Of a stretch of DNA of 64,000 nt, positions 1 to 64,000 are shown piece by piece. The stretch is from Amycolatopsis endophytica. GTDB lineage: Bacteria > Actinomycetota > Actinomycetes > Mycobacteriales > Pseudonocardiaceae. The translations under genes and the position numbers were made by a program. Position 1 is the first letter of the stretch; every line of letters starts with the position of its first letter. Under the pieces are notes generated by a model, which had not been told where the DNA came from, ran no database searches, and worked only from the letters and a program-made list of their open reading frames with translations. The stretch is taken from NCBI RefSeq assembly GCF_013410405.1, contig NZ_JACCFK010000001.1:2790001-2854000 (forward strand). The letters run 5' to 3'.

Positions 1-1
1 C

Positions 2-2092
2 CGCAACGCGGTCGACCCGCTGGCGCTCAAACCGGGCGACTACGTGGTGCACGACCAGCACGGCATCGGCCGGTTCGTGGAGATGGTGCAGCGCACCGTC
101 GGCGGCGCCACCCGCGAGTACCTGGTGCTGGAGTACGCCTCGTCCAAGCGCGGCCACCCCGGCGACCGGCTGTTCGTGCCCAGCGACCAGCTCGACGAGG
201 TGTCCCGCTACGTCGGCGGCGAGCTGCCCACGCTCAACAAGCTCGGCGGCTCGGACTGGAAGAACACCAAGGCCAAGGCGCGCAAGGCGGTCAAGGAGAT
301 CGCGGCGGAGCTGGTGCAGCTCTACGCCGCCCGTCAGGCCTCGCCGGGTCACCCGTTCGGCCCGGACACGCCGTGGCAGCGGGAGCTGGAGGACGCGTTC
401 CCGTTCACCGAGACGGGCGACCAGCTGGCCGCGATCGACGAGGTCAAGTCCGACATGGAGCGCGGCGTGCCGATGGACCGCGTCATCTGCGGTGACGTCG
501 GGTACGGCAAGACCGAGATCGCCGTGCGTGCCGCGTTCAAGGCGGTCCAGGACGGCAAGCAGGTCGCGGTGCTGGTGCCCACCACCCTGCTGGCGCAGCA
601 GCACCTCAACACGTTCAGCCAGCGGATGGCGTCGTTCCCGGTGAAGATCAAGGGACTGTCCCGGTTCACCGACAAGACCGAGTCCGAGGCGACGCTGGCC
701 GGACTCGCCGACGGTGAGATCGACATCGTGATCGGCACGCACCGCCTGCTGCAGACCGGCATCCGCTACAAGGACCTCGGCCTGGTCATCGTCGACGAGG
801 AGCAGCGGTTCGGCGTCGAGCACAAGGAGCACATCAAGGCGCTGCGCACGCACGTCGACGTGCTCACCATGTCGGCCACGCCGATCCCGCGGACGCTGGA
901 GATGTCGCTGGCGGGCATCCGCGAGATGTCCACGATCCTGACCCCGCCGGAGGACCGCCACCCGATCCTCACCTACGTCGGCGCCTACGACGACAAGCAG
1001 GTCGGCGCCGCGATCCGGCGCGAGCTGCTGCGCGACGGCCAGGTGTTCTACGTGCACAACCGGGTCTCCTCGATCGAGAAGGCCGCGAAGCGCCTGCGTG
1101 AGCTGGTGCCCGAGGCGCGCGTGGTGACCGCGCACGGGCAGATGAACGAGGAGAAACTCGAAAAGATCATCCAGGGCTTCTGGGAACGCGAGTACGACGT
1201 GCTGGTCTGCACCACCATCGTCGAAACGGGCCTGGACATCTCCAACGCCAACACCCTGATCGTCGAGCGCGGTGACCTGCTCGGGCTGGCGCAGCTGCAC
1301 CAGCTGCGTGGCCGCGTCGGCCGCGGACGCGAGCGCGGGTACGCCTACTTCCTGTACCCGCCGGAGAACCCGCTCACCGAGACCGCGCACGACCGGCTGG
1401 CGACCATCGCGCAGAACACCGAGCTGGGCGCGGGCATGGCGGTCGCGATGAAGGACCTGGAGATCCGCGGCGCGGGCAACATCCTGGGCGCGGAGCAGTC
1501 CGGGCACATCGCGGGCGTCGGGTTCGACCTCTACGTCCGGCTGGTCGGCGAGGCGGTCGACGTGTTCCGCCGCAGCGCCGGTGACGCGCCCGCCGAGGAG
1601 GAGGAGCTGCGCGAGGTGCGGGTCGACCTGCCGATCGACGCGCACATCCCGCACGACTACGTCCCCGGCGAGCGGCTGCGCCTGGAGGCTTACCGCAAGA
1701 TCGCCGCGGCGGTCGACGACGGCGAGCTGCGCGCGGTCGAGGAGGAGCTGGTCGACCGCTACGGCCAGCCGCCCGCGCCGGTGCGGCGGCTGCTGGCGGT
1801 CGCCCGGTTCCGGCACGTGTGCCGGGCCGCGGGCGTCACCGAGGTGTCCGCTCAGGGCAGCAACATCCGCTTCGCGCCGCTGGAACTGATGGACTCGCAG
1901 ATGGTCCGGCTCAAGCGGCTGCACCCGAAGGCCACCTACAAGGCGGCGATGCGCACGGTGTCGCTGCCGAAGCCGACCGAGGGCCCCGCGGGCGGCCGGA
2001 TGGGCGCACCCGCCCTGCGTGACGACGCGTTGCTGGAGTGGTGCACCAAGCTGCTGACGAACTTGACCAAGAAACCCGCCCCCGTCGGTTAG
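2..2092 (+). CDS. mfd: Transcription-repair coupling factor Mfd (5' truncated by window edge)
   Basis: Mfd is the ATP-driven translocase that removes RNA polymerase stalled at DNA damage and recruits UvrA. The reading frame is open from base 2, so the N-terminal UvrB-like part lies outside the window. In order one sees the CarD-like RNA-polymerase interaction domain (first ~75 residues), a Walker A motif GDVGYGKTE near visible residue 164, the DEEQ box near 265, the [14 protein letters not shown] motif, the helicase motif [13 protein letters not shown], and the C-terminal TRCF domain. The stop codon overlaps the ribosome binding site of the next gene. Its place upstream of mazG and eno matches the mycobacterial order. 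The identification is firm. Confidence 0.97.
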
Positions 2093-2100
2093 GAGACCCC

Positions 2101-2385
2101 GTGGTCACGCGGAACGAAGAGAAGAGCCGATACGAGATCTTCGTCGAGGACAAGGTGGGCGGGTTCGCCGAGTACCGGGAGCGCGGCGACAACGTGATCT
2201 TCACGCACACCGAGATCGACGGCGCCTTCTCCGGCCAGGGCCTCGGCTCGAAGCTGGCCAGGGGTGCGATCGAGGACGCGGTCGAGCGCGGCAGGACGAT
2301 CGTGCCGCTGTGCCCGTTCATCGCGGCGTACCTGCGCAAGCACCCCGAGCACGACGCGCACGTGCGGTGGCCGGAAGGACAGTGA
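2101..2385 (+). CDS. Small GNAT-type N-acetyltransferase
   Basis: This is a 94-residue protein of the compact YjdJ-like GNAT class. The acetyl-CoA pyrophosphate-binding loop is visible as GQGLGS at residues 45-50, followed by a helix and a conserved LCPFI segment. The GTG at 2101 was chosen because AGGAG (2091-2095) precedes it and overlaps the mfd stop, so the gene is probably translated with mfd. A longer in-frame extension back to 2038 would run inside mfd and is unlikely. Family members may acetylate small molecules or protein amines, but the substrate cannot be read from the sequence. Confidence 0.85.
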   Translation: MVTRNEEKSRYEIFVEDKVGGFAEYRERGDNVIFTHTEIDGAFSGQGLGSKLARGAIEDAVERGRTIVPLCPFIAAYLRKHPEHDAHVRWPEGQ

Positions 2386-2399
2386 CGTTCCGGCCACCG
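2365..2399. terminator. Perfect 12-bp hairpin straddling the acetyltransferase stop codon
   Basis: CGGTGGCCGGAA (2365-2376) is exactly complementary to TTCCGGCCACCG (2388-2399) with an 11-base loop that contains the TGA stop. It lies between two convergent genes, so it could end transcription from both sides. There is no U-tract, as is usual in actinobacteria. Confidence 0.6.
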
Positions 2400-2412
2400 G
2401 GCGGGCACGGGG

Positions 2413-2829
2413 TCAGTGGTCGTTGAAAAACGAGGCCATCGTGTCCCCGGAGCTGTTGTCGCCGCCGAACCAGAGGTAGATTTTCTGGTTCGTCTCCGGG
2501 AGGTTGTACTTGCCCCCTTGAGAGGCGCTGTGCACGGAGCAGTTTCCCTTACCGCCGGTAGCGCGTGCCGTGTACCGCAGCGGCCCATTCACTCCGACGT
2601 AGACGTGCACGTGGGCGGAGTCGCCGTTGGCCTTGGTGTCGCAGATGGAAATCAGGTCACCATGCTCCTCGACGTAGAGTTTCGCGGTTCCGTCCTTCGC
2701 CGTCCACACGTGGTCCCAGCTGTCTCCAGGTGGAGTGGGGGCCGCTGAGGCGGTGCCGATGCCGGTGAGCGCCACTGTCGCGGCGATCGCCAGTGTGGTC
2801 GCCGCCAGTGCGGCTTTGCGCCGTTTCAC
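2413..2829 (-). CDS. Small secreted protein of unknown function
   Basis: This 138-residue protein begins with a classical signal peptide: a KRRK basic start, a hydrophobic core and a likely cleavage site TASA|AP near residue 29. The mature part (~110 residues) is polar with two cysteines (in SICDTK and GNCSVHS) that could form a disulfide, and a C-terminal stretch rich in aromatic and Gly residues. The GTG at 2829 was chosen because GGGAGG lies 8-14 bases upstream and because the signal peptide starts there. It is divergent from the following lipoprotein gene. I do not recognise a family. An extracellular binding or inhibitor-like role is possible but unproven. Confidence 0.7.
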   Translation of the reverse strand: MKRRKAALAATTLAIAATVALTGIGTASAAPTPPGDSWDHVWTAKDGTAKLYVEEHGDLISICDTKANGDSAHVHVYVGVNGPLRYTARATGGKGNCSVHSASQGGKYNLPETNQKIYLWFGGDNSSGDTMASFFNDH

Positions 2830-2968
2830 GTTCGATTCCTCCCGGTTCGGAAAATGGATGCCGGGAACGTAGCGTGTCCGTGACCGATCCCACAAGAGGA
2901 TTGTTGAACGATCCTGTTTCCGATGTGGAGAACCCCGCCCGGCGTGCAGGTGTGAGAGGGTGTGGCCT

Positions 2969-3961
2969 GTGATGCGGATCATGGGTCGTCCCCGGTCGCT
3001 GCTCGCCGCGCTCGCCGCCTGTCTGCTGCTCGCGGGCTGTGGTTCCGGACCGGGCCAGGCCGGTTCGGCCGTCATCTTCGGCGACCACCAGGTGACGATC
3101 GACCAGGTCCAGGACCTGCTGGACAAGGCGGTCCAGGAGCAGCCCGCCGCGCGGCAGCTGTCCCAGCAGCACAAGCTGGACCTGCTCGGCCGCGAAATCG
3201 TGCGGCAGACCGTGGTCCACGAGGCGATCACGCGCGCCGCCGGGCGCGAGGGCCTCGTCGCGGACCGGACTCTGCTGGAGCAGACCCTGGCCGACGACCC
3301 ACTGGCCAGCCCGGTCTCGACCACCAGCACCGATCCGTCCGTGCTGGCGCAGCAGATCGCCTACCGGGTGCGCGACCACCGCGAGGTGGTCACCGATCAG
3401 CTCCTGCTGCAGGCGCTCGGGCAGAAGTACCTGGACACCACGGCCGTCACCTTCGACTACACCTCGGTGGTGTCCGACGACGGCGGCGCCCAGCCCGTGG
3501 ACCGCCGTGACAAGGCCATCGCCAAGGCCGAGCAGATGGCCGCGAGCCCGACGGCCGCCGCCGAGGTCATCCGTGCCGACGCGGCCGCGGGGGAGCAGAC
3601 GAGCGTCGGCGAGCGCGTGCCCGCGGTGCAGGCGCCGGACCTGGCCACGATGGTCCTGTTCGGGGTGCGGCCGGACACGGTAGTGGCGTTCCAGCCGAGC
3701 CAGGAGCAGGAGGTGTGGATCGTCGCGATCGTGCGGGAGCGTGATCTGAACACGCCGTCGGCCGCCGATCAGGCCGCGGAGCCGTCCGTCGGTCAGCTCG
3801 CCGCGATCGGTCAGCGACTGCTCCAGCCGTACGTCGCCGAGGCGGGCGTTCGCATCAACCCGCGCTACGGCGTATGGGATCCTGTCGGTATGAACCTCGC
3901 TCCGAGCAGCGCCGAGACCGCCGGTGTCGTCGTGCCGGTGAGGGGTGTCGCGCAGTCGTGA
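2969..3961 (+). CDS. SurA N-terminal-like lipoprotein, probable envelope chaperone
   Basis: The protein has a lipoprotein signal with lipobox LLAGC (Cys about residue 24 from the chosen start), so it is probably anchored on the outer face of the membrane. After that it resembles the helical N-terminal domain of SurA-like chaperones (residues ~35-190) without an obvious complete parvulin domain. GAGAGG at 2954-2959 suits the GTG at 2969, although ATG 2972 and GTG 2960 are possible. Its GTG-TGA overlap with mazG (3958-3961) shows translational coupling. The function is inferred from general resemblance and gene context. Confidence 0.7.
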   Translation: MMRIMGRPRSLLAALAACLLLAGCGSGPGQAGSAVIFGDHQVTIDQVQDLLDKAVQEQPAARQLSQQHKLDLLGREIVRQTVVHEAITRAAGREGLVADRTLLEQTLADDPLASPVSTTSTDPSVLAQQIAYRVRDHREVVTDQLLLQALGQKYLDTTAVTFDYTSVVSDDGGAQPVDRRDKAIAKAEQMAASPTAAAEVIRADAAAGEQTSVGERVPAVQAPDLATMVLFGVRPDTVVAFQPSQEQEVWIVAIVRERDLNTPSAADQAAEPSVGQLAAIGQRLLQPYVAEAGVRINPRYGVWDPVGMNLAPSSAETAGVVVPVRGVAQS

Positions 3962-4890
3962 CGGTCGTGCTCCTGCCGTACCCGGACGCCGGGATCCCGC
4001 CGTCCGCCGTGCCCTACTTGCGCGGTGCTCGCGCGGTCTACGCGTCCGGTATCGACTCCGGGCTGGCCGATCTGCTGGGCGCCAAGCCCGCACCCGAGGA
4101 CCTGACCGCGGAGTCCGAGATCGTCCTGATCGCCGCGGACGCCGCGGACCCCGTCGTGGAAGCGCTGGTGCGGGCGGGTTCGCGGGTGATCGCGCAGCCC
4201 GCCGGTGCCGGTCTCGTCGAGGCGGCGCAGGTGATGGACCGGTTGCGCTCGCCCGGCGGCTGCCCCTGGGACGCCGAGCAGACGCACGACTCGCTGCGGC
4301 AGTACCTGGTGGAGGAGACCTACGAGCTGCTGGACGCCATCGAGGAGGGCGACCGCGCCGCGATGCGCGAGGAGCTGGGCGACGTGCTGCTCCAGGTGCT
4401 CTTCCACGCGCGGGTCGCGGCGGAGGGCGCCGGGGAACCGTTCGACATCGACGCGGTGGCGTCCGCGCTGGTGGCCAAACTGGTCGGACGGCACCCGCAC
4501 GTGTTCGGCGACGCCGAGCACGTGCACAACGCGGCGCACCAGCAGGTGCGCTGGGAACAGCTGAAGCAGGCCGAGAAACGCCGTGAGTCCAGTGTGGACG
4601 GTGTGGCGCTGGGGCAGCCCGCGGTGGCGCTGGCGGGCAAGCTCGGGCAGCGCACCGGCCGGGTGGGCGTGCCGGAAGACCTGTTCCCCGCCGACGACTC
4701 GACCGCCACGCACCTGTTCCGGACGGCTGCCGCGGCACGCCGCGAGGGCATCGACCCCGAAGGTGAACTGCGCGCGGTGGCCAAGCGCTTCGCGGCCGAC
4801 GTCCGGGCGGCCGAGAGGTCGGCCAGGGAGGCGGGCCTCGATCCGGCGGCACTGGACGCGCAAGCGTGGCGCGCGCACTGGCCGCGCTGA
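3958..4890 (+). CDS. mazG: Nucleoside triphosphate pyrophosphohydrolase MazG
   Basis: MazG hydrolyses NTPs and dNTPs to monophosphates plus pyrophosphate and helps remove damaged nucleotides. The protein is 310 residues, close to the mycobacterial enzyme. It has a ~90-residue N-terminal extension and then the all-alpha MazG domain. The Mg-binding residues are visible as E119, E120 and E123 (VEETYE) and E139 with D142 (EELGD). The start GTG overlaps the stop of the upstream lipoprotein gene by four bases. The same neighbours, mfd upstream and a lytic transglycosylase plus eno downstream, are found in mycobacteria. Confidence 0.93.
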   Translation: MTVVLLPYPDAGIPPSAVPYLRGARAVYASGIDSGLADLLGAKPAPEDLTAESEIVLIAADAADPVVEALVRAGSRVIAQPAGAGLVEAAQVMDRLRSPGGCPWDAEQTHDSLRQYLVEETYELLDAIEEGDRAAMREELGDVLLQVLFHARVAAEGAGEPFDIDAVASALVAKLVGRHPHVFGDAEHVHNAAHQQVRWEQLKQAEKRRESSVDGVALGQPAVALAGKLGQRTGRVGVPEDLFPADDSTATHLFRTAAAARREGIDPEGELRAVAKRFAADVRAAERSAREAGLDPAALDAQAWRAHWPR

Positions 4891-4943
4891 CCTCTCGTCG
4901 CATGCGGACACCACCCGTAGGAGCGAATGGATAACCTGTTCGG

Positions 4944-5606
4944 GTGGCAGAACCCACTCGACCGGGTGAGGTGCGGGTCCGGCGGCTTCCTCTGCGGCTC
5001 CTCCTCGGAGCGGCGGTGGTCGGCACCGGGCTCGTGTTGATCCTGACCATCGGCGTGACGCGTCCCGACGAGGTGTCATCGGCCCCGGACGTGCCCGCCG
5101 CGCCGACCGGGGCCCCGCCCGCGGGCGCCACGGCTCCCGTGCCCGCCCGGCTCGCGCCCGAGGACCGGCCGAGGGAGTCGGACCTGGCCGAGCTGGACTC
5201 GTGGTCGAACGAGGTCGCCTCCGCCACGAAGGTGCCCGCCCGCCTGCTCGCCGGTTACGGCCGCGCGGAGATGTGGATGCGCGGGGAGTGGCCGGGATGC
5301 CACCTGTCGTGGGCGACGCTCGCCGCGATCGGTCAGGCGGAGGCCGTGGGCACCGGCCCGCTGCCGGTGACCGAGGAAACCTGGAAGAAGTGGTCGGCGC
5401 GCGCCAGCGGCGACGGCAAGCAGCCCGTTCCCACCGACATCGACGACGCCGCGCTGACGACGGCCCGCGCCCTCTGCTCCACGGGCGCCGACCTGGCCAC
5501 GGCGCAGGGCTGGTGGGCCGCTGTCCTCGGAGCGCCGTCACTGGCCCCGGACGCCCAGATGATCATCACCACCGCGAACGGGTTCGCCACGGCCGTCCCG
5601 CGCTAG
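4944..5606 (+). CDS. Membrane-anchored lytic transglycosylase-like protein (LpqU position)
   Basis: This 220-residue protein has one N-terminal membrane helix (residues ~18-38), a Pro/Ala-rich spacer and a C-terminal goose-lysozyme-like region with the pattern CHLSWATLAAIGQAEA, where the Glu is the presumed catalytic acid. Such enzymes cut peptidoglycan between MurNAc and GlcNAc. The equivalent mycobacterial position, between mazG and eno, holds lpqU, a lytic transglycosylase. No lipobox is visible here, so anchoring is by the transmembrane segment. A second, larger homologue lies at 9823-10980. Confidence 0.8.
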   Translation: MAEPTRPGEVRVRRLPLRLLLGAAVVGTGLVLILTIGVTRPDEVSSAPDVPAAPTGAPPAGATAPVPARLAPEDRPRESDLAELDSWSNEVASATKVPARLLAGYGRAEMWMRGEWPGCHLSWATLAAIGQAEAVGTGPLPVTEETWKKWSARASGDGKQPVPTDIDDAALTTARALCSTGADLATAQGWWAAVLGAPSLAPDAQMIITTANGFATAVPR

Positions 5607-5612
5607 CCGGCG

Positions 5613-6017
5613 TCAGCCCTCCTGCAGGCGCACCCGCGCGTTCACCTCGGACAACGCGTCCTGGTACTCCGGCACCGGGTTCATCGCCCAGGCCATGCGC
5701 AGTTGTCCCAGAGCTTCGACCAGCCGTCCCAACCTCTGGAGCGTGCGGCCGAGCACGAAGCGGGCGTAGTGGTCGGACGGATCGAGTTCGAGCACCCGCG
5801 TGAGCGCCTGCTCGGCGCGGTTGAGCTGGGCGGAGTGGAAGTAGGCGCGCCCGGCCAGCAGCTGGACGCTCGGCTTGTCTCCTTCGGCTTCCAGCACGGG
5901 CTGCAGCGCCTTGAGCGCGTCCAACGGACGACGCCTCTGGACGAGATCTTCTGCCTCGCGGAACGCGTGGAGCGGGTGCCGGCCTGCTGTTCCCCACGGG
6001 GTCTCTGAGTCATCCAT
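5613..6017 (-). CDS. Small TPR-repeat protein
   Basis: The 134-residue product contains about three tetratricopeptide repeats, seen as paired helices such as QLNRAEQALTRVLELDPSD with the typical A/L/P spacing. There are no signal peptide or membrane segments. TPR proteins mediate protein contacts, and the partner cannot be deduced. The ATG at 6017 is the first credible start. It ends only six bases from the convergent transglycosylase gene and has no operon partners. Confidence 0.75.
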   Translation of the reverse strand: MDDSETPWGTAGRHPLHAFREAEDLVQRRRPLDALKALQPVLEAEGDKPSVQLLAGRAYFHSAQLNRAEQALTRVLELDPSDHYARFVLGRTLQRLGRLVEALGQLRMAWAMNPVPEYQDALSEVNARVRLQEG

Positions 6018-6101
6018 CTTCTGATCGACGTTACCCCCGGGAAGCCCGTTTCGGCAGGGGCGATCGGGGTGGCTCGGGGCGGCATGATGCACTAACCGGT
6101 C

Positions 6102-6551
6102 ATGAGCGAAGAACCGCGCTATCTCGGCCTCTCGCCCTACCTGTACTACACGGACGCGACGGAGGCGCTGGACTGGCTGGTCCGCGTGTTCGGCTTCACC
6201 GAGAAGGTCCGCTACGTGGACGCCTCCGGCCTGGTGTTCCAGGCGGTGGTCGCGGCCGGTGACGCCGAGATCCTGCTGGCCGGGGTGGGGGCCGACTACT
6301 GGGAGGCCAAGGGCGTGGACCGTCCGGTCGGGCAGCTCAACGTGGTGTACGTGCCCGACGCCGACGCGCAGCACGAGCGGGTCTGCGCGGCGCTGGGCGA
6401 AGGCTGCGACGTGCCCGAACCGCAGGACCAGCCCTACGGGGCCCGCGTGTTCACGGTCCTCGACATCGGTGGCAACAGCTGGACGTTCTGGCAGCAGATC
6501 TCCGACACCGCCGAACTGCCTTCGGGCTGGCAGGAGGTCAGGGCCCAGTGA
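6102..6551 (+). CDS. VOC (glyoxalase/bleomycin-resistance fold) family protein
   Basis: This is a 149-residue protein with two beta-alpha-beta-beta-beta modules, visible from the paired segments starting SPYLYYTDATEALDWL and ending DIGGNSWTFWQQ. The pattern is typical of the PhnB-like branch of the vicinal-oxygen-chelate superfamily. Members bind metals or small ligands or act as lyases or dioxygenases. The substrate is not apparent. It sits alone between a convergent-side TPR gene and eno. Confidence 0.8.
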   Translation: MSEEPRYLGLSPYLYYTDATEALDWLVRVFGFTEKVRYVDASGLVFQAVVAAGDAEILLAGVGADYWEAKGVDRPVGQLNVVYVPDADAQHERVCAALGEGCDVPEPQDQPYGARVFTVLDIGGNSWTFWQQISDTAELPSGWQEVRAQ

Positions 6552-6620
6552 CGCGTGCCTCCACCGGGTGAACCGCCACGGCAGCTACGCTGGTCGCGTC
6601 TTCGCAGGGCGAACCGATGA

Positions 6621-7916
<1,296 letters not shown>

Positions 7917-7925
7917 CCGGCGTAG

Positions 7926-8468
7926 ATGACGCAACGCGGATCACAGCGCGCGCGGCGCCCCCGTCGCACGGAGGGCTCGCCGGCCCGTCGTGCGGAGGGG
8001 GCGCCGGCGCGCCGTCCGCAGCTGGCCCGGCGGGTGGCCGCCGGGAAGCCGGGCCTGCGCCGGAACCCGGGCAAGCCGGGCGCCGGTGCGGCGCGGGTGC
8101 TCGGCATGTCCACCACGCGGCGGGCGGCGGTGCTGGCCATCGTCGTGTGCGCGCTGGCGTTCACGGTCGCCGTGCCGTTGCGCACCTACCTTTCGCAGCG
8201 GGCCGAGGTCGCCGAGCAGGAGCAGCGCCAGGCCCAGTTGCAGCACGACGTGGCGTTGCTGGAGCAGCGCAAGGCCGCGGTGTCCGATCCGGCGCAGGTC
8301 GAGGCGGAGGCACGTCGGCGTCTGCGGTACGTCATGCCCGGTGAGACGCCCTACATCGTGCAGCTCCCGGAGGACGCGCCGCAGCCCCAGCAGCCCGCCC
8401 AGCCCGACCCGGTGCGGTCCGGGGAGTCGGCCTGGTACCAGCAGTTGTGGAGCACCGTCGGCGGCTGA
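7926..8468 (+). CDS. FtsB/DivIC-type septum formation initiator
   Basis: This 180-residue protein has an unusually long basic, Arg/Pro/Ala-rich cytoplasmic N-terminus (~65 residues), one membrane helix (~67-86), a Glu/Gln-rich coiled coil (~87-120) and a short extracytoplasmic tail. This is the DivIC/FtsB layout, in which the protein joins FtsL and FtsQ in the divisome. A MPGETPYIV motif after the coiled coil is typical of the family. It lies between eno and the DUF501 gene, as in mycobacteria. Confidence 0.9.
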   Translation: MTQRGSQRARRPRRTEGSPARRAEGAPARRPQLARRVAAGKPGLRRNPGKPGAGAARVLGMSTTRRAAVLAIVVCALAFTVAVPLRTYLSQRAEVAEQEQRQAQLQHDVALLEQRKAAVSDPAQVEAEARRRLRYVMPGETPYIVQLPEDAPQPQQPAQPDPVRSGESAWYQQLWSTVGG

Positions 8469-8495
8469 TGTCGCGGCACTTGCGACAATGGGCGG

Positions 8496-9002
8496 GTGAG
8501 CACGACGGACCTCCCTTCGTTCGACCCGGTCACCGAAGCCGACCGGCTGGTGATTTCCGAGCAGCTGGGCCGCCCGGCGCGGGCACTGCGCGCGGTGGCG
8601 GCTCGTTGTCCGAGCGGGCACCCGTCGGTCGTGCAGACCAATCCTCGTCTGGAGAACGGCACCCCGTTCCCGACCCTGTACTACTTGACCTGCCCTCGGC
8701 TGACATCGTTGGTGGGGCGGCTCGAGGCGTCGGGGATTATGAAGGAGATGACCGAGCGCCTCGCGGTGGACGAGGAGCTGGCCGCGGCCTACCAGCGGGC
8801 ACACGAGTCGTACCTGGCCCAGCGGGACGCACTGGAACCGCTCGGACACCAGGTCACCGCGGGCGGCATGCCGGGGCGCGTCAAATGCCTCCACGTGCAC
8901 CTCGCCCACACCCTCGCGGTCGGCCGGGGTGTCAATCCGTTCGGTGACGAAACCCTGGACCTCCTGCAGACGGACTGGCCCTCCGGCGACTGCGCCTCCT
9001 GA
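8496..9002 (+). CDS. DUF501 family protein
   Basis: The 168-residue product matches the DUF501 pattern: an N-terminal ISEQLGRPARALRAVAARC segment, the TLYYLTCPRL motif, and a C-terminal GRVKCLHVHLAH segment with conserved Cys and His residues that could bind a metal. The role is unknown, but the gene is nearly always placed between divIC and ppx in actinobacteria. GTG 8496 follows the preceding gene by 27 bases, so they are likely in one operon. Confidence 0.88.
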   Translation: MSTTDLPSFDPVTEADRLVISEQLGRPARALRAVAARCPSGHPSVVQTNPRLENGTPFPTLYYLTCPRLTSLVGRLEASGIMKEMTERLAVDEELAAAYQRAHESYLAQRDALEPLGHQVTAGGMPGRVKCLHVHLAHTLAVGRGVNPFGDETLDLLQTDWPSGDCAS

Positions 9003-9206
9003 GCCGGTTCGCGGGTTTTCGCTTCTTTCGGTGCTTCGTACTTTCGGTGCTTGGGCTTGTTGGCGCCTGGATGTGTCGGGGCTCGGATGTGTCGGTGCTC
9101 TCGGCACTCGGCCCTTGCGGGCAGTCTTCGGCCGGGCTTTTGGTGCCTGTTCCACCGGACACGGTCACGCTCGTGGTTCGCGGGTCGTGGGTCGCGAGTC
9201 GCGGGT

Positions 9207-9262
9207 CGTCAGTCGTGAGTCGTCAGTCGTGAGCCGTCAGTCGTGAGCCGTCAGTCGTGGGC
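9207..9262 (+). repeat. Four tandem copies of a 14-bp unit
   Basis: The unit cgtcagtcgtgagc repeats at 9207, 9221, 9235 and 9249 with one or two changes per copy. It is preceded by a degenerate run of gtcgcgggtcgtgggtcgcg-like sequence from about 9175. Confidence 0.9.
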
Positions 9263-9272
9263 CGCGGTTCGC

Positions 9273-9324
9273 GACGAGAGCCGTTCGCGTGCGATTGAGA
9301 CGAGAGCCGTTCGCGCGCGATTGA
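9273..9324 (+). repeat. Two tandem copies of a 26-bp unit
   Basis: Copies at 9273-9298 and 9299-9324 begin gacgagagccgttcgcg and end gcgattga. They differ at one base (position 18 of the unit, t versus c). Confidence 0.9.
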
Positions 9325-9394
9325 ACGGTCCTTTCAAGCGCCGACGGCAGTGATTCTCGTGCTCGCACGAAGTGCCTACTCGCGCCTGCACAGG

Positions 9395-9480
9395 GGCCCG
9401 TTGGTGCTCGCGCGAGGTGTCCGTTCGTGTGGGCGGCGGGCGTGAGGTGCCCGCTCGTGCTCGCGCGAGGTGCCCGTTCG
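9395..9480 (+). repeat. Degenerate repeats of a gctcgcgcgaggtgcccg word
   Basis: The word gtgctcgcgcgaggtg followed by tccgttcg or cccgttcg occurs near 9403 and 9458, with a diverged copy between them (ggcgtgaggtgcccgctcg). Confidence 0.75.
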
Positions 9481-9486
9481 CGCCGC

Positions 9487-9559
9487 CACGAAAAGTCCCA
9501 CTCGCTCGGGCACACGAAAGTCCCACTCGCTCGCGCGCACACGAAACTCCCACTCGCGC
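9487..9559 (+). repeat. Three tandem copies of a ~26-bp unit
   Basis: Copies starting at 9487, 9513 and 9540 share cacgaaa, one or two variable bases, then tcccactcgc. The period is 26-27 bases. Confidence 0.85.
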
Positions 9560-9822
9560 ACGCGCCATGAGCCCTCCTGAGCTTGCCCCCACAGCTCGGA
9601 CACCTGCTGTCCACCGGCCGCACGAACGGCCCAACCGTCAGCCGCCGAAAGTCCCGTTCGTGGGCCGAAAATCCGCACCCGCACACACATCCGCCTCGAA
9701 GAACCACGAAACTTCCGGCTAACACTTTCCCCGCCGCGCCGCGATACCAGAGCGCGTAACACGGGCTTCACATCCGCGGGTTCAGCATCGGAACGTGTCG
9801 CCCACAGGGGAGGGATGAGGAT

Positions 9823-10980
9823 GTGCGCCGGAGTCGCGTGAAGGCCGCTCGCCGCAAGGCACGAAGAATCGGCCTGGCCCACAGGACCACGCTCGCCGCG
9901 ATGGGCGGCGTTCTCGCCGTGATCCCGGCCGCTCTGGCGAGCGGTGGCACGGAAACCTGGTCCGCGGCCACCCCGGTCGACAACACCCTCGACATCGGAC
10001 CGATCCAGGGCGTGCCACCGGAGATCCTCCGGCTCAGCGTCAACGGCGAGTTGCCGCAACCACCCGAGCCGGTGCCAGCCGAGGAACTGCCCAGCGGCCC
10101 GCTCGGCATCCCCGGCACCGCGCTGAAGGCCTACCGGAACGCGGCCGACCTCATGGCGATCGAGCAGCCGGCCTGCCACATCGACTGGGCGCTGATCGCC
10201 AGCATCGGCCGCATCGAGTCCAACCATGCGCGCGGCGGCTACGTCGACGCGAACGGCACCACACGCGAACCGATCCTGGGCCCACAACTCAACGGTGTCG
10301 GCCCGGTGGCGGCGATCCCGGACACCGACGGCGGCCGCTGGGACCGCGACACGGTGTGGGACCGCGCGGTCGGCCCCACCCAGTTCATCCCGACGACCTG
10401 GAACTTCTACGGCGCCGACGGCAACCACGACGGCGTCGCCGACCCGAACAACATCTACGATTCCACCCTGGCCACCGCGCGGTACCTGTGCTCCGGCGGA
10501 CTCGACCTCGCCGACCCGGCCCAGCTGCGCGCCGCGATCTATCGCTACAACAACTCCGACGCCTATGTCGAGACGGTGATCCGCTGGGCCGACGCCTACC
10601 GCAGCGGTGTGGCCGTGCTCTCCGACAGCGAGGTGCCCGTCGGGGCGCCCAGCGCCACCGCCGTGCCGACCCCGCCCGCCGTCATCGCGCCGCCGTCGAT
10701 CGTCGCGCTGCCACCGACACCCACCAGTCCCGCGCCGACGACGTCTGCGAGCCGCACTGACATCGGCACCACCACGACCACGGGCGGCACCACCACGACG
10801 ACACCCCCGACCACGACGACCACCGCACCAACGGACACCTCGCCGACGTGCGAAAGCACCACTTCGCCGACCCCGACAACGCCGACCACGCCCACGTCGG
10901 AGACACCGTCGCCGTGTGACCCGTCCGAGACGAGCGGCACGTCCCCGACCACGGAGCCGACGACCGGCCCGACCCCGTAG
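9823..10980 (+). CDS. Secreted lytic murein transglycosylase with Thr/Pro-rich tail
   Basis: The product is 385 residues. A basic start (RRSRVKAARRKARR) leads into a hydrophobic export segment (~22-40). The catalytic lytic-transglycosylase domain spans about 95-265 with the pattern IDWALIASIGRIESNHARGG, whose Glu is the predicted acid, and VGPTQFIPTTW. The last ~110 residues are a low-complexity Thr/Pro/Ser linker that probably spans the cell wall. GTG 9823 follows AGGGGAGGG at good spacing. It ends nine bases before ppx, so the two may share a transcript. The Thr-rich tail is common in wall-crossing proteins. Confidence 0.9.
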   Translation: MRRSRVKAARRKARRIGLAHRTTLAAMGGVLAVIPAALASGGTETWSAATPVDNTLDIGPIQGVPPEILRLSVNGELPQPPEPVPAEELPSGPLGIPGTALKAYRNAADLMAIEQPACHIDWALIASIGRIESNHARGGYVDANGTTREPILGPQLNGVGPVAAIPDTDGGRWDRDTVWDRAVGPTQFIPTTWNFYGADGNHDGVADPNNIYDSTLATARYLCSGGLDLADPAQLRAAIYRYNNSDAYVETVIRWADAYRSGVAVLSDSEVPVGAPSATAVPTPPAVIAPPSIVALPPTPTSPAPTTSASRTDIGTTTTTGGTTTTTPPTTTTTAPTDTSPTCESTTSPTPTTPTTPTSETPSPCDPSETSGTSPTTEPTTGPTP

Positions 10981-10989
10981 GGTGGGTGC

Positions 10990-11943
10990 ATGCCCCGTGT
11001 TGCCGCGATCGACTGTGGAACGAACTCGATCCGTCTGCTGGTCGCCGAGCTGACCGAGCGTCACGACGGCACCTTCGACCTGCGCGACCTGCACCGCGAG
11101 ATGCGGGTCGTGCGGCTCGGACAGGGAGTGGACGCCACCGGGCGGCTCGCTCCCGAGGCGTTGCAACGCACCCGCGACGCGCTCAAGGACTACACGATCG
11201 CCGCGCGGCGCAAGGGCGCGGAAAAGGTCCGCATGGTCGCCACATCGGCCACCCGCGACGCGAGCAACCGCGCCGACTTCTTCGCCATGACCCGCGAGGT
11301 GCTGGGCGTCGAAGCCGAGGTGATCTCCGGTGACGAGGAGGCCCGGCTGTCGTTCACCGGCGCGGTCGGCGAGCAGGACCCGGACGACGGCCCGTTCCTG
11401 GTCGTCGACGTCGGCGGCGGTTCGACGGAGCTGGTGCTCGGCGAATGGGACGGCAAACGCGCCTCGGTCACCGCGGCGAAGTCCGTGGACATCGGCTGCG
11501 TGCGGATCACCGAACGGTCGCTGAAGTCGGACCCGCCCACGTCGAACGAGATCGTGGCGGCCCGCGAGTTCGCGACCGACGTGCTGGCCGGGGCGTTCGA
11601 CGTGGTCGACGTGTCGAAGGCACGCACGTGGATCGGCGTGGCGGGCACGGTCACCACTCTTTCGGCGGTGTCGCAGGAGCTGCCCGAATACGACTCGGAG
11701 CAGACGCACCTGTCCCGCCTCTCCCCGGCGGACATCACGCGCGTGTCCGGCCACCTGCTGGAGGCCGACCACGAGGCGCGCGCCGCGAACCCGGTGATCC
11801 ACCCCGGCCGCGTGGACGTCATCGGCGGTGGCGGGCTGATCGTGCAGATCCTCGCCGAGGAGATCGGCAGGCGGGGCGGGCCGTCCGAACTGGTCGTCAG
11901 CGAGCACGACATCCTCGACGGCATCGCCCTGTCGCTCGCCTGA
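10990..11943 (+). CDS. Exopolyphosphatase / guanosine pentaphosphatase (Ppx/GppA family)
   Basis: The 317-residue protein has the ASKHA-fold phosphate loops: DCGTNSIRLLVAE at the N-terminus and VVDVGGGSTELVLGE near residue 137. It corresponds to the short, two-domain actinobacterial form (compare Rv1026) and lacks the C-terminal HD extension of E. coli Ppx. It would remove terminal phosphates from polyphosphate or convert pppGpp to ppGpp. It closes the conserved mfd-to-ppx block. Confidence 0.93.
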   Translation: MPRVAAIDCGTNSIRLLVAELTERHDGTFDLRDLHREMRVVRLGQGVDATGRLAPEALQRTRDALKDYTIAARRKGAEKVRMVATSATRDASNRADFFAMTREVLGVEAEVISGDEEARLSFTGAVGEQDPDDGPFLVVDVGGGSTELVLGEWDGKRASVTAAKSVDIGCVRITERSLKSDPPTSNEIVAAREFATDVLAGAFDVVDVSKARTWIGVAGTVTTLSAVSQELPEYDSEQTHLSRLSPADITRVSGHLLEADHEARAANPVIHPGRVDVIGGGGLIVQILAEEIGRRGGPSELVVSEHDILDGIALSLA

Positions 11944-12037
11944 GCGCCGTCCACACCCGACGAAGGTAGGGTTTTCGTACCGGATGGCCGGTTCCGGCGG
12001 GTAGGTTCCTCTTCACCCTGTGGTGAGGAGGAGTTCC

Positions 12038-13759
12038 TTGAGAAGAACCAGGTTGCTCATCGCGGCGCTCGCGGTTCCGCTGATCAGCGGGACCGTAACC
12101 CTGCCCAGCGCGGGTGCGCAGCCCGTCACGGTGTCCGGCCCGGCCACGGAGTTCACCGTGCTGGCCGCCGGTGAGCAGGGCGTCGCCGCAGCCGAAGACG
12201 CCATCCGCGAGGCCGGCGGGACCGTGGTGCGCACCAACACCGCGGTCGGCCTGATCACGGCGAGCGCCCCCGCGAACGGTTTCGCACAGCGGGTGTCGGC
12301 GGACGACGCGGTGTACGGGGCGGCGAAGGCGACCGCGATCGGCTCGGCACCGACGGGCAAAGTGACCCCGAAGCGGCCGGACGTGGAGAAGGAATCCCGC
12401 CAGGCGCCGCGCAGCAGCGACAAGAAGACCGGCACCACCGGCACCGACCCGCTGGACGACCAGCTGTGGGGCCTGAAATCGGTCCGCTCGGACATGGCAC
12501 GCGCCGTGCAGCCGGGCGACAAGCGCGTCAAGGTCGGCATCATCGACACCGGGGTGGACGGTTCGCACCCCGACATCGCCCCCAACTTCGACCGGGCCGC
12601 ATCCCGCAACTTCACCCGCGACATCCCGAACGATCCGACGGGCGCCGTCGTGGACGGGCCGTGTGAGTTCCGCGGCTGCGTCGACCCCGCGGACCACGAC
12701 GACAACGGTCACGGCACGCACGTCGCCGGCACGATCGCCGCGGCCGCCGACGGGTTCGGCATCTCCGGCGTCGCGCCCAACGTGTCGATCGTGAACCTGC
12801 GCGCGGGCCAGGACTACGGCCTGTTCTTCCTCCAGCCGGTCGTCGACGCCCTCACCTACGCCGGTGACGCGGGGATCGACGTGGTCAACATGTCGTTCTA
12901 CGTGGACCCGTGGCTGTACAACTGCGCGTCCAACCCGGCCGACACACCCGAACAGCAGCTGGAGCAGCGCACGATCACCGAGGCGATGACGCGGGCGATG
13001 AACTACGCGCACCGCAAGGGCGTCACCGAGGTCGCGGCACTGGGCAACCAGCACACCGACCTGGGCGCGCCGCAACCCGACGAGACGAGCCCCGACTACC
13101 CGGCGTCGTCGGCGCACCCCCGGACGATCGAAAACTCGAGCTGCCTTTCGTTGCCGGTCGAGGGTCCGCACACCATCGGTGTGTCGGCGTTCGGCCCGTC
13201 CGGCGCGAAAGCCGACTACTCGAACTACGGTCCGGAGCAGATCTCGGTGTCCGCGCCCGGCGGTTTCTACCGGGACGGTTTCGGGACGGACTGGTACCGC
13301 ACCAACGAAAACCAGATCCTGTCGGCGTACCCGCAGAACGTGGGCGTCGCGGAAGGCATGATCGACGCGGACGGCAACGTCACCCCCGAGGGCGCCGAGC
13401 TGGGCGTGCAGAAGGCGGTGACGAAGGACGGCCGCGCAGCGTACTACCAGTTCCTGCAGGGCACGTCGATGGCCACCCCGCACGCGACGGGCGTGGCGGC
13501 GTTGATCGTGTCCGAGTACGGGAAGAACAGCCGCGGCGGGATCACGATGAACCCGGACGCCGTGCAGCGGGTCATCGAGGGTACGGCCGCCGAGATGGCC
13601 TGCCCGGTTCCCGCGACGGTCGATTACCTGGACGAGGGGCGGGACGAGTCGTTCACCGCTACCTGCGAGGGATCGCCGTCGTTCAACGGGTTTTATGGGA
13701 ACGGTGGCGTGGATGCTTATGCGGCGGTGACTCGCGGGCGGGGGTACGTGCGCGCGTGA
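12038..13759 (+). CDS. Secreted subtilisin-type serine protease (S8)
   Basis: This is a 573-residue exported protease. TTG 12038 was chosen because GAGGAGGAG (12025-12033) lies five bases upstream and a signal peptide (RRTRLLIAALAVPLISG..., cleavage near SAGA|Q) begins there. The in-frame GTG at 12020 lies inside the binding site region. A propeptide of ~110 residues precedes the catalytic domain. The triad is visible as D170 (GIIDTGVDG), H225 (GHGTHVAG) and S477 (GTSMATPHATG). The ~250-residue gap between His and Ser is longer than in subtilisin, indicating an insertion. Extracellular protein degradation is the likely role. Confidence 0.92.
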   Translation: MRRTRLLIAALAVPLISGTVTLPSAGAQPVTVSGPATEFTVLAAGEQGVAAAEDAIREAGGTVVRTNTAVGLITASAPANGFAQRVSADDAVYGAAKATAIGSAPTGKVTPKRPDVEKESRQAPRSSDKKTGTTGTDPLDDQLWGLKSVRSDMARAVQPGDKRVKVGIIDTGVDGSHPDIAPNFDRAASRNFTRDIPNDPTGAVVDGPCEFRGCVDPADHDDNGHGTHVAGTIAAAADGFGISGVAPNVSIVNLRAGQDYGLFFLQPVVDALTYAGDAGIDVVNMSFYVDPWLYNCASNPADTPEQQLEQRTITEAMTRAMNYAHRKGVTEVAALGNQHTDLGAPQPDETSPDYPASSAHPRTIENSSCLSLPVEGPHTIGVSAFGPSGAKADYSNYGPEQISVSAPGGFYRDGFGTDWYRTNENQILSAYPQNVGVAEGMIDADGNVTPEGAELGVQKAVTKDGRAAYYQFLQGTSMATPHATGVAALIVSEYGKNSRGGITMNPDAVQRVIEGTAAEMACPVPATVDYLDEGRDESFTATCEGSPSFNGFYGNGGVDAYAAVTRGRGYVRA

Positions 13760-13942
13760 GGGGCCCGCGCCTCAGGTGGTGAACCGCTGGGCGCGTGGTG
13801 GCTGGGCGCGTTGGTGGCCGGTAGGTGGTTGCGTTGGGTGCGACCGCCCCCGCCCCTCCTCGCGGAAGGGGCTTGGGATGAGGGGCAGGGGGAGGTCTGG
13901 AGCGGTCGTGGTGGGGCGGGCTGGGGCGCGAGGCGGCTGTGG

Positions 13943-14344
13943 TCAGCTGTCGGTGTACTTGATCGCTGTCAGGGTGATCGTCGTGTCTGCCGGGACCTTG
14001 GTGCCCGCTGGGGGTTCCTGTCCGGTTTGGACCCAGTTGCTGTCGACGACCAGCATCCGGCCGAGGCCCTTTCCGTCGACCTCGCGCAGGTGGTACAGGC
14101 CGGCTGCCTGCATGGTGTCCTGCGCTTCCTGATGGTTCATCCCGGACACGTCCGGCACCGTGATCAGCTCCGCCGAAGCGGAAGCCGAAGCCGACGTACC
14201 GGGTGCTGACGAGCTGGGTGCGGGTGCGCTGCTCTCGGTCTGCCCGCCGGGTGTGGTGGGGCTCGCGCCGCATCCCGCGACGAGAGTGAGGAGTGCGAGT
14301 CCGCTCGCCCATCCCGTGGTGTGCCTGATCAGGTCGGTTCGCAA
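13943..14344 (-). CDS. PASTA-domain lipoprotein
   Basis: The 133-residue product starts at TTG 14344, six bases after AGGAGG. It has a lipoprotein signal with lipobox LVAGC (Cys25), a Ser/Ala/Pro linker and one PASTA domain (~65-130) with the typical start TVPDVSGMNHQEAQDTMQAAGL and the end PADTTITLTA. PASTA domains often bind muropeptides or beta-lactams in Stk1 kinases and PBPs. A free lipoprotein version may act as a cell-wall sensor or decoy. It is convergent with the protease gene. Confidence 0.85.
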   Translation of the reverse strand: MRTDLIRHTTGWASGLALLTLVAGCGASPTTPGGQTESSAPAPSSSAPGTSASASASAELITVPDVSGMNHQEAQDTMQAAGLYHLREVDGKGLGRMLVVDSNWVQTGQEPPAGTKVPADTTITLTAIKYTDS

Positions 14345-14498
14345 CAGTTGCCTCCTGGCGTCGGATCTTCGCGGACCATGTCGGCTGCCGGGACAACGGT
14401 GTTTCGCCGGGGCGGGCACCGTTCTCGATCCGTTATCGCCACAAGAGGGGACCGTGGGGCCACCGCCGAGCCGGGGTGGCCCCACGAATCCGCACGAA

Positions 14499-15971
14499 CT
14501 ACCGGTTCGAGCCGTTCGCCACGAAAGCCGCCAGGTCCTTCGACTGTTGCACCCGCGAGGGCTCATGCACGTACATCATGTGCCCGGCGGGGTAGTACGC
14601 CGATTCGATGTTGGACCGCAGGTCGTCCGGGATCTGCAGGTGCGCCAGCACGTGCTCGGCCGCGTAGTAGGGCGTCGCGCCGTCGTAGTAGCCCAGCGCG
14701 ACGTGCACCTTCAAATGGGGATTGCCGCGCATCGCCGCGCTCAGCGCCTCCACAGCGGACACCGCGCGGCCCTCGAACTCCGAATAGGACCAGTTCCGCA
14801 CCACATCCATGGACAGGACCTCGTACGGCAGATCGTTCTCGTACCCCAGCTCGGACCGTACATAGTGGTTGAAACCGGCCGAATAGGCGCCGATGATGCG
14901 AGACACGGAGGCGTCGTCGCTCATCAGTTCGCGTCCGCCGTCCGGCTCCCACGTGGTGAAGCGCCCGTCCATCCGGCCCGTCGTCAGGCCGCGCTCACGC
15001 AACAACTCGGTGAAGAACCGCACGTGCTCGATCCGCAGGTTGACCCGGTCCACATAGGACTCGTCGAGGCCGGTCAGCGACGCCAGCTTCGCGACCGCCG
15101 TTGCCTTCTCCTCGGCGGTCAACCGTGAACCGCGCGACAGCGCCCACGGCAGCTCGCGCGCGGCGAACTCCTCGGCCTCGGCCAGCACGTCCGGCAGCTT
15201 CCGCTTGCCGTGCTTGCCGTGGTAGTGCGCGATCGCCGCGTACGTCGGCACGAACAGCGGGTACGGCTGGTCGTTGCCCTCGGTGAAGCGGATCGTGCCG
15301 AAGTCCAGCACGCTGGAGATCAGCATCAGGCCGTTGAGGTAGAACCCGTGCCGCTCCTGCAGGTGCCCGGCCAGCGCGGCCGCACGCAGCGTGCCGTACG
15401 ACTCGCCTGCCAGGTACTTCGGCGACAGCCACCGGCCGTTGCGCGACGTCCACAGCCGGATCACCTCGGCGACGGACTCCACGTCCGCGGTGAAGCCGTG
15501 GTAGTCCTTGGTGCTCTCGCCCTTCTTCGGCCGCGAGTACCCGGTGGACACCGGGTCGATGAACACCAGGTCGCTGTGCACGAGCAGCGTCTCGGGGTTG
15601 TCGACCACGCGGTAGGGCGGCGGCTCGGGCGAGTCGACGTCGCCGGACACCACCCGGCGCGGGCCGAGCACGCCCATGTGCAGCCACACGCTCGCCGATC
15701 CGGGACCGCCGTTGAAGGCGAACGTCACCGGACGCGAACCCGGCTCCGCGCCGTCCAGCGTGTAGGAGGTGACGAACACCTCGGCCTTGGCGGTGTGGCC
15801 GTCGAACTTGCCGTCGGTGTGCACCTCCTTGCGCAGCACCATCCGCCCGGTCTGGGCGGTGTAGTCCAGCTTGCGCCGCTTCACGGTGAGCGTGTGCTGG
15901 GTGGTGACCAGGTCGTCGGTCGGTTCCGGCGCGGCCTCGGTCTGCTTCTCCTCATCGGGGGTTTCCGGCAT
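14499..15971 (-). CDS. S10-family serine carboxypeptidase-like protein
   Basis: The 490-residue protein shows the alpha/beta-hydrolase S10 pattern: oxyanion NGGPGSASVW, nucleophile serine in AGESYGTLRA, the acid in GYYDGATPYYA and histidine in GHMMYVHE. No signal peptide is seen from ATG 15971, so it is probably cytoplasmic, unlike eukaryotic homologues. Family members remove C-terminal residues from peptides. Its start is 32 bases from the divergent udg start, so both genes share one short control region. Confidence 0.88.
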   Translation of the reverse strand: MPETPDEEKQTEAAPEPTDDLVTTQHTLTVKRRKLDYTAQTGRMVLRKEVHTDGKFDGHTAKAEVFVTSYTLDGAEPGSRPVTFAFNGGPGSASVWLHMGVLGPRRVVSGDVDSPEPPPYRVVDNPETLLVHSDLVFIDPVSTGYSRPKKGESTKDYHGFTADVESVAEVIRLWTSRNGRWLSPKYLAGESYGTLRAAALAGHLQERHGFYLNGLMLISSVLDFGTIRFTEGNDQPYPLFVPTYAAIAHYHGKHGKRKLPDVLAEAEEFAARELPWALSRGSRLTAEEKATAVAKLASLTGLDESYVDRVNLRIEHVRFFTELLRERGLTTGRMDGRFTTWEPDGGRELMSDDASVSRIIGAYSAGFNHYVRSELGYENDLPYEVLSMDVVRNWSYSEFEGRAVSAVEALSAAMRGNPHLKVHVALGYYDGATPYYAAEHVLAHLQIPDDLRSNIESAYYPAGHMMYVHEPSRVQQSKDLAAFVANGSNR

Positions 15972-16002
15972 GCTCGCCAACCTATCGGGTACCACTGACA
16001 AA

Positions 16003-16710
16003 ATGCCGCGACGAAACCTCCGGACACTGGCCGAACTGGACAGCGCCGTGCCCGGATGCCACCGTTGTCCGCGTCTCGTGGCGTGGCGTGAGGAGGTCGC
16101 CGCCACCAAACGGGCCGCTTTCGCCGACTGGACGTACTGGGGCAAGCCCGTGCCCGGCTTCGGCCCGGCGAACGCGTCGCTGGCCATCGTCGGGCTGGCG
16201 CCCGCCGCCCACGGCGCGAACCGCACCGGCCGGATGTTCACCGGTGACCGTTCCGGCGACTTCCTCTACCAGGCGCTTTACGACATCGGACTGGCATCGC
16301 AGCCGCACGCGACGCACATCGGCGACGGGCTCGAACTCCACGGTGTCCGCATCACGTCCCCGGTCAAGTGCGCGCCGCCCGCGAACAAACCGCTGCCCTC
16401 GGAGCGGGACAACTGCAGGCCGTGGCTGGTGCGGGAGTTCGAACTGTTACTTCCGACACTCCGCTCGGTCGTCGTGCTCGGCCAGTTCGGGTGGCAGGCG
16501 CTACTGCCGGTGCTCGCCCAGACGTGGCCGGTGCCGAAACCCGCGCCGAAGTTCGGCCACGGCGCTCACTTCGTCCTGCCCGGAGCCCCCGAACTTCACC
16601 TTTTCGGGTCATTCCACGTCTCGCAGCAAAATACTTTCACCGGACGCCTCACCCCCGCCATGCTGCGCGACGTGCTGAGCCGCGCGGCCGGGGTGGCGGG
16701 GCTCCTCTGA
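16003..16710 (+). CDS. Family 5 (UdgB-type) uracil-DNA glycosylase
   Basis: The 235-residue enzyme has the thermophile/mycobacterial UdgB pattern. Cysteines that would hold a 4Fe-4S cluster are seen at CHRCPRL (19, 22) and CAPPANKPLPSERDNC. The active-site loop is VGLAPAAHGANRTGRMFTGD, with Ala-His in place of the Asp of family 1. The C-terminal motif is GSFHVSQQNT. It removes uracil and some other deaminated bases from DNA. One leucine is encoded by the rare codon TTA at 16447-16449, which is notable because a tRNA with a UAA anticodon lies 1.7 kb downstream. Confidence 0.9.
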   Translation: MPRRNLRTLAELDSAVPGCHRCPRLVAWREEVAATKRAAFADWTYWGKPVPGFGPANASLAIVGLAPAAHGANRTGRMFTGDRSGDFLYQALYDIGLASQPHATHIGDGLELHGVRITSPVKCAPPANKPLPSERDNCRPWLVREFELLLPTLRSVVVLGQFGWQALLPVLAQTWPVPKPAPKFGHGAHFVLPGAPELHLFGSFHVSQQNTFTGRLTPAMLRDVLSRAAGVAGLL

Positions 16711-16794
16711 ATCGTTTCGTTCTGGTACGCGACCCTGGTCACAGGTGAGGAGGGTCTGCGAGCGCCCAGCCCGGGGCAGTGGGAAGATGGATGC

Positions 16795-18120
16795 ATGGCC
16801 GTAGCGAAGTCGGAACCGACTCGGATCCTCATCCTGGGTGGCGGGTACGTCGGGCTCTACACCGCGTTGGGACTCCAGAAGAAGCTCCGCGCCAATGAAG
16901 CCTCCGTGACGATCGTCGATCCTCAGCCGCACATGACCTACCAGCCGTTCCTGCCGGAAGCGGCGGCTGGGGCCATCGAACCGCGCCACGTCGTGGTGCC
17001 GCTGCGGCGGGTGCTCAAGCGTTGCCACGTGCTCACGGCGCGGGTGAACAAGATCGAGCACGATCGCAAGACCGTCACGGTCGAAGCCGCCGACGGGCAC
17101 ATCGAGCAGCTGAACTACGACGTGCTCGTGGTCGCGCTCGGCGCCGTCGCCCGGCTGCTGCCGATCCCCGGCCTTGCCGAGGAAGGCATCGGCATCAAGA
17201 CCATCGGCGAGGCCATCTACCTGCGCAACCACGTGCTGACCAAGCTCGACGAGGCGGCCAGCACGCTCGACCCGGAGCTGCGCAAGCGCTTGCTCACGTT
17301 CACCGTCGTCGGCGGCGGGTTCGCCGGCATCGAGGCGCTGGCCGAGCTCGAGGACATGACCCGGTTCGCGACGCGCTACTACGAGAACATCCAGCCCGAC
17401 GACATCCGCTGGGTGCTCGTCGAGGCCGCCGGCCGGATCCTGCCCGAGGTGCGCGAGACCCTCGGCGTGTGGACGGTCGAGCAGCTGGAGCGCCGCGGCA
17501 TCGAGGTGTTCCTGTCGACCGCGGCGAAGTCGTTCGAGAACGGGCACATCGTGCTCTCCGACGGCACCGAGTTCGACAGCGACACGATCATCTGGACCGC
17601 CGGTGTGAAGGCCAACCCGGTGCTGGCCAACTCGGACCTGCCGATCGACAAGCGCGGCCGCGTCGAGGCGACGGCCGCCCTGCAGGTCGTCGGCCACCCG
17701 GACGTGTGGACGGCGGGCGATAACGCCGCCGTCCCGGACCTGTCCCGCACCGAGTCCGACCCGACGGCCACCTGCCCGCCGAACGCGCAGCACGCGGTCC
17801 GCCAGGCGCGCCACCTGTCGAAGAACATCATCAAGGTGCTGCGCGGCGGCCAGCCGACGGACTACTTCCACAAGAACCTCGGTGCCGTGGCCGGGCTGGG
17901 CCTGCACAAGGGTGTCGCGGACGCGCTCAAGTTGAAGATCAAGGGCTTCCCGGCCTGGATCTTCCACCGCGCCTACCACCTCAAGGCGATGCCCACGTTC
18001 AACCGCAAGGCCCGCATCCTGCTCGACTGGACCCTCGGCGGCCTGTTCCGCCGCGAGGTCGTGTCGCTCGGGCAGATCAACAACCCGAAGGAAGAGTTCG
18101 CGCGGGCTTCGAAGTCCTGA
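16795..18120 (+). CDS. Type II NADH dehydrogenase-like FAD oxidoreductase
   Basis: The 441-residue flavoprotein has two Rossmann dinucleotide motifs: ILGGGYVGLYTALGL near residue 13 for FAD and FTVVGGGFAGIEALAEL near 167 for NAD(P)H. The second FAD contact is TAGDNAAVPD. A C-terminal amphipathic segment (PAWIFHRAYHLKAMP) could associate with the membrane. These features match Ndh, which passes electrons from NADH to quinone without pumping protons. It stands alone upstream of the tRNA gene. Confidence 0.88.
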   Translation: MAVAKSEPTRILILGGGYVGLYTALGLQKKLRANEASVTIVDPQPHMTYQPFLPEAAAGAIEPRHVVVPLRRVLKRCHVLTARVNKIEHDRKTVTVEAADGHIEQLNYDVLVVALGAVARLLPIPGLAEEGIGIKTIGEAIYLRNHVLTKLDEAASTLDPELRKRLLTFTVVGGGFAGIEALAELEDMTRFATRYYENIQPDDIRWVLVEAAGRILPEVRETLGVWTVEQLERRGIEVFLSTAAKSFENGHIVLSDGTEFDSDTIIWTAGVKANPVLANSDLPIDKRGRVEATAALQVVGHPDVWTAGDNAAVPDLSRTESDPTATCPPNAQHAVRQARHLSKNIIKVLRGGQPTDYFHKNLGAVAGLGLHKGVADALKLKIKGFPAWIFHRAYHLKAMPTFNRKARILLDWTLGGLFRREVVSLGQINNPKEEFARASKS

Positions 18121-18162
18121 CCTTCGCTGGGACGGCGGGCACCGTTCGCCTAGGCTGACGGT

Positions 18163-18236
18163 GCCCCCGTAGCCCAACCGGCAGAGGCAGTCGACTTAAA
18201 ATCGATTCAGTGCGGGTTCGAGTCCCGTCGGGGGCA
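18163..18236 (+). tRNA. tRNA with anticodon UAA and short (class I) variable loop
   Basis: A full cloverleaf can be folded by eye. The acceptor stem is GCCCCCG/CGGGGGC (18163-18169 with 18229-18235), with discriminator A18236. The D-stem is GCC/GGC. The anticodon stem is GTCGA/TCGAT with the 7-base loop CTTAAAA (anticodon TAA at 18197-18199). The variable loop is only TCAGT, and the T-arm is GCGGG-TTCGAGT-CCCGT. No CCA is encoded. UAA should read UUA (Leu), yet bacterial tRNA-Leu normally has a long variable arm, so the amino-acid identity is uncertain. Confidence 0.88.
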
Positions 18237-18265
18237 CTGGTGCGCAGTTCCGGGGAAAAACGCGC

Positions 18266-18514
18266 AGGTCAGGTCGCCTGCTCCCGCAGGTCCGTGCGCG
18301 GATTCGCGCTCTTCCCGCCGAGATGTTGCCCCTGCTCGCCGAAGCGGTGAGCGTCCTGGAGCTGACCCGTGGAACGGTCGGCCGTACAACGAGGCCGATC
18401 CGGACGGCTGGATGCGGCAGTTCGATTTCGCTGATGACCGTGGCTTCGTCACCTACCTGGTCTTCGACGATCAGGACCCGGGTCGACCTGCTGAACGTGA
18501 CCTGGTTCGGGTAG
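18266..18514 (+). pseudogene. Frameshifted remnant of a RelE/ParE-like toxin
   Basis: Three reading frames must be joined to recover a plausible protein. A first part reads RALPAEMLPLLAEAVSVLEL, then after a shift near 18365 comes PWNGRPYNEADPDGWMRQF and FADDRGFVTYLVFDDQ, and after a second shift near 18480 comes RVDLLNVTWFG before TAG at 18512. The pieces in this order (PW.G.PYN..NPDG, GLVTYL, RVD...VTW) resemble small actinobacterial toxin proteins of the RelE/ParE superfamily. No start, ribosome binding site or antitoxin gene is visible. It begins 30 bases after the tRNA. The 18515-18697 stretch that follows holds nothing I can name. Confidence 0.6.
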
Positions 18515-18697
18515 TGGACGGCCCAGATCGTGATCGCGGTGTCGCGTGCGTCCGGTCATTCCGGCCGGTAGGGGCGTTGAGCTCGCTCGGGGCCGCACCG
18601 GGTCGGTAGGCGCGGCTTCCGGTCATGGAGGCCATGGCGATGCGGTTCGGCAGGCGCGCGTCGCCCAGGTCGGACGAGGTCGTCATCGTCGGGGTGA

Positions 18698-19636
18698 TCA
18701 GGCTGGGGTGAGGACGGTTTTGCCCGCGAGGCGGCCGGACGCGGCTTCGTCGTGGACGGCGGGGAGGTCGGCGAGTGGGCGGTGGTCGGCGATGTCGATG
18801 TGCAGTTCGCCGTGGTCGACGCGGGTGACGAGTTCGGCGAGCTGGCCGGGTTTGCTGAGCACGAACACGCGTGCCGTGCGGATGCCGCGTCCGGGGTTGT
18901 CCGGTGGCGGAGTGGTGGTCGAGACGAGTGCGCCGCCGTCGGTGACGAGGTCGGCGAGTGCGGCGGTTTCCTCGGGAGTGGTGGTGACGAGGTTGACCAC
19001 GACGTCGAAGGGGGCGCCCTCGGCGGTGAGGGGACTGGCCGTGTGGTCGAGGTGGCCGATGACGCGGTCGGCGCCGTGGCGATGAAGCCGCTCGGTGTGG
19101 CGCGGGCTTGCGGTGCCGGTGACGTGGGCCCCGGCCTGGTGAGCGAGTTGGACGGCGTAGCCGCCGACCGCGCCCCCGGCTCCATTGATCAGGACGGTCT
19201 GCCCGGTGCGCAGGTCGGCGTGCTCGAACAGCGCCTGCCAGGCGGTCAGCCCGCCCACCGGCAATGCGGCGGCGTCGGCCAGTTCGACGGTGCGCGGCGC
19301 GGGGGCCAGGACCTCGGCGGGTGCGAGCACGTAGTCGGCGGCGGCGCCGTCGGCGTTCATCGGCAGAAACGCCACCACGGTGTCGCCGACCTGCCGGCCC
19401 TCGACCCCGGCGCCGAGTTCGGCGACCGTTCCCGCGACGTCGATGCCCGGCGTGTGCGGGAACTCCACCGGGAACACCTCCCGCAGGGCACCGGCGCGGA
19501 TACCGATGTCGACCGGGTTGAACGTGGTGCCCGCGACCTGGACCAGCACCTGCCCCGCGCCGGGCACCGGCCGCTCGGCCTCCTCGTGCACCAGCACGTC
19601 ACTGCCGCCGTAGCTGTGGTACCGCACAGCCTTCAT
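18698..19636 (-). CDS. Quinone oxidoreductase-like MDR family NADPH-dependent reductase
   Basis: The 312-residue protein belongs to the medium-chain reductase superfamily. The GroES-like domain occupies residues ~1-120, followed by the NADPH fold with INGAGGAVGGYAVQLAH at ~148. Zinc-ligand cysteines of true alcohol dehydrogenases are missing, which points to the zeta-crystallin/QOR branch acting on quinones, enones or related electrophiles. ATG 19636 is preceded by GAGGAGG. Three palindromes in its promoter suggest repression by a dedicated regulator whose gene is not adjacent. Confidence 0.87.
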   Translation of the reverse strand: MKAVRYHSYGGSDVLVHEEAERPVPGAGQVLVQVAGTTFNPVDIGIRAGALREVFPVEFPHTPGIDVAGTVAELGAGVEGRQVGDTVVAFLPMNADGAAADYVLAPAEVLAPAPRTVELADAAALPVGGLTAWQALFEHADLRTGQTVLINGAGGAVGGYAVQLAHQAGAHVTGTASPRHTERLHRHGADRVIGHLDHTASPLTAEGAPFDVVVNLVTTTPEETAALADLVTDGGALVSTTTPPPDNPGRGIRTARVFVLSKPGQLAELVTRVDHGELHIDIADHRPLADLPAVHDEAASGRLAGKTVLTPA

Positions 19637-19656
19637 GACCGCCTCCTCGAAACTGT

Positions 19657-19748
19657 TTCGATGTCGAAGTGACTCCACGCTAGCTCACTTCGAACTCGAA
19701 GCAAATCGTCCGCGCGGTGAAGTGGGTCACTTATGTTTCGAACTCGAA
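19657..19748. promoter_or_regulatory. Three TTCGA-N2-TCGAA palindromes, candidate operators
   Basis: Copies lie at 19657-19668 (TTCGATGTCGAA), 19689-19700 (TTCGAACTCGAA) and 19737-19748 (TTCGAACTCGAA), all between the reductase start and the convergent-side synthetase stop. The centre-to-centre spacings are 32 and 48 bases. Three perfect 5+5 inverted repeats with the same 2-base gap are unlikely by chance and point to a dimeric repressor such as a TetR, MarR or HxlR protein. Confidence 0.7.
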
Positions 19749-19855
19749 CCAACTCGAGGGGGAGGGCCCGGCCGACGGAGACGTGCTCCGTTGGCCGGGC
19801 GGAGTGTCGACGAGGGTCAGGAGTGCGGTGCGTGAGCGCAGGTGCTGGCGCGGAC

Positions 19856-21715
19856 CTACCCGGACAGCGCCGCCCGCAGGGACTCCAGCACCGACGGGTC
19901 CTCGATCGTCGACGGGGTCGCTTCCGCGCGGCCCTCGGCGATGGCGCGCATCGATTTGCGGAGGATCTTGCCCGAGCGGGTCTTCGGCAGGGCGTCCACG
20001 ACCGTGACCTGCCGGAACGCCGCCACAGCGCCGATGTCGCGGCGCACGGCGGCAATCAGGTCGTCCTCCAGGCCGTCGGCGGAGGCGCCCGACTTCAACA
20101 CCACGAAACCCCGCGGCAGCTGGCCCTTCAAACCATCACGCACACCGATCACCGCGCATTCGGCCACCGCCGGGTGCGCGGCCAGCACCGCTTCCATCGC
20201 CCCCGTCGACAACCGGTGGCCCGCCACGTTGATCACGTCGTCGGTGCGGCCCATGACGAACAGGTAGCCGTCCTCGTCGAGGAAACCGCCGTCGCCGGTC
20301 AGGTAGTAGCCGTCGAAGCGGGAGAGGTAGGAGGCCACGTAACGGTCGTCGTCGTTCCACAGGCCCAGCAGGGTGCCGGGTGGGAGGGGCAGCTTGAGGC
20401 AGATCGCGCCCTCCTCGCCCCGCGCCACGGGCGTGCCCGACTCCGCCAGGATCCGCACGTCATACCCCGGCATCGGCACGCTCGGCGAGCCGGGCTTGAG
20501 CGCCAGGGGCTCCAGGCCACGGGGACTGGCCGCGACCGCCCAGCCCGTTTCGGTCTGCCACCAGTGGTCCACCACCGGCACGCCCAGCGAAGACGAAGCC
20601 CAGTGGTACGTCTCCGGGTCCAGACGCTCCCCGGCCAGGAACAACGTCCGCAGCGAAGGCATGTCCCGGAGCAACGTGCCCGACGGATCGACCTTCTTGA
20701 TCGCCCGCATCGCCGTCGGAGCGGTGAACAGTGCCTTCACGCCGTGCTCCGAAATCACCCGCCAGAACGCCCCGGCATCGGGCGTGCCCACCGGTTTGCC
20801 TTCGTACAGCACGGTTGTCGCACCCACCAGCAAAGGTGCGTACACGATGTAGGAATGTCCGACCACCCATCCGACATCGGAGGCCGTCCACCACACGTCA
20901 CCCGGCCCGATGTCGTAGATGTTCGTCATCGACCACGCCAGCGCGACCGCGTGGCCGCCGTTGTCGCGCACCACGCCCTTCGGCCTGCCCGTCGTGCCGG
21001 AGGTGTAGAGCACGTACAACGGATCGGTCGCCGCAACCTCCACACAGGACACCGGGGAGGCTCCGGCCATCAACGAGTCCCAGTCGTGGTCGCCAGGTCC
21101 CAGCGAAGCCCGCAGCTCGTCCCGCTGGAACACCACAACGGAAGGCGACTCGCCGGACAGGGAAATCGCCTCGTCCACAATGGGCTTGTAGGCGATGACC
21201 CGCGTCGGCTCGATGCCGCACGAGCCGCACACCACGACCTTCGGCTTGGCGTCGGCGATGCGTGCCGCGAGCTCCTTCGGCGCGAAACCGCCGAACACCA
21301 CCGAATGCACCGCACCCAGCCGCGCGCACGCCAGCATCGCGACCACCGCCTGCGGCACCATCGGCAGGTAGATCACCACCCGGTCACCCCGGCCCACGCC
21401 GAGGCCGCGCAGCGCGCCCGCGAACCGGGACACCTCGTCCAGCAACTCGGCGTAGGTGTAGCGGGCGGACGACCCGGTGACCGGCGAGTCGTGGACCAGC
21501 GCGAGCCGGTCACCGTGCCCGGCCGCCACGTGCCGGTCCAACGCGTTGTAGCAGGTGTTCAGCCTGCCGTCGGGGAACCACCGGTACCAGGGCGGGCGCT
21601 CGGCGTCCAGCGCGCGCGACGGCTCGCGCGACCAGCTGACGGCCGAAGCCGCGGAGAGCCAGAACCCCTCCGGATCGCGCAGACTCTCCTCGTAGACGCC
21701 GGCGTACCCGCCCAT
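19856..21715 (-). CDS. Acyl-CoA synthetase, PrpE-like (propionate/acetate-CoA ligase)
   Basis: The 619-residue enzyme has the Acs/PrpE layout: an N-terminal helical cap (YEESLRDPEGFW), the AMP-binding motif YTSGTTGRPKG near residue 240, the WWQTETG motif, and a C-terminal PKTRSGKILRK in which the Lys is the catalytic and acetylation site. It would activate a short-chain acid to acyl-CoA. ATG 21715 follows the DUF779 stop by 10 bases, so it is the third gene of an aldehyde dehydrogenase operon. This placement suggests it captures the acid released by that dehydrogenase. Acetate versus propionate preference cannot be settled by eye. Confidence 0.88.
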   Translation of the reverse strand: MGGYAGVYEESLRDPEGFWLSAASAVSWSREPSRALDAERPPWYRWFPDGRLNTCYNALDRHVAAGHGDRLALVHDSPVTGSSARYTYAELLDEVSRFAGALRGLGVGRGDRVVIYLPMVPQAVVAMLACARLGAVHSVVFGGFAPKELAARIADAKPKVVVCGSCGIEPTRVIAYKPIVDEAISLSGESPSVVVFQRDELRASLGPGDHDWDSLMAGASPVSCVEVAATDPLYVLYTSGTTGRPKGVVRDNGGHAVALAWSMTNIYDIGPGDVWWTASDVGWVVGHSYIVYAPLLVGATTVLYEGKPVGTPDAGAFWRVISEHGVKALFTAPTAMRAIKKVDPSGTLLRDMPSLRTLFLAGERLDPETYHWASSSLGVPVVDHWWQTETGWAVAASPRGLEPLALKPGSPSVPMPGYDVRILAESGTPVARGEEGAICLKLPLPPGTLLGLWNDDDRYVASYLSRFDGYYLTGDGGFLDEDGYLFVMGRTDDVINVAGHRLSTGAMEAVLAAHPAVAECAVIGVRDGLKGQLPRGFVVLKSGASADGLEDDLIAAVRRDIGAVAAFRQVTVVDALPKTRSGKILRKSMRAIAEGRAEATPSTIEDPSVLESLRAALSG

Positions 21716-21725
21716 TCCCGTCCTC

Positions 21726-22094
21726 TCAGTCCAGTTCGGACAACTCATCGTCGGTCAGCAGACGTGACCGGATCAGAAACCGCACGCCCTCCGGTGCCTC
21801 CAGCGAGAAACCGCTTCCCCGGCCGGGCACCACGTCGATCGTCAGGTGCGTGTGCTTCCAGTACTCGAACTGCGCGGCCGACATCCACACCGCAACCGGG
21901 TCCGGCACCTCGGCGACCGTGAGATCGCCGAGGTGCACATCGGACGCGCCGGTGCGGAACTCGCCCGCCGGGTAACACATGGGCGCACTGCCATCGCAGC
22001 ATCCACCGGACTGGTGGAACATCAGTGGCCCATGTGTCCCCGCCAGCCGCCGCAGCAGGGCGGCGGCGTCCTCGGTGAGATCCACCCGGCCCAT
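21726..22094 (-). CDS. DUF779 family protein
   Basis: The 122-residue protein has the DUF779 hallmark HQSGGCCDGSAPMCYP, rich in Cys and His, followed by a conserved DVHLGD and a YWKHTHLTIDVVPGRG segment. The Cys-Cys pair suggests metal or redox chemistry. The family is commonly found beside ExaC/AldA-type aldehyde dehydrogenases, exactly as here, where its start lies four bases after the dehydrogenase stop. The function is unknown. Confidence 0.9.
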   Translation of the reverse strand: MGRVDLTEDAAALLRRLAGTHGPLMFHQSGGCCDGSAPMCYPAGEFRTGASDVHLGDLTVAEVPDPVAVWMSAAQFEYWKHTHLTIDVVPGRGSGFSLEAPEGVRFLIRSRLLTDDELSELD

Positions 22095-22098
22095 GGCT

Positions 22099-23622
<1,524 letters not shown>

Positions 23623-23695
23623 GTGCCTGCCTCCTGGTCGACTCTGCGGTGCGTACGTCTTCGGCGCACCGCGCGCCAAAGCTAAGGCGGGTGAC

Positions 23696-23712
23696 GTTGC
23701 AGCGCCGTTGCA
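23696..23712 (+). promoter_or_regulatory. GTTGCA-N5-GTTGCA direct-repeat operator (site 1)
   Basis: Two GTTGCA words at 23696 and 23707 are spaced 11 bases apart, which places them on the same DNA face. The site lies between the divergent aldehyde dehydrogenase and GAF-regulator genes. The same arrangement occurs twice at 26.2 kb. Confidence 0.7.
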
Positions 23713-23782
23713 ACGGTTGCCGAACGCGGGTGCGGCCCGGCATGCTGCGGGGACCGATCCGCCGACGCCGCCGGAGTGCTCC

Positions 23783-25276
23783 ATGGACACCGAGACGCTG
23801 AACACCACCCAGACGGCGCTGAACCTGGCGCCGGACCCGCTCGTGCAGTTCGATGTGCTGCAACGGGTTCACGAAGCAACGCTGAGCGGTTCTCGGTCGC
23901 CGCTGTCACCCCGTCCGGTGATTTCCGAATCCTGGGAACGGTCACTGGCGGCGCACATCGACCCGGATGACTTCCGGCCGCCGATCGTCTACCAACCGGA
24001 CGAGGTCGCCGAGGTCCGCTCCGCCCACCCGTTGCACGCCGTTCTGCCGCCGCTGCGGGAGCTGCTGGTCAGCATCGCCGACGAGTCCCGGCACGTCATG
24101 ATCGTCACCGACGCCGAGGGCATCATCCTGTGGCGCGAGGGGCCGGCGAACCTGTGCAGCCAAGCCGACCCGGTCGGGTTGTGCGAGGGCACCGGCTGGT
24201 CCGAACGAGCGATCGGGACCAACGCGATGGGCACCGCGCTCGCGGTGGACGCGCCGGTGCAGATCTACTCGGCCGAGCACCTGGTGCGCACCTACCACGG
24301 GTGGTCGTGCGCGGCGGCCCCGATCCACGATCCGGACACCGGTGAGCTGCTCGGCGCCATCGACGTCAGCGGCCTGCTCGACGCGCTGCACCCGGCGATG
24401 TTTTCGCTGGTCAACGCCACCGCGCAGCTTGCCGAGAACCACCTGCGGCGGCGCATGGAGTGGCTGGACGAGCAGCTGCTGACCAAGAACATGCCGCACC
24501 TCGCGCGCCTGCGCGGTGAGCCGGGCGCCCTCCTCACGCCCACCGGGCGGGTCATCGCCGCCGACCGGTTGAGCCGCTGGCCACGCCGGATCGCGGTGGA
24601 CGCCGAGCGGGTGCTGCTCGACGACGGCAGGGAAGCCCAGGTCGAGCCGTTGGCGGAGGGGTACCTGCTGCGGGTTCCGGAGACCCGGGCATCGCGGCGG
24701 CCGACGCTGGAGCTGTCGTTCCTCGGCGACAACCCGGCCGCGGTGATCAACGGGCGCAAACTGCCGCTCACCCTGCGCCGCGCCGAGATCCTGGCGCTGC
24801 TCGCCCTGCACCCGTCCGGGTTGACCGCCGAACAACTGGCCTTCCAGCTCTACGGTGACGACGGCAACCCGACGACGGTGCGTGCCGAGATCCACCGGTT
24901 GCGTGGTCAGCTCGGCGGGCAGGCGATGCGCGCCAAGCCGTACCAGCTGTGCGCCGAGGTCGAGGCCGATTTCCTGACCGTGCGCGACGCGCTCAACGCC
25001 GGGGACGCGGCCGCGGCGGTCGCGGCGTGCCCGGCGCCGCTGCTGAGCCGGTCCGACGCCCCGGCCATCCGCGCCGAGCGGGAACAGCTGGTCGTGGCCG
25101 TGCGCACCGCGGTGCTCGGGCATCCCGACCTGGACGTGCTGTGGCAGTTCGCGCAGAGCGGGACCGGCCGGGACGACGTCGAGGTGTTCGAACGGCTCAC
25201 ACGTGAGCTGCCGGCCAGCGACCCCAGGCAGGCCGTCGCCACGGCCCGCCTGGACTGGCTGCTCGGCGAGGACTAA
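23783..25276 (+). CDS. GAF-domain transcriptional activator with OmpR/SARP-like winged helix
   Basis: The 497-residue regulator starts at ATG 23783. An N-terminal region with ISESWERSL resembles AcoR-type activators. A GAF domain spans ~85-230 ([42 protein letters not shown]). There is no sigma-54 AAA+ module. Instead, a winged-helix segment (~320-385, [18 protein letters not shown] and [15 protein letters not shown]) and a BTAD-like helical tail follow. Proteins with such winged helices often bind tandem direct repeats spaced by one DNA turn, matching the 11-bp repeats next to this gene and at the diol dehydratase promoter. It probably senses a diol, alcohol or aldehyde. Confidence 0.82.
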
Positions 25277-26145
25277 GACGTGGTGAACTTCTCCTCCGCG
25301 ACCTGGCGTGCGTGCAGCACGTCGCCGATGAAGAAGTCGTACAGCAGGGCGCCGAGGACACCGCCGACGAGCGGCCCGACGATCGGCACCCACAGGTAGC
25401 TGCTCATCGCCGTGTCGCCCCAGCCGGCGAAGAACGCGAACAGCCGCGGCCCGAAGTCACGCGCCGGGTTGATCGCGTAACCGGCGTTGGCGCCGTAGGA
25501 CAGGCCGATCGCCGCCACGGTGAACCCGATCAGCAGCGGGCCGGTCTTCGGCGACATCGCCTTGCTGCGTGCGTCGATCAGCGCCAGCACCACGGCGAGC
25601 AGCACCGCGGTGCCCACGACCTGGTCGAGCAGCGGCCCGAACCAGCCGGAGAAGTACGGCGCCGGAACGGTGGCGAAGATCGAGAAGGTGGTCTCGCCCT
25701 TGGATTCTCCCGCCGCGGCTTCGAAGGCGCTGATCGCCGGGTGGTAAACGGCGTACACGAGTGCGGCCCCTGCGAACGCGCCGGCCAGCTGCGCACCCCA
25801 GTAGCCGGGCACCTTGCGCCACGGGAAGCGGCGGCGCACGGCCATCGCCAGCGTGACGGCCGGGTTCAGGTGCGCACCGCTGACCCCGCCCGCCACGTAC
25901 ACCGCGAACGCCACGGCGAACGCCCAGCCCCAGACGATCAGCAACCAGTCGCCGGAGCCCTGGAAGATCGTGGTGGCGCCGGCGGTGCGGCCGGAGCCGG
26001 GCAGGCCCGCGACGGCCATCGCGACGCACGCGTCGCCGAGCGCGATGAGCAGGAACGTGCCGAAGAACTCGGCGAGCAGATCGCCGCGCCTACCGGTCAG
26101 CCGGTTCAGGGCGGTCGGGCGGCGCAGGGGTGCCACGTCGGTCAC
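25273..26145 (-). CDS. MIP-family aquaglyceroporin (glycerol/diol facilitator)
   Basis: The 290-residue channel has six predicted membrane helices and both pore motifs: HLNPAVTLA in the first half and AINPARDFGPR in the second. The Asp after the second NPAR is the residue typical of glycerol-conducting GlpF-type channels. GTG 26145 is preceded by AAGGAGG. Its stop overlaps the last codon of the convergent GAF regulator. It is divergent from the diol dehydratase operon, so uptake of glycerol or 1,2-propanediol for that enzyme is the likely role. Confidence 0.92.
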   Translation of the reverse strand: MTDVAPLRRPTALNRLTGRRGDLLAEFFGTFLLIALGDACVAMAVAGLPGSGRTAGATTIFQGSGDWLLIVWGWAFAVAFAVYVAGGVSGAHLNPAVTLAMAVRRRFPWRKVPGYWGAQLAGAFAGAALVYAVYHPAISAFEAAAGESKGETTFSIFATVPAPYFSGWFGPLLDQVVGTAVLLAVVLALIDARSKAMSPKTGPLLIGFTVAAIGLSYGANAGYAINPARDFGPRLFAFFAGWGDTAMSSYLWVPIVGPLVGGVLGALLYDFFIGDVLHARQVAEEKFTTS

Positions 26146-26194
26146 TGGGTCCTCCTTGACGCAGTCGGTTGCCGCCCAGATTGCGAAGCCGTGG

Positions 26195-26211
26195 GTTGCA
26201 CCGACGTTGCG
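26195..26211 (+). promoter_or_regulatory. GTTGCA-N5-GTTGCG direct-repeat operator (site 2)
   Basis: Repeat words at 26195 and 26206 are 11 bases apart, with the spacer CCGAC. The site lies 50 bases upstream of the aquaglyceroporin start and is one mismatch from site 1 in the hexamers. Confidence 0.68.
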
Positions 26212-26228
26212 CCGCTGCCGGGAACGGG

Positions 26229-26258
26229 GAACTCGCGCGCCGGAACGTGGGACTCGCG
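26229..26258 (+). repeat. 30-bp dispersed intergenic repeat, copy 1
   Basis: This segment begins gaactcgcgcg and ends gtgggactcgcg. Its reverse complement recurs at 60430-60459 with a single mismatch. It sits between the two operator sites of the divergent promoter. Confidence 0.8.
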
Positions 26259-26269
26259 GGGGGCGTGGG

Positions 26270-26286
26270 TGCAACGTCGATGCAAC
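26270..26286 (-). promoter_or_regulatory. GTTGCA-N5-GTTGCA direct-repeat operator (site 3)
   Basis: Read on the minus strand, the words are GTTGCA and GTTGCA with spacer TCGAC, again 11 bases apart. On the plus strand it reads TGCAAC twice. It lies 24 bases upstream of the first diol dehydratase gene. Confidence 0.7.
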
Positions 26287-26310
26287 GTGACCGTGCTTAC
26301 GGTCCGGCCC

Positions 26311-26757
26311 GTGACTACTCCGAGCCAGGTGGACCTCGACCCGGGCCGGGACTACCCGCTCGCGGCGCGGCGCCCCGAACTGCTGAAAACCCCGACCGGC
26401 AAACGCCTCGACGACCTCACCATGGAGGCCGTCCTGGCTGGTGACGTCGCCGCCGAGGACCTGCGCATCGCGCCGGAAACCCTGCGGCTGCAGGCGCAGA
26501 TCGCGGACCGCATGGGCCGTCCGCAGCTCGCGCAGAACTTCCGCCGCGCGGCGGAGCTGACCGCGTTGCCCGACGAGCTGGTCCTGTCGTTCTACAACGC
26601 GCTGCGGCCGCGCGCCTCCACCAAGCAGCAGCTGACCGCGATCGCCGACGAGCTGGAGTCGAAGTACTCCGCCACGCTGTGCGCGGCGCTCGTCCGCGAG
26701 GCGGCCGACGTCTACGAGCGGCGCGACATCCTCGCGCCCGGAAAGGGCACGCGATGA
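26311..26757 (+). CDS. pduE: Diol/glycerol dehydratase small (gamma) subunit
   Basis: The 148-residue product matches the PduE/DhaE subunit: DYPLAARRPELLKTPTGKRL at the start, LDDLTMEAVLAGDV, TLRLQAQIADRMGRPQLAQN and the Arg/Ala-rich helical tail ending YERRDI. The adenosylcobalamin-dependent enzyme converts 1,2-diols or glycerol to aldehydes. The gene comes first in the operon, whereas enterobacterial operons place it last. Its TGA overlaps the ATG of the large subunit (ATGA at 26754-26757). Confidence 0.93.
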   Translation: MTTPSQVDLDPGRDYPLAARRPELLKTPTGKRLDDLTMEAVLAGDVAAEDLRIAPETLRLQAQIADRMGRPQLAQNFRRAAELTALPDELVLSFYNALRPRASTKQQLTAIADELESKYSATLCAALVREAADVYERRDILAPGKGTR

Positions 26758-28442
26758 CGGCAGCGAAGCAGTCGAAGCGGACCGAGGCACTGGAGCAGCG
26801 GCCGGTCAACCTGGACGGGTTCGTCGAGGAGTGGCCCGAGGTCGGCATGGTCGCGATGGACAGCCCCTTCGACCCGGAACCGTCGGTGCGGGTCTCCGAC
26901 GGCGTGATCGTCGAGATGGACGGCAAGCCGCGGGCCGAGTTCGACTTCCTCGACCAGTTCATCGCCGACCACGCCATCGACGTCGCCGTCACCGAGCAGG
27001 CGATGGCCCTTCCCGCCGTCGACATCGCGCACCTGCTGATCGATCCGCGCGCGACCAGGGCCGATGTGCTCGGGGTGTCGCGCGGGCTCACACCGGCGAA
27101 GCTGCTCGAAGTCGTCAAGACCATGAACGTGGTCGAGATGATGATGGCGCTGCAGAAGATGCGTGCCCGGCGGACCCCGGCGAACCAGGCCCACGCGACC
27201 AGCGCGCGGGACAACCCGGTGCAGGTCGCGGCCGACGCGGCGGAGGCGTCGCTGCGCGGGTTCCGCGAGCTGGAGACCACGCTCGGTGTCGTGCGGTACG
27301 CGCCGCTGGTGGCGATCGCGCTGCAGGTCGGCGCCCAGGCGGGCACGCCGGGCGTGCTCACCCAGTGCGCGCTGGAAGAAGCGACCGAACTCGAACTGGG
27401 CATGCGCGGGATCACCGCCTACGCCGAGACCATCTCGGTGTACGGCACCGAGCCGGTGTTCTGCGACGGTGACGACACTCCCTGGTCCAAGGCGTTCCTC
27501 GCCTCCGCCTACGCCTCGCGCGGCATCAAAATGCGGTTCACCTCCGGCACCGGGTCCGAGGTGCAGATGGGCAACGCCGAGGGCAAGTCCATGCTGTACC
27601 TGGAGATCCGCTGCATCCTGGTGACCAAGGGCGCCGGGGTGCAGGGCCTGCAGAACGGCTCGATCAGCTGCATCGGCGTGCCCGGCGCGGTGCCGGCCGG
27701 AATCCGCGCGGTGCTCGCGGAAAACCTGATCGCCAGCACCGTCGACCTGGAGTGCGCATCCGGCAACGACCAGTCGTTCTCGCACTCCGACATGCGCCGC
27801 GTCGCGCGGTTGCTGCCACAGCTGTTGCCCGGCACCGACTTCGTCTGCTCGGGTTACTCCTCGACGCCGAACTACGACAACATGTTCGCCGGTTCCAATG
27901 TGGACGCCGAGGATTACGACGACTGGAACGTCCTCCAGCGTGACCTTCAGGTCGACGGCGGTCTGCGGCACGTGCCCGAGGCGCAGATCCTCGCCGCGCG
28001 CAACCGGGCGGCTCGTGCGCTGCAGGGTGTGTTCGCCTACCTCGACCTGCCGCCGATCTCCGACAAGGAGGTCGAGGCGGTCACCTACGCGCACGGCAGC
28101 AAGGACCTGCCGCTGCGGGACGTGCTGGAGGACCTCAAGGCGGCGCAGTCCGTGATGGACCGCGGCGTGACCGGTCTGGACATCGTCAAGGGACTGGACG
28201 CGGCCGGGTTCGGGGACATGGCGCAGACGTTGCTGGCCGTGCTGCGGCAGCGGGTGTCCGGGGACCTGCTGCACACGTCGGCGATCCTGACGCCCGAGCT
28301 GGAAACCCTGTCCGCGGTCAACGACACCAACGACTACGCCGGACCGGGCAGCGGCTACCGGCCCTCCGGGGCCCGCTGGGAAGAGATGAAGCGGCTCCGG
28401 CACGTCGTCAGCGCCCAGAATCCCGAGCAGGAAGTCGGCTGA
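26754..28442 (+). CDS. pduC: Diol/glycerol dehydratase large (alpha) subunit
   Basis: The 562-residue TIM-barrel catalytic subunit is very close to the classic enzyme. Visible conserved blocks include [93 protein letters not shown] and [19 protein letters not shown]. These carry the residues known to bind the substrate, Ca2+ or K+ and cobalamin. Family knowledge says B12-bound radical chemistry turns 1,2-propanediol into propionaldehyde or glycerol into 3-hydroxypropionaldehyde. Substrate preference cannot be read by eye. Confidence 0.96.
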
Positions 28443-28453
28443 GGAGAGCGAGC

Positions 28454-29044
28454 ATGAACGACACCAGTGTGGGCAGCCGCCGTACGCTCGCCCTGACCGA
28501 GCGCGGTGAGGCCGGGCCGGGTACCCGCAGCGACGAGGTGGTCATCGGGATCTCGCCCGCGTTCGGCGATTTCTTCACCAAGACCATTGTGGACATCCCG
28601 CACGCCGAGGTGCTGCGCGAGCTGCTCGCCGGTATCGAGGAGCAGGGTGTGCACGCCCGGGTCATCCGGTTCCGCGGCGGCGCGGACCTCGCGGTGATCG
28701 CGCACGCCGCGGCGAAGCTGTCCGGTTCGGGTATCGCGATCGGCGTGCTGTCGCGTGGCACCACGATGATCCACCAGAAGGACCTCGTGCGGCTGTCCAA
28801 TCTGGAGCTGTTTCCGCAGGCGCCGCTGATGGACCTGGAGACCTTCCGCAAGGTCGGTCGCAACGCCGCCCGCTACGCCAAGGGTGAGTCGCCGGAGCCG
28901 GTGCCCGCGCGCAACGACTTCATGGCCCGCCCGCGCTGGCAGGCCAAGGCGGCGCTGCTGCACATCAAGGAGACCGAGTTCGTCGTACCCGGGGCCGCTC
29001 CGGTGGAGCTGGACGCGCGCATCCGGCTGGCCGACGCGGGCTGA
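28454..29044 (+). CDS. pduD: Diol/glycerol dehydratase medium (beta) subunit
   Basis: The 196-residue protein matches PduD/Dha[78 protein letters not shown], and [20 protein letters not shown] near the end. This subunit holds the lower face of the cobalamin. GGAGAGCGAGC precedes the ATG, and the gap from the large-subunit gene is 11 bases. The N-terminus is short and has no obvious encapsulation peptide of the kind used for targeting to microcompartments. Confidence 0.94.
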
Positions 29045-29049
29045 TCGCG

Positions 29050-30885
29050 ATGGCGCTGGTAGCGGGCGTCGACATCGGGAACTCGACCACGGAGGCATGC
29101 GTCGCCGAGATCGGTCCCGGTGGGCGGGTCGAGTACCTGTCCGGCGCCCTCACCCCGACGTCCGGGGTGAAGGGCACCGCCGACAACGTGCCCGGGGTCG
29201 TGGAGGTCGTGCGGCGCGCGCTCAAGGAGGCCGGGCGCGGCGTGCGGGACCTGAGCGCGGTGCTGGTCAACGAGGCGACCCCGGTGATCAGCGGGCTGGC
29301 GATGGAGACGATCACCGAGACGATCGTGACCGAGTCGACGATGATCGGGCACAACCCGGACACCCCCGGTGGCGCCGGGCTCGGTGCCGGGACGACCGTC
29401 GCGTTCGGATCGTTGACGGAATGCGGGCCGGGTGACGAGGTGATCTGCGTCGTCGGGTCCGGTGTGGACTTCGAGGACGCCGCGGACGGGATCAACGCGG
29501 CGCTCGCGCGGGGCGTCGAGGTCACCGGGGCGATCGTGCACGCCGACGACGCGACGTTGATCACGAACCGGCTCACGAAACCGATTCCGGTGGTCGACGA
29601 GGTGACCCTGGTGGAAAAGGTTCCGCTCGGCATGGCGGCCGCCGTCGAGGTGGCCGAGCCGGGGCGGACGATCCGGACGTTGTCCAACTCCTACGGCATC
29701 GCCACCGTGTTCGGCCTCGACGCCGAGCAGACCCGGATGATCGCACCGGTCGCGCGGGCGCTGGTCGGCAACCGCTCGGCGGTCGTGGTGCGCACGCCCA
29801 GTGGCGACGTGACCGACCGGCGGATCCCGGCTGGCAGTCTCACCCTGGTGGGGGAGCACAACAAACGGTCCGTGGGGATCGAGGCCGGAGCAGGCGAGAT
29901 CATGGCGGCGTTGCGGCGGGTCCGCCCGCTGACCGACGCGTCGGGTGAGGCGGGCACGCATGTCGGTGGCATGCTGGCACGGGTCCGCGACACGATGTCG
30001 GAGCTGACCGGGACCTCGGCGGAGGCGGTGCGGATCCAGGACGTGCTGGCCGTGGACACGTTCGTACCGCAGGAGGTGACCGGTGCGCTGGCCGGGGAGT
30101 TCGCGCTGGAGAACGCGGTCGCGCTGGCCGCGATGGTGCGGACCAGCCGCGGGCCGATGCGCCTGCTGGCCGAGCGGTTGCGCGAGGCGCTCGGCGTCGA
30201 GGTGCTGATCGGCGGGGTCGAGGCGGACATGGCGGTGCTGGGTGCGCTGACCACGCCGGGCACCGGGCGGCCGGTCGCGATCCTCGACCTCGGCGGCGGG
30301 TCGACCGACGCGGCCGTGGCCGGTGACGGTGCGGTGCGGTCGGTCCACCTGGCCGGGGCCGGTGACCTGGTGACGAAGCTGATCGACTCCGAACTCGGGC
30401 TGGACAACCGCGAGCTGGCCGAGGACATCAAGAAGTACCCGCTGGCCAAGGCCGAGAGCTTTTTCCACGTGCGGATGGAGGACGGCACCGCGCGGTTCTT
30501 CGACCAGCCGCTGCCCGCGGAGGCGTTCGCGCGGGTCGTCGTGCTGTCCGACGACGGGATGCGCCCGGTGCCGACGCGGCACAACCTGGAGAAGATCCGG
30601 CAGGTGCGGCGCGCGGCGAAGCACAAGGTGTTCGTGGTGAACGCGTTGCGGGCGCTGGAGCAGGTGGCGCCGGGCGGGAACCTGCGGCAGATCGGGTTCG
30701 TCGTGGTGCTCGGCGGGTCCGCTTTGGACTTCGAGATCCCGGATCTGATCGCGGAAGCCGTGGCGGGCATGGGCATCGTGTGCGGCACGGGGAACGTGCG
30801 CGGCACCGAGGGGCCGCGCAACGCGGTGGCGACCGGTCTGGTCGCGAGCCATGCGCTGGACCTGTCGCTGGAAAGTGCGGGCTGA
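29050..30885 (+). CDS. ddrA: Diol dehydratase reactivase large subunit
   Basis: The 611-residue chaperone-like ATPase exchanges damaged cobalamin from the inactivated dehydratase. It starts with the ASKHA phosphate loop AGVDIGNSTTEACVAE, continues with TPTSGVKGTADNVPGV, and has the second nucleotide loop ILDLGGGSTDAAV near residue 415. The C-terminal GTGNVRGTEGPRNAVATGL segment is also characteristic. It follows the medium subunit by five bases and overlaps the small reactivase gene by one base (TGATG). Confidence 0.95.
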   Translation: MALVAGVDIGNSTTEACVAEIGPGGRVEYLSGALTPTSGVKGTADNVPGVVEVVRRALKEAGRGVRDLSAVLVNEATPVISGLAMETITETIVTESTMIGHNPDTPGGAGLGAGTTVAFGSLTECGPGDEVICVVGSGVDFEDAADGINAALARGVEVTGAIVHADDATLITNRLTKPIPVVDEVTLVEKVPLGMAAAVEVAEPGRTIRTLSNSYGIATVFGLDAEQTRMIAPVARALVGNRSAVVVRTPSGDVTDRRIPAGSLTLVGEHNKRSVGIEAGAGEIMAALRRVRPLTDASGEAGTHVGGMLARVRDTMSELTGTSAEAVRIQDVLAVDTFVPQEVTGALAGEFALENAVALAAMVRTSRGPMRLLAERLREALGVEVLIGGVEADMAVLGALTTPGTGRPVAILDLGGGSTDAAVAGDGAVRSVHLAGAGDLVTKLIDSELGLDNRELAEDIKKYPLAKAESFFHVRMEDGTARFFDQPLPAEAFARVVVLSDDGMRPVPTRHNLEKIRQVRRAAKHKVFVVNALRALEQVAPGGNLRQIGFVVVLGGSALDFEIPDLIAEAVAGMGIVCGTGNVRGTEGPRNAVATGLVASHALDLSLESAG

Positions 30886-31196
30886 TGCAGGGGCCCGCCG
30901 TGGTGGTGCGCTGTCGCGACGCCTCGTCGCCCTGGCTGCGGGAGATCCTGGCCGGGATGGAGGAGGAGGGTGTGCCGGTGCTGGTCGAAGAAGTGTCCGA
31001 AGGGGACGGTGTGGCGCTGGCGTTCGCCGCGGCCCGGTTGTCCTCTTTGGATGTCGGCGTGGGGGTGGCGGACGAGGTGTGCGTCCACCACGCCAAACGT
31101 CCGGCCGGTTCGCCCGCGCTGACCGGGCCGCTCGCGCGGGCGCGGGTGCTCGGGCAGAACGCGGCGCGGCTGGTCGTCGGAATTCCGCTCAAGTGA
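30885..31196 (+). CDS. ddrB: Diol dehydratase reactivase small subunit
   Basis: The 103-residue product resembles the dehydratase beta-subunit fold that DdrB uses to displace that subunit during reactivation. Visible motifs are LREILAGMEEEGVPV and DVGVGVADEVCVHH, and GQNAARLVVGIPLK at the end. ATG 30885 overlaps the preceding stop. The position directly after ddrA supports the call. Confidence 0.9.
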   Translation: MQGPAVVVRCRDASSPWLREILAGMEEEGVPVLVEEVSEGDGVALAFAAARLSSLDVGVGVADEVCVHHAKRPAGSPALTGPLARARVLGQNAARLVVGIPLK

Positions 31197-31206
31197 AGGA
31201 GGACAT

Positions 31207-31617
31207 GTGGCACCACGTCTCGCTCTGGCCGATGCCCAGCGGGTGCTCGACGCCGCGCTGGCGAAGGCGCAGGAGATCCGGCAGCCGATGAACGTCGCGG
31301 TGGTCGACGACGGCGGCCACCTGCTCGCGTTCGCCCGGCAGGACGGCGCGATCCTCGCCAGTGTCGACATCTCGATCCGCAAGGCGCGCACGGCGGCGCT
31401 GTTGAAGATGACGACGGCCGACGTCGGCGCGGCGGCGGCGCCCGGGGCACCGCTGTACGGGATCGAGGTGACCAACGGCGGTCTTGTCATCTTCGGTGGC
31501 GGGATTCCGCTGGTGCGCGGACGGGAGGTCGTGGGGGCGATCGGGGTGAGCGCCGGTTCGGTCGAGCAGGACACCGAGGTCGCGGAAGCGGGTGTGGCGG
31601 CGTTCCGGCGGCGCTAG
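31207..31617 (+). CDS. GlcG/HbpS-type (PduO C-terminal-like) heme-binding family protein
   Basis: The 136-residue protein matches the GlcG/HbpS (DUF336) family: NVAVVDDGGHLLAFARQDGA, the SIRKARTAAL helix, GGIPLVRGREVVGAIGVSAG and the C-terminal DTEVAEAGVAAF. In enteric PduO this domain is fused to the cobalamin adenosyltransferase and binds heme. Here it is a free protein, with GGAGGA just upstream of GTG 31207. Its place after the reactivase genes suggests a part in cofactor protection. No adenosyltransferase gene is visible in the window. Confidence 0.85.
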   Translation: MAPRLALADAQRVLDAALAKAQEIRQPMNVAVVDDGGHLLAFARQDGAILASVDISIRKARTAALLKMTTADVGAAAAPGAPLYGIEVTNGGLVIFGGGIPLVRGREVVGAIGVSAGSVEQDTEVAEAGVAAFRRR

Positions 31618-31627
31618 AGTCCGGCCC

Positions 31628-32011
31628 ATGAGCATCTGGCCGGTCCTGCACTACGACGACACCTCCGCGGCGCTGCGTTTTCTCGTCGATCTCGGGTTTT
31701 CCGAGGTCGTCGCGGCACGGGACGACGAGGACGACGTCGTGCACGCGGAGGTGTCCTGGCTGGGCGGCGGGCGGCTGGTGTTCGGCTCGACGAAGCACGT
31801 CGAGAGCGTCCACGGCCGGATGCGCGCGGGCAGCGGCGCGGTGTACGTGGTGACGGACGACGTGGAAGCCGTGCACGCGCGGGCTCTCGCGGCTGGCGCC
31901 TCGGTGCTGGAGCCACCGCAGGACGCACGCTTCGGCTCCGGCGCCGAATCGCGGATCTGCACGATCGCCGATCCGGAGGGCAACCTGTGGACCTTCGGGA
32001 CCTACCGGTGA
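31628..32011 (+). CDS. VOC family protein
   Basis: This 127-residue glyoxalase-fold protein runs from SIWPVLHYDDTSAALRFLVD to IADPEGNLWTFGTYR, a typical two-module VOC ending. It starts 11 bases after the HbpS-like gene and its stop overlaps the next start (GTGA, 32008-32011). It may therefore be read from the diol dehydratase transcript. The activity is unknown. Removal of reactive aldehyde by-products is a possible but unproven role. Confidence 0.78.
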   Translation: MSIWPVLHYDDTSAALRFLVDLGFSEVVAARDDEDDVVHAEVSWLGGGRLVFGSTKHVESVHGRMRAGSGAVYVVTDDVEAVHARALAAGASVLEPPQDARFGSGAESRICTIADPEGNLWTFGTYR

Positions 32012-32901
32012 CCATCCGCTCGGTCGAGGACGTGCTGCGGCTGCTGGACGGGATGGTGCCGCCGGGCACCGCCGGAGTGGCCGACGAGTCCGTGGACAAA
32101 CCGGACGAAAACCTGGCGGCGTGGATCTCGCAGGGAGTTGTCGAGCCGGGTCGGGCGCTGGACCTGGGGTGCGGGCCGGGGCGCAACGCGCGGTACCTGG
32201 CGTCGCTCGGGTTCGAGGTCGACGCCGTCGACGCCTCGCCGGTCGTGATCGAGCGGGCGCGGGAGCGCGCCGGGGACGCCCGCGTGTGGTTCCACTGCGG
32301 GAACGTGTTCGAGCTGACCCTGCGCGGCGGGTACGACCTGGTCTACGACTCCGGGTTCTTCCACCACCTGGCGCCGCACCGGCGGCCGAGCTACCTGGAG
32401 CTCCTGCAGCGGGCTCTGATGCCGGGCGGGCACTTCGGGCTGGTGTGCTTCGGGTCCGGCGGCGCCGCGTTGTCCGATGCCGACGTGTACCGGGTGGGCG
32501 ATCTGGGTGCTGGCCTGGCGTACACGGAGGACTCGCTGCGGGAGATCTTCGGCGGGCTGGCGGAGGTCGAGCAGCGGGGGATGGTCGAGCAGGCGGACGA
32601 CTCGCCGCTGTTCGGGAAGGCCGTCCTGTGGACGGCGCTCTTCCGGTTCCCCGGCTACCGGAAGGCGGCTGAGGCACGGGCGAGGGTGCTGCGCGGGCTC
32701 ATGACGGTCGCCGACCGGCGCCGCGAACTGATCGACGCGCTGTGGGAAACGACCGGTCCGGCCTCGGCGGAGGAGGCCGTGCAGCGCGTGCTCGGGGTCG
32801 ACGAGGTGCAGGCACGGGCCGTGCTGGACCTGCAGGTGCGGCGGCTGACCCCCTGGCAGATGGCGATGATCCGGAAAGAACTGGACCAGGGCGCCGACTG
32901 A
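32008..32901 (+). CDS. SAM-dependent methyltransferase fused to a GyrA-like helical segment
   Basis: The 297-residue product has a class I methyltransferase domain (~1-215) with the SAM-binding loop ALDLGCGPGRNARYLASLG near residue 50, DAVDASP, and DLVYDSGFFHHL. From about residue 219, the sequence RARVLRGLMTVADRRRELID, the following EEAVQRVLGVDEVQARAVLD and LQVRRLT resemble the coiled-coil/tower region near the end of the GyrA/ParC breakage domain. Gyrase catalytic residues are absent. GTG 32008 overlaps the VOC stop. The methylation target is unknown. Confidence 0.8.
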   Translation: MTIRSVEDVLRLLDGMVPPGTAGVADESVDKPDENLAAWISQGVVEPGRALDLGCGPGRNARYLASLGFEVDAVDASPVVIERARERAGDARVWFHCGNVFELTLRGGYDLVYDSGFFHHLAPHRRPSYLELLQRALMPGGHFGLVCFGSGGAALSDADVYRVGDLGAGLAYTEDSLREIFGGLAEVEQRGMVEQADDSPLFGKAVLWTALFRFPGYRKAAEARARVLRGLMTVADRRRELIDALWETTGPASAEEAVQRVLGVDEVQARAVLDLQVRRLTPWQMAMIRKELDQGAD

Positions 32902-33085
32902 CGCCCGAGATCCCGGTCAGTGGGCTGATCGGTCATCGCGTGCGCGTCCGTTCGGGTGAATTGAACGTTGATCAGTCACGTCGGTGGCCCGTGCGGCGAT
33001 CTTCACTCGCGGTGGCACGGGAGGCTTCTGGTGCCGTGTGCCGACAGGTCCGTACGCCCGTCATCGCGAGGGGGATCCAGCGCAG

Positions 33086-33673
33086 ATGGACACACGCCGA
33101 ATCACCGTCGTCACGAGCAAGGCCGACGAGTGGCGCACCAGGCTCATCGACCTCAGCTACCGCAACACCCTGCTGTACTTCCGCGACACTCGACCTCACC
33201 CACGCCGATGCCGCGGCGCTGACCGACCTCGAATCGCCGGGCCAAGGTCCGCTTGCGCGCGCTCGTCCCGGACGATGGGCTTCCAGCGGCGGGGGCGGTT
33301 GGCCAGGATGGTTCGCCGCGCGTGCCGTGGCTGCGGGAGCAGTTCGAGAAGCGCCGGGAAACCTCGCCGAGATCGAACGACTGCTGTGCCGCGTGTGCGA
33401 CCCGGTCGAATACGACGACGGCGCGGCCAGCGCGGAAGACTTCCGCGACGCGGCCACAGTGGACGTTCTGATGGGCCGGGTCGAGGAGACCAGGATCTGC
33501 TTTTCCGACGGTGCCTACCGGATGGCCACGATCGGCATCGGCACCTTCATCGAAGGACTGTTGCTCTCGGTGCTCCTCGAGGGGACGAAGATCTGCGCGA
33601 CACGGTGATGCTCTGCTGGGGCCCGGTCCAGGCGCTGCTCAACGATCTGGAGCAGAACCTGCCGTCGGTGTGA
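33086..33673 (+). pseudogene. Multiply frameshifted remnant, N-terminus like DUF4011 helicase-type proteins
   Basis: ATG 33086 opens a frame reading EWRTRLIDLSYRNTLLYFR, the start typical of large DUF4011-containing ATPases or helicases. The sense then jumps frames near 33190 (continuing TLDLTHADAAALTDLE), near 33245 (VRLRALVPDDG) and near 33355 (NLAEIERLLCRVCDPVEYDDG). A final part (FSDGAYRMATIGIGTFIEG, then after a shift near 33590 LRDTVMLCWGPVQALLNDLE) ends at TGA 33673. I do not recognise this last part, and it could derive from another gene. At least four shifts mean no functional product. The 32902-33085 gap before it shows nothing. Confidence 0.65.
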
Positions 33674-33694
33674 CCGCGGCGCGGGCCACCCGGC

Positions 33695-34294
33695 CTATGC
33701 CGGCATCGACATCGCCCTGTGCATCAGGTGTTCGAGCAGCGTTTCGAGCACCAGCTTGGCCGAGTGGCGGTCACGCACGTCGCACAGTTGCATCGGCACA
33801 CCGGGGTCGAGGTCGAGCGCCGCGCGGACCTCGTCCGGCTCGTAGAGGTCCGCGCCGTCGAAGCAGTTCACCGCGACGACGAAGTCGATGCCGCGCGATT
33901 CGAAGAAGTCCACCGCCGGGAAGCAGTCTTCGAGGCGCCTGGTGTCGGCCAGCACCACGGCGCCCAGCGCGCCGACCGACAGCTCCTTCCACATGAACCA
34001 GAACCGGTCCTGTCCCGGGGTGCCGAACAGGTAGAGCACAACCTTCGGGTTGATGGTGATCCGCCCGAAGTCCAGCGCCACGGTGGTGGTGGTCTTGTTC
34101 TCCACGCCGTTGAGGTCGTCCACCGCCGCGCCGAGTTCGGTGAGCCGTTCTTCGGTGCGCAGCGGCCGGATCTCGCTGACCGACGAGACGAGGGTGGTCT
34201 TGCCGACCCCGAACCCGCCCGCGATCAGCAGCTTGACGGCCTCCACCCCGTCGAGCTCGGGGTCGCCGACCGGATCAGAGTTTTCGTACGCCAT
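33695..34294 (-). CDS. Conservon GTP-binding protein (CvnD type)
   Basis: The 199-residue small GTPase has the P-loop GGFGVGKTTLV, a switch-II region GTPGQDRFWFMW and an effector-like DFGRI. It ends the four-gene conservon, a module known in streptomycetes in which a membrane sensor kinase controls a GTPase in a G-protein-like manner. The base-specificity loop reads VNCFD, not the standard NKxD, as in other conservon GTPases. ATG 34294 overlaps the DUF742 gene. Confidence 0.92.
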   Translation of the reverse strand: MAYENSDPVGDPELDGVEAVKLLIAGGFGVGKTTLVSSVSEIRPLRTEERLTELGAAVDDLNGVENKTTTTVALDFGRITINPKVVLYLFGTPGQDRFWFMWKELSVGALGAVVLADTRRLEDCFPAVDFFESRGIDFVVAVNCFDGADLYEPDEVRAALDLDPGVPMQLCDVRDRHSAKLVLETLLEHLMHRAMSMPA

Positions 34295-34658
34295 CAAGCA
34301 CCGCCCGCAACAGTTCGATATTGGGCCGCCGGTTGTCCGAGGGGACGGGTGGCGACCGGAAGATGAGGTGTCCCGACGCGATCAGATCGCTGACCAGGAC
34401 CTTGACCGCGGCCAGCAGCAGGTTCAGCTGGGCCGCGATCTCGGCGAGGGACATCGGCCTGCCCTGGCACATCCGCAGGATCTCGCCGTACTCGCGGTCC
34501 AGCGTCATCACGTCGGACGCCGGCCGGACGGCCACCACGAGCGTGATGAGGTCGAGCTTGTGCAGATCCCTCCCGGCGCGACCGCGGGTGACCGCGAACG
34601 GCCGGACCAGCGGGCCCGGGTCGTCGTCGCGAGTCCAGGAGGTGTCCTCGTGTTTCAC
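34275..34658 (-). CDS. Conservon DUF742 protein (CvnC type)
   Basis: The 127-residue DUF742 protein begins with the typical DPGPLVRPFAVTRGR and contains a winged-helix-like middle (SLAEIAAQLNLLLAAVKVL). It ends PNIELLRAVLDGVRKL. Such proteins are intermediate partners in conservon signalling. The gene overlaps both neighbours: its start with the roadblock stop (34655-34658) and its stop with the GTPase start. Confidence 0.93.
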   Translation of the reverse strand: MKHEDTSWTRDDDPGPLVRPFAVTRGRAGRDLHKLDLITLVVAVRPASDVMTLDREYGEILRMCQGRPMSLAEIAAQLNLLLAAVKVLVSDLIASGHLIFRSPPVPSDNRRPNIELLRAVLDGVRKL

Positions 34659-35083
34659 GGCGCCTGGGGAATCGGCGCCCTACGCGGTGGAGCCGACAGG
34701 TTCGTCCCGACCTGCCCCACCAGCACGTTCATCTCGTAGGCGACGACCCCCAGATCGGCGCCGGGGCCGGCGATCAGCGCCAGGCAGGCGCCCTCGCCCG
34801 CCTCGGTCACCACCAGGTAGCCGCGTTCGAGCTCCACCACGGTCTGGTGCACCGAGCCCTTGTCGAACTGGCTGCCGACGCCGCGGGCCAGACTGCGGAA
34901 CGCCGAAGCCATCGCGGAAAGGTGCTCGCCGGATTCCCGGTCGAGGTCGGCGGACCGGCCGAGGGTCAGGCCGTCGGCGGAGAGCACCACCGCCTTTTCG
35001 GCCCCGGAAAGCCGTTTCACCAGGTCGTTGAGCAGCCAGTCCAGCCAGGGGCCCTGAGGTTTGCCTGCCACGTCTTCGTTCAT
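34655..35083 (-). CDS. Conservon roadblock/LC7 protein (CvnB type)
   Basis: The product (142 residues from ATG 35083) has the roadblock/LC7 pattern WLLNDLVKRLSGAEKAVVLS, ADGLTLG and AYEMNVLVGQVG. Roadblock proteins act as GTPase partners or regulators. Upstream in-frame ATGs at 35104 and 35113 are also possible because none has a clear ribosome binding site. I preferred 35083 because the product then begins like its family. Confidence 0.9.
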   Translation of the reverse strand: MNEDVAGKPQGPWLDWLLNDLVKRLSGAEKAVVLSADGLTLGRSADLDRESGEHLSAMASAFRSLARGVGSQFDKGSVHQTVVELERGYLVVTEAGEGACLALIAGPGADLGVVAYEMNVLVGQVGTNLSAPPRRAPIPQAP

Positions 35084-35119
35084 CGCCGGACCATCCGTCT
35101 TCATCGATCTCATCTCGGA

Positions 35120-37522
35120 CTACTGCACGCTGTCGCGACTGCCACGGCCCTGCCACGTTCCCCGCTGGAACGCGGACATGGTGCTGCGGGCCTCGTCGGG
35201 GCTGCGGAGCTGGAACCGCGGTGCGGCATCGGGTGCCGATGGCTGCTCTGCCTGCAGTTGCGGGGCGAGGTGCGCCTGACGCCGACGGCGTGGAAGCGGT
35301 TTCCGACCCGGCGAAGCGGCGCGCGCCGCGACGCCTTCGGGAAGGGCGCGTTCCTCGACGGTCCGCGTGCGCGGAGCCGGTGGGGCCGCATCCAGCGCGG
35401 GTTCCTCCTGCGGCCACTGCCGCGGGTCGAAATCGGCGTCGGCCCGCGGCAGTCTGGGCACCGGGTCCGGCGCCGCTTCCGGGACGAACGACGGGACCCG
35501 GGCGTGGCGAGCCCGGCGCAGCGCGCTGAGTCCGGCCCGGTTCCCGTCCTCCGGTGGCTCCGCGACCTCCGGCTCCCCGGTGTCGAGGATCTGGGCCGGG
35601 ATCAGCACGATCGCCTTGATCCCGCCGTAGGCGGAGTCCACGAGGTTGACCACGATGCCGTGCTTGCGCGCCAGCGTACCGATCACGAACAGGCCGAGGT
35701 TGCGTTGCCCCGCCAGCGCCATCTCCTGGAAGTCCGGCGGGTTGCGCAGCCGCTCGTTGAGTTCTTCGCGCTCTTCGAACGGGATGCCGAGGCCCTGGTC
35801 CTCGACCTCCACCACGACACCCTTGCCGACCAGGTTGCCGCGCACCGCCACCGGCGCGTCCGGCGGGGAGAACGAGGTCGCGTTGTCCACCAGCTCCGCC
35901 AGCAGGTGCAGGATGTCGGCGACCGCGGTCCCCACCACCTTCACCTCCGGCAGCCGGACCGCGCTGACCCGCGCGAAGTCCTCGGTCTCGGAAATGGCGC
36001 TGCGCACGACCTCCTCGAGGGCCACCGGGTTGCGCCACTTCCGGCCCGGCTGGCTGCCGCCCAGGATCAGCAGGTTCTCCGCGTTGCGGCGCGCCGCGGT
36101 GGTGAGGTGGTCGAGCTGGAACAGCAACTCCAGGTGCTCGGGGTCGCTCTGCTTCGCCTCCGCGACGTCCAGCACGTCGAGCTGCCTGTGCACGACGACC
36201 TGGCTGCGGTGGGCGATGTTGAGGAAGACCTTGTTGAGGCCGCCGCGCGTCCTGGCCTCCGCGGTGGCCGCCGCGATCGCGGTTCGCTGCGCCGCGCTGA
36301 ACGCCTCGGCGACCTGTCCGATCTCGTCGCCCCCGCGGTCGATCGGGGTCACCGCGGCGTCGACGTCCACCTGTTCGCCCGCGTGCAACCGGTCGACCAG
36401 CTCGGGGAGCTGCACCTCGGCCAGGTCCATGGTCTGTGACCGCAGCCGCCGCAACCTGCGAACCAGCGCGTTGGCCAACCGCACGGACACGACGAACGCG
36501 GTGACGGCGACGAGCAGGGTCGCGACGCCGGCCAGGATCGACTGCAGCAGCGTGGTGTCGGCGGCCTCGCCCGCGATGTCCGCCCCGTAGGTGAAGTGGT
36601 CGGACCACAGGCCGAGCAGTTCGGTGGCCACTTCGCTTTCCGCGGCGCGGAAATCGGCCAGCGGGATGCGCAGCGAACCCGTCGTGCTCAGCGAGTCCTC
36701 CGCCGCGGTGGCGACCTTCCACGCGTCGCTGCCGACGAGCCGGTTGTAGCGGGCCTGCTCGGCTTCGGGAAGGCGGTTGAACTGGCCTTCGAGCTGCTGG
36801 CGGTAGTTGCCGGTGAACTGGGTGAAGGAGACCCGTTCGGCCGGGGTCAGCTGGGACCGGGTGGTCAATACCGCGGCCACGCCGTTCGCGCGCCCGTGCG
36901 CCTCCATCACCCGGAACAGGTCGACGGTGGTGATCTGCTCGCGGGCGGCCGCCGCGTGCGAGGTGGTGCGCGCGGAGTCGGCGATGCCGTTCATGACCGC
37001 CCGGCCGAGCCCGGTGTAGAGGGCGTCGACGTCACCGGGGGAGACCTGGAACTGGTCGATGCCCTGGCGGACGACCGGGAGTTTGGCGGCCAGTTCCGCG
37101 AACTCGGCGTTGGTCCTGGCGACGCCTTCGGGGTTGAGCTTCCCGGTGATCCCGGCCAGCACGGTGAGCTGCGAGAGCACGACGTTGGTGCGGTCGCGCA
37201 CGCCCGGCAGTTCGGTCCGCGCCTGCGCGTCGCCGGCCAGCGCCCGCGTGCTGGTGGCGAGTTCCTGCTGGACCGTGGCCTCGAAGGCGATGCACGGCGG
37301 GATCGCGGTCTTGAGGATGTCCGCCCAGTTCCGCGCGGCGACACCGGAGGACACCAGCGAACCGGCCACCGCGGCGCCCGTGATCAGCAGGACCGCGCTC
37401 GGGATGAGCGCGATGGCCAGCACCCGGGTGCGGATGCTGCGCCGCCCGCCGGTGCGGGTGAATCTGTTCAGTCGGTCCCGCCACTTGCCCGCGTCGCGGG
37501 GTGCGGGTGTCGGTTCGCGCAA
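35120..37522 (-). CDS. Conservon membrane sensor histidine kinase (CvnA type, NIT domain)
   Basis: The ~800-residue kinase has two membrane helices (about residues 35-55 and 315-340 from the chosen TTG). They enclose an extracytoplasmic helical NIT-type sensing domain with FEATVQQELATSTRAL. A HAMP-like segment (LRRLRSQTMDLAEVQLPEL), the NIAHRSQVVVHRQLDVLD helix and a HATPase domain (ELVDNATSFSPPD, EDQGLGI) follow. The last ~140 residues are Pro/Arg-rich and disordered. An upstream in-frame TTG at 37612 would add 30 residues. The ligand is unknown. Confidence 0.9.
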   Translation of the reverse strand: MREPTPAPRDAGKWRDRLNRFTRTGGRRSIRTRVLAIALIPSAVLLITGAAVAGSLVSSGVAARNWADILKTAIPPCIAFEATVQQELATSTRALAGDAQARTELPGVRDRTNVVLSQLTVLAGITGKLNPEGVARTNAEFAELAAKLPVVRQGIDQFQVSPGDVDALYTGLGRAVMNGIADSARTTSHAAAAREQITTVDLFRVMEAHGRANGVAAVLTTRSQLTPAERVSFTQFTGNYRQQLEGQFNRLPEAEQARYNRLVGSDAWKVATAAEDSLSTTGSLRIPLADFRAAESEVATELLGLWSDHFTYGADIAGEAADTTLLQSILAGVATLLVAVTAFVVSVRLANALVRRLRRLRSQTMDLAEVQLPELVDRLHAGEQVDVDAAVTPIDRGGDEIGQVAEAFSAAQRTAIAAATAEARTRGGLNKVFLNIAHRSQVVVHRQLDVLDVAEAKQSDPEHLELLFQLDHLTTAARRNAENLLILGGSQPGRKWRNPVALEEVVRSAISETEDFARVSAVRLPEVKVVGTAVADILHLLAELVDNATSFSPPDAPVAVRGNLVGKGVVVEVEDQGLGIPFEEREELNERLRNPPDFQEMALAGQRNLGLFVIGTLARKHGIVVNLVDSAYGGIKAIVLIPAQILDTGEPEVAEPPEDGNRAGLSALRRARHARVPSFVPEAAPDPVPRLPRADADFDPRQWPQEEPALDAAPPAPRTRTVEERALPEGVAARAASPGRKPLPRRRRQAHLAPQLQAEQPSAPDAAPRFQLRSPDEARSTMSAFQRGTWQGRGSRDSVQ

Positions 37523-37965
37523 GTTACCGCCCTGTCCTTGCCAGTTCGCAGAACTCCGGTACCAGCGGACGGAGACCAGCGCGCCGACGGTTGTTTTCCC
37601 GTTTCCCGGCAACAGTTCTTCCGCGCCCGGCGACGCGGGCTCGTGCCCACGGCCACCTACTCGTCGGTACTTTTCCCGTAGCGCAGGAAAAATCCCGGCG
37701 AGACAGCGGTATCCGGCCCCAGTCCGACAGCTCGATGAAGTGCCGTCACCTTATCCATGGTGTCAACACTCCGATCGTGAGCCCGAAAACCGGCCCGGAC
37801 GAATCCGATCCAACAAGGGCTGTCAACCCCCGTCGCGGAAACCGGTGGACTCACGCTACGGTGTCGCATCCGCGCCGCCCGGCGGTGCGGACGAACGACA
37901 TTCCTCCTCCCCACCCCAGGGGTGTGCGACGTACCCCTGTTCCCCGACAAGGAGTCGAAGGCCAG
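37523..37965. other. 443-bp intergenic region between divergent conservon and SDR genes
   Basis: No coding region or RNA gene is apparent. Two TTGACA hexamers on the minus strand (37761-37766 and 37821-37826) could be -35 elements for the conservon, but neither has a clear -10 partner. AAGGAG at 37949-37954 serves the SDR gene. Confidence 0.5.
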
Positions 37966-38733
37966 ATGGCGGATTCATTGCTGACGGGCAAGAGCGCGCT
38001 GATCACCGGCGCGGCGCAGGGGATCGGCGCGGCGATAGCGCGGCTGTTCGCCGCGCAGGGCGCCAAGGTCGTGATCGCCGACATCAACGAGGAGGGCGGC
38101 GCGGAAACGGCCGCGCACATCACGAAGGACGGCGGTGACGCGACATTCCTGCGCACCGATGTCACATCTGCCGCCGATCTCGACGCGGCGGTCCGTGCCA
38201 CGGTCACCGCGCACGGAAAACTGGACATCGCCGTCAACAACGCCGGCATCGAAGAGCAGGGTTCCGCCCTGCACGAAATCACCGAAGAAGCGTGGGACAG
38301 GCTGGTTTCGGTGAACCTCAAGGGCGTTTGGCTGTCGATGAAATCCGAGATCACGCAGATGCTGGCGCAGGGAGGAGGCACGATCGTCAACATGGCCTCC
38401 GTCGCCGGCCTTGTCGGCCTGCCGCTGGGGATCGCCGACTACTCGGCGGCCAAGGGCGGTGTGATCGCGTTGACCCGTACGGCGGCGATCGAGTACGTCA
38501 AACAGGGCATCCGGATCAACGCCGTCTGCCCGGGCGTCGTCCGCACCGCCTTGCTGGACAACGCCATCACGACCGGGATGTTCACCGAGGCGGAAGCAGC
38601 CGCCCTGCACCCGAGCGGCGTACTGATCGATCCGGCGGACGTCGCCGAGACGTTCCTGTTCCTCGCCTCCGGCGCGTCGAAGCACATCACCGGGCAGGCG
38701 CTGCCCGTCGACGCGGGATTGGCGGCCGGCTGA
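37966..38733 (+). CDS. Short-chain dehydrogenase/reductase (SDR)
   Basis: The 255-residue classical SDR has the cofactor motif TGAAQGIG (residues ~13-20), DVTSAADL, NNAG, the catalytic Ser in NMASVAG and the YSAAKGG tyrosine-lysine pair. The Asp after the second strand (VVIADINEEG) suggests NAD(H) preference. It would oxidise or reduce an alcohol or ketone, and the substrate is not evident. It stands alone and converges on the PucR-type regulator. Confidence 0.9.
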   Translation: MADSLLTGKSALITGAAQGIGAAIARLFAAQGAKVVIADINEEGGAETAAHITKDGGDATFLRTDVTSAADLDAAVRATVTAHGKLDIAVNNAGIEEQGSALHEITEEAWDRLVSVNLKGVWLSMKSEITQMLAQGGGTIVNMASVAGLVGLPLGIADYSAAKGGVIALTRTAAIEYVKQGIRINAVCPGVVRTALLDNAITTGMFTEAEAAALHPSGVLIDPADVAETFLFLASGASKHITGQALPVDAGLAAG

Positions 38734-38738
38734 GCCCC

Positions 38739-38860
38739 GGAACGGCCAACACGCCGCCCGGAACGGCCAACACGCCGCCCGGAACGGCAAACACGGCGGC
38801 GCCGTCGCGTGTTTGCCGCCGGGGGCGCCGTGTTTGCCGCCGGGGGCGGCGTGTTGGCCG
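38739..38860. repeat. Palindromic array of 21-bp units between convergent genes
   Basis: Three direct units of ggaacggccaacacgccgcc type start at 38739, 38760 and 38781. They are followed by three units in inverted orientation (containing gtgtttgccgcc or gtgttggccg) up to 38860. The two halves can pair over most of their length, giving a long stem. It begins six bases after the SDR stop and could end transcription in both directions. The rest of the gap (38861-39038) holds no gene that I can see. Confidence 0.8.
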
Positions 38861-39038
38861 CTCGTGACGATCGAAGCGGGGCCCGGCAACGCAACCCGGC
38901 CCGAAGGCCGCCCAGCCCTCCCCCGCACCCCGCCTGCTCGGCCGGAGAAACCATGAAAAATCGGGGCGGCCCCAGTCCATGGCGAGCTTGCGAGCCCGGC
39001 GCTTCCAGCCGCGCGTAGCGTTGAAACGCGCGTAGCGC

Positions 39039-40274
39039 CTACGAGGGCCGCGTTCCGAGCAAATGGTGCGCCTCCAGGGCGATCTGCATGGTCAACCGTT
39101 CCTCGGGCTCGCCCAACCGGTCCCCGAACAGTTCGGTCAGTTGCGAGACCCGGTACCGCACCGTCTGCGGATGGATGTCCAGCAGCCGCGCGATGTCCAC
39201 AGTGTTCCCGTTGCACTTGAGCCACGCCAGCAGCGTCTCGGCCAACCGCAACTGCTGCTTGGGTGTCAACGAAGCGAAGGGCGCCAACGTCCGGGAAGAC
39301 AGTTCCTCCAGCAGGAACCGGTCCTGCAACAACCACAACGTCGTCAGGTGGTCCGAACTGTGCACCACCGGACCACCGGAAATCAACCCGGCCCGAACCA
39401 GCTCCAGTGTCCGGCGCGCCCAGTACAAGGACGTCGCGGCATCCGTCAGCCGGACACGGGGGCCGACCGCCGCCCGCCAGTTCGGCATTTCCGACTCCAG
39501 CACGGGAATATCCCGGGCAGGTACCGGGGTGATCAGGCACGGCTCGGCGCCTTCCAGGTCCAGCAACACGTCCTCGCTCAGGGGCGGAACGAAATGCTGC
39601 TCCTCCAACGGCTCCAGCGCGACGACGGTGACCCATTCCGGCACGTCCCACTGCGCGGCGCGGGCCATTGACGACACGGCCGACGGTGAGGACGGGGGTG
39701 TGGCGAGGATCAGTTCCAGCAGCCGGTGCCGCCGCCGTTCGAGTGTGCCCGTCGCCCGTGCCTGGGCCAGGGTGTACCCCTCGACCGAGTAGGACGATAT
39801 TTCGTCGACGTAGGCGAAAATGGCTTCGGCGCTGACGCACAGCATCGGCACCGGCAGGCGCATCGACTGACCGAAACCGGAAACGTAACGCCACGCCGCC
39901 TGCCCACCGGCGCGGTAGGCGGCCTGCAACGAGTTCAGGCTGCCGCCGTCGTGGTAGACGCGCTTGCCGACCTCGTGGAACATCTTGCCCCAGCGGTCCT
40001 GTGCGGCCTGCAGGTCCTCGATGCTGTCCAGGCAGCTCAGCACCGCCTGTTCGATCGCGCGCACGATGACCTCGCCGAACTGGCCCTCCAGCGGCTTGGC
40101 GTACTCGGGCACGGTGTGCTGGATCTCGTCGAGGATCTTCGTCGCCAGACGGTCCGCGTGCGGGCGGAACCGGCGGGCGAGCTCTGCGGGCAGCGAGAAC
40201 CACAGTCTGCGTGCCTGACTGGTTCCGGCCACCGTCCCCGCTCGCGGCGAGGCATCACTGCCGACACTAGCCAT
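39039..40274 (-). CDS. PucR/CdaR-family transcriptional regulator
   Basis: The ~411-residue protein carries the C-terminal PucR helix-turn-helix: LAETLLAWLKCNGNTVDIAR then LLDIHPQTVRYRVSQL, followed by FGDRL. The N-terminal half is a helical sensory region (SLNSLQAAYRAGGQAAWRYV) with a GGDEF-like middle portion typical of this group. The exact start is unclear (ATG 40274 or 40283). It is divergent from the MMPL exporter gene 175 bases away, so it may control that gene and the lipid cluster behind it. Confidence 0.85.
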   Translation of the reverse strand: MASVGSDASPRAGTVAGTSQARRLWFSLPAELARRFRPHADRLATKILDEIQHTVPEYAKPLEGQFGEVIVRAIEQAVLSCLDSIEDLQAAQDRWGKMFHEVGKRVYHDGGSLNSLQAAYRAGGQAAWRYVSGFGQSMRLPVPMLCVSAEAIFAYVDEISSYSVEGYTLAQARATGTLERRRHRLLELILATPPSSPSAVSSMARAAQWDVPEWVTVVALEPLEEQHFVPPLSEDVLLDLEGAEPCLITPVPARDIPVLESEMPNWRAAVGPRVRLTDAATSLYWARRTLELVRAGLISGGPVVHSSDHLTTLWLLQDRFLLEELSSRTLAPFASLTPKQQLRLAETLLAWLKCNGNTVDIARLLDIHPQTVRYRVSQLTELFGDRLGEPEERLTMQIALEAHHLLGTRPS

Positions 40275-40449
40275 GCCCAGCATCAACCCACATCCGCACA
40301 GCCCGCGCAACGATCACTCGCCCGACTGTCACGCCTGGACGGACCGGAGCCGGAAAATCTGTCACCGGTAAGCGAAAAAACACGTCACCCCTGTTCGCGG
40401 ACGGGTGGCCGTTGTTAGCGTGGCGACCCGCCGGCCGACGGGAGGAGGG

Positions 40450-42441
40450 ATGGCAGGACTCGCGTCGCGGTGCTTCCGGCACGCGCCCTGGGTGATCGCG
40501 GTGTGGTTGCTGGCGCTCACTGGGCTCGTGCTAGCCGCGCAGCACTCCGGTGCGGCGTACCGGGACACGGTCGCCCTGCCGTCCGCGGACAGCACGGTCG
40601 CGTCGGCCATGCTTCCTCCCGGCGACCAGGAACGCGTGGTCGTCGAAGCCGCGGGCACGATCGATACGGTCCGCGACCGCATCGAACCGCTGCTCGGTGA
40701 GCTGGCGGGTCTCGACCACGTCACCGGCGTCGTTTCGCCCTACGCCGCACCGGAGCTGGTGTCCGCGGACCGCCGGATCGCGGTGATAGCGGTGAGTTTC
40801 GACGCCCCGGCGGAGGAACTCGGCCCGGAACCGGCCGCCCGGCTCGTCGACACCGCGCGGGCCGTCGAGGGGGACGGCCTGACGGTCGGCGTGTCCGGTC
40901 AGCTCGCCGCGATGACGGTGGGCGCGCCGAACCTGGGCAACGCCGGGATCGGCCTGCTCGCCGCGGCGCTCGTCCTGCTGATCACCTTCGGCTCGATCGC
41001 GTGCGTGATCCTGCCGGTGGTGACCGCCGCGGTGTCGGTCGGCTCCGCGCTCGCCGTGGTCGTCGTGGTTTCGCACGTGATGACCGTTCCGAAGATCAGT
41101 ACGGAGATCGCCGCGCTGCTCGGGCTCGGGGTGGGCGTGGACTACGCGTTGTTCGTGCTCACCCGCTACCGGCAGGGCCTGCGTGAAGGTCTGCCCGCGG
41201 TCGAAGCGCTGGAACGCGCGGCCGCGACCTCGGGCCGCAGTGTGGTCTTCGCCGGTGTCACGGTCTGCGTTTCGCTGGCGGGGATGTTCACCGTGGGCAT
41301 GGCGTTCCTGAACGGCATCGCCATCACGTCGGCGATTTCGGTCGCCCTCACCATGCTCGCGGCGCTGACGCTCCTCCCGGCGCTGCTCCGCTTCGGTGGC
41401 ATGCGCACGCTGCCCAGGCACACCGCGTCCGGCGGGGGCTGGTCCTGGCTCGCGCGTTCCGTGACGCGGCGGCCCGCGCCCTACGCGATCGTCGCGGTGC
41501 TGGTCATCGCGGTACTGGCGGCGCCGGCACTGGGCCTGCGCCTGGGTATGCCGAGCGCGGGGCACGATCCGCCGGGCAGTCCGACACGCGTGGCCGACAC
41601 GCTGCTCACCGAGGGTTTCGGCCCGGGCGCGAACGGGCAGCTGGTGCTCGTCGCCGAACGGCCCGATCCGGCGGCGACGACCGCCGTGCGCGAGATCGTC
41701 GCCGAGCGAGCTTCCGTCGGACCGCCGCAGGGTCCGGTCCTGACGGTCACTCCGCGCACGGCTCCGGACGACCCCGCCACCGCGCAGCTGGTGTCGTGGC
41801 TGCGCGAGGTCGCGGGCCCCGGGTGGCACGTCGGTGGCGCGGTGGCGGTGCAGACGGACTTCTCGGCGACCGTCACCAGCAGGCTGCCGCTGTTCCTGGC
41901 CGCTGTCGTGGCGATCTCCGTGCTGCTGCTGGCGCTGGTGTTCCGCAGCGTGCTGATCCCGCTGACCGCGGCGGTGATGAACCTGCTCACCGCGGCCGCC
42001 ACGACCGGTGTGGTGGTGGCGGTGTTCGGCGGGCCGATCGAGCCGTACCTGCCGGTGTTCCTGTTCGCGGGCCTGTTCGGGTTGTCGATGGACTACGAGG
42101 TCTTCCTGATCTCCCGCATCCAGGAGGAATGGCGCCGCACCGGCGGCACCCGCACGGCGATCGTCGAAGGTCTCGTCTCGACCGGGCGGACCATCACCGC
42201 GGCCGCGTTGATCATGGCGCTGGTGTTCGCGGCGTTCGCGTTCGTGGACAGCCGGGTGGTGCGGGAGGCGGGTGTCGGGCTGACCGCGGCCGTGCTGCTC
42301 GACGCGGTCGTGATCCGCTGCCTGCTGGTGCCCGCCGTGATGGTGCGGCTGGGCCGGGCGAACTGGTGGCCCTCGCGCCGACGTGAGCATCCGGCCGCGC
42401 CGATTCCTGTCCCGCGTGACAAAGCCGGGCGGATCCATTGA
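40450..42441 (+). CDS. MMPL/RND-family membrane transporter
   Basis: The 663-residue protein has about 12 predicted membrane helices in the RND 1+5, 1+5 layout with two extracytoplasmic loops. MMPL signature regions are seen in the first half (LLGLGVGVDYALFVLTRYR) and the second (FGLSMDYEVFLISRIQEEW). These hold the Asp-Tyr pairs of the proton relay. Family members export lipids across the membrane. ATG 40450 is preceded by GGGAGGAGGG. It is the first gene of the 40-58 kb lipid-type block and is followed 32 bases later by the hydrolase. Confidence 0.9.
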   Translation: MAGLASRCFRHAPWVIAVWLLALTGLVLAAQHSGAAYRDTVALPSADSTVASAMLPPGDQERVVVEAAGTIDTVRDRIEPLLGELAGLDHVTGVVSPYAAPELVSADRRIAVIAVSFDAPAEELGPEPAARLVDTARAVEGDGLTVGVSGQLAAMTVGAPNLGNAGIGLLAAALVLLITFGSIACVILPVVTAAVSVGSALAVVVVVSHVMTVPKISTEIAALLGLGVGVDYALFVLTRYRQGLREGLPAVEALERAAATSGRSVVFAGVTVCVSLAGMFTVGMAFLNGIAITSAISVALTMLAALTLLPALLRFGGMRTLPRHTASGGGWSWLARSVTRRPAPYAIVAVLVIAVLAAPALGLRLGMPSAGHDPPGSPTRVADTLLTEGFGPGANGQLVLVAERPDPAATTAVREIVAERASVGPPQGPVLTVTPRTAPDDPATAQLVSWLREVAGPGWHVGGAVAVQTDFSATVTSRLPLFLAAVVAISVLLLALVFRSVLIPLTAAVMNLLTAAATTGVVVAVFGGPIEPYLPVFLFAGLFGLSMDYEVFLISRIQEEWRRTGGTRTAIVEGLVSTGRTITAAALIMALVFAAFAFVDSRVVREAGVGLTAAVLLDAVVIRCLLVPAVMVRLGRANWWPSRRREHPAAPIPVPRDKAGRIH

Positions 42442-42473
42442 GCAGCAAAGGTTTGATCGTTAGCGTCGGCACG

Positions 42474-44048
42474 ATGAAACACCGCGTGACCGCTGTCGTT
42501 CTCGCGTTGCTGGGCACCTTCCTGCCGGGTCTGTCCACTGCCGCCGACGGGTTCGGCACGGAATTCCTCGACATCCCCGCCGCCGACGGTGTCGCACTGG
42601 GATCGATGGTGATGGAGCCGTCCTCGCCGGGACCGCATCCGCTGGCCGTCCTCATCGGAGCGTGGGGCGGCGGGCGCACGCAGAACATCATCCCCGCCAA
42701 GGAACTCGCCGACCGCGGTTACGTCGTCATCTCCTACGGCGCGCGCGGGTTCGGCGAATCCACCGGTGAGGTCGAGGTCGCGGGCACCGAGGACATCACC
42801 GACGTCTCCACGGTGATCGACTGGGCGCTGCGCAACACCGATGCCGACCCGTCCCGCATCGGCGTCGGCGGCGTGTCCTACGGTGCGGGCATCGCGATGA
42901 TCGCCTCCGGGTTCGACGCGCGGATCAAGGCCGTCGCCTCGCTCAGCGGCTGGGCGGACCTGGTGGCGTCGCTGACGACGAACGACACCCGGCACGGGCT
43001 TGCCGGACTGGTGCTGTACCTGTCCGGCAAGGCCAACGGCACGCTCAGCGCCGAAACCGACACCATGCTGCGGAAGTTCCTCGAACCACGCATCTCCGAC
43101 GCCGACTCCGAGGCGGTCATCGACTGGGCGGAACCCCGCTCACCCGTCACGTACCTGGACCGGATCAACGCCAACCACCCGGCGGTACTGGCGATCCAGA
43201 CGTGGAGCGAGACGGTGTTCCCGCCGGACCAGATGGTGGACTTCTACCGGCGCCTGACCGGCCCGAAGCGCGCGGAGTTCGTGCCGGGCGACCACGCCGC
43301 GACCGAGTCCGGCGGCCTGCTCGGCCTGCCCAGTGACACCTGGACCTCGGTGTACCGCTGGTTCGACGCGCATGTGGCGGGCACCGACACCGCGATCGAG
43401 GACGAGCCGCCCGTGGTCACCCGCGCCCGGCCCGGTATGCGGCAACCCACGTACCAGTCCACTTGGGACGATGTGGTCGGCACACCGGTCCGGTCGTATC
43501 TCGGCGAAAAGACCCTCCAGCCGCAACCCGCCGAGTGGAGCCGGACCGTCGCCGCGAACCGCGACACCGTCGCGAACGGCGGGATCCCGCTCGCCACCTA
43601 CAGCCTGGAGGCGCTGACCGGGAACCCGCCGAACATCTTCCTGCCGCAGGTCGACCGTGGCAGCGCGGGGGTCTGGCACCAGGAGCCGGGGGAAGCGCCG
43701 GTGGAGATCCGCGGTTCGATGCACGCGCACCTGACCGTCGTCCCGCCAGGGGCGACCGGCACCGCCGTGGCCTACGTCTACGACGTCGACCCGTTCGGCG
43801 TCGGCAGCCTGATCAACTACCTGCCCTACAGCTGGAAGAACGCGACACCGGGACAACCGCTGGCGGCCGACTTCCACTTCGCGCCGACCGCCTACACCGT
43901 CGCGGCCGGGCACCACCTCGCGCTCGTCGTCGACTCGAAGGATCCGCTGTTCCTGGACTGGAACTCCGGCGACGGGCGGCTCGGTTTCGCCTCCACCACG
44001 GCCGATCCGGCCTGGCTCGACGTAGCAGTGCACACCGGGAGGGCTTGA
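42474..44048 (+). CDS. Secreted CocE/NonD-type alpha/beta hydrolase (X-Pro dipeptidyl-peptidase-like)
   Basis: The 524-residue product has a signal peptide (KHRVTAVVLALLGTFLPG, cleavage near STAA|DG). Its alpha/beta-hydrolase domain has the nucleophile S135 in GGVSYGAG and the active-site His in PGDHAATESG. A C-terminal jelly-roll domain (from ~390, GSMHAHLTVVPPGATGTAV) is typical of the CocE/PepX group. These enzymes cleave esters or proline peptides. It is joined end to start with the R2lox gene, so it is part of the same transcript. Confidence 0.85.
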   Translation: MKHRVTAVVLALLGTFLPGLSTAADGFGTEFLDIPAADGVALGSMVMEPSSPGPHPLAVLIGAWGGGRTQNIIPAKELADRGYVVISYGARGFGESTGEVEVAGTEDITDVSTVIDWALRNTDADPSRIGVGGVSYGAGIAMIASGFDARIKAVASLSGWADLVASLTTNDTRHGLAGLVLYLSGKANGTLSAETDTMLRKFLEPRISDADSEAVIDWAEPRSPVTYLDRINANHPAVLAIQTWSETVFPPDQMVDFYRRLTGPKRAEFVPGDHAATESGGLLGLPSDTWTSVYRWFDAHVAGTDTAIEDEPPVVTRARPGMRQPTYQSTWDDVVGTPVRSYLGEKTLQPQPAEWSRTVAANRDTVANGGIPLATYSLEALTGNPPNIFLPQVDRGSAGVWHQEPGEAPVEIRGSMHAHLTVVPPGATGTAVAYVYDVDPFGVGSLINYLPYSWKNATPGQPLAADFHFAPTAYTVAAGHHLALVVDSKDPLFLDWNSGDGRLGFASTTADPAWLDVAVHTGRA

Positions 44049-44981
44049 GTGACCACGACCATCCGAGAGGACTTCACCGCGCTGCGCGCCGGTGGCCTCA
44101 ACTGGGACGTCCTGCCGTTGCGGCTGTTCGCCAAGGGCAACGCGAAGTTCTGGAACCCGGCCGACCTCGACTTCGGCCAGGACGCGAAGGACTGGGCCGC
44201 CCTGTCCGACGCCCAGCGCTTCGCCGCGACCATGCTGTGCGCGCAGTTCGCCGGTGGCGAGGAAGCCGTCACACACGACATCCAGCCGTTCCTGTCGGCG
44301 ATGGCGGCCGAGGGCCGCTTCGGCGACGAGATGTACCTGACCCAGTTCTGCTTCGAGGAAGCCAAGCACACGCAGGTCTTCCGGTTGTGGCTGGACGCGG
44401 TCGGGGTCACCGGCAATCTGCACGAGCACGTCGAGGACAACCCGGGCTACCGGGCCATCTTCTACGACGCGCTGCCCACCGCGCTGGAGCGGCTCAAGCA
44501 CGATCCGAGCCCGGCCAACCAGATCCGCGCGTCGGTGGTCTACAACCACGTCGTCGAGGGCGTGCTCGCGCTGACCGGCTACTTCGTGTGGAACCGGGCG
44601 TGCCGCGCGCACGGGATCCTGCCCGGGATGCAGGAGCTGATCCGCCGCATCGGCGACGACGAGCGGCGGCACATGGCGTGGGGCACCTTCACCTGCCGTC
44701 GGCATGTCGCGGCCGACGACCGCAACTGGCAGGTCGTGCAGGACGAGATGCAGGCCCTGCTGCCGCATGCCATCGCGCAGATCGAGTGGACCACCAAGAA
44801 GCTCGACGGTGACCCGTTCGACCTGCGGCTGGACGGCGTGATGGAGTACGCCGCCGACCACGCGATGCGGCGGCTGAAGGCGATCGAGTCGGCCCGTGGC
44901 ACGCCGGTGGCCCAGATCGACCTGGACTACAGCCCGGAGCAGCTGGAAGAGGACTTCCACGACGAAGACGCGGCGAGGTGA
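44049..44981 (+). CDS. R2-like ligand-binding oxidase (R2lox)
   Basis: This 310-residue ferritin-like protein resembles mycobacterial R2lox (Rv0233), which carries a Mn/Fe site, binds a fatty-acid-like ligand and forms a Val-Tyr ether cross-link. All expected ligands can be placed with a constant +3 offset from Rv0233 numbering: E71, E104, H107, E170, E205 and H208. The cross-link pair is V74 and Y165. The R2-type radical tyrosine setting is absent. Start GTG 44049 follows the hydrolase stop without a gap. The substrate is not known, but its position next to lipid genes fits oxidation of a lipid chain. Confidence 0.9.
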
Positions 44982-44987
44982 GCGGCC

Positions 44988-46409
44988 GTGAACCCGGGCC
45001 GCACGCTGCTGATCGTCGCACTCGGCGCGTTCATCACGACGCTGGACAACACGATCATCGCCGCCGGTGTCCCCTCGATCGGGCACGCGCTGTCGCTGGA
45101 CCTGGCGACGCTGCAGTGGGTCAGCATCGGCTACATGCTGCCGTTCGCGGGTCTGCTGCTGGTCGCGGGCACGCTGGTGGACCGGTGGGGGCAGCGGGCC
45201 ACGCTGGCGGGCGGGCTGATCGCGTTCGGGCTGGGTGCCGCGGCTGGTGGCTTCGCGACCAGCGCCACGGTGCTGATCGCCGCGCGGGTCGTGCAGGGCC
45301 TGGCCGCGGCGTTCCTGGTGCCCGCCCTGCTCAGCCTGCTGCGCACCAATCTCGACAGCAGGCAGCGCGCCATCGGGGCGACGCTGTGGACGGCGTGTCT
45401 CGCGGTCGCGCTGGCGCTCGGCCCGACGATGGGCGGGCTGCTGTCCGAGTACCTGGGCTGGAGCTGGATCTTCTTCAGCAACCTGCCGTTCGTGCTGGTC
45501 ATGCTGGTGCTGCTGCCCGCGACCGCGGGGACCGGCCGGGCTCGCGAGGCGCGACGGCCCGCCGTGGCCGCGATGGTCCTGGTGACGGCCGGGCTGGTGC
45601 TGGTGGCCGCCGCGCTGGTCGGGCTCGGTGACGACGCGCGGCTCACCGAGACCGCGCCACTGCTCGGCGGTCTCGCCCTGATCGCCTGGTTCGCCATCCG
45701 GGAACGCCGCGCCCGCGATCCGCTCGTGCCACCGGACCTGACGCGGGAACGGGTTTTCACCGGCGCGCTGGCCGTGCAATTGCTGTGGGGACTCGGGGTG
45801 TCCGGGATCTTCTTCTTCACACCGTTGCTGCACCAGGATTCGCTGGGCCTGAGCCCGGTGGGCGCGGGGTTGCCGCTCGTCCTGGTCGCCGTGGCGATCG
45901 TGGCGGTCACGCCTGCCGTGCCGTGGCTGATGGCACGTCTCGGTCCACATCGGACGGTCTGCGTCGGGTTGCTGACGGTGGCGCTGGGATTGCTCGCGGT
46001 GGCCGCGATCAACCACATCCCCGAGGTGCCGCCGCGGATCCCGGGGCTGCTGCTGATCGGCGCCGGCTCGGCGCTGACCACGCCGCTGACGTCGTACTCG
46101 CTGGAGATCGTCGAGGAGCGCCACGCGGGCACGGCGTCGGGCCTGCTGACCGCGTCCAGGGAACTGTCCAGCGCCATGGGAGTCGCGCTGATCGGCGCGG
46201 TGCTGACGGCCGTGCGCGGCGCACGGCTCGGGGAAGGAGCGCTCGGGGGACCGGCGCTCGCCACGGGGTACACGGCCGGGCTACTCGTGGCAGCCGCTCT
46301 GGAAATCGCCGGTGCGGTGCTCGCGCTGTGGGTTTTCCGAGCCCATGTGGAAAAAGTTCTTCCCGTCGTGACAACGGGGTCCGCTGGATCCTCGTCCCGC
46401 GGTGAGTAA
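44988..46409 (+). CDS. MFS transporter, DHA2 (14-helix) family
   Basis: The 473-residue protein has about 14 predicted membrane helices. Motifs typical of drug:H+ antiporters are visible: TTLDNTIIAAGVPSIG in helix 1, the loop DRWGQR after helix 2, and ALGPTMGGLLSEYLGWSWIF as motif C. It starts six bases after R2lox. It could export a product of the cluster or confer self-protection. The cargo is not evident. Confidence 0.9.
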   Translation: MNPGRTLLIVALGAFITTLDNTIIAAGVPSIGHALSLDLATLQWVSIGYMLPFAGLLLVAGTLVDRWGQRATLAGGLIAFGLGAAAGGFATSATVLIAARVVQGLAAAFLVPALLSLLRTNLDSRQRAIGATLWTACLAVALALGPTMGGLLSEYLGWSWIFFSNLPFVLVMLVLLPATAGTGRAREARRPAVAAMVLVTAGLVLVAAALVGLGDDARLTETAPLLGGLALIAWFAIRERRARDPLVPPDLTRERVFTGALAVQLLWGLGVSGIFFFTPLLHQDSLGLSPVGAGLPLVLVAVAIVAVTPAVPWLMARLGPHRTVCVGLLTVALGLLAVAAINHIPEVPPRIPGLLLIGAGSALTTPLTSYSLEIVEERHAGTASGLLTASRELSSAMGVALIGAVLTAVRGARLGEGALGGPALATGYTAGLLVAAALEIAGAVLALWVFRAHVEKVLPVVTTGSAGSSSRGE

Positions 46410-46424
46410 GCCGGCCACGCCCGA

Positions 46425-46454
46425 TTGACACCTGTAACAGTCCGAAAATAACCT
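46425..46454 (+). promoter_or_regulatory. Sigma-70-type promoter for the FAAL-PKS operon
   Basis: TTGACA (46425-46430) is followed after 18 bases by TAACCT (46449-46454), 44 bases upstream of the FAAL start. A consensus -35 is rare in this GC-rich window, which makes the call credible. No terminator is apparent between the MFS stop and this site. Confidence 0.55.
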
Positions 46455-46497
46455 CCGGCGCACGGATTTTCGGGCACGGAATCTTCCCGAGGGACTC

Positions 46498-48171
46498 ATG
46501 AAAGAGAATTCTTCGTTCGCGACCATGCTCGGATACTGGGCCCAGGCGCAGGCCGACGAGACCGCCGTGACGTTCCTGGACCACCGCACCAGTGCCGACG
46601 GGCACGCGATCTCCCTGACCTGGCGTGAACTCGACGAGCGGGTGACCGCGGTCGCGTTGCACGCCCGCGAACTCGCGGCGCCGGGCGACCGGGCCGCCGT
46701 CCTGGTCGCCCAGTCCGTGGACTACGTCGTGGCCTTCCTCGGCGCGATCCGCGCCGGACTGGTGGCCGTGCCGCTGTTCGCCCCCTCGCTGCCCGGCCAC
46801 GGCGACCGGCTCACCGCGGTGCTCGACGACTGCGAACCGGCGCTGGTGCTGACCACCGACGACGAGCGCGACGACGTGAAGGGCCTGGTGTCGGGCCCGA
46901 AGATCCTGGTGGTGGACACGATCCCGGCGGAGCCGGGAGAACACGAGTGGCCGGACCCGGAACCCGACGACCTGGCCTACCTGCAGTACACCTCGGGTTC
47001 CACGCGCGCCCCGGCCGGCGTCATGCTGACGCACCACAACGTCGTCACCAACGCTCGGCAGGCGCTGCGGGCGTACGGCGGGGAGCGCGGCACCACCTCG
47101 GCGGTGAGCTGGCTGCCGCTGTTCCACGACATGGGCCTGATCCTCGGCATCGGCGCGCCGGTCGTCGGCGGCCTGACCTCGGTGCTGATGGATCCGCTGG
47201 CGTTCCTGGAGCGTCCCGGGCGCTGGCTGCGCGCGTTGTCCGCGAGCCCGGGCGCGATCAGCGCGGCCCCCAACTTCGCCTACGCCTACAGCGCTTCGCG
47301 GGTTTCCGAGCGCGAGAAGAGCTACCTGGAGCTGAGCCGCGTGGTGTCGCTCATCAACGGCAGCGAGCCCGTTCTGCCGTCCACGGTCGCGAAGTTCCAG
47401 GAGTCCTTCGCCGAGTGCGGGTTGCAGCCGGAGGTGCACCGCGCGTCCTACGGGCTGGCCGAGGCGACCGTGCTGGTGTCGGTCACCGACGCCGGGCAGC
47501 CGTCGCGGCAGGTCACGTTCGACCGGGACCGGCTCGCCGCGGGCACCGCCGTCCCCGCCGCCGGTGGTGCGACGACGACCCTGGTGTCCTGCGGCCGGGC
47601 GGTCGACCAGGAGATCCGCATCGTCGATCCCGGCGGTGCGGTGGTGCCGGACGGCACGGTCGGGGAGATCTGGGTGCACGGGCCGAACGTCGGGCAGGGC
47701 TACTGGAACCGCCCGGACTCGGTCTTCGGCCGGAGCCTGCCCGGCGCGGGCGGTGACTGGCTCGCCACCGGTGACCTCGGGGTCGTCTTCGAGGGCGAAC
47801 TGTTCATGACCGGACGGCTGAAGGACCTGATCATCGTCGACGGCCGCAACCACTACCCGCAGGACGTCGAGCAGACCGTCGAAGCGCACCCCGTCGTCCG
47901 GCCCCACTCGGCGGCCGCCTTCTCGGTGCCGGGCGAGGACGGTGAGGTCGCGGTGGTCGTGCTGGAACGGGCGCGGCAGGCCGAGGCCGACTTCGACGAG
48001 GTCGCGGCGTGGCTTCGGGCCGAGGTGTCCGCGGTGCACGGACTGCGGTTGCGTGAGGTCGTGTTCACCGAACCCGGTGAGGTGCCCCGCACGTCGAGCG
48101 GCAAGATCAGCCGCGCGCTGTGCAGGCGGCGTTACCTCGACGGATCGCTCGACGCGCGGCGGCTCGCATGA
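46498..48171 (+). CDS. Long-chain fatty-acyl-AMP ligase (FAAL, FadD32-like)
   Basis: The 557-residue adenylating enzyme has the P-loop YTSGSTRAPAGVMLTH near residue 163, the FAAL marker LPLFHDMGLILG, the ATP-site YGLAEATV and TGDLGVVFEGELF, and the C-terminal Lys in TSSGKISRALC. FAALs form acyl-adenylates and load them onto an ACP domain. The TGA overlaps the ATG of the PKS gene (ATGA at 48168-48171). Its partner is therefore most likely the N-terminal ACP of that PKS, as FadD32 does for Pks13. Confidence 0.92.
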   Translation: MKENSSFATMLGYWAQAQADETAVTFLDHRTSADGHAISLTWRELDERVTAVALHARELAAPGDRAAVLVAQSVDYVVAFLGAIRAGLVAVPLFAPSLPGHGDRLTAVLDDCEPALVLTTDDERDDVKGLVSGPKILVVDTIPAEPGEHEWPDPEPDDLAYLQYTSGSTRAPAGVMLTHHNVVTNARQALRAYGGERGTTSAVSWLPLFHDMGLILGIGAPVVGGLTSVLMDPLAFLERPGRWLRALSASPGAISAAPNFAYAYSASRVSEREKSYLELSRVVSLINGSEPVLPSTVAKFQESFAECGLQPEVHRASYGLAEATVLVSVTDAGQPSRQVTFDRDRLAAGTAVPAAGGATTTLVSCGRAVDQEIRIVDPGGAVVPDGTVGEIWVHGPNVGQGYWNRPDSVFGRSLPGAGGDWLATGDLGVVFEGELFMTGRLKDLIIVDGRNHYPQDVEQTVEAHPVVRPHSAAAFSVPGEDGEVAVVVLERARQAEADFDEVAAWLRAEVSAVHGLRLREVVFTEPGEVPRTSSGKISRALCRRRYLDGSLDARRLA

Positions 48172-51100
48172 CCGGCCTCCGTGCCTGGCTCGTGGACCGG
48201 GTGGCCACGACGCTCGGCGTACCCGCCTCCGAAGTGGACCCCGGCAAGCCGCTGCAGGAGACCGGACTGTCCTCACGGGACGCGATGACCCTGACCGGCG
48301 ATCTGGGGCAGCTGCTCGGTCGTTCGCTGCCCGCGACGCTGGTGTGGGAGCACCCGACGATCAACGAGCTGGTCGCGGCGTTGTCCGAGGTGGACACCGG
48401 CGGCGGAGCGCAGTGGACGCCGGAGCCCGGTGAACCGATCGCCGTCGTCGGGATCGGCTGCCGGATGCCCGGCGGTGCCTCGTCGCCGGAGGAGTTCTGG
48501 CGATTCCTCGAAACCGGCGTCGACGGCATCAGCGAGGTCCCGGAAGGCCGCTGGGAGTCGTTCGCGCCCGCCGGTGCGATGGCCGGGCTGCCGCGCCGGG
48601 GCGGGTTCCTCGACGACGCCATCGGCTTCGACGCCGCCTTCTTCGGCATCACACCGCGTGAAGCCGAGGCGATGGACCCGCAGCAGCGGATGTTGCTGGA
48701 GGTCGCGTGGGAGGCGCTGGAGCACGCGGGCATCGCGCCGTCGTCGCTGCGTGGCACGCGGACCGGTGTGTTCGTCGGGTTGTCCGCCAGCGAGTACGGC
48801 TACCTGACGATGACCGACGTCACGGCCATCGACGCGTGGTCCGGCACCGGCGCGGCGGCCAGCATCGCGGCGAACCGGCTGTCCTACCTGCTCGACCTGC
48901 GCGGTCCGAGCCTGACGATCGACACCGCGTGCTCGTCGTCGCTGGTCGCGCTGCATCAGGCCGTGCAGAGCCTGCAGCGCGGCGAGATCGGCACCGCGCT
49001 GGTCGGTGGCGTGAACCTGCTGCTCTCGCCGGGGATCACGGCGAACTTCGCCGAGGCCGGGGTGCTCGCCGCGGACGGCCGGTGCAAGCCGTTCGACGCC
49101 GGTGCCGACGGCATCGCGCGTGGCGAGGGCTGCGGTGTGGTCGTGTTGAAGCCGCTGCGCGCGGCCCGCCGGAACGGTGACCGGGTGCTGGCGGTGGTCC
49201 GGGGCAGCGCGGTCAACTCCGACGGCCGGTCCAACGGCATCACCGCGCCGAACCCGGAAGCGCAGGCAATGCTGCTGCGCGACGCCTACGCCGCCGCGGG
49301 TCTCGACCCGTCCGTCGTGGACTACGTCGAGGCGCACGGCACCGGGACGTTGCTCGGCGATCCGATCGAGGCATCGGCCCTGCGGCGGGCGCTGGGCCGG
49401 GACGCGAACCGTCCGCTGCTGCTCGGCTCGGTCAAGAGCAACCTGGGCCACCTGGAGGGCGCGGCGGGAATCGCCGGCCTGATCAAGGTCGTGCTCGCGT
49501 TGTCGCGGCGGCGGTTGCCGCCGAGCCTGAACTACCGGGAGCCCAACCCGCACATCGACTTCGACGGGCTGCGGGTGGTCACCGAGTCGTCCGGCTGGCC
49601 GCGGTACTCGGGTGTCGCGCGCGCGGGCGTGTCCGCGTTCGGCTTCGGCGGCACGAACGCGCACGTGGTGCTGGAGGAGTGGCCCGTCACTCCACGGTTC
49701 ACCGAAACCGGCGGGCCGCACGTCTTCGCCGTGTCCGACCGGTCCGCCGACGGCCTGCGGGACCGGGCCGGAGAGTTGGCCCGCTGGGTGGAGTCGTCGG
49801 ACGTGCCGCTGACCGCGGTGGCCTCGACGCTCGCGCACCACCGGGAGAACCTGCCGGTGCGCGGCGCGGTCGTGGCGTCCACCCGGGACGAGCTGGCGGC
49901 GGCCCTGCGTGGCCTGGAACCGGGGCAGGGCAGGCTCGACGGGGTCGTGTTCGTGTTTTCCGGCTACGGTTCGCAGTGGACGGGCATGGGTCGCGCACTG
50001 CTGGACACCGAACCGTCGTTCGCGGCCGAGGTCGACCGGCTCGACCCGGTGTTCCGCGCGGAGGCCGGGTTCTCGTTGCGGGAGGCGCTGGCCGGTGAGC
50101 CGCCGGACCTCGCCGCGACCCAGCTGACGTTGTTCGGCATTCAGGTCGCGCTCGCCGGGCTGTGGCGCGCGCACGGCGTGACGCCCGCCGCGGTGCTGGG
50201 CCAGTCGATGGGTGAGGTCGCGGCGGCCGTGGTCGCCGGGGCACTAGACCTCGCCGACGGGTTGCGCGTGATGGCGTCCCGCGCGCGGCTGCTCGGCGAG
50301 ATCGACGCGGCGGGTGCCGGATCGATGGCCGTCGTCGAGGCGTCCGCGGCCGAGATCGAGGAGTTCCCCGGTGTCGCGGTCGCGGTGTACGCGTCGTCGA
50401 CGCAGTGCACGGTGACCGGCGAGGCCGACGCGGTCGCGGCGCTGGTGTCGCATGTGGATGGGCAAGGACGGTTCGCGAAGCTGCTGCCGGTCAGCGGCGC
50501 CGGGCACTCGCCCGCCGTCGACGCGATCCTCGACCGGTTCCGGGCCGGGTTGAGCGTGCGCGCGGGCGGCCCCGAAGTGCCGTGCTACACCAGCGTGCTC
50601 GACGATCCGCGGGACAAGCCACTGTTCGATGTGGACTACTGGGCCGCGAACCTGCGCCGTCCGGTGCGGTTCGCGCAGGCGCTGGCCGCGGCGATCGAAG
50701 ACGGTTACGGCACGTTTGTCGAGATCTCCCCGCACCCGGTCGCGCTCGCCGCCGTCGAACAGGCCGGGGGAACCGGGCTGCCCAGCGCCAGCCGCAGGAC
50801 CGACGAGCGGCTCGCGTTCCTCACCAGCCTGGCGCGGCTGCACGTGCTGGGGCATCCGTCCGCGCTGCTGGCCCGCGAGCCGAAGCAGCCGGTCGCGGAC
50901 CTGCCCGGCAAGGTGTGGCGTCACGAGCGGTTCTGGCCCCGGCGGCGGGTTGTGGGCGACCACCCGCTGCTGGGTGTGCACGCGGAGGTGCCCGGCTCGT
51001 CGCAGCGCGTGTGGCGTGGCGAGGTCGGCACCGAGCGGCATCCGTGGCTGGCCGACCACGCGGTCTGGGGCACGCCGATCTTCCCGGCGACCGGGTTCGT

Positions 51101-54100
51101 GGAGCTGGCGCTGTCGGCCGCGGGCCGCTACCTCGCCGACGTCGAGCTTCGGCAGGTGCTGCCGCTGCCGCCCGAGCAGGAGGTCACGACATCGCTGGCC
51201 GACGGCGTGATCAGCGTGCACACCAAACCTGGTGACTGGGTGTGCCACGCGACCGCCCGGGCAGCGGACGAGACAGCGCTGGAGCCGCTGGGCCGCGTCG
51301 AGGGTGAACCGGTCGACCTGTACGCCGCGCTGGACGCGATGGGCATGAGCTACGGGCCCGCGTTCCGGCTGTTGCGTGAGGTCAGCGCGGTGTCCGGGCG
51401 GGCGTCGGCGTCCATCGACACGCCGAAGGCCGCTGGTCACGTCCTGCACCCGGCGCTGGCCGACGCGTGCCTGCACGCGCTGGCCGCCGCGACCGGAGCG
51501 GCCCTGCGGGAGGCGGACGGGCTGTTCCTGCCGCTGGCGATCGGGGCGGTCTCCGTCGCCGGTGACCCGCTCGCGGGCGTGCGAGTGGACGCGGTCGTGG
51601 ACTCGCTGTCCGGCGACGATCTGCGGGGAACGGTGCAGCTCGTCGCGGCCGACGACACGGTGGTGGTCGAGTTCCGTGACGTGCACGCCCGCCGGTTCCA
51701 GCGCACCGCGATGCCGGTTCCGTTGCCCGCCAAGCTGTTCGAAGCGACCTGGACGCGCACCGATCTGCCGGACGCGGTCGAGGAGGACCGGACCTGGATC
51801 GTCCTGCACGACGGCGACCCGGGCCTGCCGCACGGTGAGGACCGCGTTGTGGTGGTTCCGCCGCACGACCGTCAGACGCTGCGTGCCGCGCTGGCGACCC
51901 GGCCCGATGGTGTCGTGCTGTTCGCCCGCACCGAGGGGCCGGACCTGGTCCACGAGGTGAGTCAGGTGGTGGCCGAAGTGGCTGAGTCACCGACCCGCTT
52001 GTGGCTGGTCACCGGTTCGGCCACCGCGGTCGAGGACGGTGAGGCGGGCCGGCCGGAGCTGGCGTGTCTGCGGGCGCTGGTCCGGGTACTCGCCTTCGAA
52101 CACCCCGAGTTGCACGCGAGCCTGGTCGACGTCGACGCCGAGTCGTTGCCCGCCCTGTTCGACGAGCTGCGCGCGGACGGCCCGGACGACGAAATCGCCT
52201 GGCGTCGCGGCGTCCGGCACACCCGGTGGCTGACCCGGCCGCACCTCGGGTCGCCGGAGCGGCCTGCCGTGCGTGAGGGCGCGTACGTGATCACCGGTGG
52301 ACTCGGCGGGCTGGGCCTGGTCGCGGCGCACTGGCTGGCCGAGCGTGGCGCGACCAGGATCGTCCTGTCCGGACGCACCGCGCGGGAGGTCGACGTGCCC
52401 GGCGCTGTCGTGGTAGCGGGTGACATCGCCGAACCCGGTGTCGCGGAACGGCTTGTCGAAGCCGCGACCAGCGGAGGAGTTCCGCTGCGTGGAGTCCTGC
52501 ACGCGGCGGGTGCGCTCGCCGACGGTGCCGCGGCCGCGCTGACCCCCGAGCAGGTGGCGAAGGCGTGGCGCCCGAAGGCGGAGGGCGCCTGGCGGCTGCA
52601 CGAGGCCACCCTGGACCACGACCTGGACTGGTGGCTGGTCTACTCGTCGGCCGCCGCGTTGTTCGGCTCGCCGGGACAGGCGGCCTACGCGGCCGCGAAC
52701 GCCTACGCGGACGCGCTGGTCACGTGGCGACGTGCCCACGGCCTGCCCGCCGCGACGATCAACTGGGGCGCGTGGGGCGAGGCCGGGGCCGCGGTCGGCA
52801 CGACCAACCCGGTGCTCGAACCGCTCGGCACCGCTGAGGCGATGGAAGCGCTGGAGGCGGTGCTGACCCGCTACCGTGTGGCCACCGGCATCGCGCGACT
52901 CGACGCGGAGGCAGTGCTCGACCTGTTCCCGAGGCTCGTCGAGCGGCCGTTCTTCGACCTGCTCGTGCCCCGCCGCGCGGCGGCCTCCGCCTGGTCCGGC
53001 CTGGATGCGCTGGAACCGTCGACCGCGCACGCCGCCATCGCCGACCACCTGACCGCACTGGTCGCCGGGCTGATGGGTTTCGCACCCGAGCAGGTCGACC
53101 GGCACGTACCGCTCACGCAGCTCGGGCTGGACTCGCTGCTCGCGATGCGCGCTCGCGGTGCGGTCGAGCGGGACTTCGGCCTGCCGCTGCCGGTGCCGAT
53201 GCTGCTGCGGGGCGCGAGCCTCGCCGAGCTGGCCGCGCACCTCGCGGAACAGGCCGGATTCGAGAGCGGCCCCGCCACCGTGACCGAGGTCGTCATCGGG
53301 CCACGGGATCCCGCCGAACGCTGGGTCGCCCGGCACTGGCAGGACGTGCTCGGCCGCGTGCTCGGCGTGCACGACGAGTTCCCTGGCGACCGGAACCGGC
53401 TGCGGCAGGCGATGGCGGCCGAACTGGAGACGGTGCCGGAGAACCTGTTCGAGCGGCCCACGATCGCCGCGATGGCCGACCTGCTGCGGGGCGCGATCGA
53501 AGGCGACGGCCCGATGCGGTGCCTGCGGAAGGGAACCGGTACGCCGATGTTCCTGTTCCACCCCGCGGGCGGCCCGGCAAGTGTCTACACGCGACTGGTC
53601 CACGACCTGCCCGGTGACTGGCCGGTGTACGGGTTCGAACGCCTCGACGACCTGGACACCGTCGAGGCCAAGGCCACTCGCTACCTGGAGATGATCCGCG
53701 AGATCCAGCCGCACGGGCCGTACCGGCTCGGCGGGTGGTCGTTCGGCGGATGCCTCGCCTACGAATGCGCGAAGCAGCTCGACGAGCCGGTCGAGCTGGT
53801 GTTCCTGATCGACACGATCCTGCCGCTGCCCAGCGACGCGCCGGCCGAGGACCTGCTGCTGGACCGGTTCGACCGGTTCGCCACGCACATCGAGCAGACC
53901 TACGGTGTCGCGCTGGACATCCCGCGCGACGAGCTGGCGCGGCTCGGCGAGGGCGAGCAGATCGGGCTCGTCATGCGTCAGCTCGAAGAGAAGGTGCCGG
54001 GTCTCGGGCAGGGTGTGCTGCACCACCAGTACACGTCCTATGTGGACGCGCGCGTCGCCGAGCGGTACACCCCGCAGCCGTGGGACGGCCGGGTGGTGTT

Positions 54101-54302
54101 GTTCCGCGCCCAGCAGCCGCACCCGCTGACGACCACGCTCGACCCGCGCTACCTGCGCGACGACGAGGCGCTGGGCTGGGACGAGTTCTGCCCCGGCCTG
54201 GAGATCGTCCGGGTCCCCGGCGACCACGTCTCGATGATCGACCCGCCGCACGTGACCGTGATCGCGGACGCGCTCGCCGACCGGATCACAGGGAAGAGGT
54301 GA
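48168..54302 (+). CDS. Pks13-like type I polyketide synthase with DH and KR domains
   Basis: The 2044-residue protein has this order. An N-terminal ACP has S36 (TGLSSRDA). The KS (~90-510) has C255 (DTACSSS), H390 and H428. The AT (~585-880) has S680 (GQSMGE) and the second motif SGAGH (776-780). The DH (~925-1170) has H964 ([10 protein letters not shown]) and D1099. The KR (~1370-1540) has TGGLGGLG and the tyrosine of [13 protein letters not shown]. An ACP has S1656 (LGLDSLLAM). A degenerate ACP-like segment (~1716-1780) lacks the serine. A C-terminal thioesterase has S1858 (GGWSFGG). Pks13 has ACP-KS-AT-ACP-TE only. Claisen condensation of two acyl chains followed by reduction is inferred. 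Confidence 0.92.
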
Positions 54303-54309
54303 GGACGCG

Positions 54310-55890
54310 GTGGACATCCCGTTCGCCCCGACGACGGCCTACCGGATCGCCGATCTGGCCGCGCGCCACGATGAGGCCGTGCGCATCGCCGAAAAGCGCG
54401 CGATCGACCGGCAGCACGCCAAGGGCAAGCTGACCGCGCGTGAGCGCATCGAGCTGCTCGTCGACGAAGGCTCCTTCGTGGAGCTGGACCAGTTCGCGCG
54501 GCACCGGTGCACCGAGTTCGGCATGGAGGGCAACCGGCCCTACGGGGACGGTGTCGTGACCGGTCACGCCACCGTGGACGGACGGCAGGTCTGCCTGTTC
54601 TCGCAGGATTTCAGCGTGTTCGGCGGCAGCATGGGCGAGGTGTTCGGCGAGAAGGTCCTCAAGGTGATGGACCTGGCGCTCTCGCTCGGCTGCCCGGTGA
54701 TCGGCATCAACGACTCCGGCGGCGCACGTATCCAGGAAGGCGTGGTGTCGCTGGCCTACTACGCCGAACTGGGGCGGCGCAACGCCCACGCGTCCGGCGT
54801 GATCCCGCAGATCTCCATGATCATGGGTCCGTGCGCCGGTGGCGCGGTGTACTCGCCGGCGATCACCGACTTCACCGTGATGGTCGACGACACCTCGCAC
54901 ATGTTCGTCACCGGACCCGACGTCGTGCACGCCGTCACCGGTGAGCGGGTCACCGCGCAGCAGCTCGGTGGCGCGGCGGTGAACAGTGAGATCTCCGGCA
55001 ACGCCCACCACCGCGCGGCCGACGAGCGCGACGCGATCGACTGGGTGCAGACGCTGCTCGGGTACCTGCCGCTCAACAACCTCGACGCGCCACCGGAATA
55101 CGACGACGACACCGTCCACGAGATCACCCCGTCCGACCTCGAACTGGACCGCCTCGTGCCGGACTCGCTCAACCAGGCCTACGACATGGCCGAGGTGATC
55201 AGGCGGATCGTCGACGACGGCGAGTTCACCGAGATCCACAGCGCGTTCGCGCCCAACATGATCTGCGCGTTCGGCCGGGTGGAGGGGCGTTCGGTGGGGA
55301 TCGTGGCGAACCAGCCGCGGTACCAGGCCGGGGTGATCGACATCGACGCGTCCGAGAAGGCGGCCCGGTTCGTGCGGTTCTGCGACGCGTTCGGCCTGCC
55401 GATCCTGACGCTCGCCGACGTGCCCGGTTACCTGCCCGGCACCGATCAGGAACGGCAGGGCGTCATCCGCCGTGGCGCGAAGCTGATCTACGCCTACTCC
55501 GAGGCGACGGTGCCGAAGGTGACCGTGGTGACGCGTAAGGCGTACGGCGGCGGTTACGCGGTGATGGGGTCCAAACACCTCGGCGCAGACGTGAACATCG
55601 CCTGGCCCACCGCGGAAATCGCGGTGATGGGGGCGGAAGGTGCGGTCGGCGTGCTGCACCGGCACGAACTGGCGCGGCTGTCCACTGAGGAGCGTGAGGT
55701 GGCGCGGCAGCGGTTGACCGAGGAGTACCGCAAGCACCACGCGAGCCCGTACCTGGCCGCGGAGCGCGGGTACGTGGACATGGTGATCCCGCCGTCGCAG
55801 ACGCGCCTCCAGGTCGCCCGTGCACTGCGGACGCTGCGCACGAAACGGCAGACGCTCCCGGCGAAGAAACACGGCAACATCCCACTCTGA
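54310..55890 (+). CDS. Acyl-CoA carboxylase carboxyltransferase (AccD4/PccB-like) beta subunit
   Basis: The 526-residue carboxyltransferase has both crotonase-like halves: [17 protein letters not shown] and [17 protein letters not shown] in the N-half, and [14 protein letters not shown] with [14 protein letters not shown] in the C-half. It would transfer CO2 from biotin to an acyl-CoA, giving a 2-carboxyacyl extender for the adjacent PKS. It starts eight bases after the PKS stop. In mycobacteria AccD4 has this position behind Pks13. The biotin-carrying alpha subunit is not in the window. The acyl chain-length preference cannot be judged by eye. Confidence 0.92.
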
Positions 55891-55908
55891 AACCCGCGAG
55901 GAGAACGA

Positions 55909-56910
55909 ATGAGAACCGTTCGGGCCGGGCGCCGACGACGCCGCTGGGCCTCGCTGCTGACGCTGCCCGTCGTCGCCATGATCGCCGGTGCCGCGCTGGC
56001 CGCACCGGTGTCCGCCGCCACGGTCAGCGCCGACGATGGAGCGAAAGTGGTCACCGAGACCTGGATCGACGACCGCACGGTCGATCTCGAGATCGATTCG
56101 CCCGCGCTGGGCACGACCGGCATGGTCCGGCTGATCGTGCCGGTGAACTGGCGCGCCGAACCGACGCGGACGTGGCCGACGTTGTGGTTGCTGCACGGGT
56201 GCTGCGAGCCGGTGGACTACCGGTCGTGGGACCAGTTCACCGACGTCAAGGCGTTCACCGCGGACAAGGACGCGATCGTCGTGATGCCCACGGACGGTCC
56301 GGCCGGCATGTACACGAAGTGGTGGAACTTCGGGTTGAAGAGCACGCCCGACTGGGACCGGTTCCACACCGAGGAGGTCCGGCAGATCGTCGAGCGCGGC
56401 TACCGCGGCGGCACGAAACGGGCGATCGCGGGTGTGTCGATCGGCGGTTACGGCGCGCTCGCGTATTCCTTCCTGCACAAGGGAATGTTCGGTGCGGCGG
56501 CCTCGTACAGCGGTATCCCGAACACGTTGTTCCCCGGCACGCCCGAGGTGATCCAGGGAATCCTGGTGCGGGCGGGGCACTACAACTTCTTCGACCTGTG
56601 GGGCGACGAGAAGGCGAGCTTCCCGATCTGGTGGTCGCGCAACCCGTACAACCACATCGACGACCTTCGCGGGGTCGAGCTCTACATCTCCTGCGGTGAC
56701 GGCCGGACCGGCCCGCTCGACCCGCCGGGGCAGTCCGATCCGCTGGAACCGGCGGCGCTGCTCACGTCCAGGAGCTTCACAGACAAGCTGAAGCTGATGG
56801 GCGTTCCGGCCACTGTGGACTACTACGGCGCGGGCACGCACAGCTGGCCCTACTGGGAACGGGCACTGCACGACTCATGGCCGGTGCTCGCTCCCGCGCT
56901 CGGTTTGTAA
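55909..56910 (+). CDS. Secreted antigen-85-like esterase/acyltransferase
   Basis: The 333-residue protein has a twin-Arg-rich signal region (RRRRRWASLLTLPVVAMIAG, cleavage near PVSA|A). The alpha/beta-hydrolase body has S177 in GVSIGGYG, a likely acid in SCGDGRTG and His in GTHSWPYWE. These mark the esterase-D/antigen-85 family, which includes mycolyltransferases. It starts 18 bases after the carboxyltransferase gene. Transfer of the PKS-made acyl chain to a sugar or wall acceptor outside the cell is an inference from context. A plain esterase is the alternative. Confidence 0.88.
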   Translation: MRTVRAGRRRRRWASLLTLPVVAMIAGAALAAPVSAATVSADDGAKVVTETWIDDRTVDLEIDSPALGTTGMVRLIVPVNWRAEPTRTWPTLWLLHGCCEPVDYRSWDQFTDVKAFTADKDAIVVMPTDGPAGMYTKWWNFGLKSTPDWDRFHTEEVRQIVERGYRGGTKRAIAGVSIGGYGALAYSFLHKGMFGAAASYSGIPNTLFPGTPEVIQGILVRAGHYNFFDLWGDEKASFPIWWSRNPYNHIDDLRGVELYISCGDGRTGPLDPPGQSDPLEPAALLTSRSFTDKLKLMGVPATVDYYGAGTHSWPYWERALHDSWPVLAPALGL

Positions 56911-56932
56911 CGGGAATCTCCGGAGGTATTTT

Positions 56933-58156
56933 GTGATGAAGAACCGCAGTTTCCGGCGGCGGCTGCTGGCCGCGCTGGTGGGGGTGGCGCTCGCGGCGGG
57001 CGGCGCGGTGGCGACCATGACGGCGCCGGCCGCGGTGGCGGCCGGCCCGGTGATCCCCGGCCCGCTCGACGACTCGTTCTACAGCCCGCCGTCACCGCTG
57101 CCCGCGGGCCAGCCGGGTGACGTGATCCGCTGGCGCCCGTCGGTGCCGATGATGAACGCGGCGAACGCGGACGCGTGGGAGGTGATGTACCTGTCGACGA
57201 ACGCGCTGGGGGAGCGCAACGCCGTCACCGGCACGATCATGGTGCCCAAGGGCGTGGACCCGTCGACGGCGCCGATCGTCGGGTTCGCCGTCGGGACGCA
57301 GGGCCCGGCCTTCAAATGCACCCCGTCGAAGGCCATCTCGCGGGGGACGCTCTACGACCAGCCGGCCATCAACGACTCGCTGAGCAGCGGGTACGCCGTG
57401 GCGGTGACCGACTACGAGGGTTACTCCCCGAACACGGTGCCGACGTACATCACCGGCCAGTCGATGGGCCCGGCCGTGATCGACTCGGTGCGGGCCGCCC
57501 AGCGCCTCGCACAGGCGGGCCTGTCCGAGGACTCGAAGGTGATCTTCCAGGGCTACTCCCAGGGCGGCGGCGGCGCGCTGTGGGCCGCCGAGAAGCAGCC
57601 GTCGTACGCACCGGAGATGAACCTGGTCGGCGTGGCGGCAGGCGGTGTGCCCGCGGACCTGACCGAGGTCGCCAAGGGCCTCGACGGCTACCTCGGGTTC
57701 GGCTTCCTGGCCTTCGCCGCGGTCGGCCTGGACGCGGCCTACCCGGAGCTGGACCTGGACTCCTACCTGAACGACACCGGCCGCACCGAACTGGCGGACG
57801 CCAAGGCGAACGCGTGCGTGGTGGAACTGCTGGCCAACTACCCGTTCAAGAAGATCAGCGACTACACCACGTCCAACCCGCTGGACACCCCGCAGTGGCA
57901 GGCGCGCCTGGCGGAGAACAAGCTGGGCTCGGCACCGCCGCGGGTGCCGGTGTTCCAGTACCACGCGGCCACCGACGAGATCGTCAACACGCCCCAGGCG
58001 GACGCGCTGCACAAGCAGTACTGCGCGGCGGGGGTGACCGAGCAGTGGCAGACCTACGTGTCCGACCACCTGAGCGGGATCTTCGCGGGCAACGGGGACG
58101 CCCACCAGTGGATCGTGGACCGGTTCGCGGGCGAGGAAGCGCCGTCCAACTGCTGA
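56933..58156 (+). CDS. Secretory lipase (LIP family)
   Basis: The 407-residue exported protein has a signal peptide (KNRSFRRRLLAALVGVALAA, cleavage near VAA|GP). Its lipase nucleophile is S209 in FQGYSQGGGG, a probable acid is in TDEIVNTPQAD and the His in DAHQWIVDRF. This pattern is that of the secretory lipase family (pfam03583). Cysteines in FKCTPSK, ANACVV, QYCAAG and the C-terminal SNC may form disulfides. GGAGG (56922-56926) fits either GTG 56933 or ATG 56936. It is the last gene of the lipid cluster. Confidence 0.88.
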   Translation: MMKNRSFRRRLLAALVGVALAAGGAVATMTAPAAVAAGPVIPGPLDDSFYSPPSPLPAGQPGDVIRWRPSVPMMNAANADAWEVMYLSTNALGERNAVTGTIMVPKGVDPSTAPIVGFAVGTQGPAFKCTPSKAISRGTLYDQPAINDSLSSGYAVAVTDYEGYSPNTVPTYITGQSMGPAVIDSVRAAQRLAQAGLSEDSKVIFQGYSQGGGGALWAAEKQPSYAPEMNLVGVAAGGVPADLTEVAKGLDGYLGFGFLAFAAVGLDAAYPELDLDSYLNDTGRTELADAKANACVVELLANYPFKKISDYTTSNPLDTPQWQARLAENKLGSAPPRVPVFQYHAATDEIVNTPQADALHKQYCAAGVTEQWQTYVSDHLSGIFAGNGDAHQWIVDRFAGEEAPSNC

Positions 58157-58169
58157 GGTGCCGATGACG

Positions 58170-58201
58170 CCGGGCGGCCCGGTTCCTGCCGGGCCGCCCG
58201 G
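58170..58201. terminator. Perfect 13-bp bidirectional hairpin terminator
   Basis: CCGGGCGGCCCGG (58170-58182) pairs with CCGGGCCGCCCGG (58189-58201) over a six-base loop, followed by TCTTTC. It separates the convergent lipase and FAD reductase genes. Confidence 0.85.
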
Positions 58202-58205
58202 TCTT

Positions 58206-59387
58206 TCACGCCGCGAGCACCTCGGACTTCTCCGCGCCCTTCACCAGCAGCATCCGGTACTTCGCCACGTGCTTGGCCGCCCCGAACCCGGCGACCGCGA
58301 CGAACCGGTCCCCGGCGAAGTACCCCACGACGGTGCCCTTCACCGGCCCGCCGGACAGGCCCTCGCCCTGCAGCGGCTGCACGGTGCCCGCCAGTTGCGG
58401 GCGCCCCGCCATCTGGATCTTCAACCCGAACTGGTCGGACCAGAAGTACGGCACGGCGGGGGCGGTCTGCTCGCCGCCGAGGATGTCGCGTGCCACCACG
58501 GTCGCCTGGTCGGTCACGCTGGTCCAGTGTTCGTACCGGAAGCGGCCGCCGTGGCCGGGGTCCTCCCACGCCGCGACGTCCCCGACCGCCCACACGCCGG
58601 TCGTGCCCAGCACGCGGCCGGTGGTGTCGCAGGCCAGTCCGTTGCTCACGTCCAGGTCGGGGTTCGTGCTCAGCCAGTCGAGCCGGGGCGCGGCGCCGAT
58701 GCCGACCAGCACCACGTCCGCCGACACTTCGCTCCCGTCGGCGAGCCGGACCGTGTGAGCGTCCACGAAACCGGTCATCTTCGTGCCGAGCCGCAGGTCG
58801 GCCCCTGCCTCGCGGAGCAGCCGCGCGCACAGCACCCCGACTTCGGGACCCAGCGCCCGCTCGCACGGCACCGGCCCGGCCTCCAGCACCGTGACGTCCA
58901 GCCCCTGGTCGCGGGCCGCGCTGGCGACCTCGGCGCCGATGAACCCGGCACCGACGACGAGCAGCGAAGACGCCTTGCCGAGCGCCGACCGCAGCGCGAG
59001 CGCGTCGTCCAGGGTGCGCAGCGTGTGCACGGCCTCGGGCTGGCCCGGCAGCCTGCGCGCGTCCGCGCCGGTGGCGATGACGACCGCGTCCGCGGGCAGC
59101 GTGGTCCCGTCGGCGAGTTCGACGGCCCCGGTCCGCAGTCCCGCGGCCGGCACGCCGAGGTAGGTGTCCACGTCGAGCCCGGTCAGCGCGTCGGCGTCCT
59201 TGAGCACGATGCGCTCGGGTGTCCAGGCGCCGGTCAGGATCTGCTTCGACAGCGGCGGCCGGTCGTAGGGCGCGTGCGGCTCGGCCCCGACGAGGCTGAT
59301 CCGGCCCCGGTAACCCTGGTTGCGCAGCTGCTCCGCGGTGCGCACCCCGCCCAGCCCGGCCCCGACCACCACGACGCGCTCGACCAC
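58206..59387 (-). CDS. FAD-dependent ferredoxin/rubredoxin reductase-like oxidoreductase
   Basis: The 393-residue flavoprotein has the FAD loop VVVGAGLGGVRTAEQL at the N-terminus, the NAD(P) loop LLVVGAGFIGAEVASAA near 145 and TTGVWAVGDVAAWED for the second FAD contact. The C-terminal domain is of the reductase type (PYFWSDQFGLKIQ), as in reductases that feed P450s or ring-hydroxylating dioxygenases. Start GTG 59387 was chosen because AAGGAG lies seven bases upstream, whereas GTG 59393 would abut it. No ferredoxin gene is adjacent. Confidence 0.88.
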   Translation of the reverse strand: MVERVVVVGAGLGGVRTAEQLRNQGYRGRISLVGAEPHAPYDRPPLSKQILTGAWTPERIVLKDADALTGLDVDTYLGVPAAGLRTGAVELADGTTLPADAVVIATGADARRLPGQPEAVHTLRTLDDALALRSALGKASSLLVVGAGFIGAEVASAARDQGLDVTVLEAGPVPCERALGPEVGVLCARLLREAGADLRLGTKMTGFVDAHTVRLADGSEVSADVVLVGIGAAPRLDWLSTNPDLDVSNGLACDTTGRVLGTTGVWAVGDVAAWEDPGHGGRFRYEHWTSVTDQATVVARDILGGEQTAPAVPYFWSDQFGLKIQMAGRPQLAGTVQPLQGEGLSGGPVKGTVVGYFAGDRFVAVAGFGAAKHVAKYRMLLVKGAEKSEVLAA

Positions 59388-59512
59388 AGACACTCCTTCG
59401 CTCGACGATCACCACCATGATCGGGGCAGGCGGCCCGGTTGGCGAGACCCGTCCGGAGGCAAGCGTTTGCGCGGGGTTTCGCGAGGACCCTCGGACGCGT
59501 CATGGTGTCCTC

Positions 59513-60427
59513 ATGAAGGTCTTCGTCACCGGGGGAACCGGCGCGATCGGCGGGCACGCCGTTCCCGCGCTGATCGAAGCAGATCACGTGGTCACGGCCC
59601 TGTCCCGCAGCGTCGCGAAGGACGCCGTTCTCGAACGGCAGGGGGCGAAGCCGGTGCGGGTGGACCTGTTCGACCGCGCCGCGCTGGCGGAGGCGATGTC
59701 CGGGCACGACGCCGTGGTGAACCTGGCCACGGCACTCCCGTCGATGGCGAAGTTCCTGTCGCGGGCCGCGCACCGGGACAACACCCGGATCCGCACGCAG
59801 GGTTCGGCGACCCTGGTCGATGCCGCGATCGACGCCCGTGTCGGGCGGTTCGTGCAGGAGTCGGTCAGCATGCTCTACCGCGACCGCGGCGCCGAATGGG
59901 TCGACGAGGACTGGCCGGCCGACCACTACCCGATGGCCCGGGGCAATCACGCGGCCGAGGCCAACGCGCGGCGCTTCACCGAGGCCGGTGGCGTCGGAGT
60001 GGTGCTGCGGTTCGGCTGGTTCTACGGTCCGGGCGCGGCCCACGCGGAGCAGATGCTGGCCGCCGCGCGACGGCACGTGGGCCTGATGCTCGGCCCGCCG
60101 GGCGGTTACCTGTCCACGATCCACCTGGCCGACGCGGCGACCGCGGTGGTCGCCGCGCTGGCCGTGCCAGCCGGGACGTACAACGTGGTGGACGACGAGC
60201 CGCTCACGAAGCGCGAGTTCACGCGGGCGATGGCGCACGCCGCCGGGGCCCGGACCTGGGTGCGCGGCCCGGGCAGCGTGGCGCTGCTGTTCGGCTCGCG
60301 AATGACCTCGCTGACCCGCTCGCTACGCGTGAGCAACGCCCGGCTGCGCGAGGCGAGCGACTGGCGGCCCCGCTACCCGAGCGCACGGGAAGGCTGGACC
60401 GCGACGGCCACCCACCTCCACCCCTGA
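59513..60427 (+). CDS. NAD-dependent epimerase/dehydratase (extended SDR, NmrA-like) family protein
   Basis: The 304-residue protein starts with the Rossmann loop FVTGGTGAIGGHAVPALI. It has DLFDRAALAEAMSGHDAVVN, the active-site-like YPMARGNHAAE, in which the usual YxxxK reads M-A-R-G-N, and RFGWFYGPGA. The lack of a clear YxxxK suggests a non-classical or binding role. It is divergent from the FAD reductase, with 125 bases between the starts. Confidence 0.8.
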   Translation: MKVFVTGGTGAIGGHAVPALIEADHVVTALSRSVAKDAVLERQGAKPVRVDLFDRAALAEAMSGHDAVVNLATALPSMAKFLSRAAHRDNTRIRTQGSATLVDAAIDARVGRFVQESVSMLYRDRGAEWVDEDWPADHYPMARGNHAAEANARRFTEAGGVGVVLRFGWFYGPGAAHAEQMLAAARRHVGLMLGPPGGYLSTIHLADAATAVVAALAVPAGTYNVVDDEPLTKREFTRAMAHAAGARTWVRGPGSVALLFGSRMTSLTRSLRVSNARLREASDWRPRYPSAREGWTATATHLHP

Positions 60428-60429
60428 CC

Positions 60430-60459
60430 CGCGAGTCCCACGTTCCCGCGCGCGAGTTC
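60430..60459 (-). repeat. 30-bp dispersed intergenic repeat, copy 2
   Basis: The reverse complement of this segment matches 26229-26258 at 29 of 30 positions. It begins three bases after the epimerase stop codon. Confidence 0.8.
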
Positions 60460-60575
60460 TGCACTCGTCACCGCCACCCGGTCACGCGACCGGCCGTGCG
60501 CCCGAGCCACCCCCTCGTCGGCTCGGACCGCCGGAAATCGCCGCGCCGGAAAACACCCGTGCGGGTGAGGAAAAC

Positions 60576-60624
60576 GGAGGCCCGGAACGACCGGCTCCAG
60601 GGTTTTCGGCCGTTCCGGGCCTCC
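60576..60624 (-). terminator. Intrinsic terminator for the small downstream minus-strand gene
   Basis: GGAGGCCCGGAACG (60576-60589) pairs perfectly with CGTTCCGGGCCTCC (60611-60624) around a 21-base loop. On the minus strand the stem is followed by CGTTTT (aaaacg at 60571-60576 on plus), a short U-tract. It lies six bases beyond the stop of the gene at 60631. Confidence 0.8.
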
Positions 60625-60630
60625 AGGCGC

Positions 60631-60957
60631 TCACTCGGCGGGAGCGTCCCGCCGGTGGTGCCGTCCAGTGGGGGACAGGTGGTGGCGCCATCTCGCCGGG
60701 CGGTCGGTCTCGTGCGTGTTGCCCGATCTCGAGCCGCTCCCGAGCACGTCCGCGGCCGTGACCAGGCGTTGTCCGCCGTCCTGATCGGTCACGGGCACCA
60801 GCAGCCCCTTTGTCGCGTCGGTCCGGCAGTCACCGGACACGACACCCACGCGCACGGTCACCTCGGGTCCGTCGTCGTCGCGGTCGAGGTACATGAGCCT
60901 CCGCCCGACCGGGAAGGCGTCTGCCTGCCGATGGTGGTCGTGGGACGTGGTCGTCAT
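60631..60957 (-). CDS. Small hypothetical protein
   Basis: The 108-residue, His- and Asp-rich protein starts TTTSHDHHRQADAFPVG and has a core RLMYLDRDDDGPEVTVRVGV that looks like one or two beta-strands. The tail is basic and His-rich (RWRHHLSPTGRHHRRD). GAGGGGAGA precedes ATG 60957 and a strong terminator follows the stop, which supports a real gene. I do not recognise a family. The histidines might bind metal. Confidence 0.6.
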   Translation of the reverse strand: MTTTSHDHHRQADAFPVGRRLMYLDRDDDGPEVTVRVGVVSGDCRTDATKGLLVPVTDQDGGQRLVTAADVLGSGSRSGNTHETDRPARWRHHLSPTGRHHRRDAPAE

Positions 60958-61097
60958 CCGGTTCTCCCCTCGCTTGAACGAAATCCAACAGCGCGCACCG
61001 CCGGGGTCCGGAGCGGATGGTCCGCCGTCTGCCTGCCTCTGGCGACGGCGGAACCCGATGCTAACCGGCAAATCGCGCGAACACGACCCCTTGTTTC

Positions 61098-61751
61098 TCA
61101 GAAGTCCTTCGCGCGCACCGGGTCGCGGCCCTCGACGACGGCGCGTGCGAGATCCGCGACACGCTGATTGTGGTCCCGCGCGTAGCGCCGTAGCCCCTCG
61201 AACGCCGTGTCCACACCGATCTTGTGCCGTTCGGCGAGCATGCCCTTCGCCTGCTCGATGACAATGCGGCTGTCCAGTGCGGCCTGCAGGTGCCGCAGCC
61301 GCACGTCGAGCTGGTGCAGATCCCGTTGGTGCGCCAGGCGAAGCGCCGCCACGGAGGCGAGGCGCGTTCCGGTGTCGGCGAAATTGCCCACGGGATCGAA
61401 CAGGCACAGCACGCCGGACGCGCCGATGGGCACCGCGTGTACCGACGAGTAACCGGCTTCCGCGCAGGCAGCGGAAAACCGCGGCCACGAATCGCCCGTC
61501 GATGATCCACTATGGAGGTAGCCGGGTACGGGACCTTCGTCGTGATCGAACTGGAACTTCACGAGCGCGGCCGCCGATCCCGTGCCGGCGATGACCGGCC
61601 CCGCGGTGTCGGCGAGCAACACCCCGGCGTCCCGCGCCGGGACGCGCGCGACGGCGTGCTCCGCCAGCCGCCGCGCGTACTGGTGCGCGTCGAAGTCGCC
61701 GGCTTCGGGTGCCATCAGGTCGAGCAGCGTGTCGATCAGTTCCGTGCGCAT
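61098..61751 (-). CDS. GAF-ANTAR antitermination regulator
   Basis: The 217-residue protein has an N-terminal GAF-like domain (~1-145; AVPIGASGVLCLFDP) and a C-terminal ANTAR RNA-binding domain (~150-210; LQAALDSRIVIEQAKGML, then AERHKIGVDTAFEGLRRYAR). ANTAR proteins bind paired RNA hexaloop stems and prevent termination. The target transcript is not visible nearby. The start is ATG 61751, with a weak upstream purine stretch. Confidence 0.9.
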   Translation of the reverse strand: MRTELIDTLLDLMAPEAGDFDAHQYARRLAEHAVARVPARDAGVLLADTAGPVIAGTGSAAALVKFQFDHDEGPVPGYLHSGSSTGDSWPRFSAACAEAGYSSVHAVPIGASGVLCLFDPVGNFADTGTRLASVAALRLAHQRDLHQLDVRLRHLQAALDSRIVIEQAKGMLAERHKIGVDTAFEGLRRYARDHNQRVADLARAVVEGRDPVRAKDF

Positions 61752-61885
61752 GGGGCCCGCCCTTTCCGGGCTGTCCTAGAAGCCCTACCCGCGCGCGGAC
61801 CCCGAGAACTGGGCTGATCGGGTGAACCACGGACCGTCGCCGAACGGTTCTCCGCCGTTCTTGACCAGTGTTCTCGTCGCCTCGG

Positions 61886-63463
61886 TCAAGGGGCGGCGAG
61901 GTCGGCCGGGTTGTACTTGCACCCCGCGTTCCACAGCAGGAACGAGTCCATCCCGTTCTCGCGCGCGCCGTCGAGCTGGGCGCGGATCTCCTCGGATCCA
62001 TAGTGGACCTTCATGCTGAACGCCTGGATCCAGGGAATGATCACGGCTTGCGTGCCCGCCGTCCGTTCGGCGAACGCGGCCAGCGAGCGTTGCGTGATCT
62101 CGTGTGGCTGCGACTCCGGATCGGCCACCCCGTACTCTCCCGCGCCCCAGTGCGACGGGTAGATCATCGGTGCGATGTAGTCGACCCGCCGGGCCATCAG
62201 GGAAATGTCCTGCCCGATCTGCGTCGGACGGCTGACCGCGATCCCGAACACCGACGCCCCCACGAACGCGCCTTCGGCCCGCACGGCGTTGCGGCTCTCG
62301 GCGAGGAAGTCCGCGACCTCCTCCTCGGGCGTGGTGTCCAGGCCGGGGAACCGCAGTTGCTCGATGGCCCCCTCCGGCCGCCGGATGTAGTCGTAGAGGA
62401 TGTCGTCGAAACCGGCGCGGGCGGCCTCGACCGCGAGCGCGATGTTGTACTCGCGCACCTCCTCGTTCGCGAAGTTGGTGAAGGCGTACTCGCCGTACCC
62501 GCTGGCCCAGGGCTGCCCGTCGGCGCTCTGCACGACCCGGTCACGCTCGCCGGACTCCCACGACGCACGGGCCAGGACCGGATCGCGGAACGCGACCAGC
62601 CGCCCGACCACCCGGATCCCCTCCTTGTGCAGCTCTTCGACGACGGCGTGCAGGTCGTAGTAGTTCTTCGCGGCCCCGATCTCCCGGGCGAGCGGAACCT
62701 CCGAGGCGTAGCCGACCTCGCCGCTCTCGTCCTTGATGTCCAGCTCGACCGTGTCGATCAGCCCGTCCCGCGCCATCTGCAGCACCGGTTCGCGCAGCGC
62801 CGGCGCCGTCCACGCCTGCGCGGTCATGTGCACGCCCCGCATGCCGGGGTGCCGCGCCCGCACCGGTGCCCGCCCGGCCGCGCGGTTGCCCGCCGCGTCC
62901 TGCGCGCCGATCTCGATCTTCGCGGGCGGGGTCGGGATGGTCGCGGTGAAGTTGCCGAACTCGTTGACCTTGACCTCTTCGCCCTGCACGGTGACCTTGT
63001 CGGCGCCCTTGGCCGTGCCACGTACGGTGACCGGCTTGCGGGGATCGCTGATGTCGATCGGCTGGAAGGACAGCTCCGGTGGGGTGTTGTCCACGTGGAA
63101 CGTGCGCGAGACCTCGGCATCCGGCAGGCCGGGGATCTCGTTCGGCAGCCGGGCGACGAGTTCGTGCTTGCCGTCGTCGATGTCGAGCGGCGGGAGGACG
63201 AGCCTGCCGCCCTCACGCTTCGTGGCCACCGGCTGGTCGTCCACGGTGACCGCCACCTGGCCGAGATCGCTGTCGCGCGCCGCGAGCACGCGGATGTCCC
63301 GCAGGGACTCGGCGTTCGTGGTCACCCCGTCGCCGAGCCCCTGTATCGCGAGCCCGAACGGCAGCGACCGCACCATGAACGGGGTCGCGACGATGGCGAC
63401 GGTGGCGATCGCGGCGACGAGGATCAGAACCGGATTCGCCGACCGCGTGCGGTGTGTGCCCAT
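61886..63463 (-). CDS. Membrane-anchored putative glycoside hydrolase (DUF4015 type)
   Basis: The 525-residue protein has an N-terminal membrane helix (~12-30). An Ig-like domain (~60-170; TFHVDNTPPELSFQPIDI, VTVRGTAKGADKVTVQG) follows, and then a TIM-barrel-like DUF4015 domain (~185-525). Conserved acidic patches are IDTVELDIKDESGEVGY and DDILYDYIRRPEG, with YIAPMIYPSHWGAGEYG. The family is predicted to hydrolyse polysaccharides outside the cell. GGGAGGGG precedes ATG 63463. It is divergent from a polysaccharide deacetylase-like lipoprotein, so both may act on a surface polymer. Confidence 0.88.
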   Translation of the reverse strand: MGTHRTRSANPVLILVAAIATVAIVATPFMVRSLPFGLAIQGLGDGVTTNAESLRDIRVLAARDSDLGQVAVTVDDQPVATKREGGRLVLPPLDIDDGKHELVARLPNEIPGLPDAEVSRTFHVDNTPPELSFQPIDISDPRKPVTVRGTAKGADKVTVQGEEVKVNEFGNFTATIPTPPAKIEIGAQDAAGNRAAGRAPVRARHPGMRGVHMTAQAWTAPALREPVLQMARDGLIDTVELDIKDESGEVGYASEVPLAREIGAAKNYYDLHAVVEELHKEGIRVVGRLVAFRDPVLARASWESGERDRVVQSADGQPWASGYGEYAFTNFANEEVREYNIALAVEAARAGFDDILYDYIRRPEGAIEQLRFPGLDTTPEEEVADFLAESRNAVRAEGAFVGASVFGIAVSRPTQIGQDISLMARRVDYIAPMIYPSHWGAGEYGVADPESQPHEITQRSLAAFAERTAGTQAVIIPWIQAFSMKVHYGSEEIRAQLDGARENGMDSFLLWNAGCKYNPADLAAP

Positions 63464-63590
63464 GAACCCCTCCCGCGCCGATGTGCCCAGCAGAGGGCAC
63501 ATTCCCCGGTTCGATCGGGGTATGCGGAAGTCCATCCGTTCGGGTTACACCCCGTTGCCGCCGCGCTACTGAGGGCGCACGTTGGAAGGC

Positions 63591-64000
63591 GTGACACCCA
63601 AGCTGGTTTCCCTCGTCGCGGTCCTGTTCCTGGTCACCGGATGCACGACCGTCGTGAACGGGCAGGCGCACGAGCCGGGTGACGACGGCCAGGAGTGGGC
63701 CGCGTTCGCGCCGCTGCACGAGCCCGCCGCGGCCCCGGCCGCCCCGGCTCCGGCCGCTCCGGCCGAGGTCGGGGCGAACGAGCTCGGCCGCGTGCCGGTG
63801 CTGATGTACCACCGCATCGTGGCCGAACCGGAGTCGGTTTACGACCGCACCCCCGAGGACTTCCGAGCCGAGCTGGAACGTCTCGACCGCGAGGGCTACT
63901 TCCCGGTGCCGGCCGCCGATTTCACCGCGGGCCGGATGGACGTGCCCGCGGGCAGGCACCCGGTGGTGATCACCTTCGACGACGGCGACCCGAGCCAGCT
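63591..64000 (+). CDS. Polysaccharide deacetylase-like lipoprotein (3' truncated by window edge)
   Basis: The open frame starts at GTG 63591 after GGAAGG and runs off the window. It has a lipoprotein signal (KLVSLVAVLFLVTGC), an Ala/Pro linker, then VPVLMYHRIV and, at the window end, VVITFDDGDPSQ, the first metal-binding motif (TFDD) of the NodB-type carbohydrate esterase 4 family. Such enzymes remove acetyl groups from N-acetylated sugars in cell-wall or surface polymers. Confidence 0.88.
   Translation, partial: MTPKLVSLVAVLFLVTGCTTVVNGQAHEPGDDGQEWAAFAPLHEPAAAPAAPAPAAPAEVGANELGRVPVLMYHRIVAEPESVYDRTPEDFRAELERLDREGYFPVPAADFTAGRMDVPAGRHPVVITFDDGDPSQ

Follow-up and report, generated by a model that had tools for sequence, protein, structure and literature searches.

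The window analysed here, a stretch of 64,000 nucleotides, lies in the 7.2 Mb, two-contig genome of Amycolatopsis endophytica. Gene calls together with Pfam and NCBIfam models reveal a run of plus-strand genes at positions 40450-58156, encoding, in order, an MMPL-family transporter (40450..42441; PF03176, 262 bits), a CocE/NonD (S15) family hydrolase (42438..44048; TIGR00976, 82.9 bits, cut-off 66.3), an R2-like ligand-binding oxidase (R2lox, 44049..44981; NF006199, 550 bits, cut-off 286), a DHA2-like MFS transporter (44988..46409; PF07690, 166 bits), a fatty acyl-AMP ligase (FAAL, 46498..48171; PF00501, 215 bits), a PKS (48168..54302), an acyl-CoA carboxylase beta subunit (AccD, 54310..55890), a secreted mycoloyltransferase-family esterase (55909..56910) and a secreted LIP-family lipase (56933..58156; PF03583, 201 bits), the last two having N-termini that by eye look signal-like. 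Because neighbouring genes overlap or are separated by gaps of at most 22 bases, save for 88 bases before the FAAL gene, we infer that the run is a single operon. The MMPL reading frame is open from 40405, its likely start being the ATG at 40450, after GGAGGAGGG. Divergent from the operon is a gene for a PucR/CdaR-type protein (39039..40310, minus strand; HTH_30, PF13556, 63.5 bits), a candidate regulator of the operon, homologues of which, of varying similarity, are found near the cluster in many relatives.

The gene order FAAL, PKS, AccD, esterase, all on the plus strand, agrees with the preliminary description of this locus; the MMPL gene reported there does lie upstream, but the CocE/S15 hydrolase, R2lox and MFS genes separate it from the FAAL gene. 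Not part of that description are R2lox, the LIP lipase 3' of the esterase gene and, before the TE of the PKS, a third carrier domain that is degenerate. At the 3' side, an ORF at 58158-59420 (plus strand) looks spurious, the opposite frame (58206-59393, minus strand) being better coded; the latter gene, convergent with the operon, by eye resembles a FAD-dependent ferredoxin/rubredoxin reductase, with no match listed for it in the relatives' loci examined. Elsewhere, the window carries genes for a dehydratase large subunit and a diol dehydratase reactivase (26679-30885), a diol/glycerol dehydratase set which we take to be B12-dependent, and, downstream of an SDR gene, two 21-base tandem repeat arrays lying back to back (38736-38861).

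Residues of the PKS are numbered here from the opening of its reading frame at 48120; the true start is probably the ATG at 48168, giving 2044 residues, since this codon lies in a four-base overlap (ATGA) with the FAAL stop and the nearest relative, from Amycolatopsis thermalba (86% identity), has 2045 residues. Pfam scans reveal an N-terminal ACP (48186..48383; PF00550, phosphopantetheine Ser52), a KS (48432..49682; C271, H406, H444), an AT (49947..50846; S696 in GQSMGE, H796, specificity motif GAGH), a DH (50961..51710; PKS_DH_N 68 bits, PS-DH 85 bits), a KR (52278..52778; residues at 1486, S1510, Y1523 and N1527), a second ACP (53007..53249; Ser1672 in LGLDSL), a degenerate carrier-like domain lacking the phosphopantetheine Ser (53271..53504) and a TE (53544..54299; S1874, H2036). 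All of the catalytic residues searched for are present, and an ER domain was not found in the Pfam scan. The built-in DH and KR stressed in the preliminary description are both real: its H964 and D1099, counted from 48168, are H980 (in HxxxGxxxxP) and D1115, and TGGLGGLG is the cofactor loop of the Pfam KR (170 bits).

Phylogenetic analyses place this synthase with Pks13. Of 110 KS domains, 68 were used for the tree, with near-copies, partial and off-family rows omitted, Amycolatopsis thinned to six besides the window and one further locus (L105), and Rhodococcus/Prescottella thinned to 5 of 15. The family of the window's PKS together with Pks13 forms one side of this tree (46 of the 68 rows, support 100/99), with MAS/Pks2, modular and other PKSs on the other side, a grouping to be read within limited outgroup sampling; a quick tree of KS plus AT (64 rows) groups them likewise (100 SH-aLRT). 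The proposed likeness to FadD32-Pks13-AccD4 is supported by this KS phylogeny, in which the PKS groups with Pks13 and not with MAS. Applied to 21 canonical Pks13 rows, a profile of the degenerate carrier, built from 54 matches with canonical Pks13 excluded, hits the same place before the TE with E-values between 1e-8 and 1e-4 in 20; the one other row, clipped by the end of its locus, gives E 0.034. Four Streptosporangiaceae rows match weakly, with E-values between 0.0035 and 0.014. Since the window's PKS and Pks13 have this odd carrier in common, their shared descent is supported beyond the KS. Pks13, a long branch, is drawn inside the reducing family in the KS tree (94/95 and 90/89), but the AU test does not reject a tree in which the reducing relatives form one group (p 0.128 for KS, 0.412 for the KS+AT quick tree). 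Within this sampling the synthase and Pks13 are kin, and the trees are compatible with either direction of DH/KR change. The Pks13 model NF040607 is the best NCBIfam model for the PKS, at 1287.8 bits, below its cut-off of 2100; among 61 genomes from the order, 6 pass that cut-off, and the window's genome has no match at 1e-250. The Pks13 architecture, ACP-KS-AT-ACP-TE without DH or KR, is not that of the window's PKS, and we file the system as Pks13-related rather than as Pks13.

Comparison across loci suggests three grades of synthase. The first, without DH or KR, comprises Rhodococcus/Prescottella and mycobacterial-type Pks13; the second, in Streptosporangiaceae, Nocardiopsis and Streptomyces, carries a KR whose residues are present, alongside DH remnants that lack one or both catalytic residues (the KR Asn being absent from one Nocardiopsis row, and one locus being cut); the third, with DH and KR, is the Pseudonocardiaceae PKS. 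A genome from another family of the same order (f13) also has a PKS with DH and KR and keeps the FAAL-PKS-AccD-esterase order. Recurrence of this order in Amycolatopsis, Actinokineospora, two further genera (g26 and g46) and f13 excludes a chance assembly. Among 36 Pseudonocardiaceae rows, the DH His is kept in all and the DH Asp in 34 (Glu in 2), and the KR Lys, Tyr and Asn are kept in all. Retention of the DH His and Asp in Pseudonocardiaceae, with loss of one or both in distant relatives, suggests that the DH is used; it may not work everywhere, because the Gly of HxxxG is replaced in 10 of the 36 rows and in two loci of the family (L044 and L107) the DH escaped a single-sequence search. 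Clusters of Streptosporangiaceae and Streptomyces in which the PKS has a KR and a decayed DH (L049-L055, L064, L079, L082) hold, depending on the locus, a crotonyl-CoA carboxylase, glycosyltransferase, FAAL, MFS, MMPL and mycoloyltransferase-type enzyme, and are possibly glycolipid clusters.

The carboxylase and the AT bear on the likely extender unit. The solved structure closest to AccD is MccB (SamR0483), the stambomycin carboxylase (822 bits, against 784 for propionyl-CoA carboxylase). AccD has Gly155 at the position of MccB Gly161, where propionyl enzymes have Phe, and Ala417, which is Ala in MccB and Asp in PccB; a small residue in place of Phe161 and Ala in place of Asp421 mark a medium/long-chain carboxylase. 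The pair is Gly/Ala in 31 and Ala/Ala in 3 of 34 rows of the family, and Gly/Ala in 41 and Ala/Ala in 4 of 45 distinct rows from all loci; AccD proteins adjoining six canonical Pks13 genes have Gly/Ala (five) or Ser/Ala (one). Phe occupies the first of these positions in each of the other four carboxyltransferases found in the genome; their second residues are Asp, Ile, Tyr and Tyr. The window's AT motif, GAGH, recurs in 42 of the 45 remaining non-Pks13 rows, and all 15 Rhodococcus/Prescottella Pks13 rows have GASH; a passage of PMC6490886 describes small residues at this motif as typical of ATs for exotic alkylmalonyl-CoA units, and PMC6164871 says nothing about an AGH motif. Among the PKS loci, five of six from Streptosporangiaceae and two of three from Streptomyces have a crotonyl-CoA carboxylase/reductase gene near the PKS, two that were tested both scoring above the curated cut-off, and Nocardiopsis has a partial match where its locus ends. 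The presence of two unrelated alkylmalonyl-CoA suppliers near one synthase type points to an alpha-alkyl product.

With respect to the flanking enzymes, the esterase is closest in sequence and fold, among esterase-family structures, to mycoloyltransferase (Ag85/CMyt); in 24 rows S177 and H311 (in HSWPYW) are invariant and E280, the likely acid of a Ser-Glu-His triad, is at least 90% conserved. The solved structures nearest to the FAAL are 5d6j ('Acyl-CoA synthase', 442 bits), FadD32 (5ey9, 437 bits) and FadD23 (421 bits), its score against the FadD32 model NF038339 (522 bits) falling below the cut-off of 975. MmpL3 structures are nearest to the MMPL (178 bits); assignment as MmpL3 itself is rejected (NF052608, 201 bits against a cut-off of 1400), and another MMPL of the genome (G000:C1:3688522-3690105) scores higher with that model. 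Among the Pseudonocardiaceae loci examined, those with an MMPL gene adjoining FAAL-PKS-AccD (L093, L094) are all from the genus to which the window belongs. The preliminary proposal that this MMPL is the exporter is accordingly weak, as the protein is neither retained near these genes beyond the genus in those loci nor the most MmpL3-like of its genome; the MFS is retained with the cluster more widely. A 35% relative of the MMPL occurs near an esterase copy without a PKS (L109), and the Nocardiopsis cluster and three of those from Streptosporangiaceae also contain MMPLs.

In 200 Pseudonocardiaceae genomes, the esterase occurs in 84 and the tail of the PKS in 63, all 63 of the latter having both (Fisher 4e-34, a value overstated since the genomes are related; one of the two pieces of a split match, in G001, was omitted from the count). 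An esterase gene is found no more than 15 kb away from 71 of 85 PKS tails, with about 0.7 pairs expected by chance, chance figures here and below assuming a mean genome of 7.5 Mb. At the threshold used, 21 of the 84 esterase genomes have no PKS tail, and so the esterase may have other uses; the gene set is dispensable, given that 6 of 11 genomes sampled from the window's own genus have neither. Among 41 Pseudonocardiaceae and Actinopolyspora loci found via the esterase, the stretch examined includes the PKS in 37, all four exceptions being Actinopolyspora, and AccD in 33, being absent in 8; some of these loci appear to be the same records as genomes in the second set of regions, which we chose from the matches, so that the two sets are not independent. 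In the four Actinopolyspora loci and one from genus g38 (L106), the esterase gene is beside an MFS gene with no PKS nearby, the g38 genomes having a PKS tail elsewhere. Five genomes (G054, G114, G124, G136 and G157) each hold three PKS tails of this type, and several variants may thus coexist in one strain. Overall, the operon is real and conserved, resembles a mycolate system and includes a reducing synthase.

The R2lox of the operon scores above its curated cut-off and has E71, E104, H107, E170, E205 and H208, which we take to be the metal ligands, and V74 and Y165, presumably the cross-link pair; these residues are intact in 12 of 12 sequences. The CocE gene adjoins R2lox in all 11 examined loci that have R2lox, and neither was found within the 20 kb examined in three loci of genus g16 (L103-L105). 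NF006199 matches in 112 of the 200 genomes; in 14, from four genera (g1, g26, g45, g46), R2lox lies within 15 kb of both PKS tail and esterase, with about 0.3 R2lox-PKS pairs expected by chance. A second R2lox outside the operon (G000:C1:2565275-2566231) has a higher NCBIfam score than the operon copy. A passage of PMC6399176 describes the physiological function of R2lox as unidentified; PMC10867098 reports alkane hydroxylation by one member and calls octadecanoic acid an unlikely substrate of Geobacillus R2lox. The operon's R2lox may oxidise an alkyl chain of the operon's lipid.

Our preferred interpretation, to which we assign a probability of roughly 60%, is that the operon encodes a Pks13-related condensation pathway with reductive steps built into the synthase. 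The FAAL would activate a fatty acid as acyl-AMP and load it onto the first ACP, whilst AccD, with biotin subunits encoded elsewhere, would convert a medium/long acyl-CoA to a 2-alkylmalonyl-CoA, the unit being placed on the second ACP by the AT. Joining of the two chains by the KS would give a 2-alkyl-3-oxoacyl chain, which the KR would reduce to the 3-hydroxy acid and the DH, if used, would dehydrate to a 2-alkyl-2-enoyl chain. The TE may then release the chain onto an acceptor, possibly a sugar, for export by the MFS or MMPL, with the secreted mycoloyltransferase-type enzyme moving the acyl group to its final acceptor, and R2lox, where present, possibly oxidising one alkyl chain. The predicted product is a 2-alkyl acid, either 3-hydroxy or 2,3-unsaturated, the latter being favoured because the DH is kept, and is probably a so far undescribed branched lipid; among the matches listed in the open-licence literature, none describes the cluster, a DH/KR-bearing Pks13 relative, an R2lox in such an operon or a link between R2lox and a lipid operon. 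The lipid part of the earlier proposal stands as the best reading of the genes: a product with an alpha-alkyl branch, beta-reduced or unsaturated, on which an enzyme acts outside the cell. The MMPL export component is the weak part of that proposal.

The operon could instead make a secreted glycolipid antibiotic or surfactant, e.g. an acyl-sugar macrodilactone of the glucolypsin, fattiviracin or cycloviracin type, with the mycoloyltransferase-type enzyme joining two acyl-sugar halves. Glucolypsin is a glucose dimer with 2-methyl-3-hydroxy C18 chains, as stated in a passage of PMC4365757, several of the Streptosporangiaceae/Streptomyces versions combine KR, decayed DH, crotonyl-CoA carboxylase and glycosyltransferase, and a patchy presence (63 of 200 genomes) suits a specialised metabolite. 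However, none of the operon's genes was recognised as encoding a glycosyltransferase, homologues (>120 bits) of two cluster glycosyltransferases are not listed for any examined Pseudonocardiaceae locus, an active DH would remove the 3-hydroxyl needed for the glycosidic link, and the connection of the sister clusters to glucolypsin is our own; we regard this explanation as unlikely. True short mycolic acids (2-alkyl-3-hydroxy), made with an idle DH and missed in the chemotaxonomic record, are more doubtful still: kinship with Pks13, the AccD4-like pocket, the mycoloyltransferase fold, the intact KR and one Emb-type arabinosyltransferase in the genome are in keeping with them, but the DH pair is retained in Pseudonocardiaceae and, to our knowledge, absence of mycolates is a long-standing trait of the genus Amycolatopsis. 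A MAS/Pks2-type synthase, iterative or methyl-branching and fed with methylmalonyl-CoA, is very improbable, for although MAS is the next best solved structure for the PKS (868 bits against 909 for the best) and alike over KS-AT-DH, both trees group the PKS with Pks13 and its KS falls outside the MAS clade, the MAS/Pks2 model NF041183 scores 992 bits against a cut-off of 2400, no ER was found, the Phe/Asp pair that propionyl-CoA carboxylases have is absent from AccD and the AT motif is GAGH, not YASH.

Extending the Pks13-related condensation pathway further, we speculate, with the odds against it, that many actinobacteria regarded as mycolate-free make a dehydrated mycolate analogue, a 2-alkyl-2-enoyl lipid missed by assays for the beta-hydroxyl, that a reducing synthase of this type gave rise to Pks13 by losing its DH and KR, and that R2lox is the oxygenase finishing the lipid. 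The preferred pathway by itself, if correct, would extend mycolate-like lipid synthesis beyond the families that make mycolates, would bear on the origin of mycolic acid synthesis and would give R2lox a concrete pathway for substrate searches.

The closest known system is FadD32-Pks13-AccD4 with Ag85/CMyt, the likeness to which is supported by KS phylogeny, the odd carrier domain, the AccD pocket, the esterase fold and co-occurrence. The two share the FAAL-PKS-AccD order, KS clade, N-terminal ACP, degenerate carrier before the TE and mycoloyltransferase fold, and, in 5 of 6 canonical loci, the AccD pocket pair. The window differs in the DH and KR of its PKS, in its AT motif (GAGH, canonical GASH), in the R2lox and CocE of its operon and in a host outside the mycolate-making families; in mycobacteria the beta-keto group is reduced by a separate reductase, according to the abstract of PMC2568869. 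AccD has Gly and Ala in its acyl pocket as does MccB, although MccB supplies a modular macrolide PKS, whereas the window's AccD adjoins a FAAL-loaded single module. The alpha-branched beta-hydroxy chains on sugars of the glucolypsin type, for whose clusters (including those of fattiviracin and cycloviracin) no describing paper was among the literature matches listed, would fit the sister clusters with a glycosyltransferase, but not the window, which lacks this gene and whose DH would remove the hydroxyl. The R2lox shares all ligands, the Val/Tyr pair and a score above the NCBIfam cut-off with the solved R2lox proteins (7qbp, 3ee4, 4hr0), and differs from them in being a second copy that is tied to a lipid operon.
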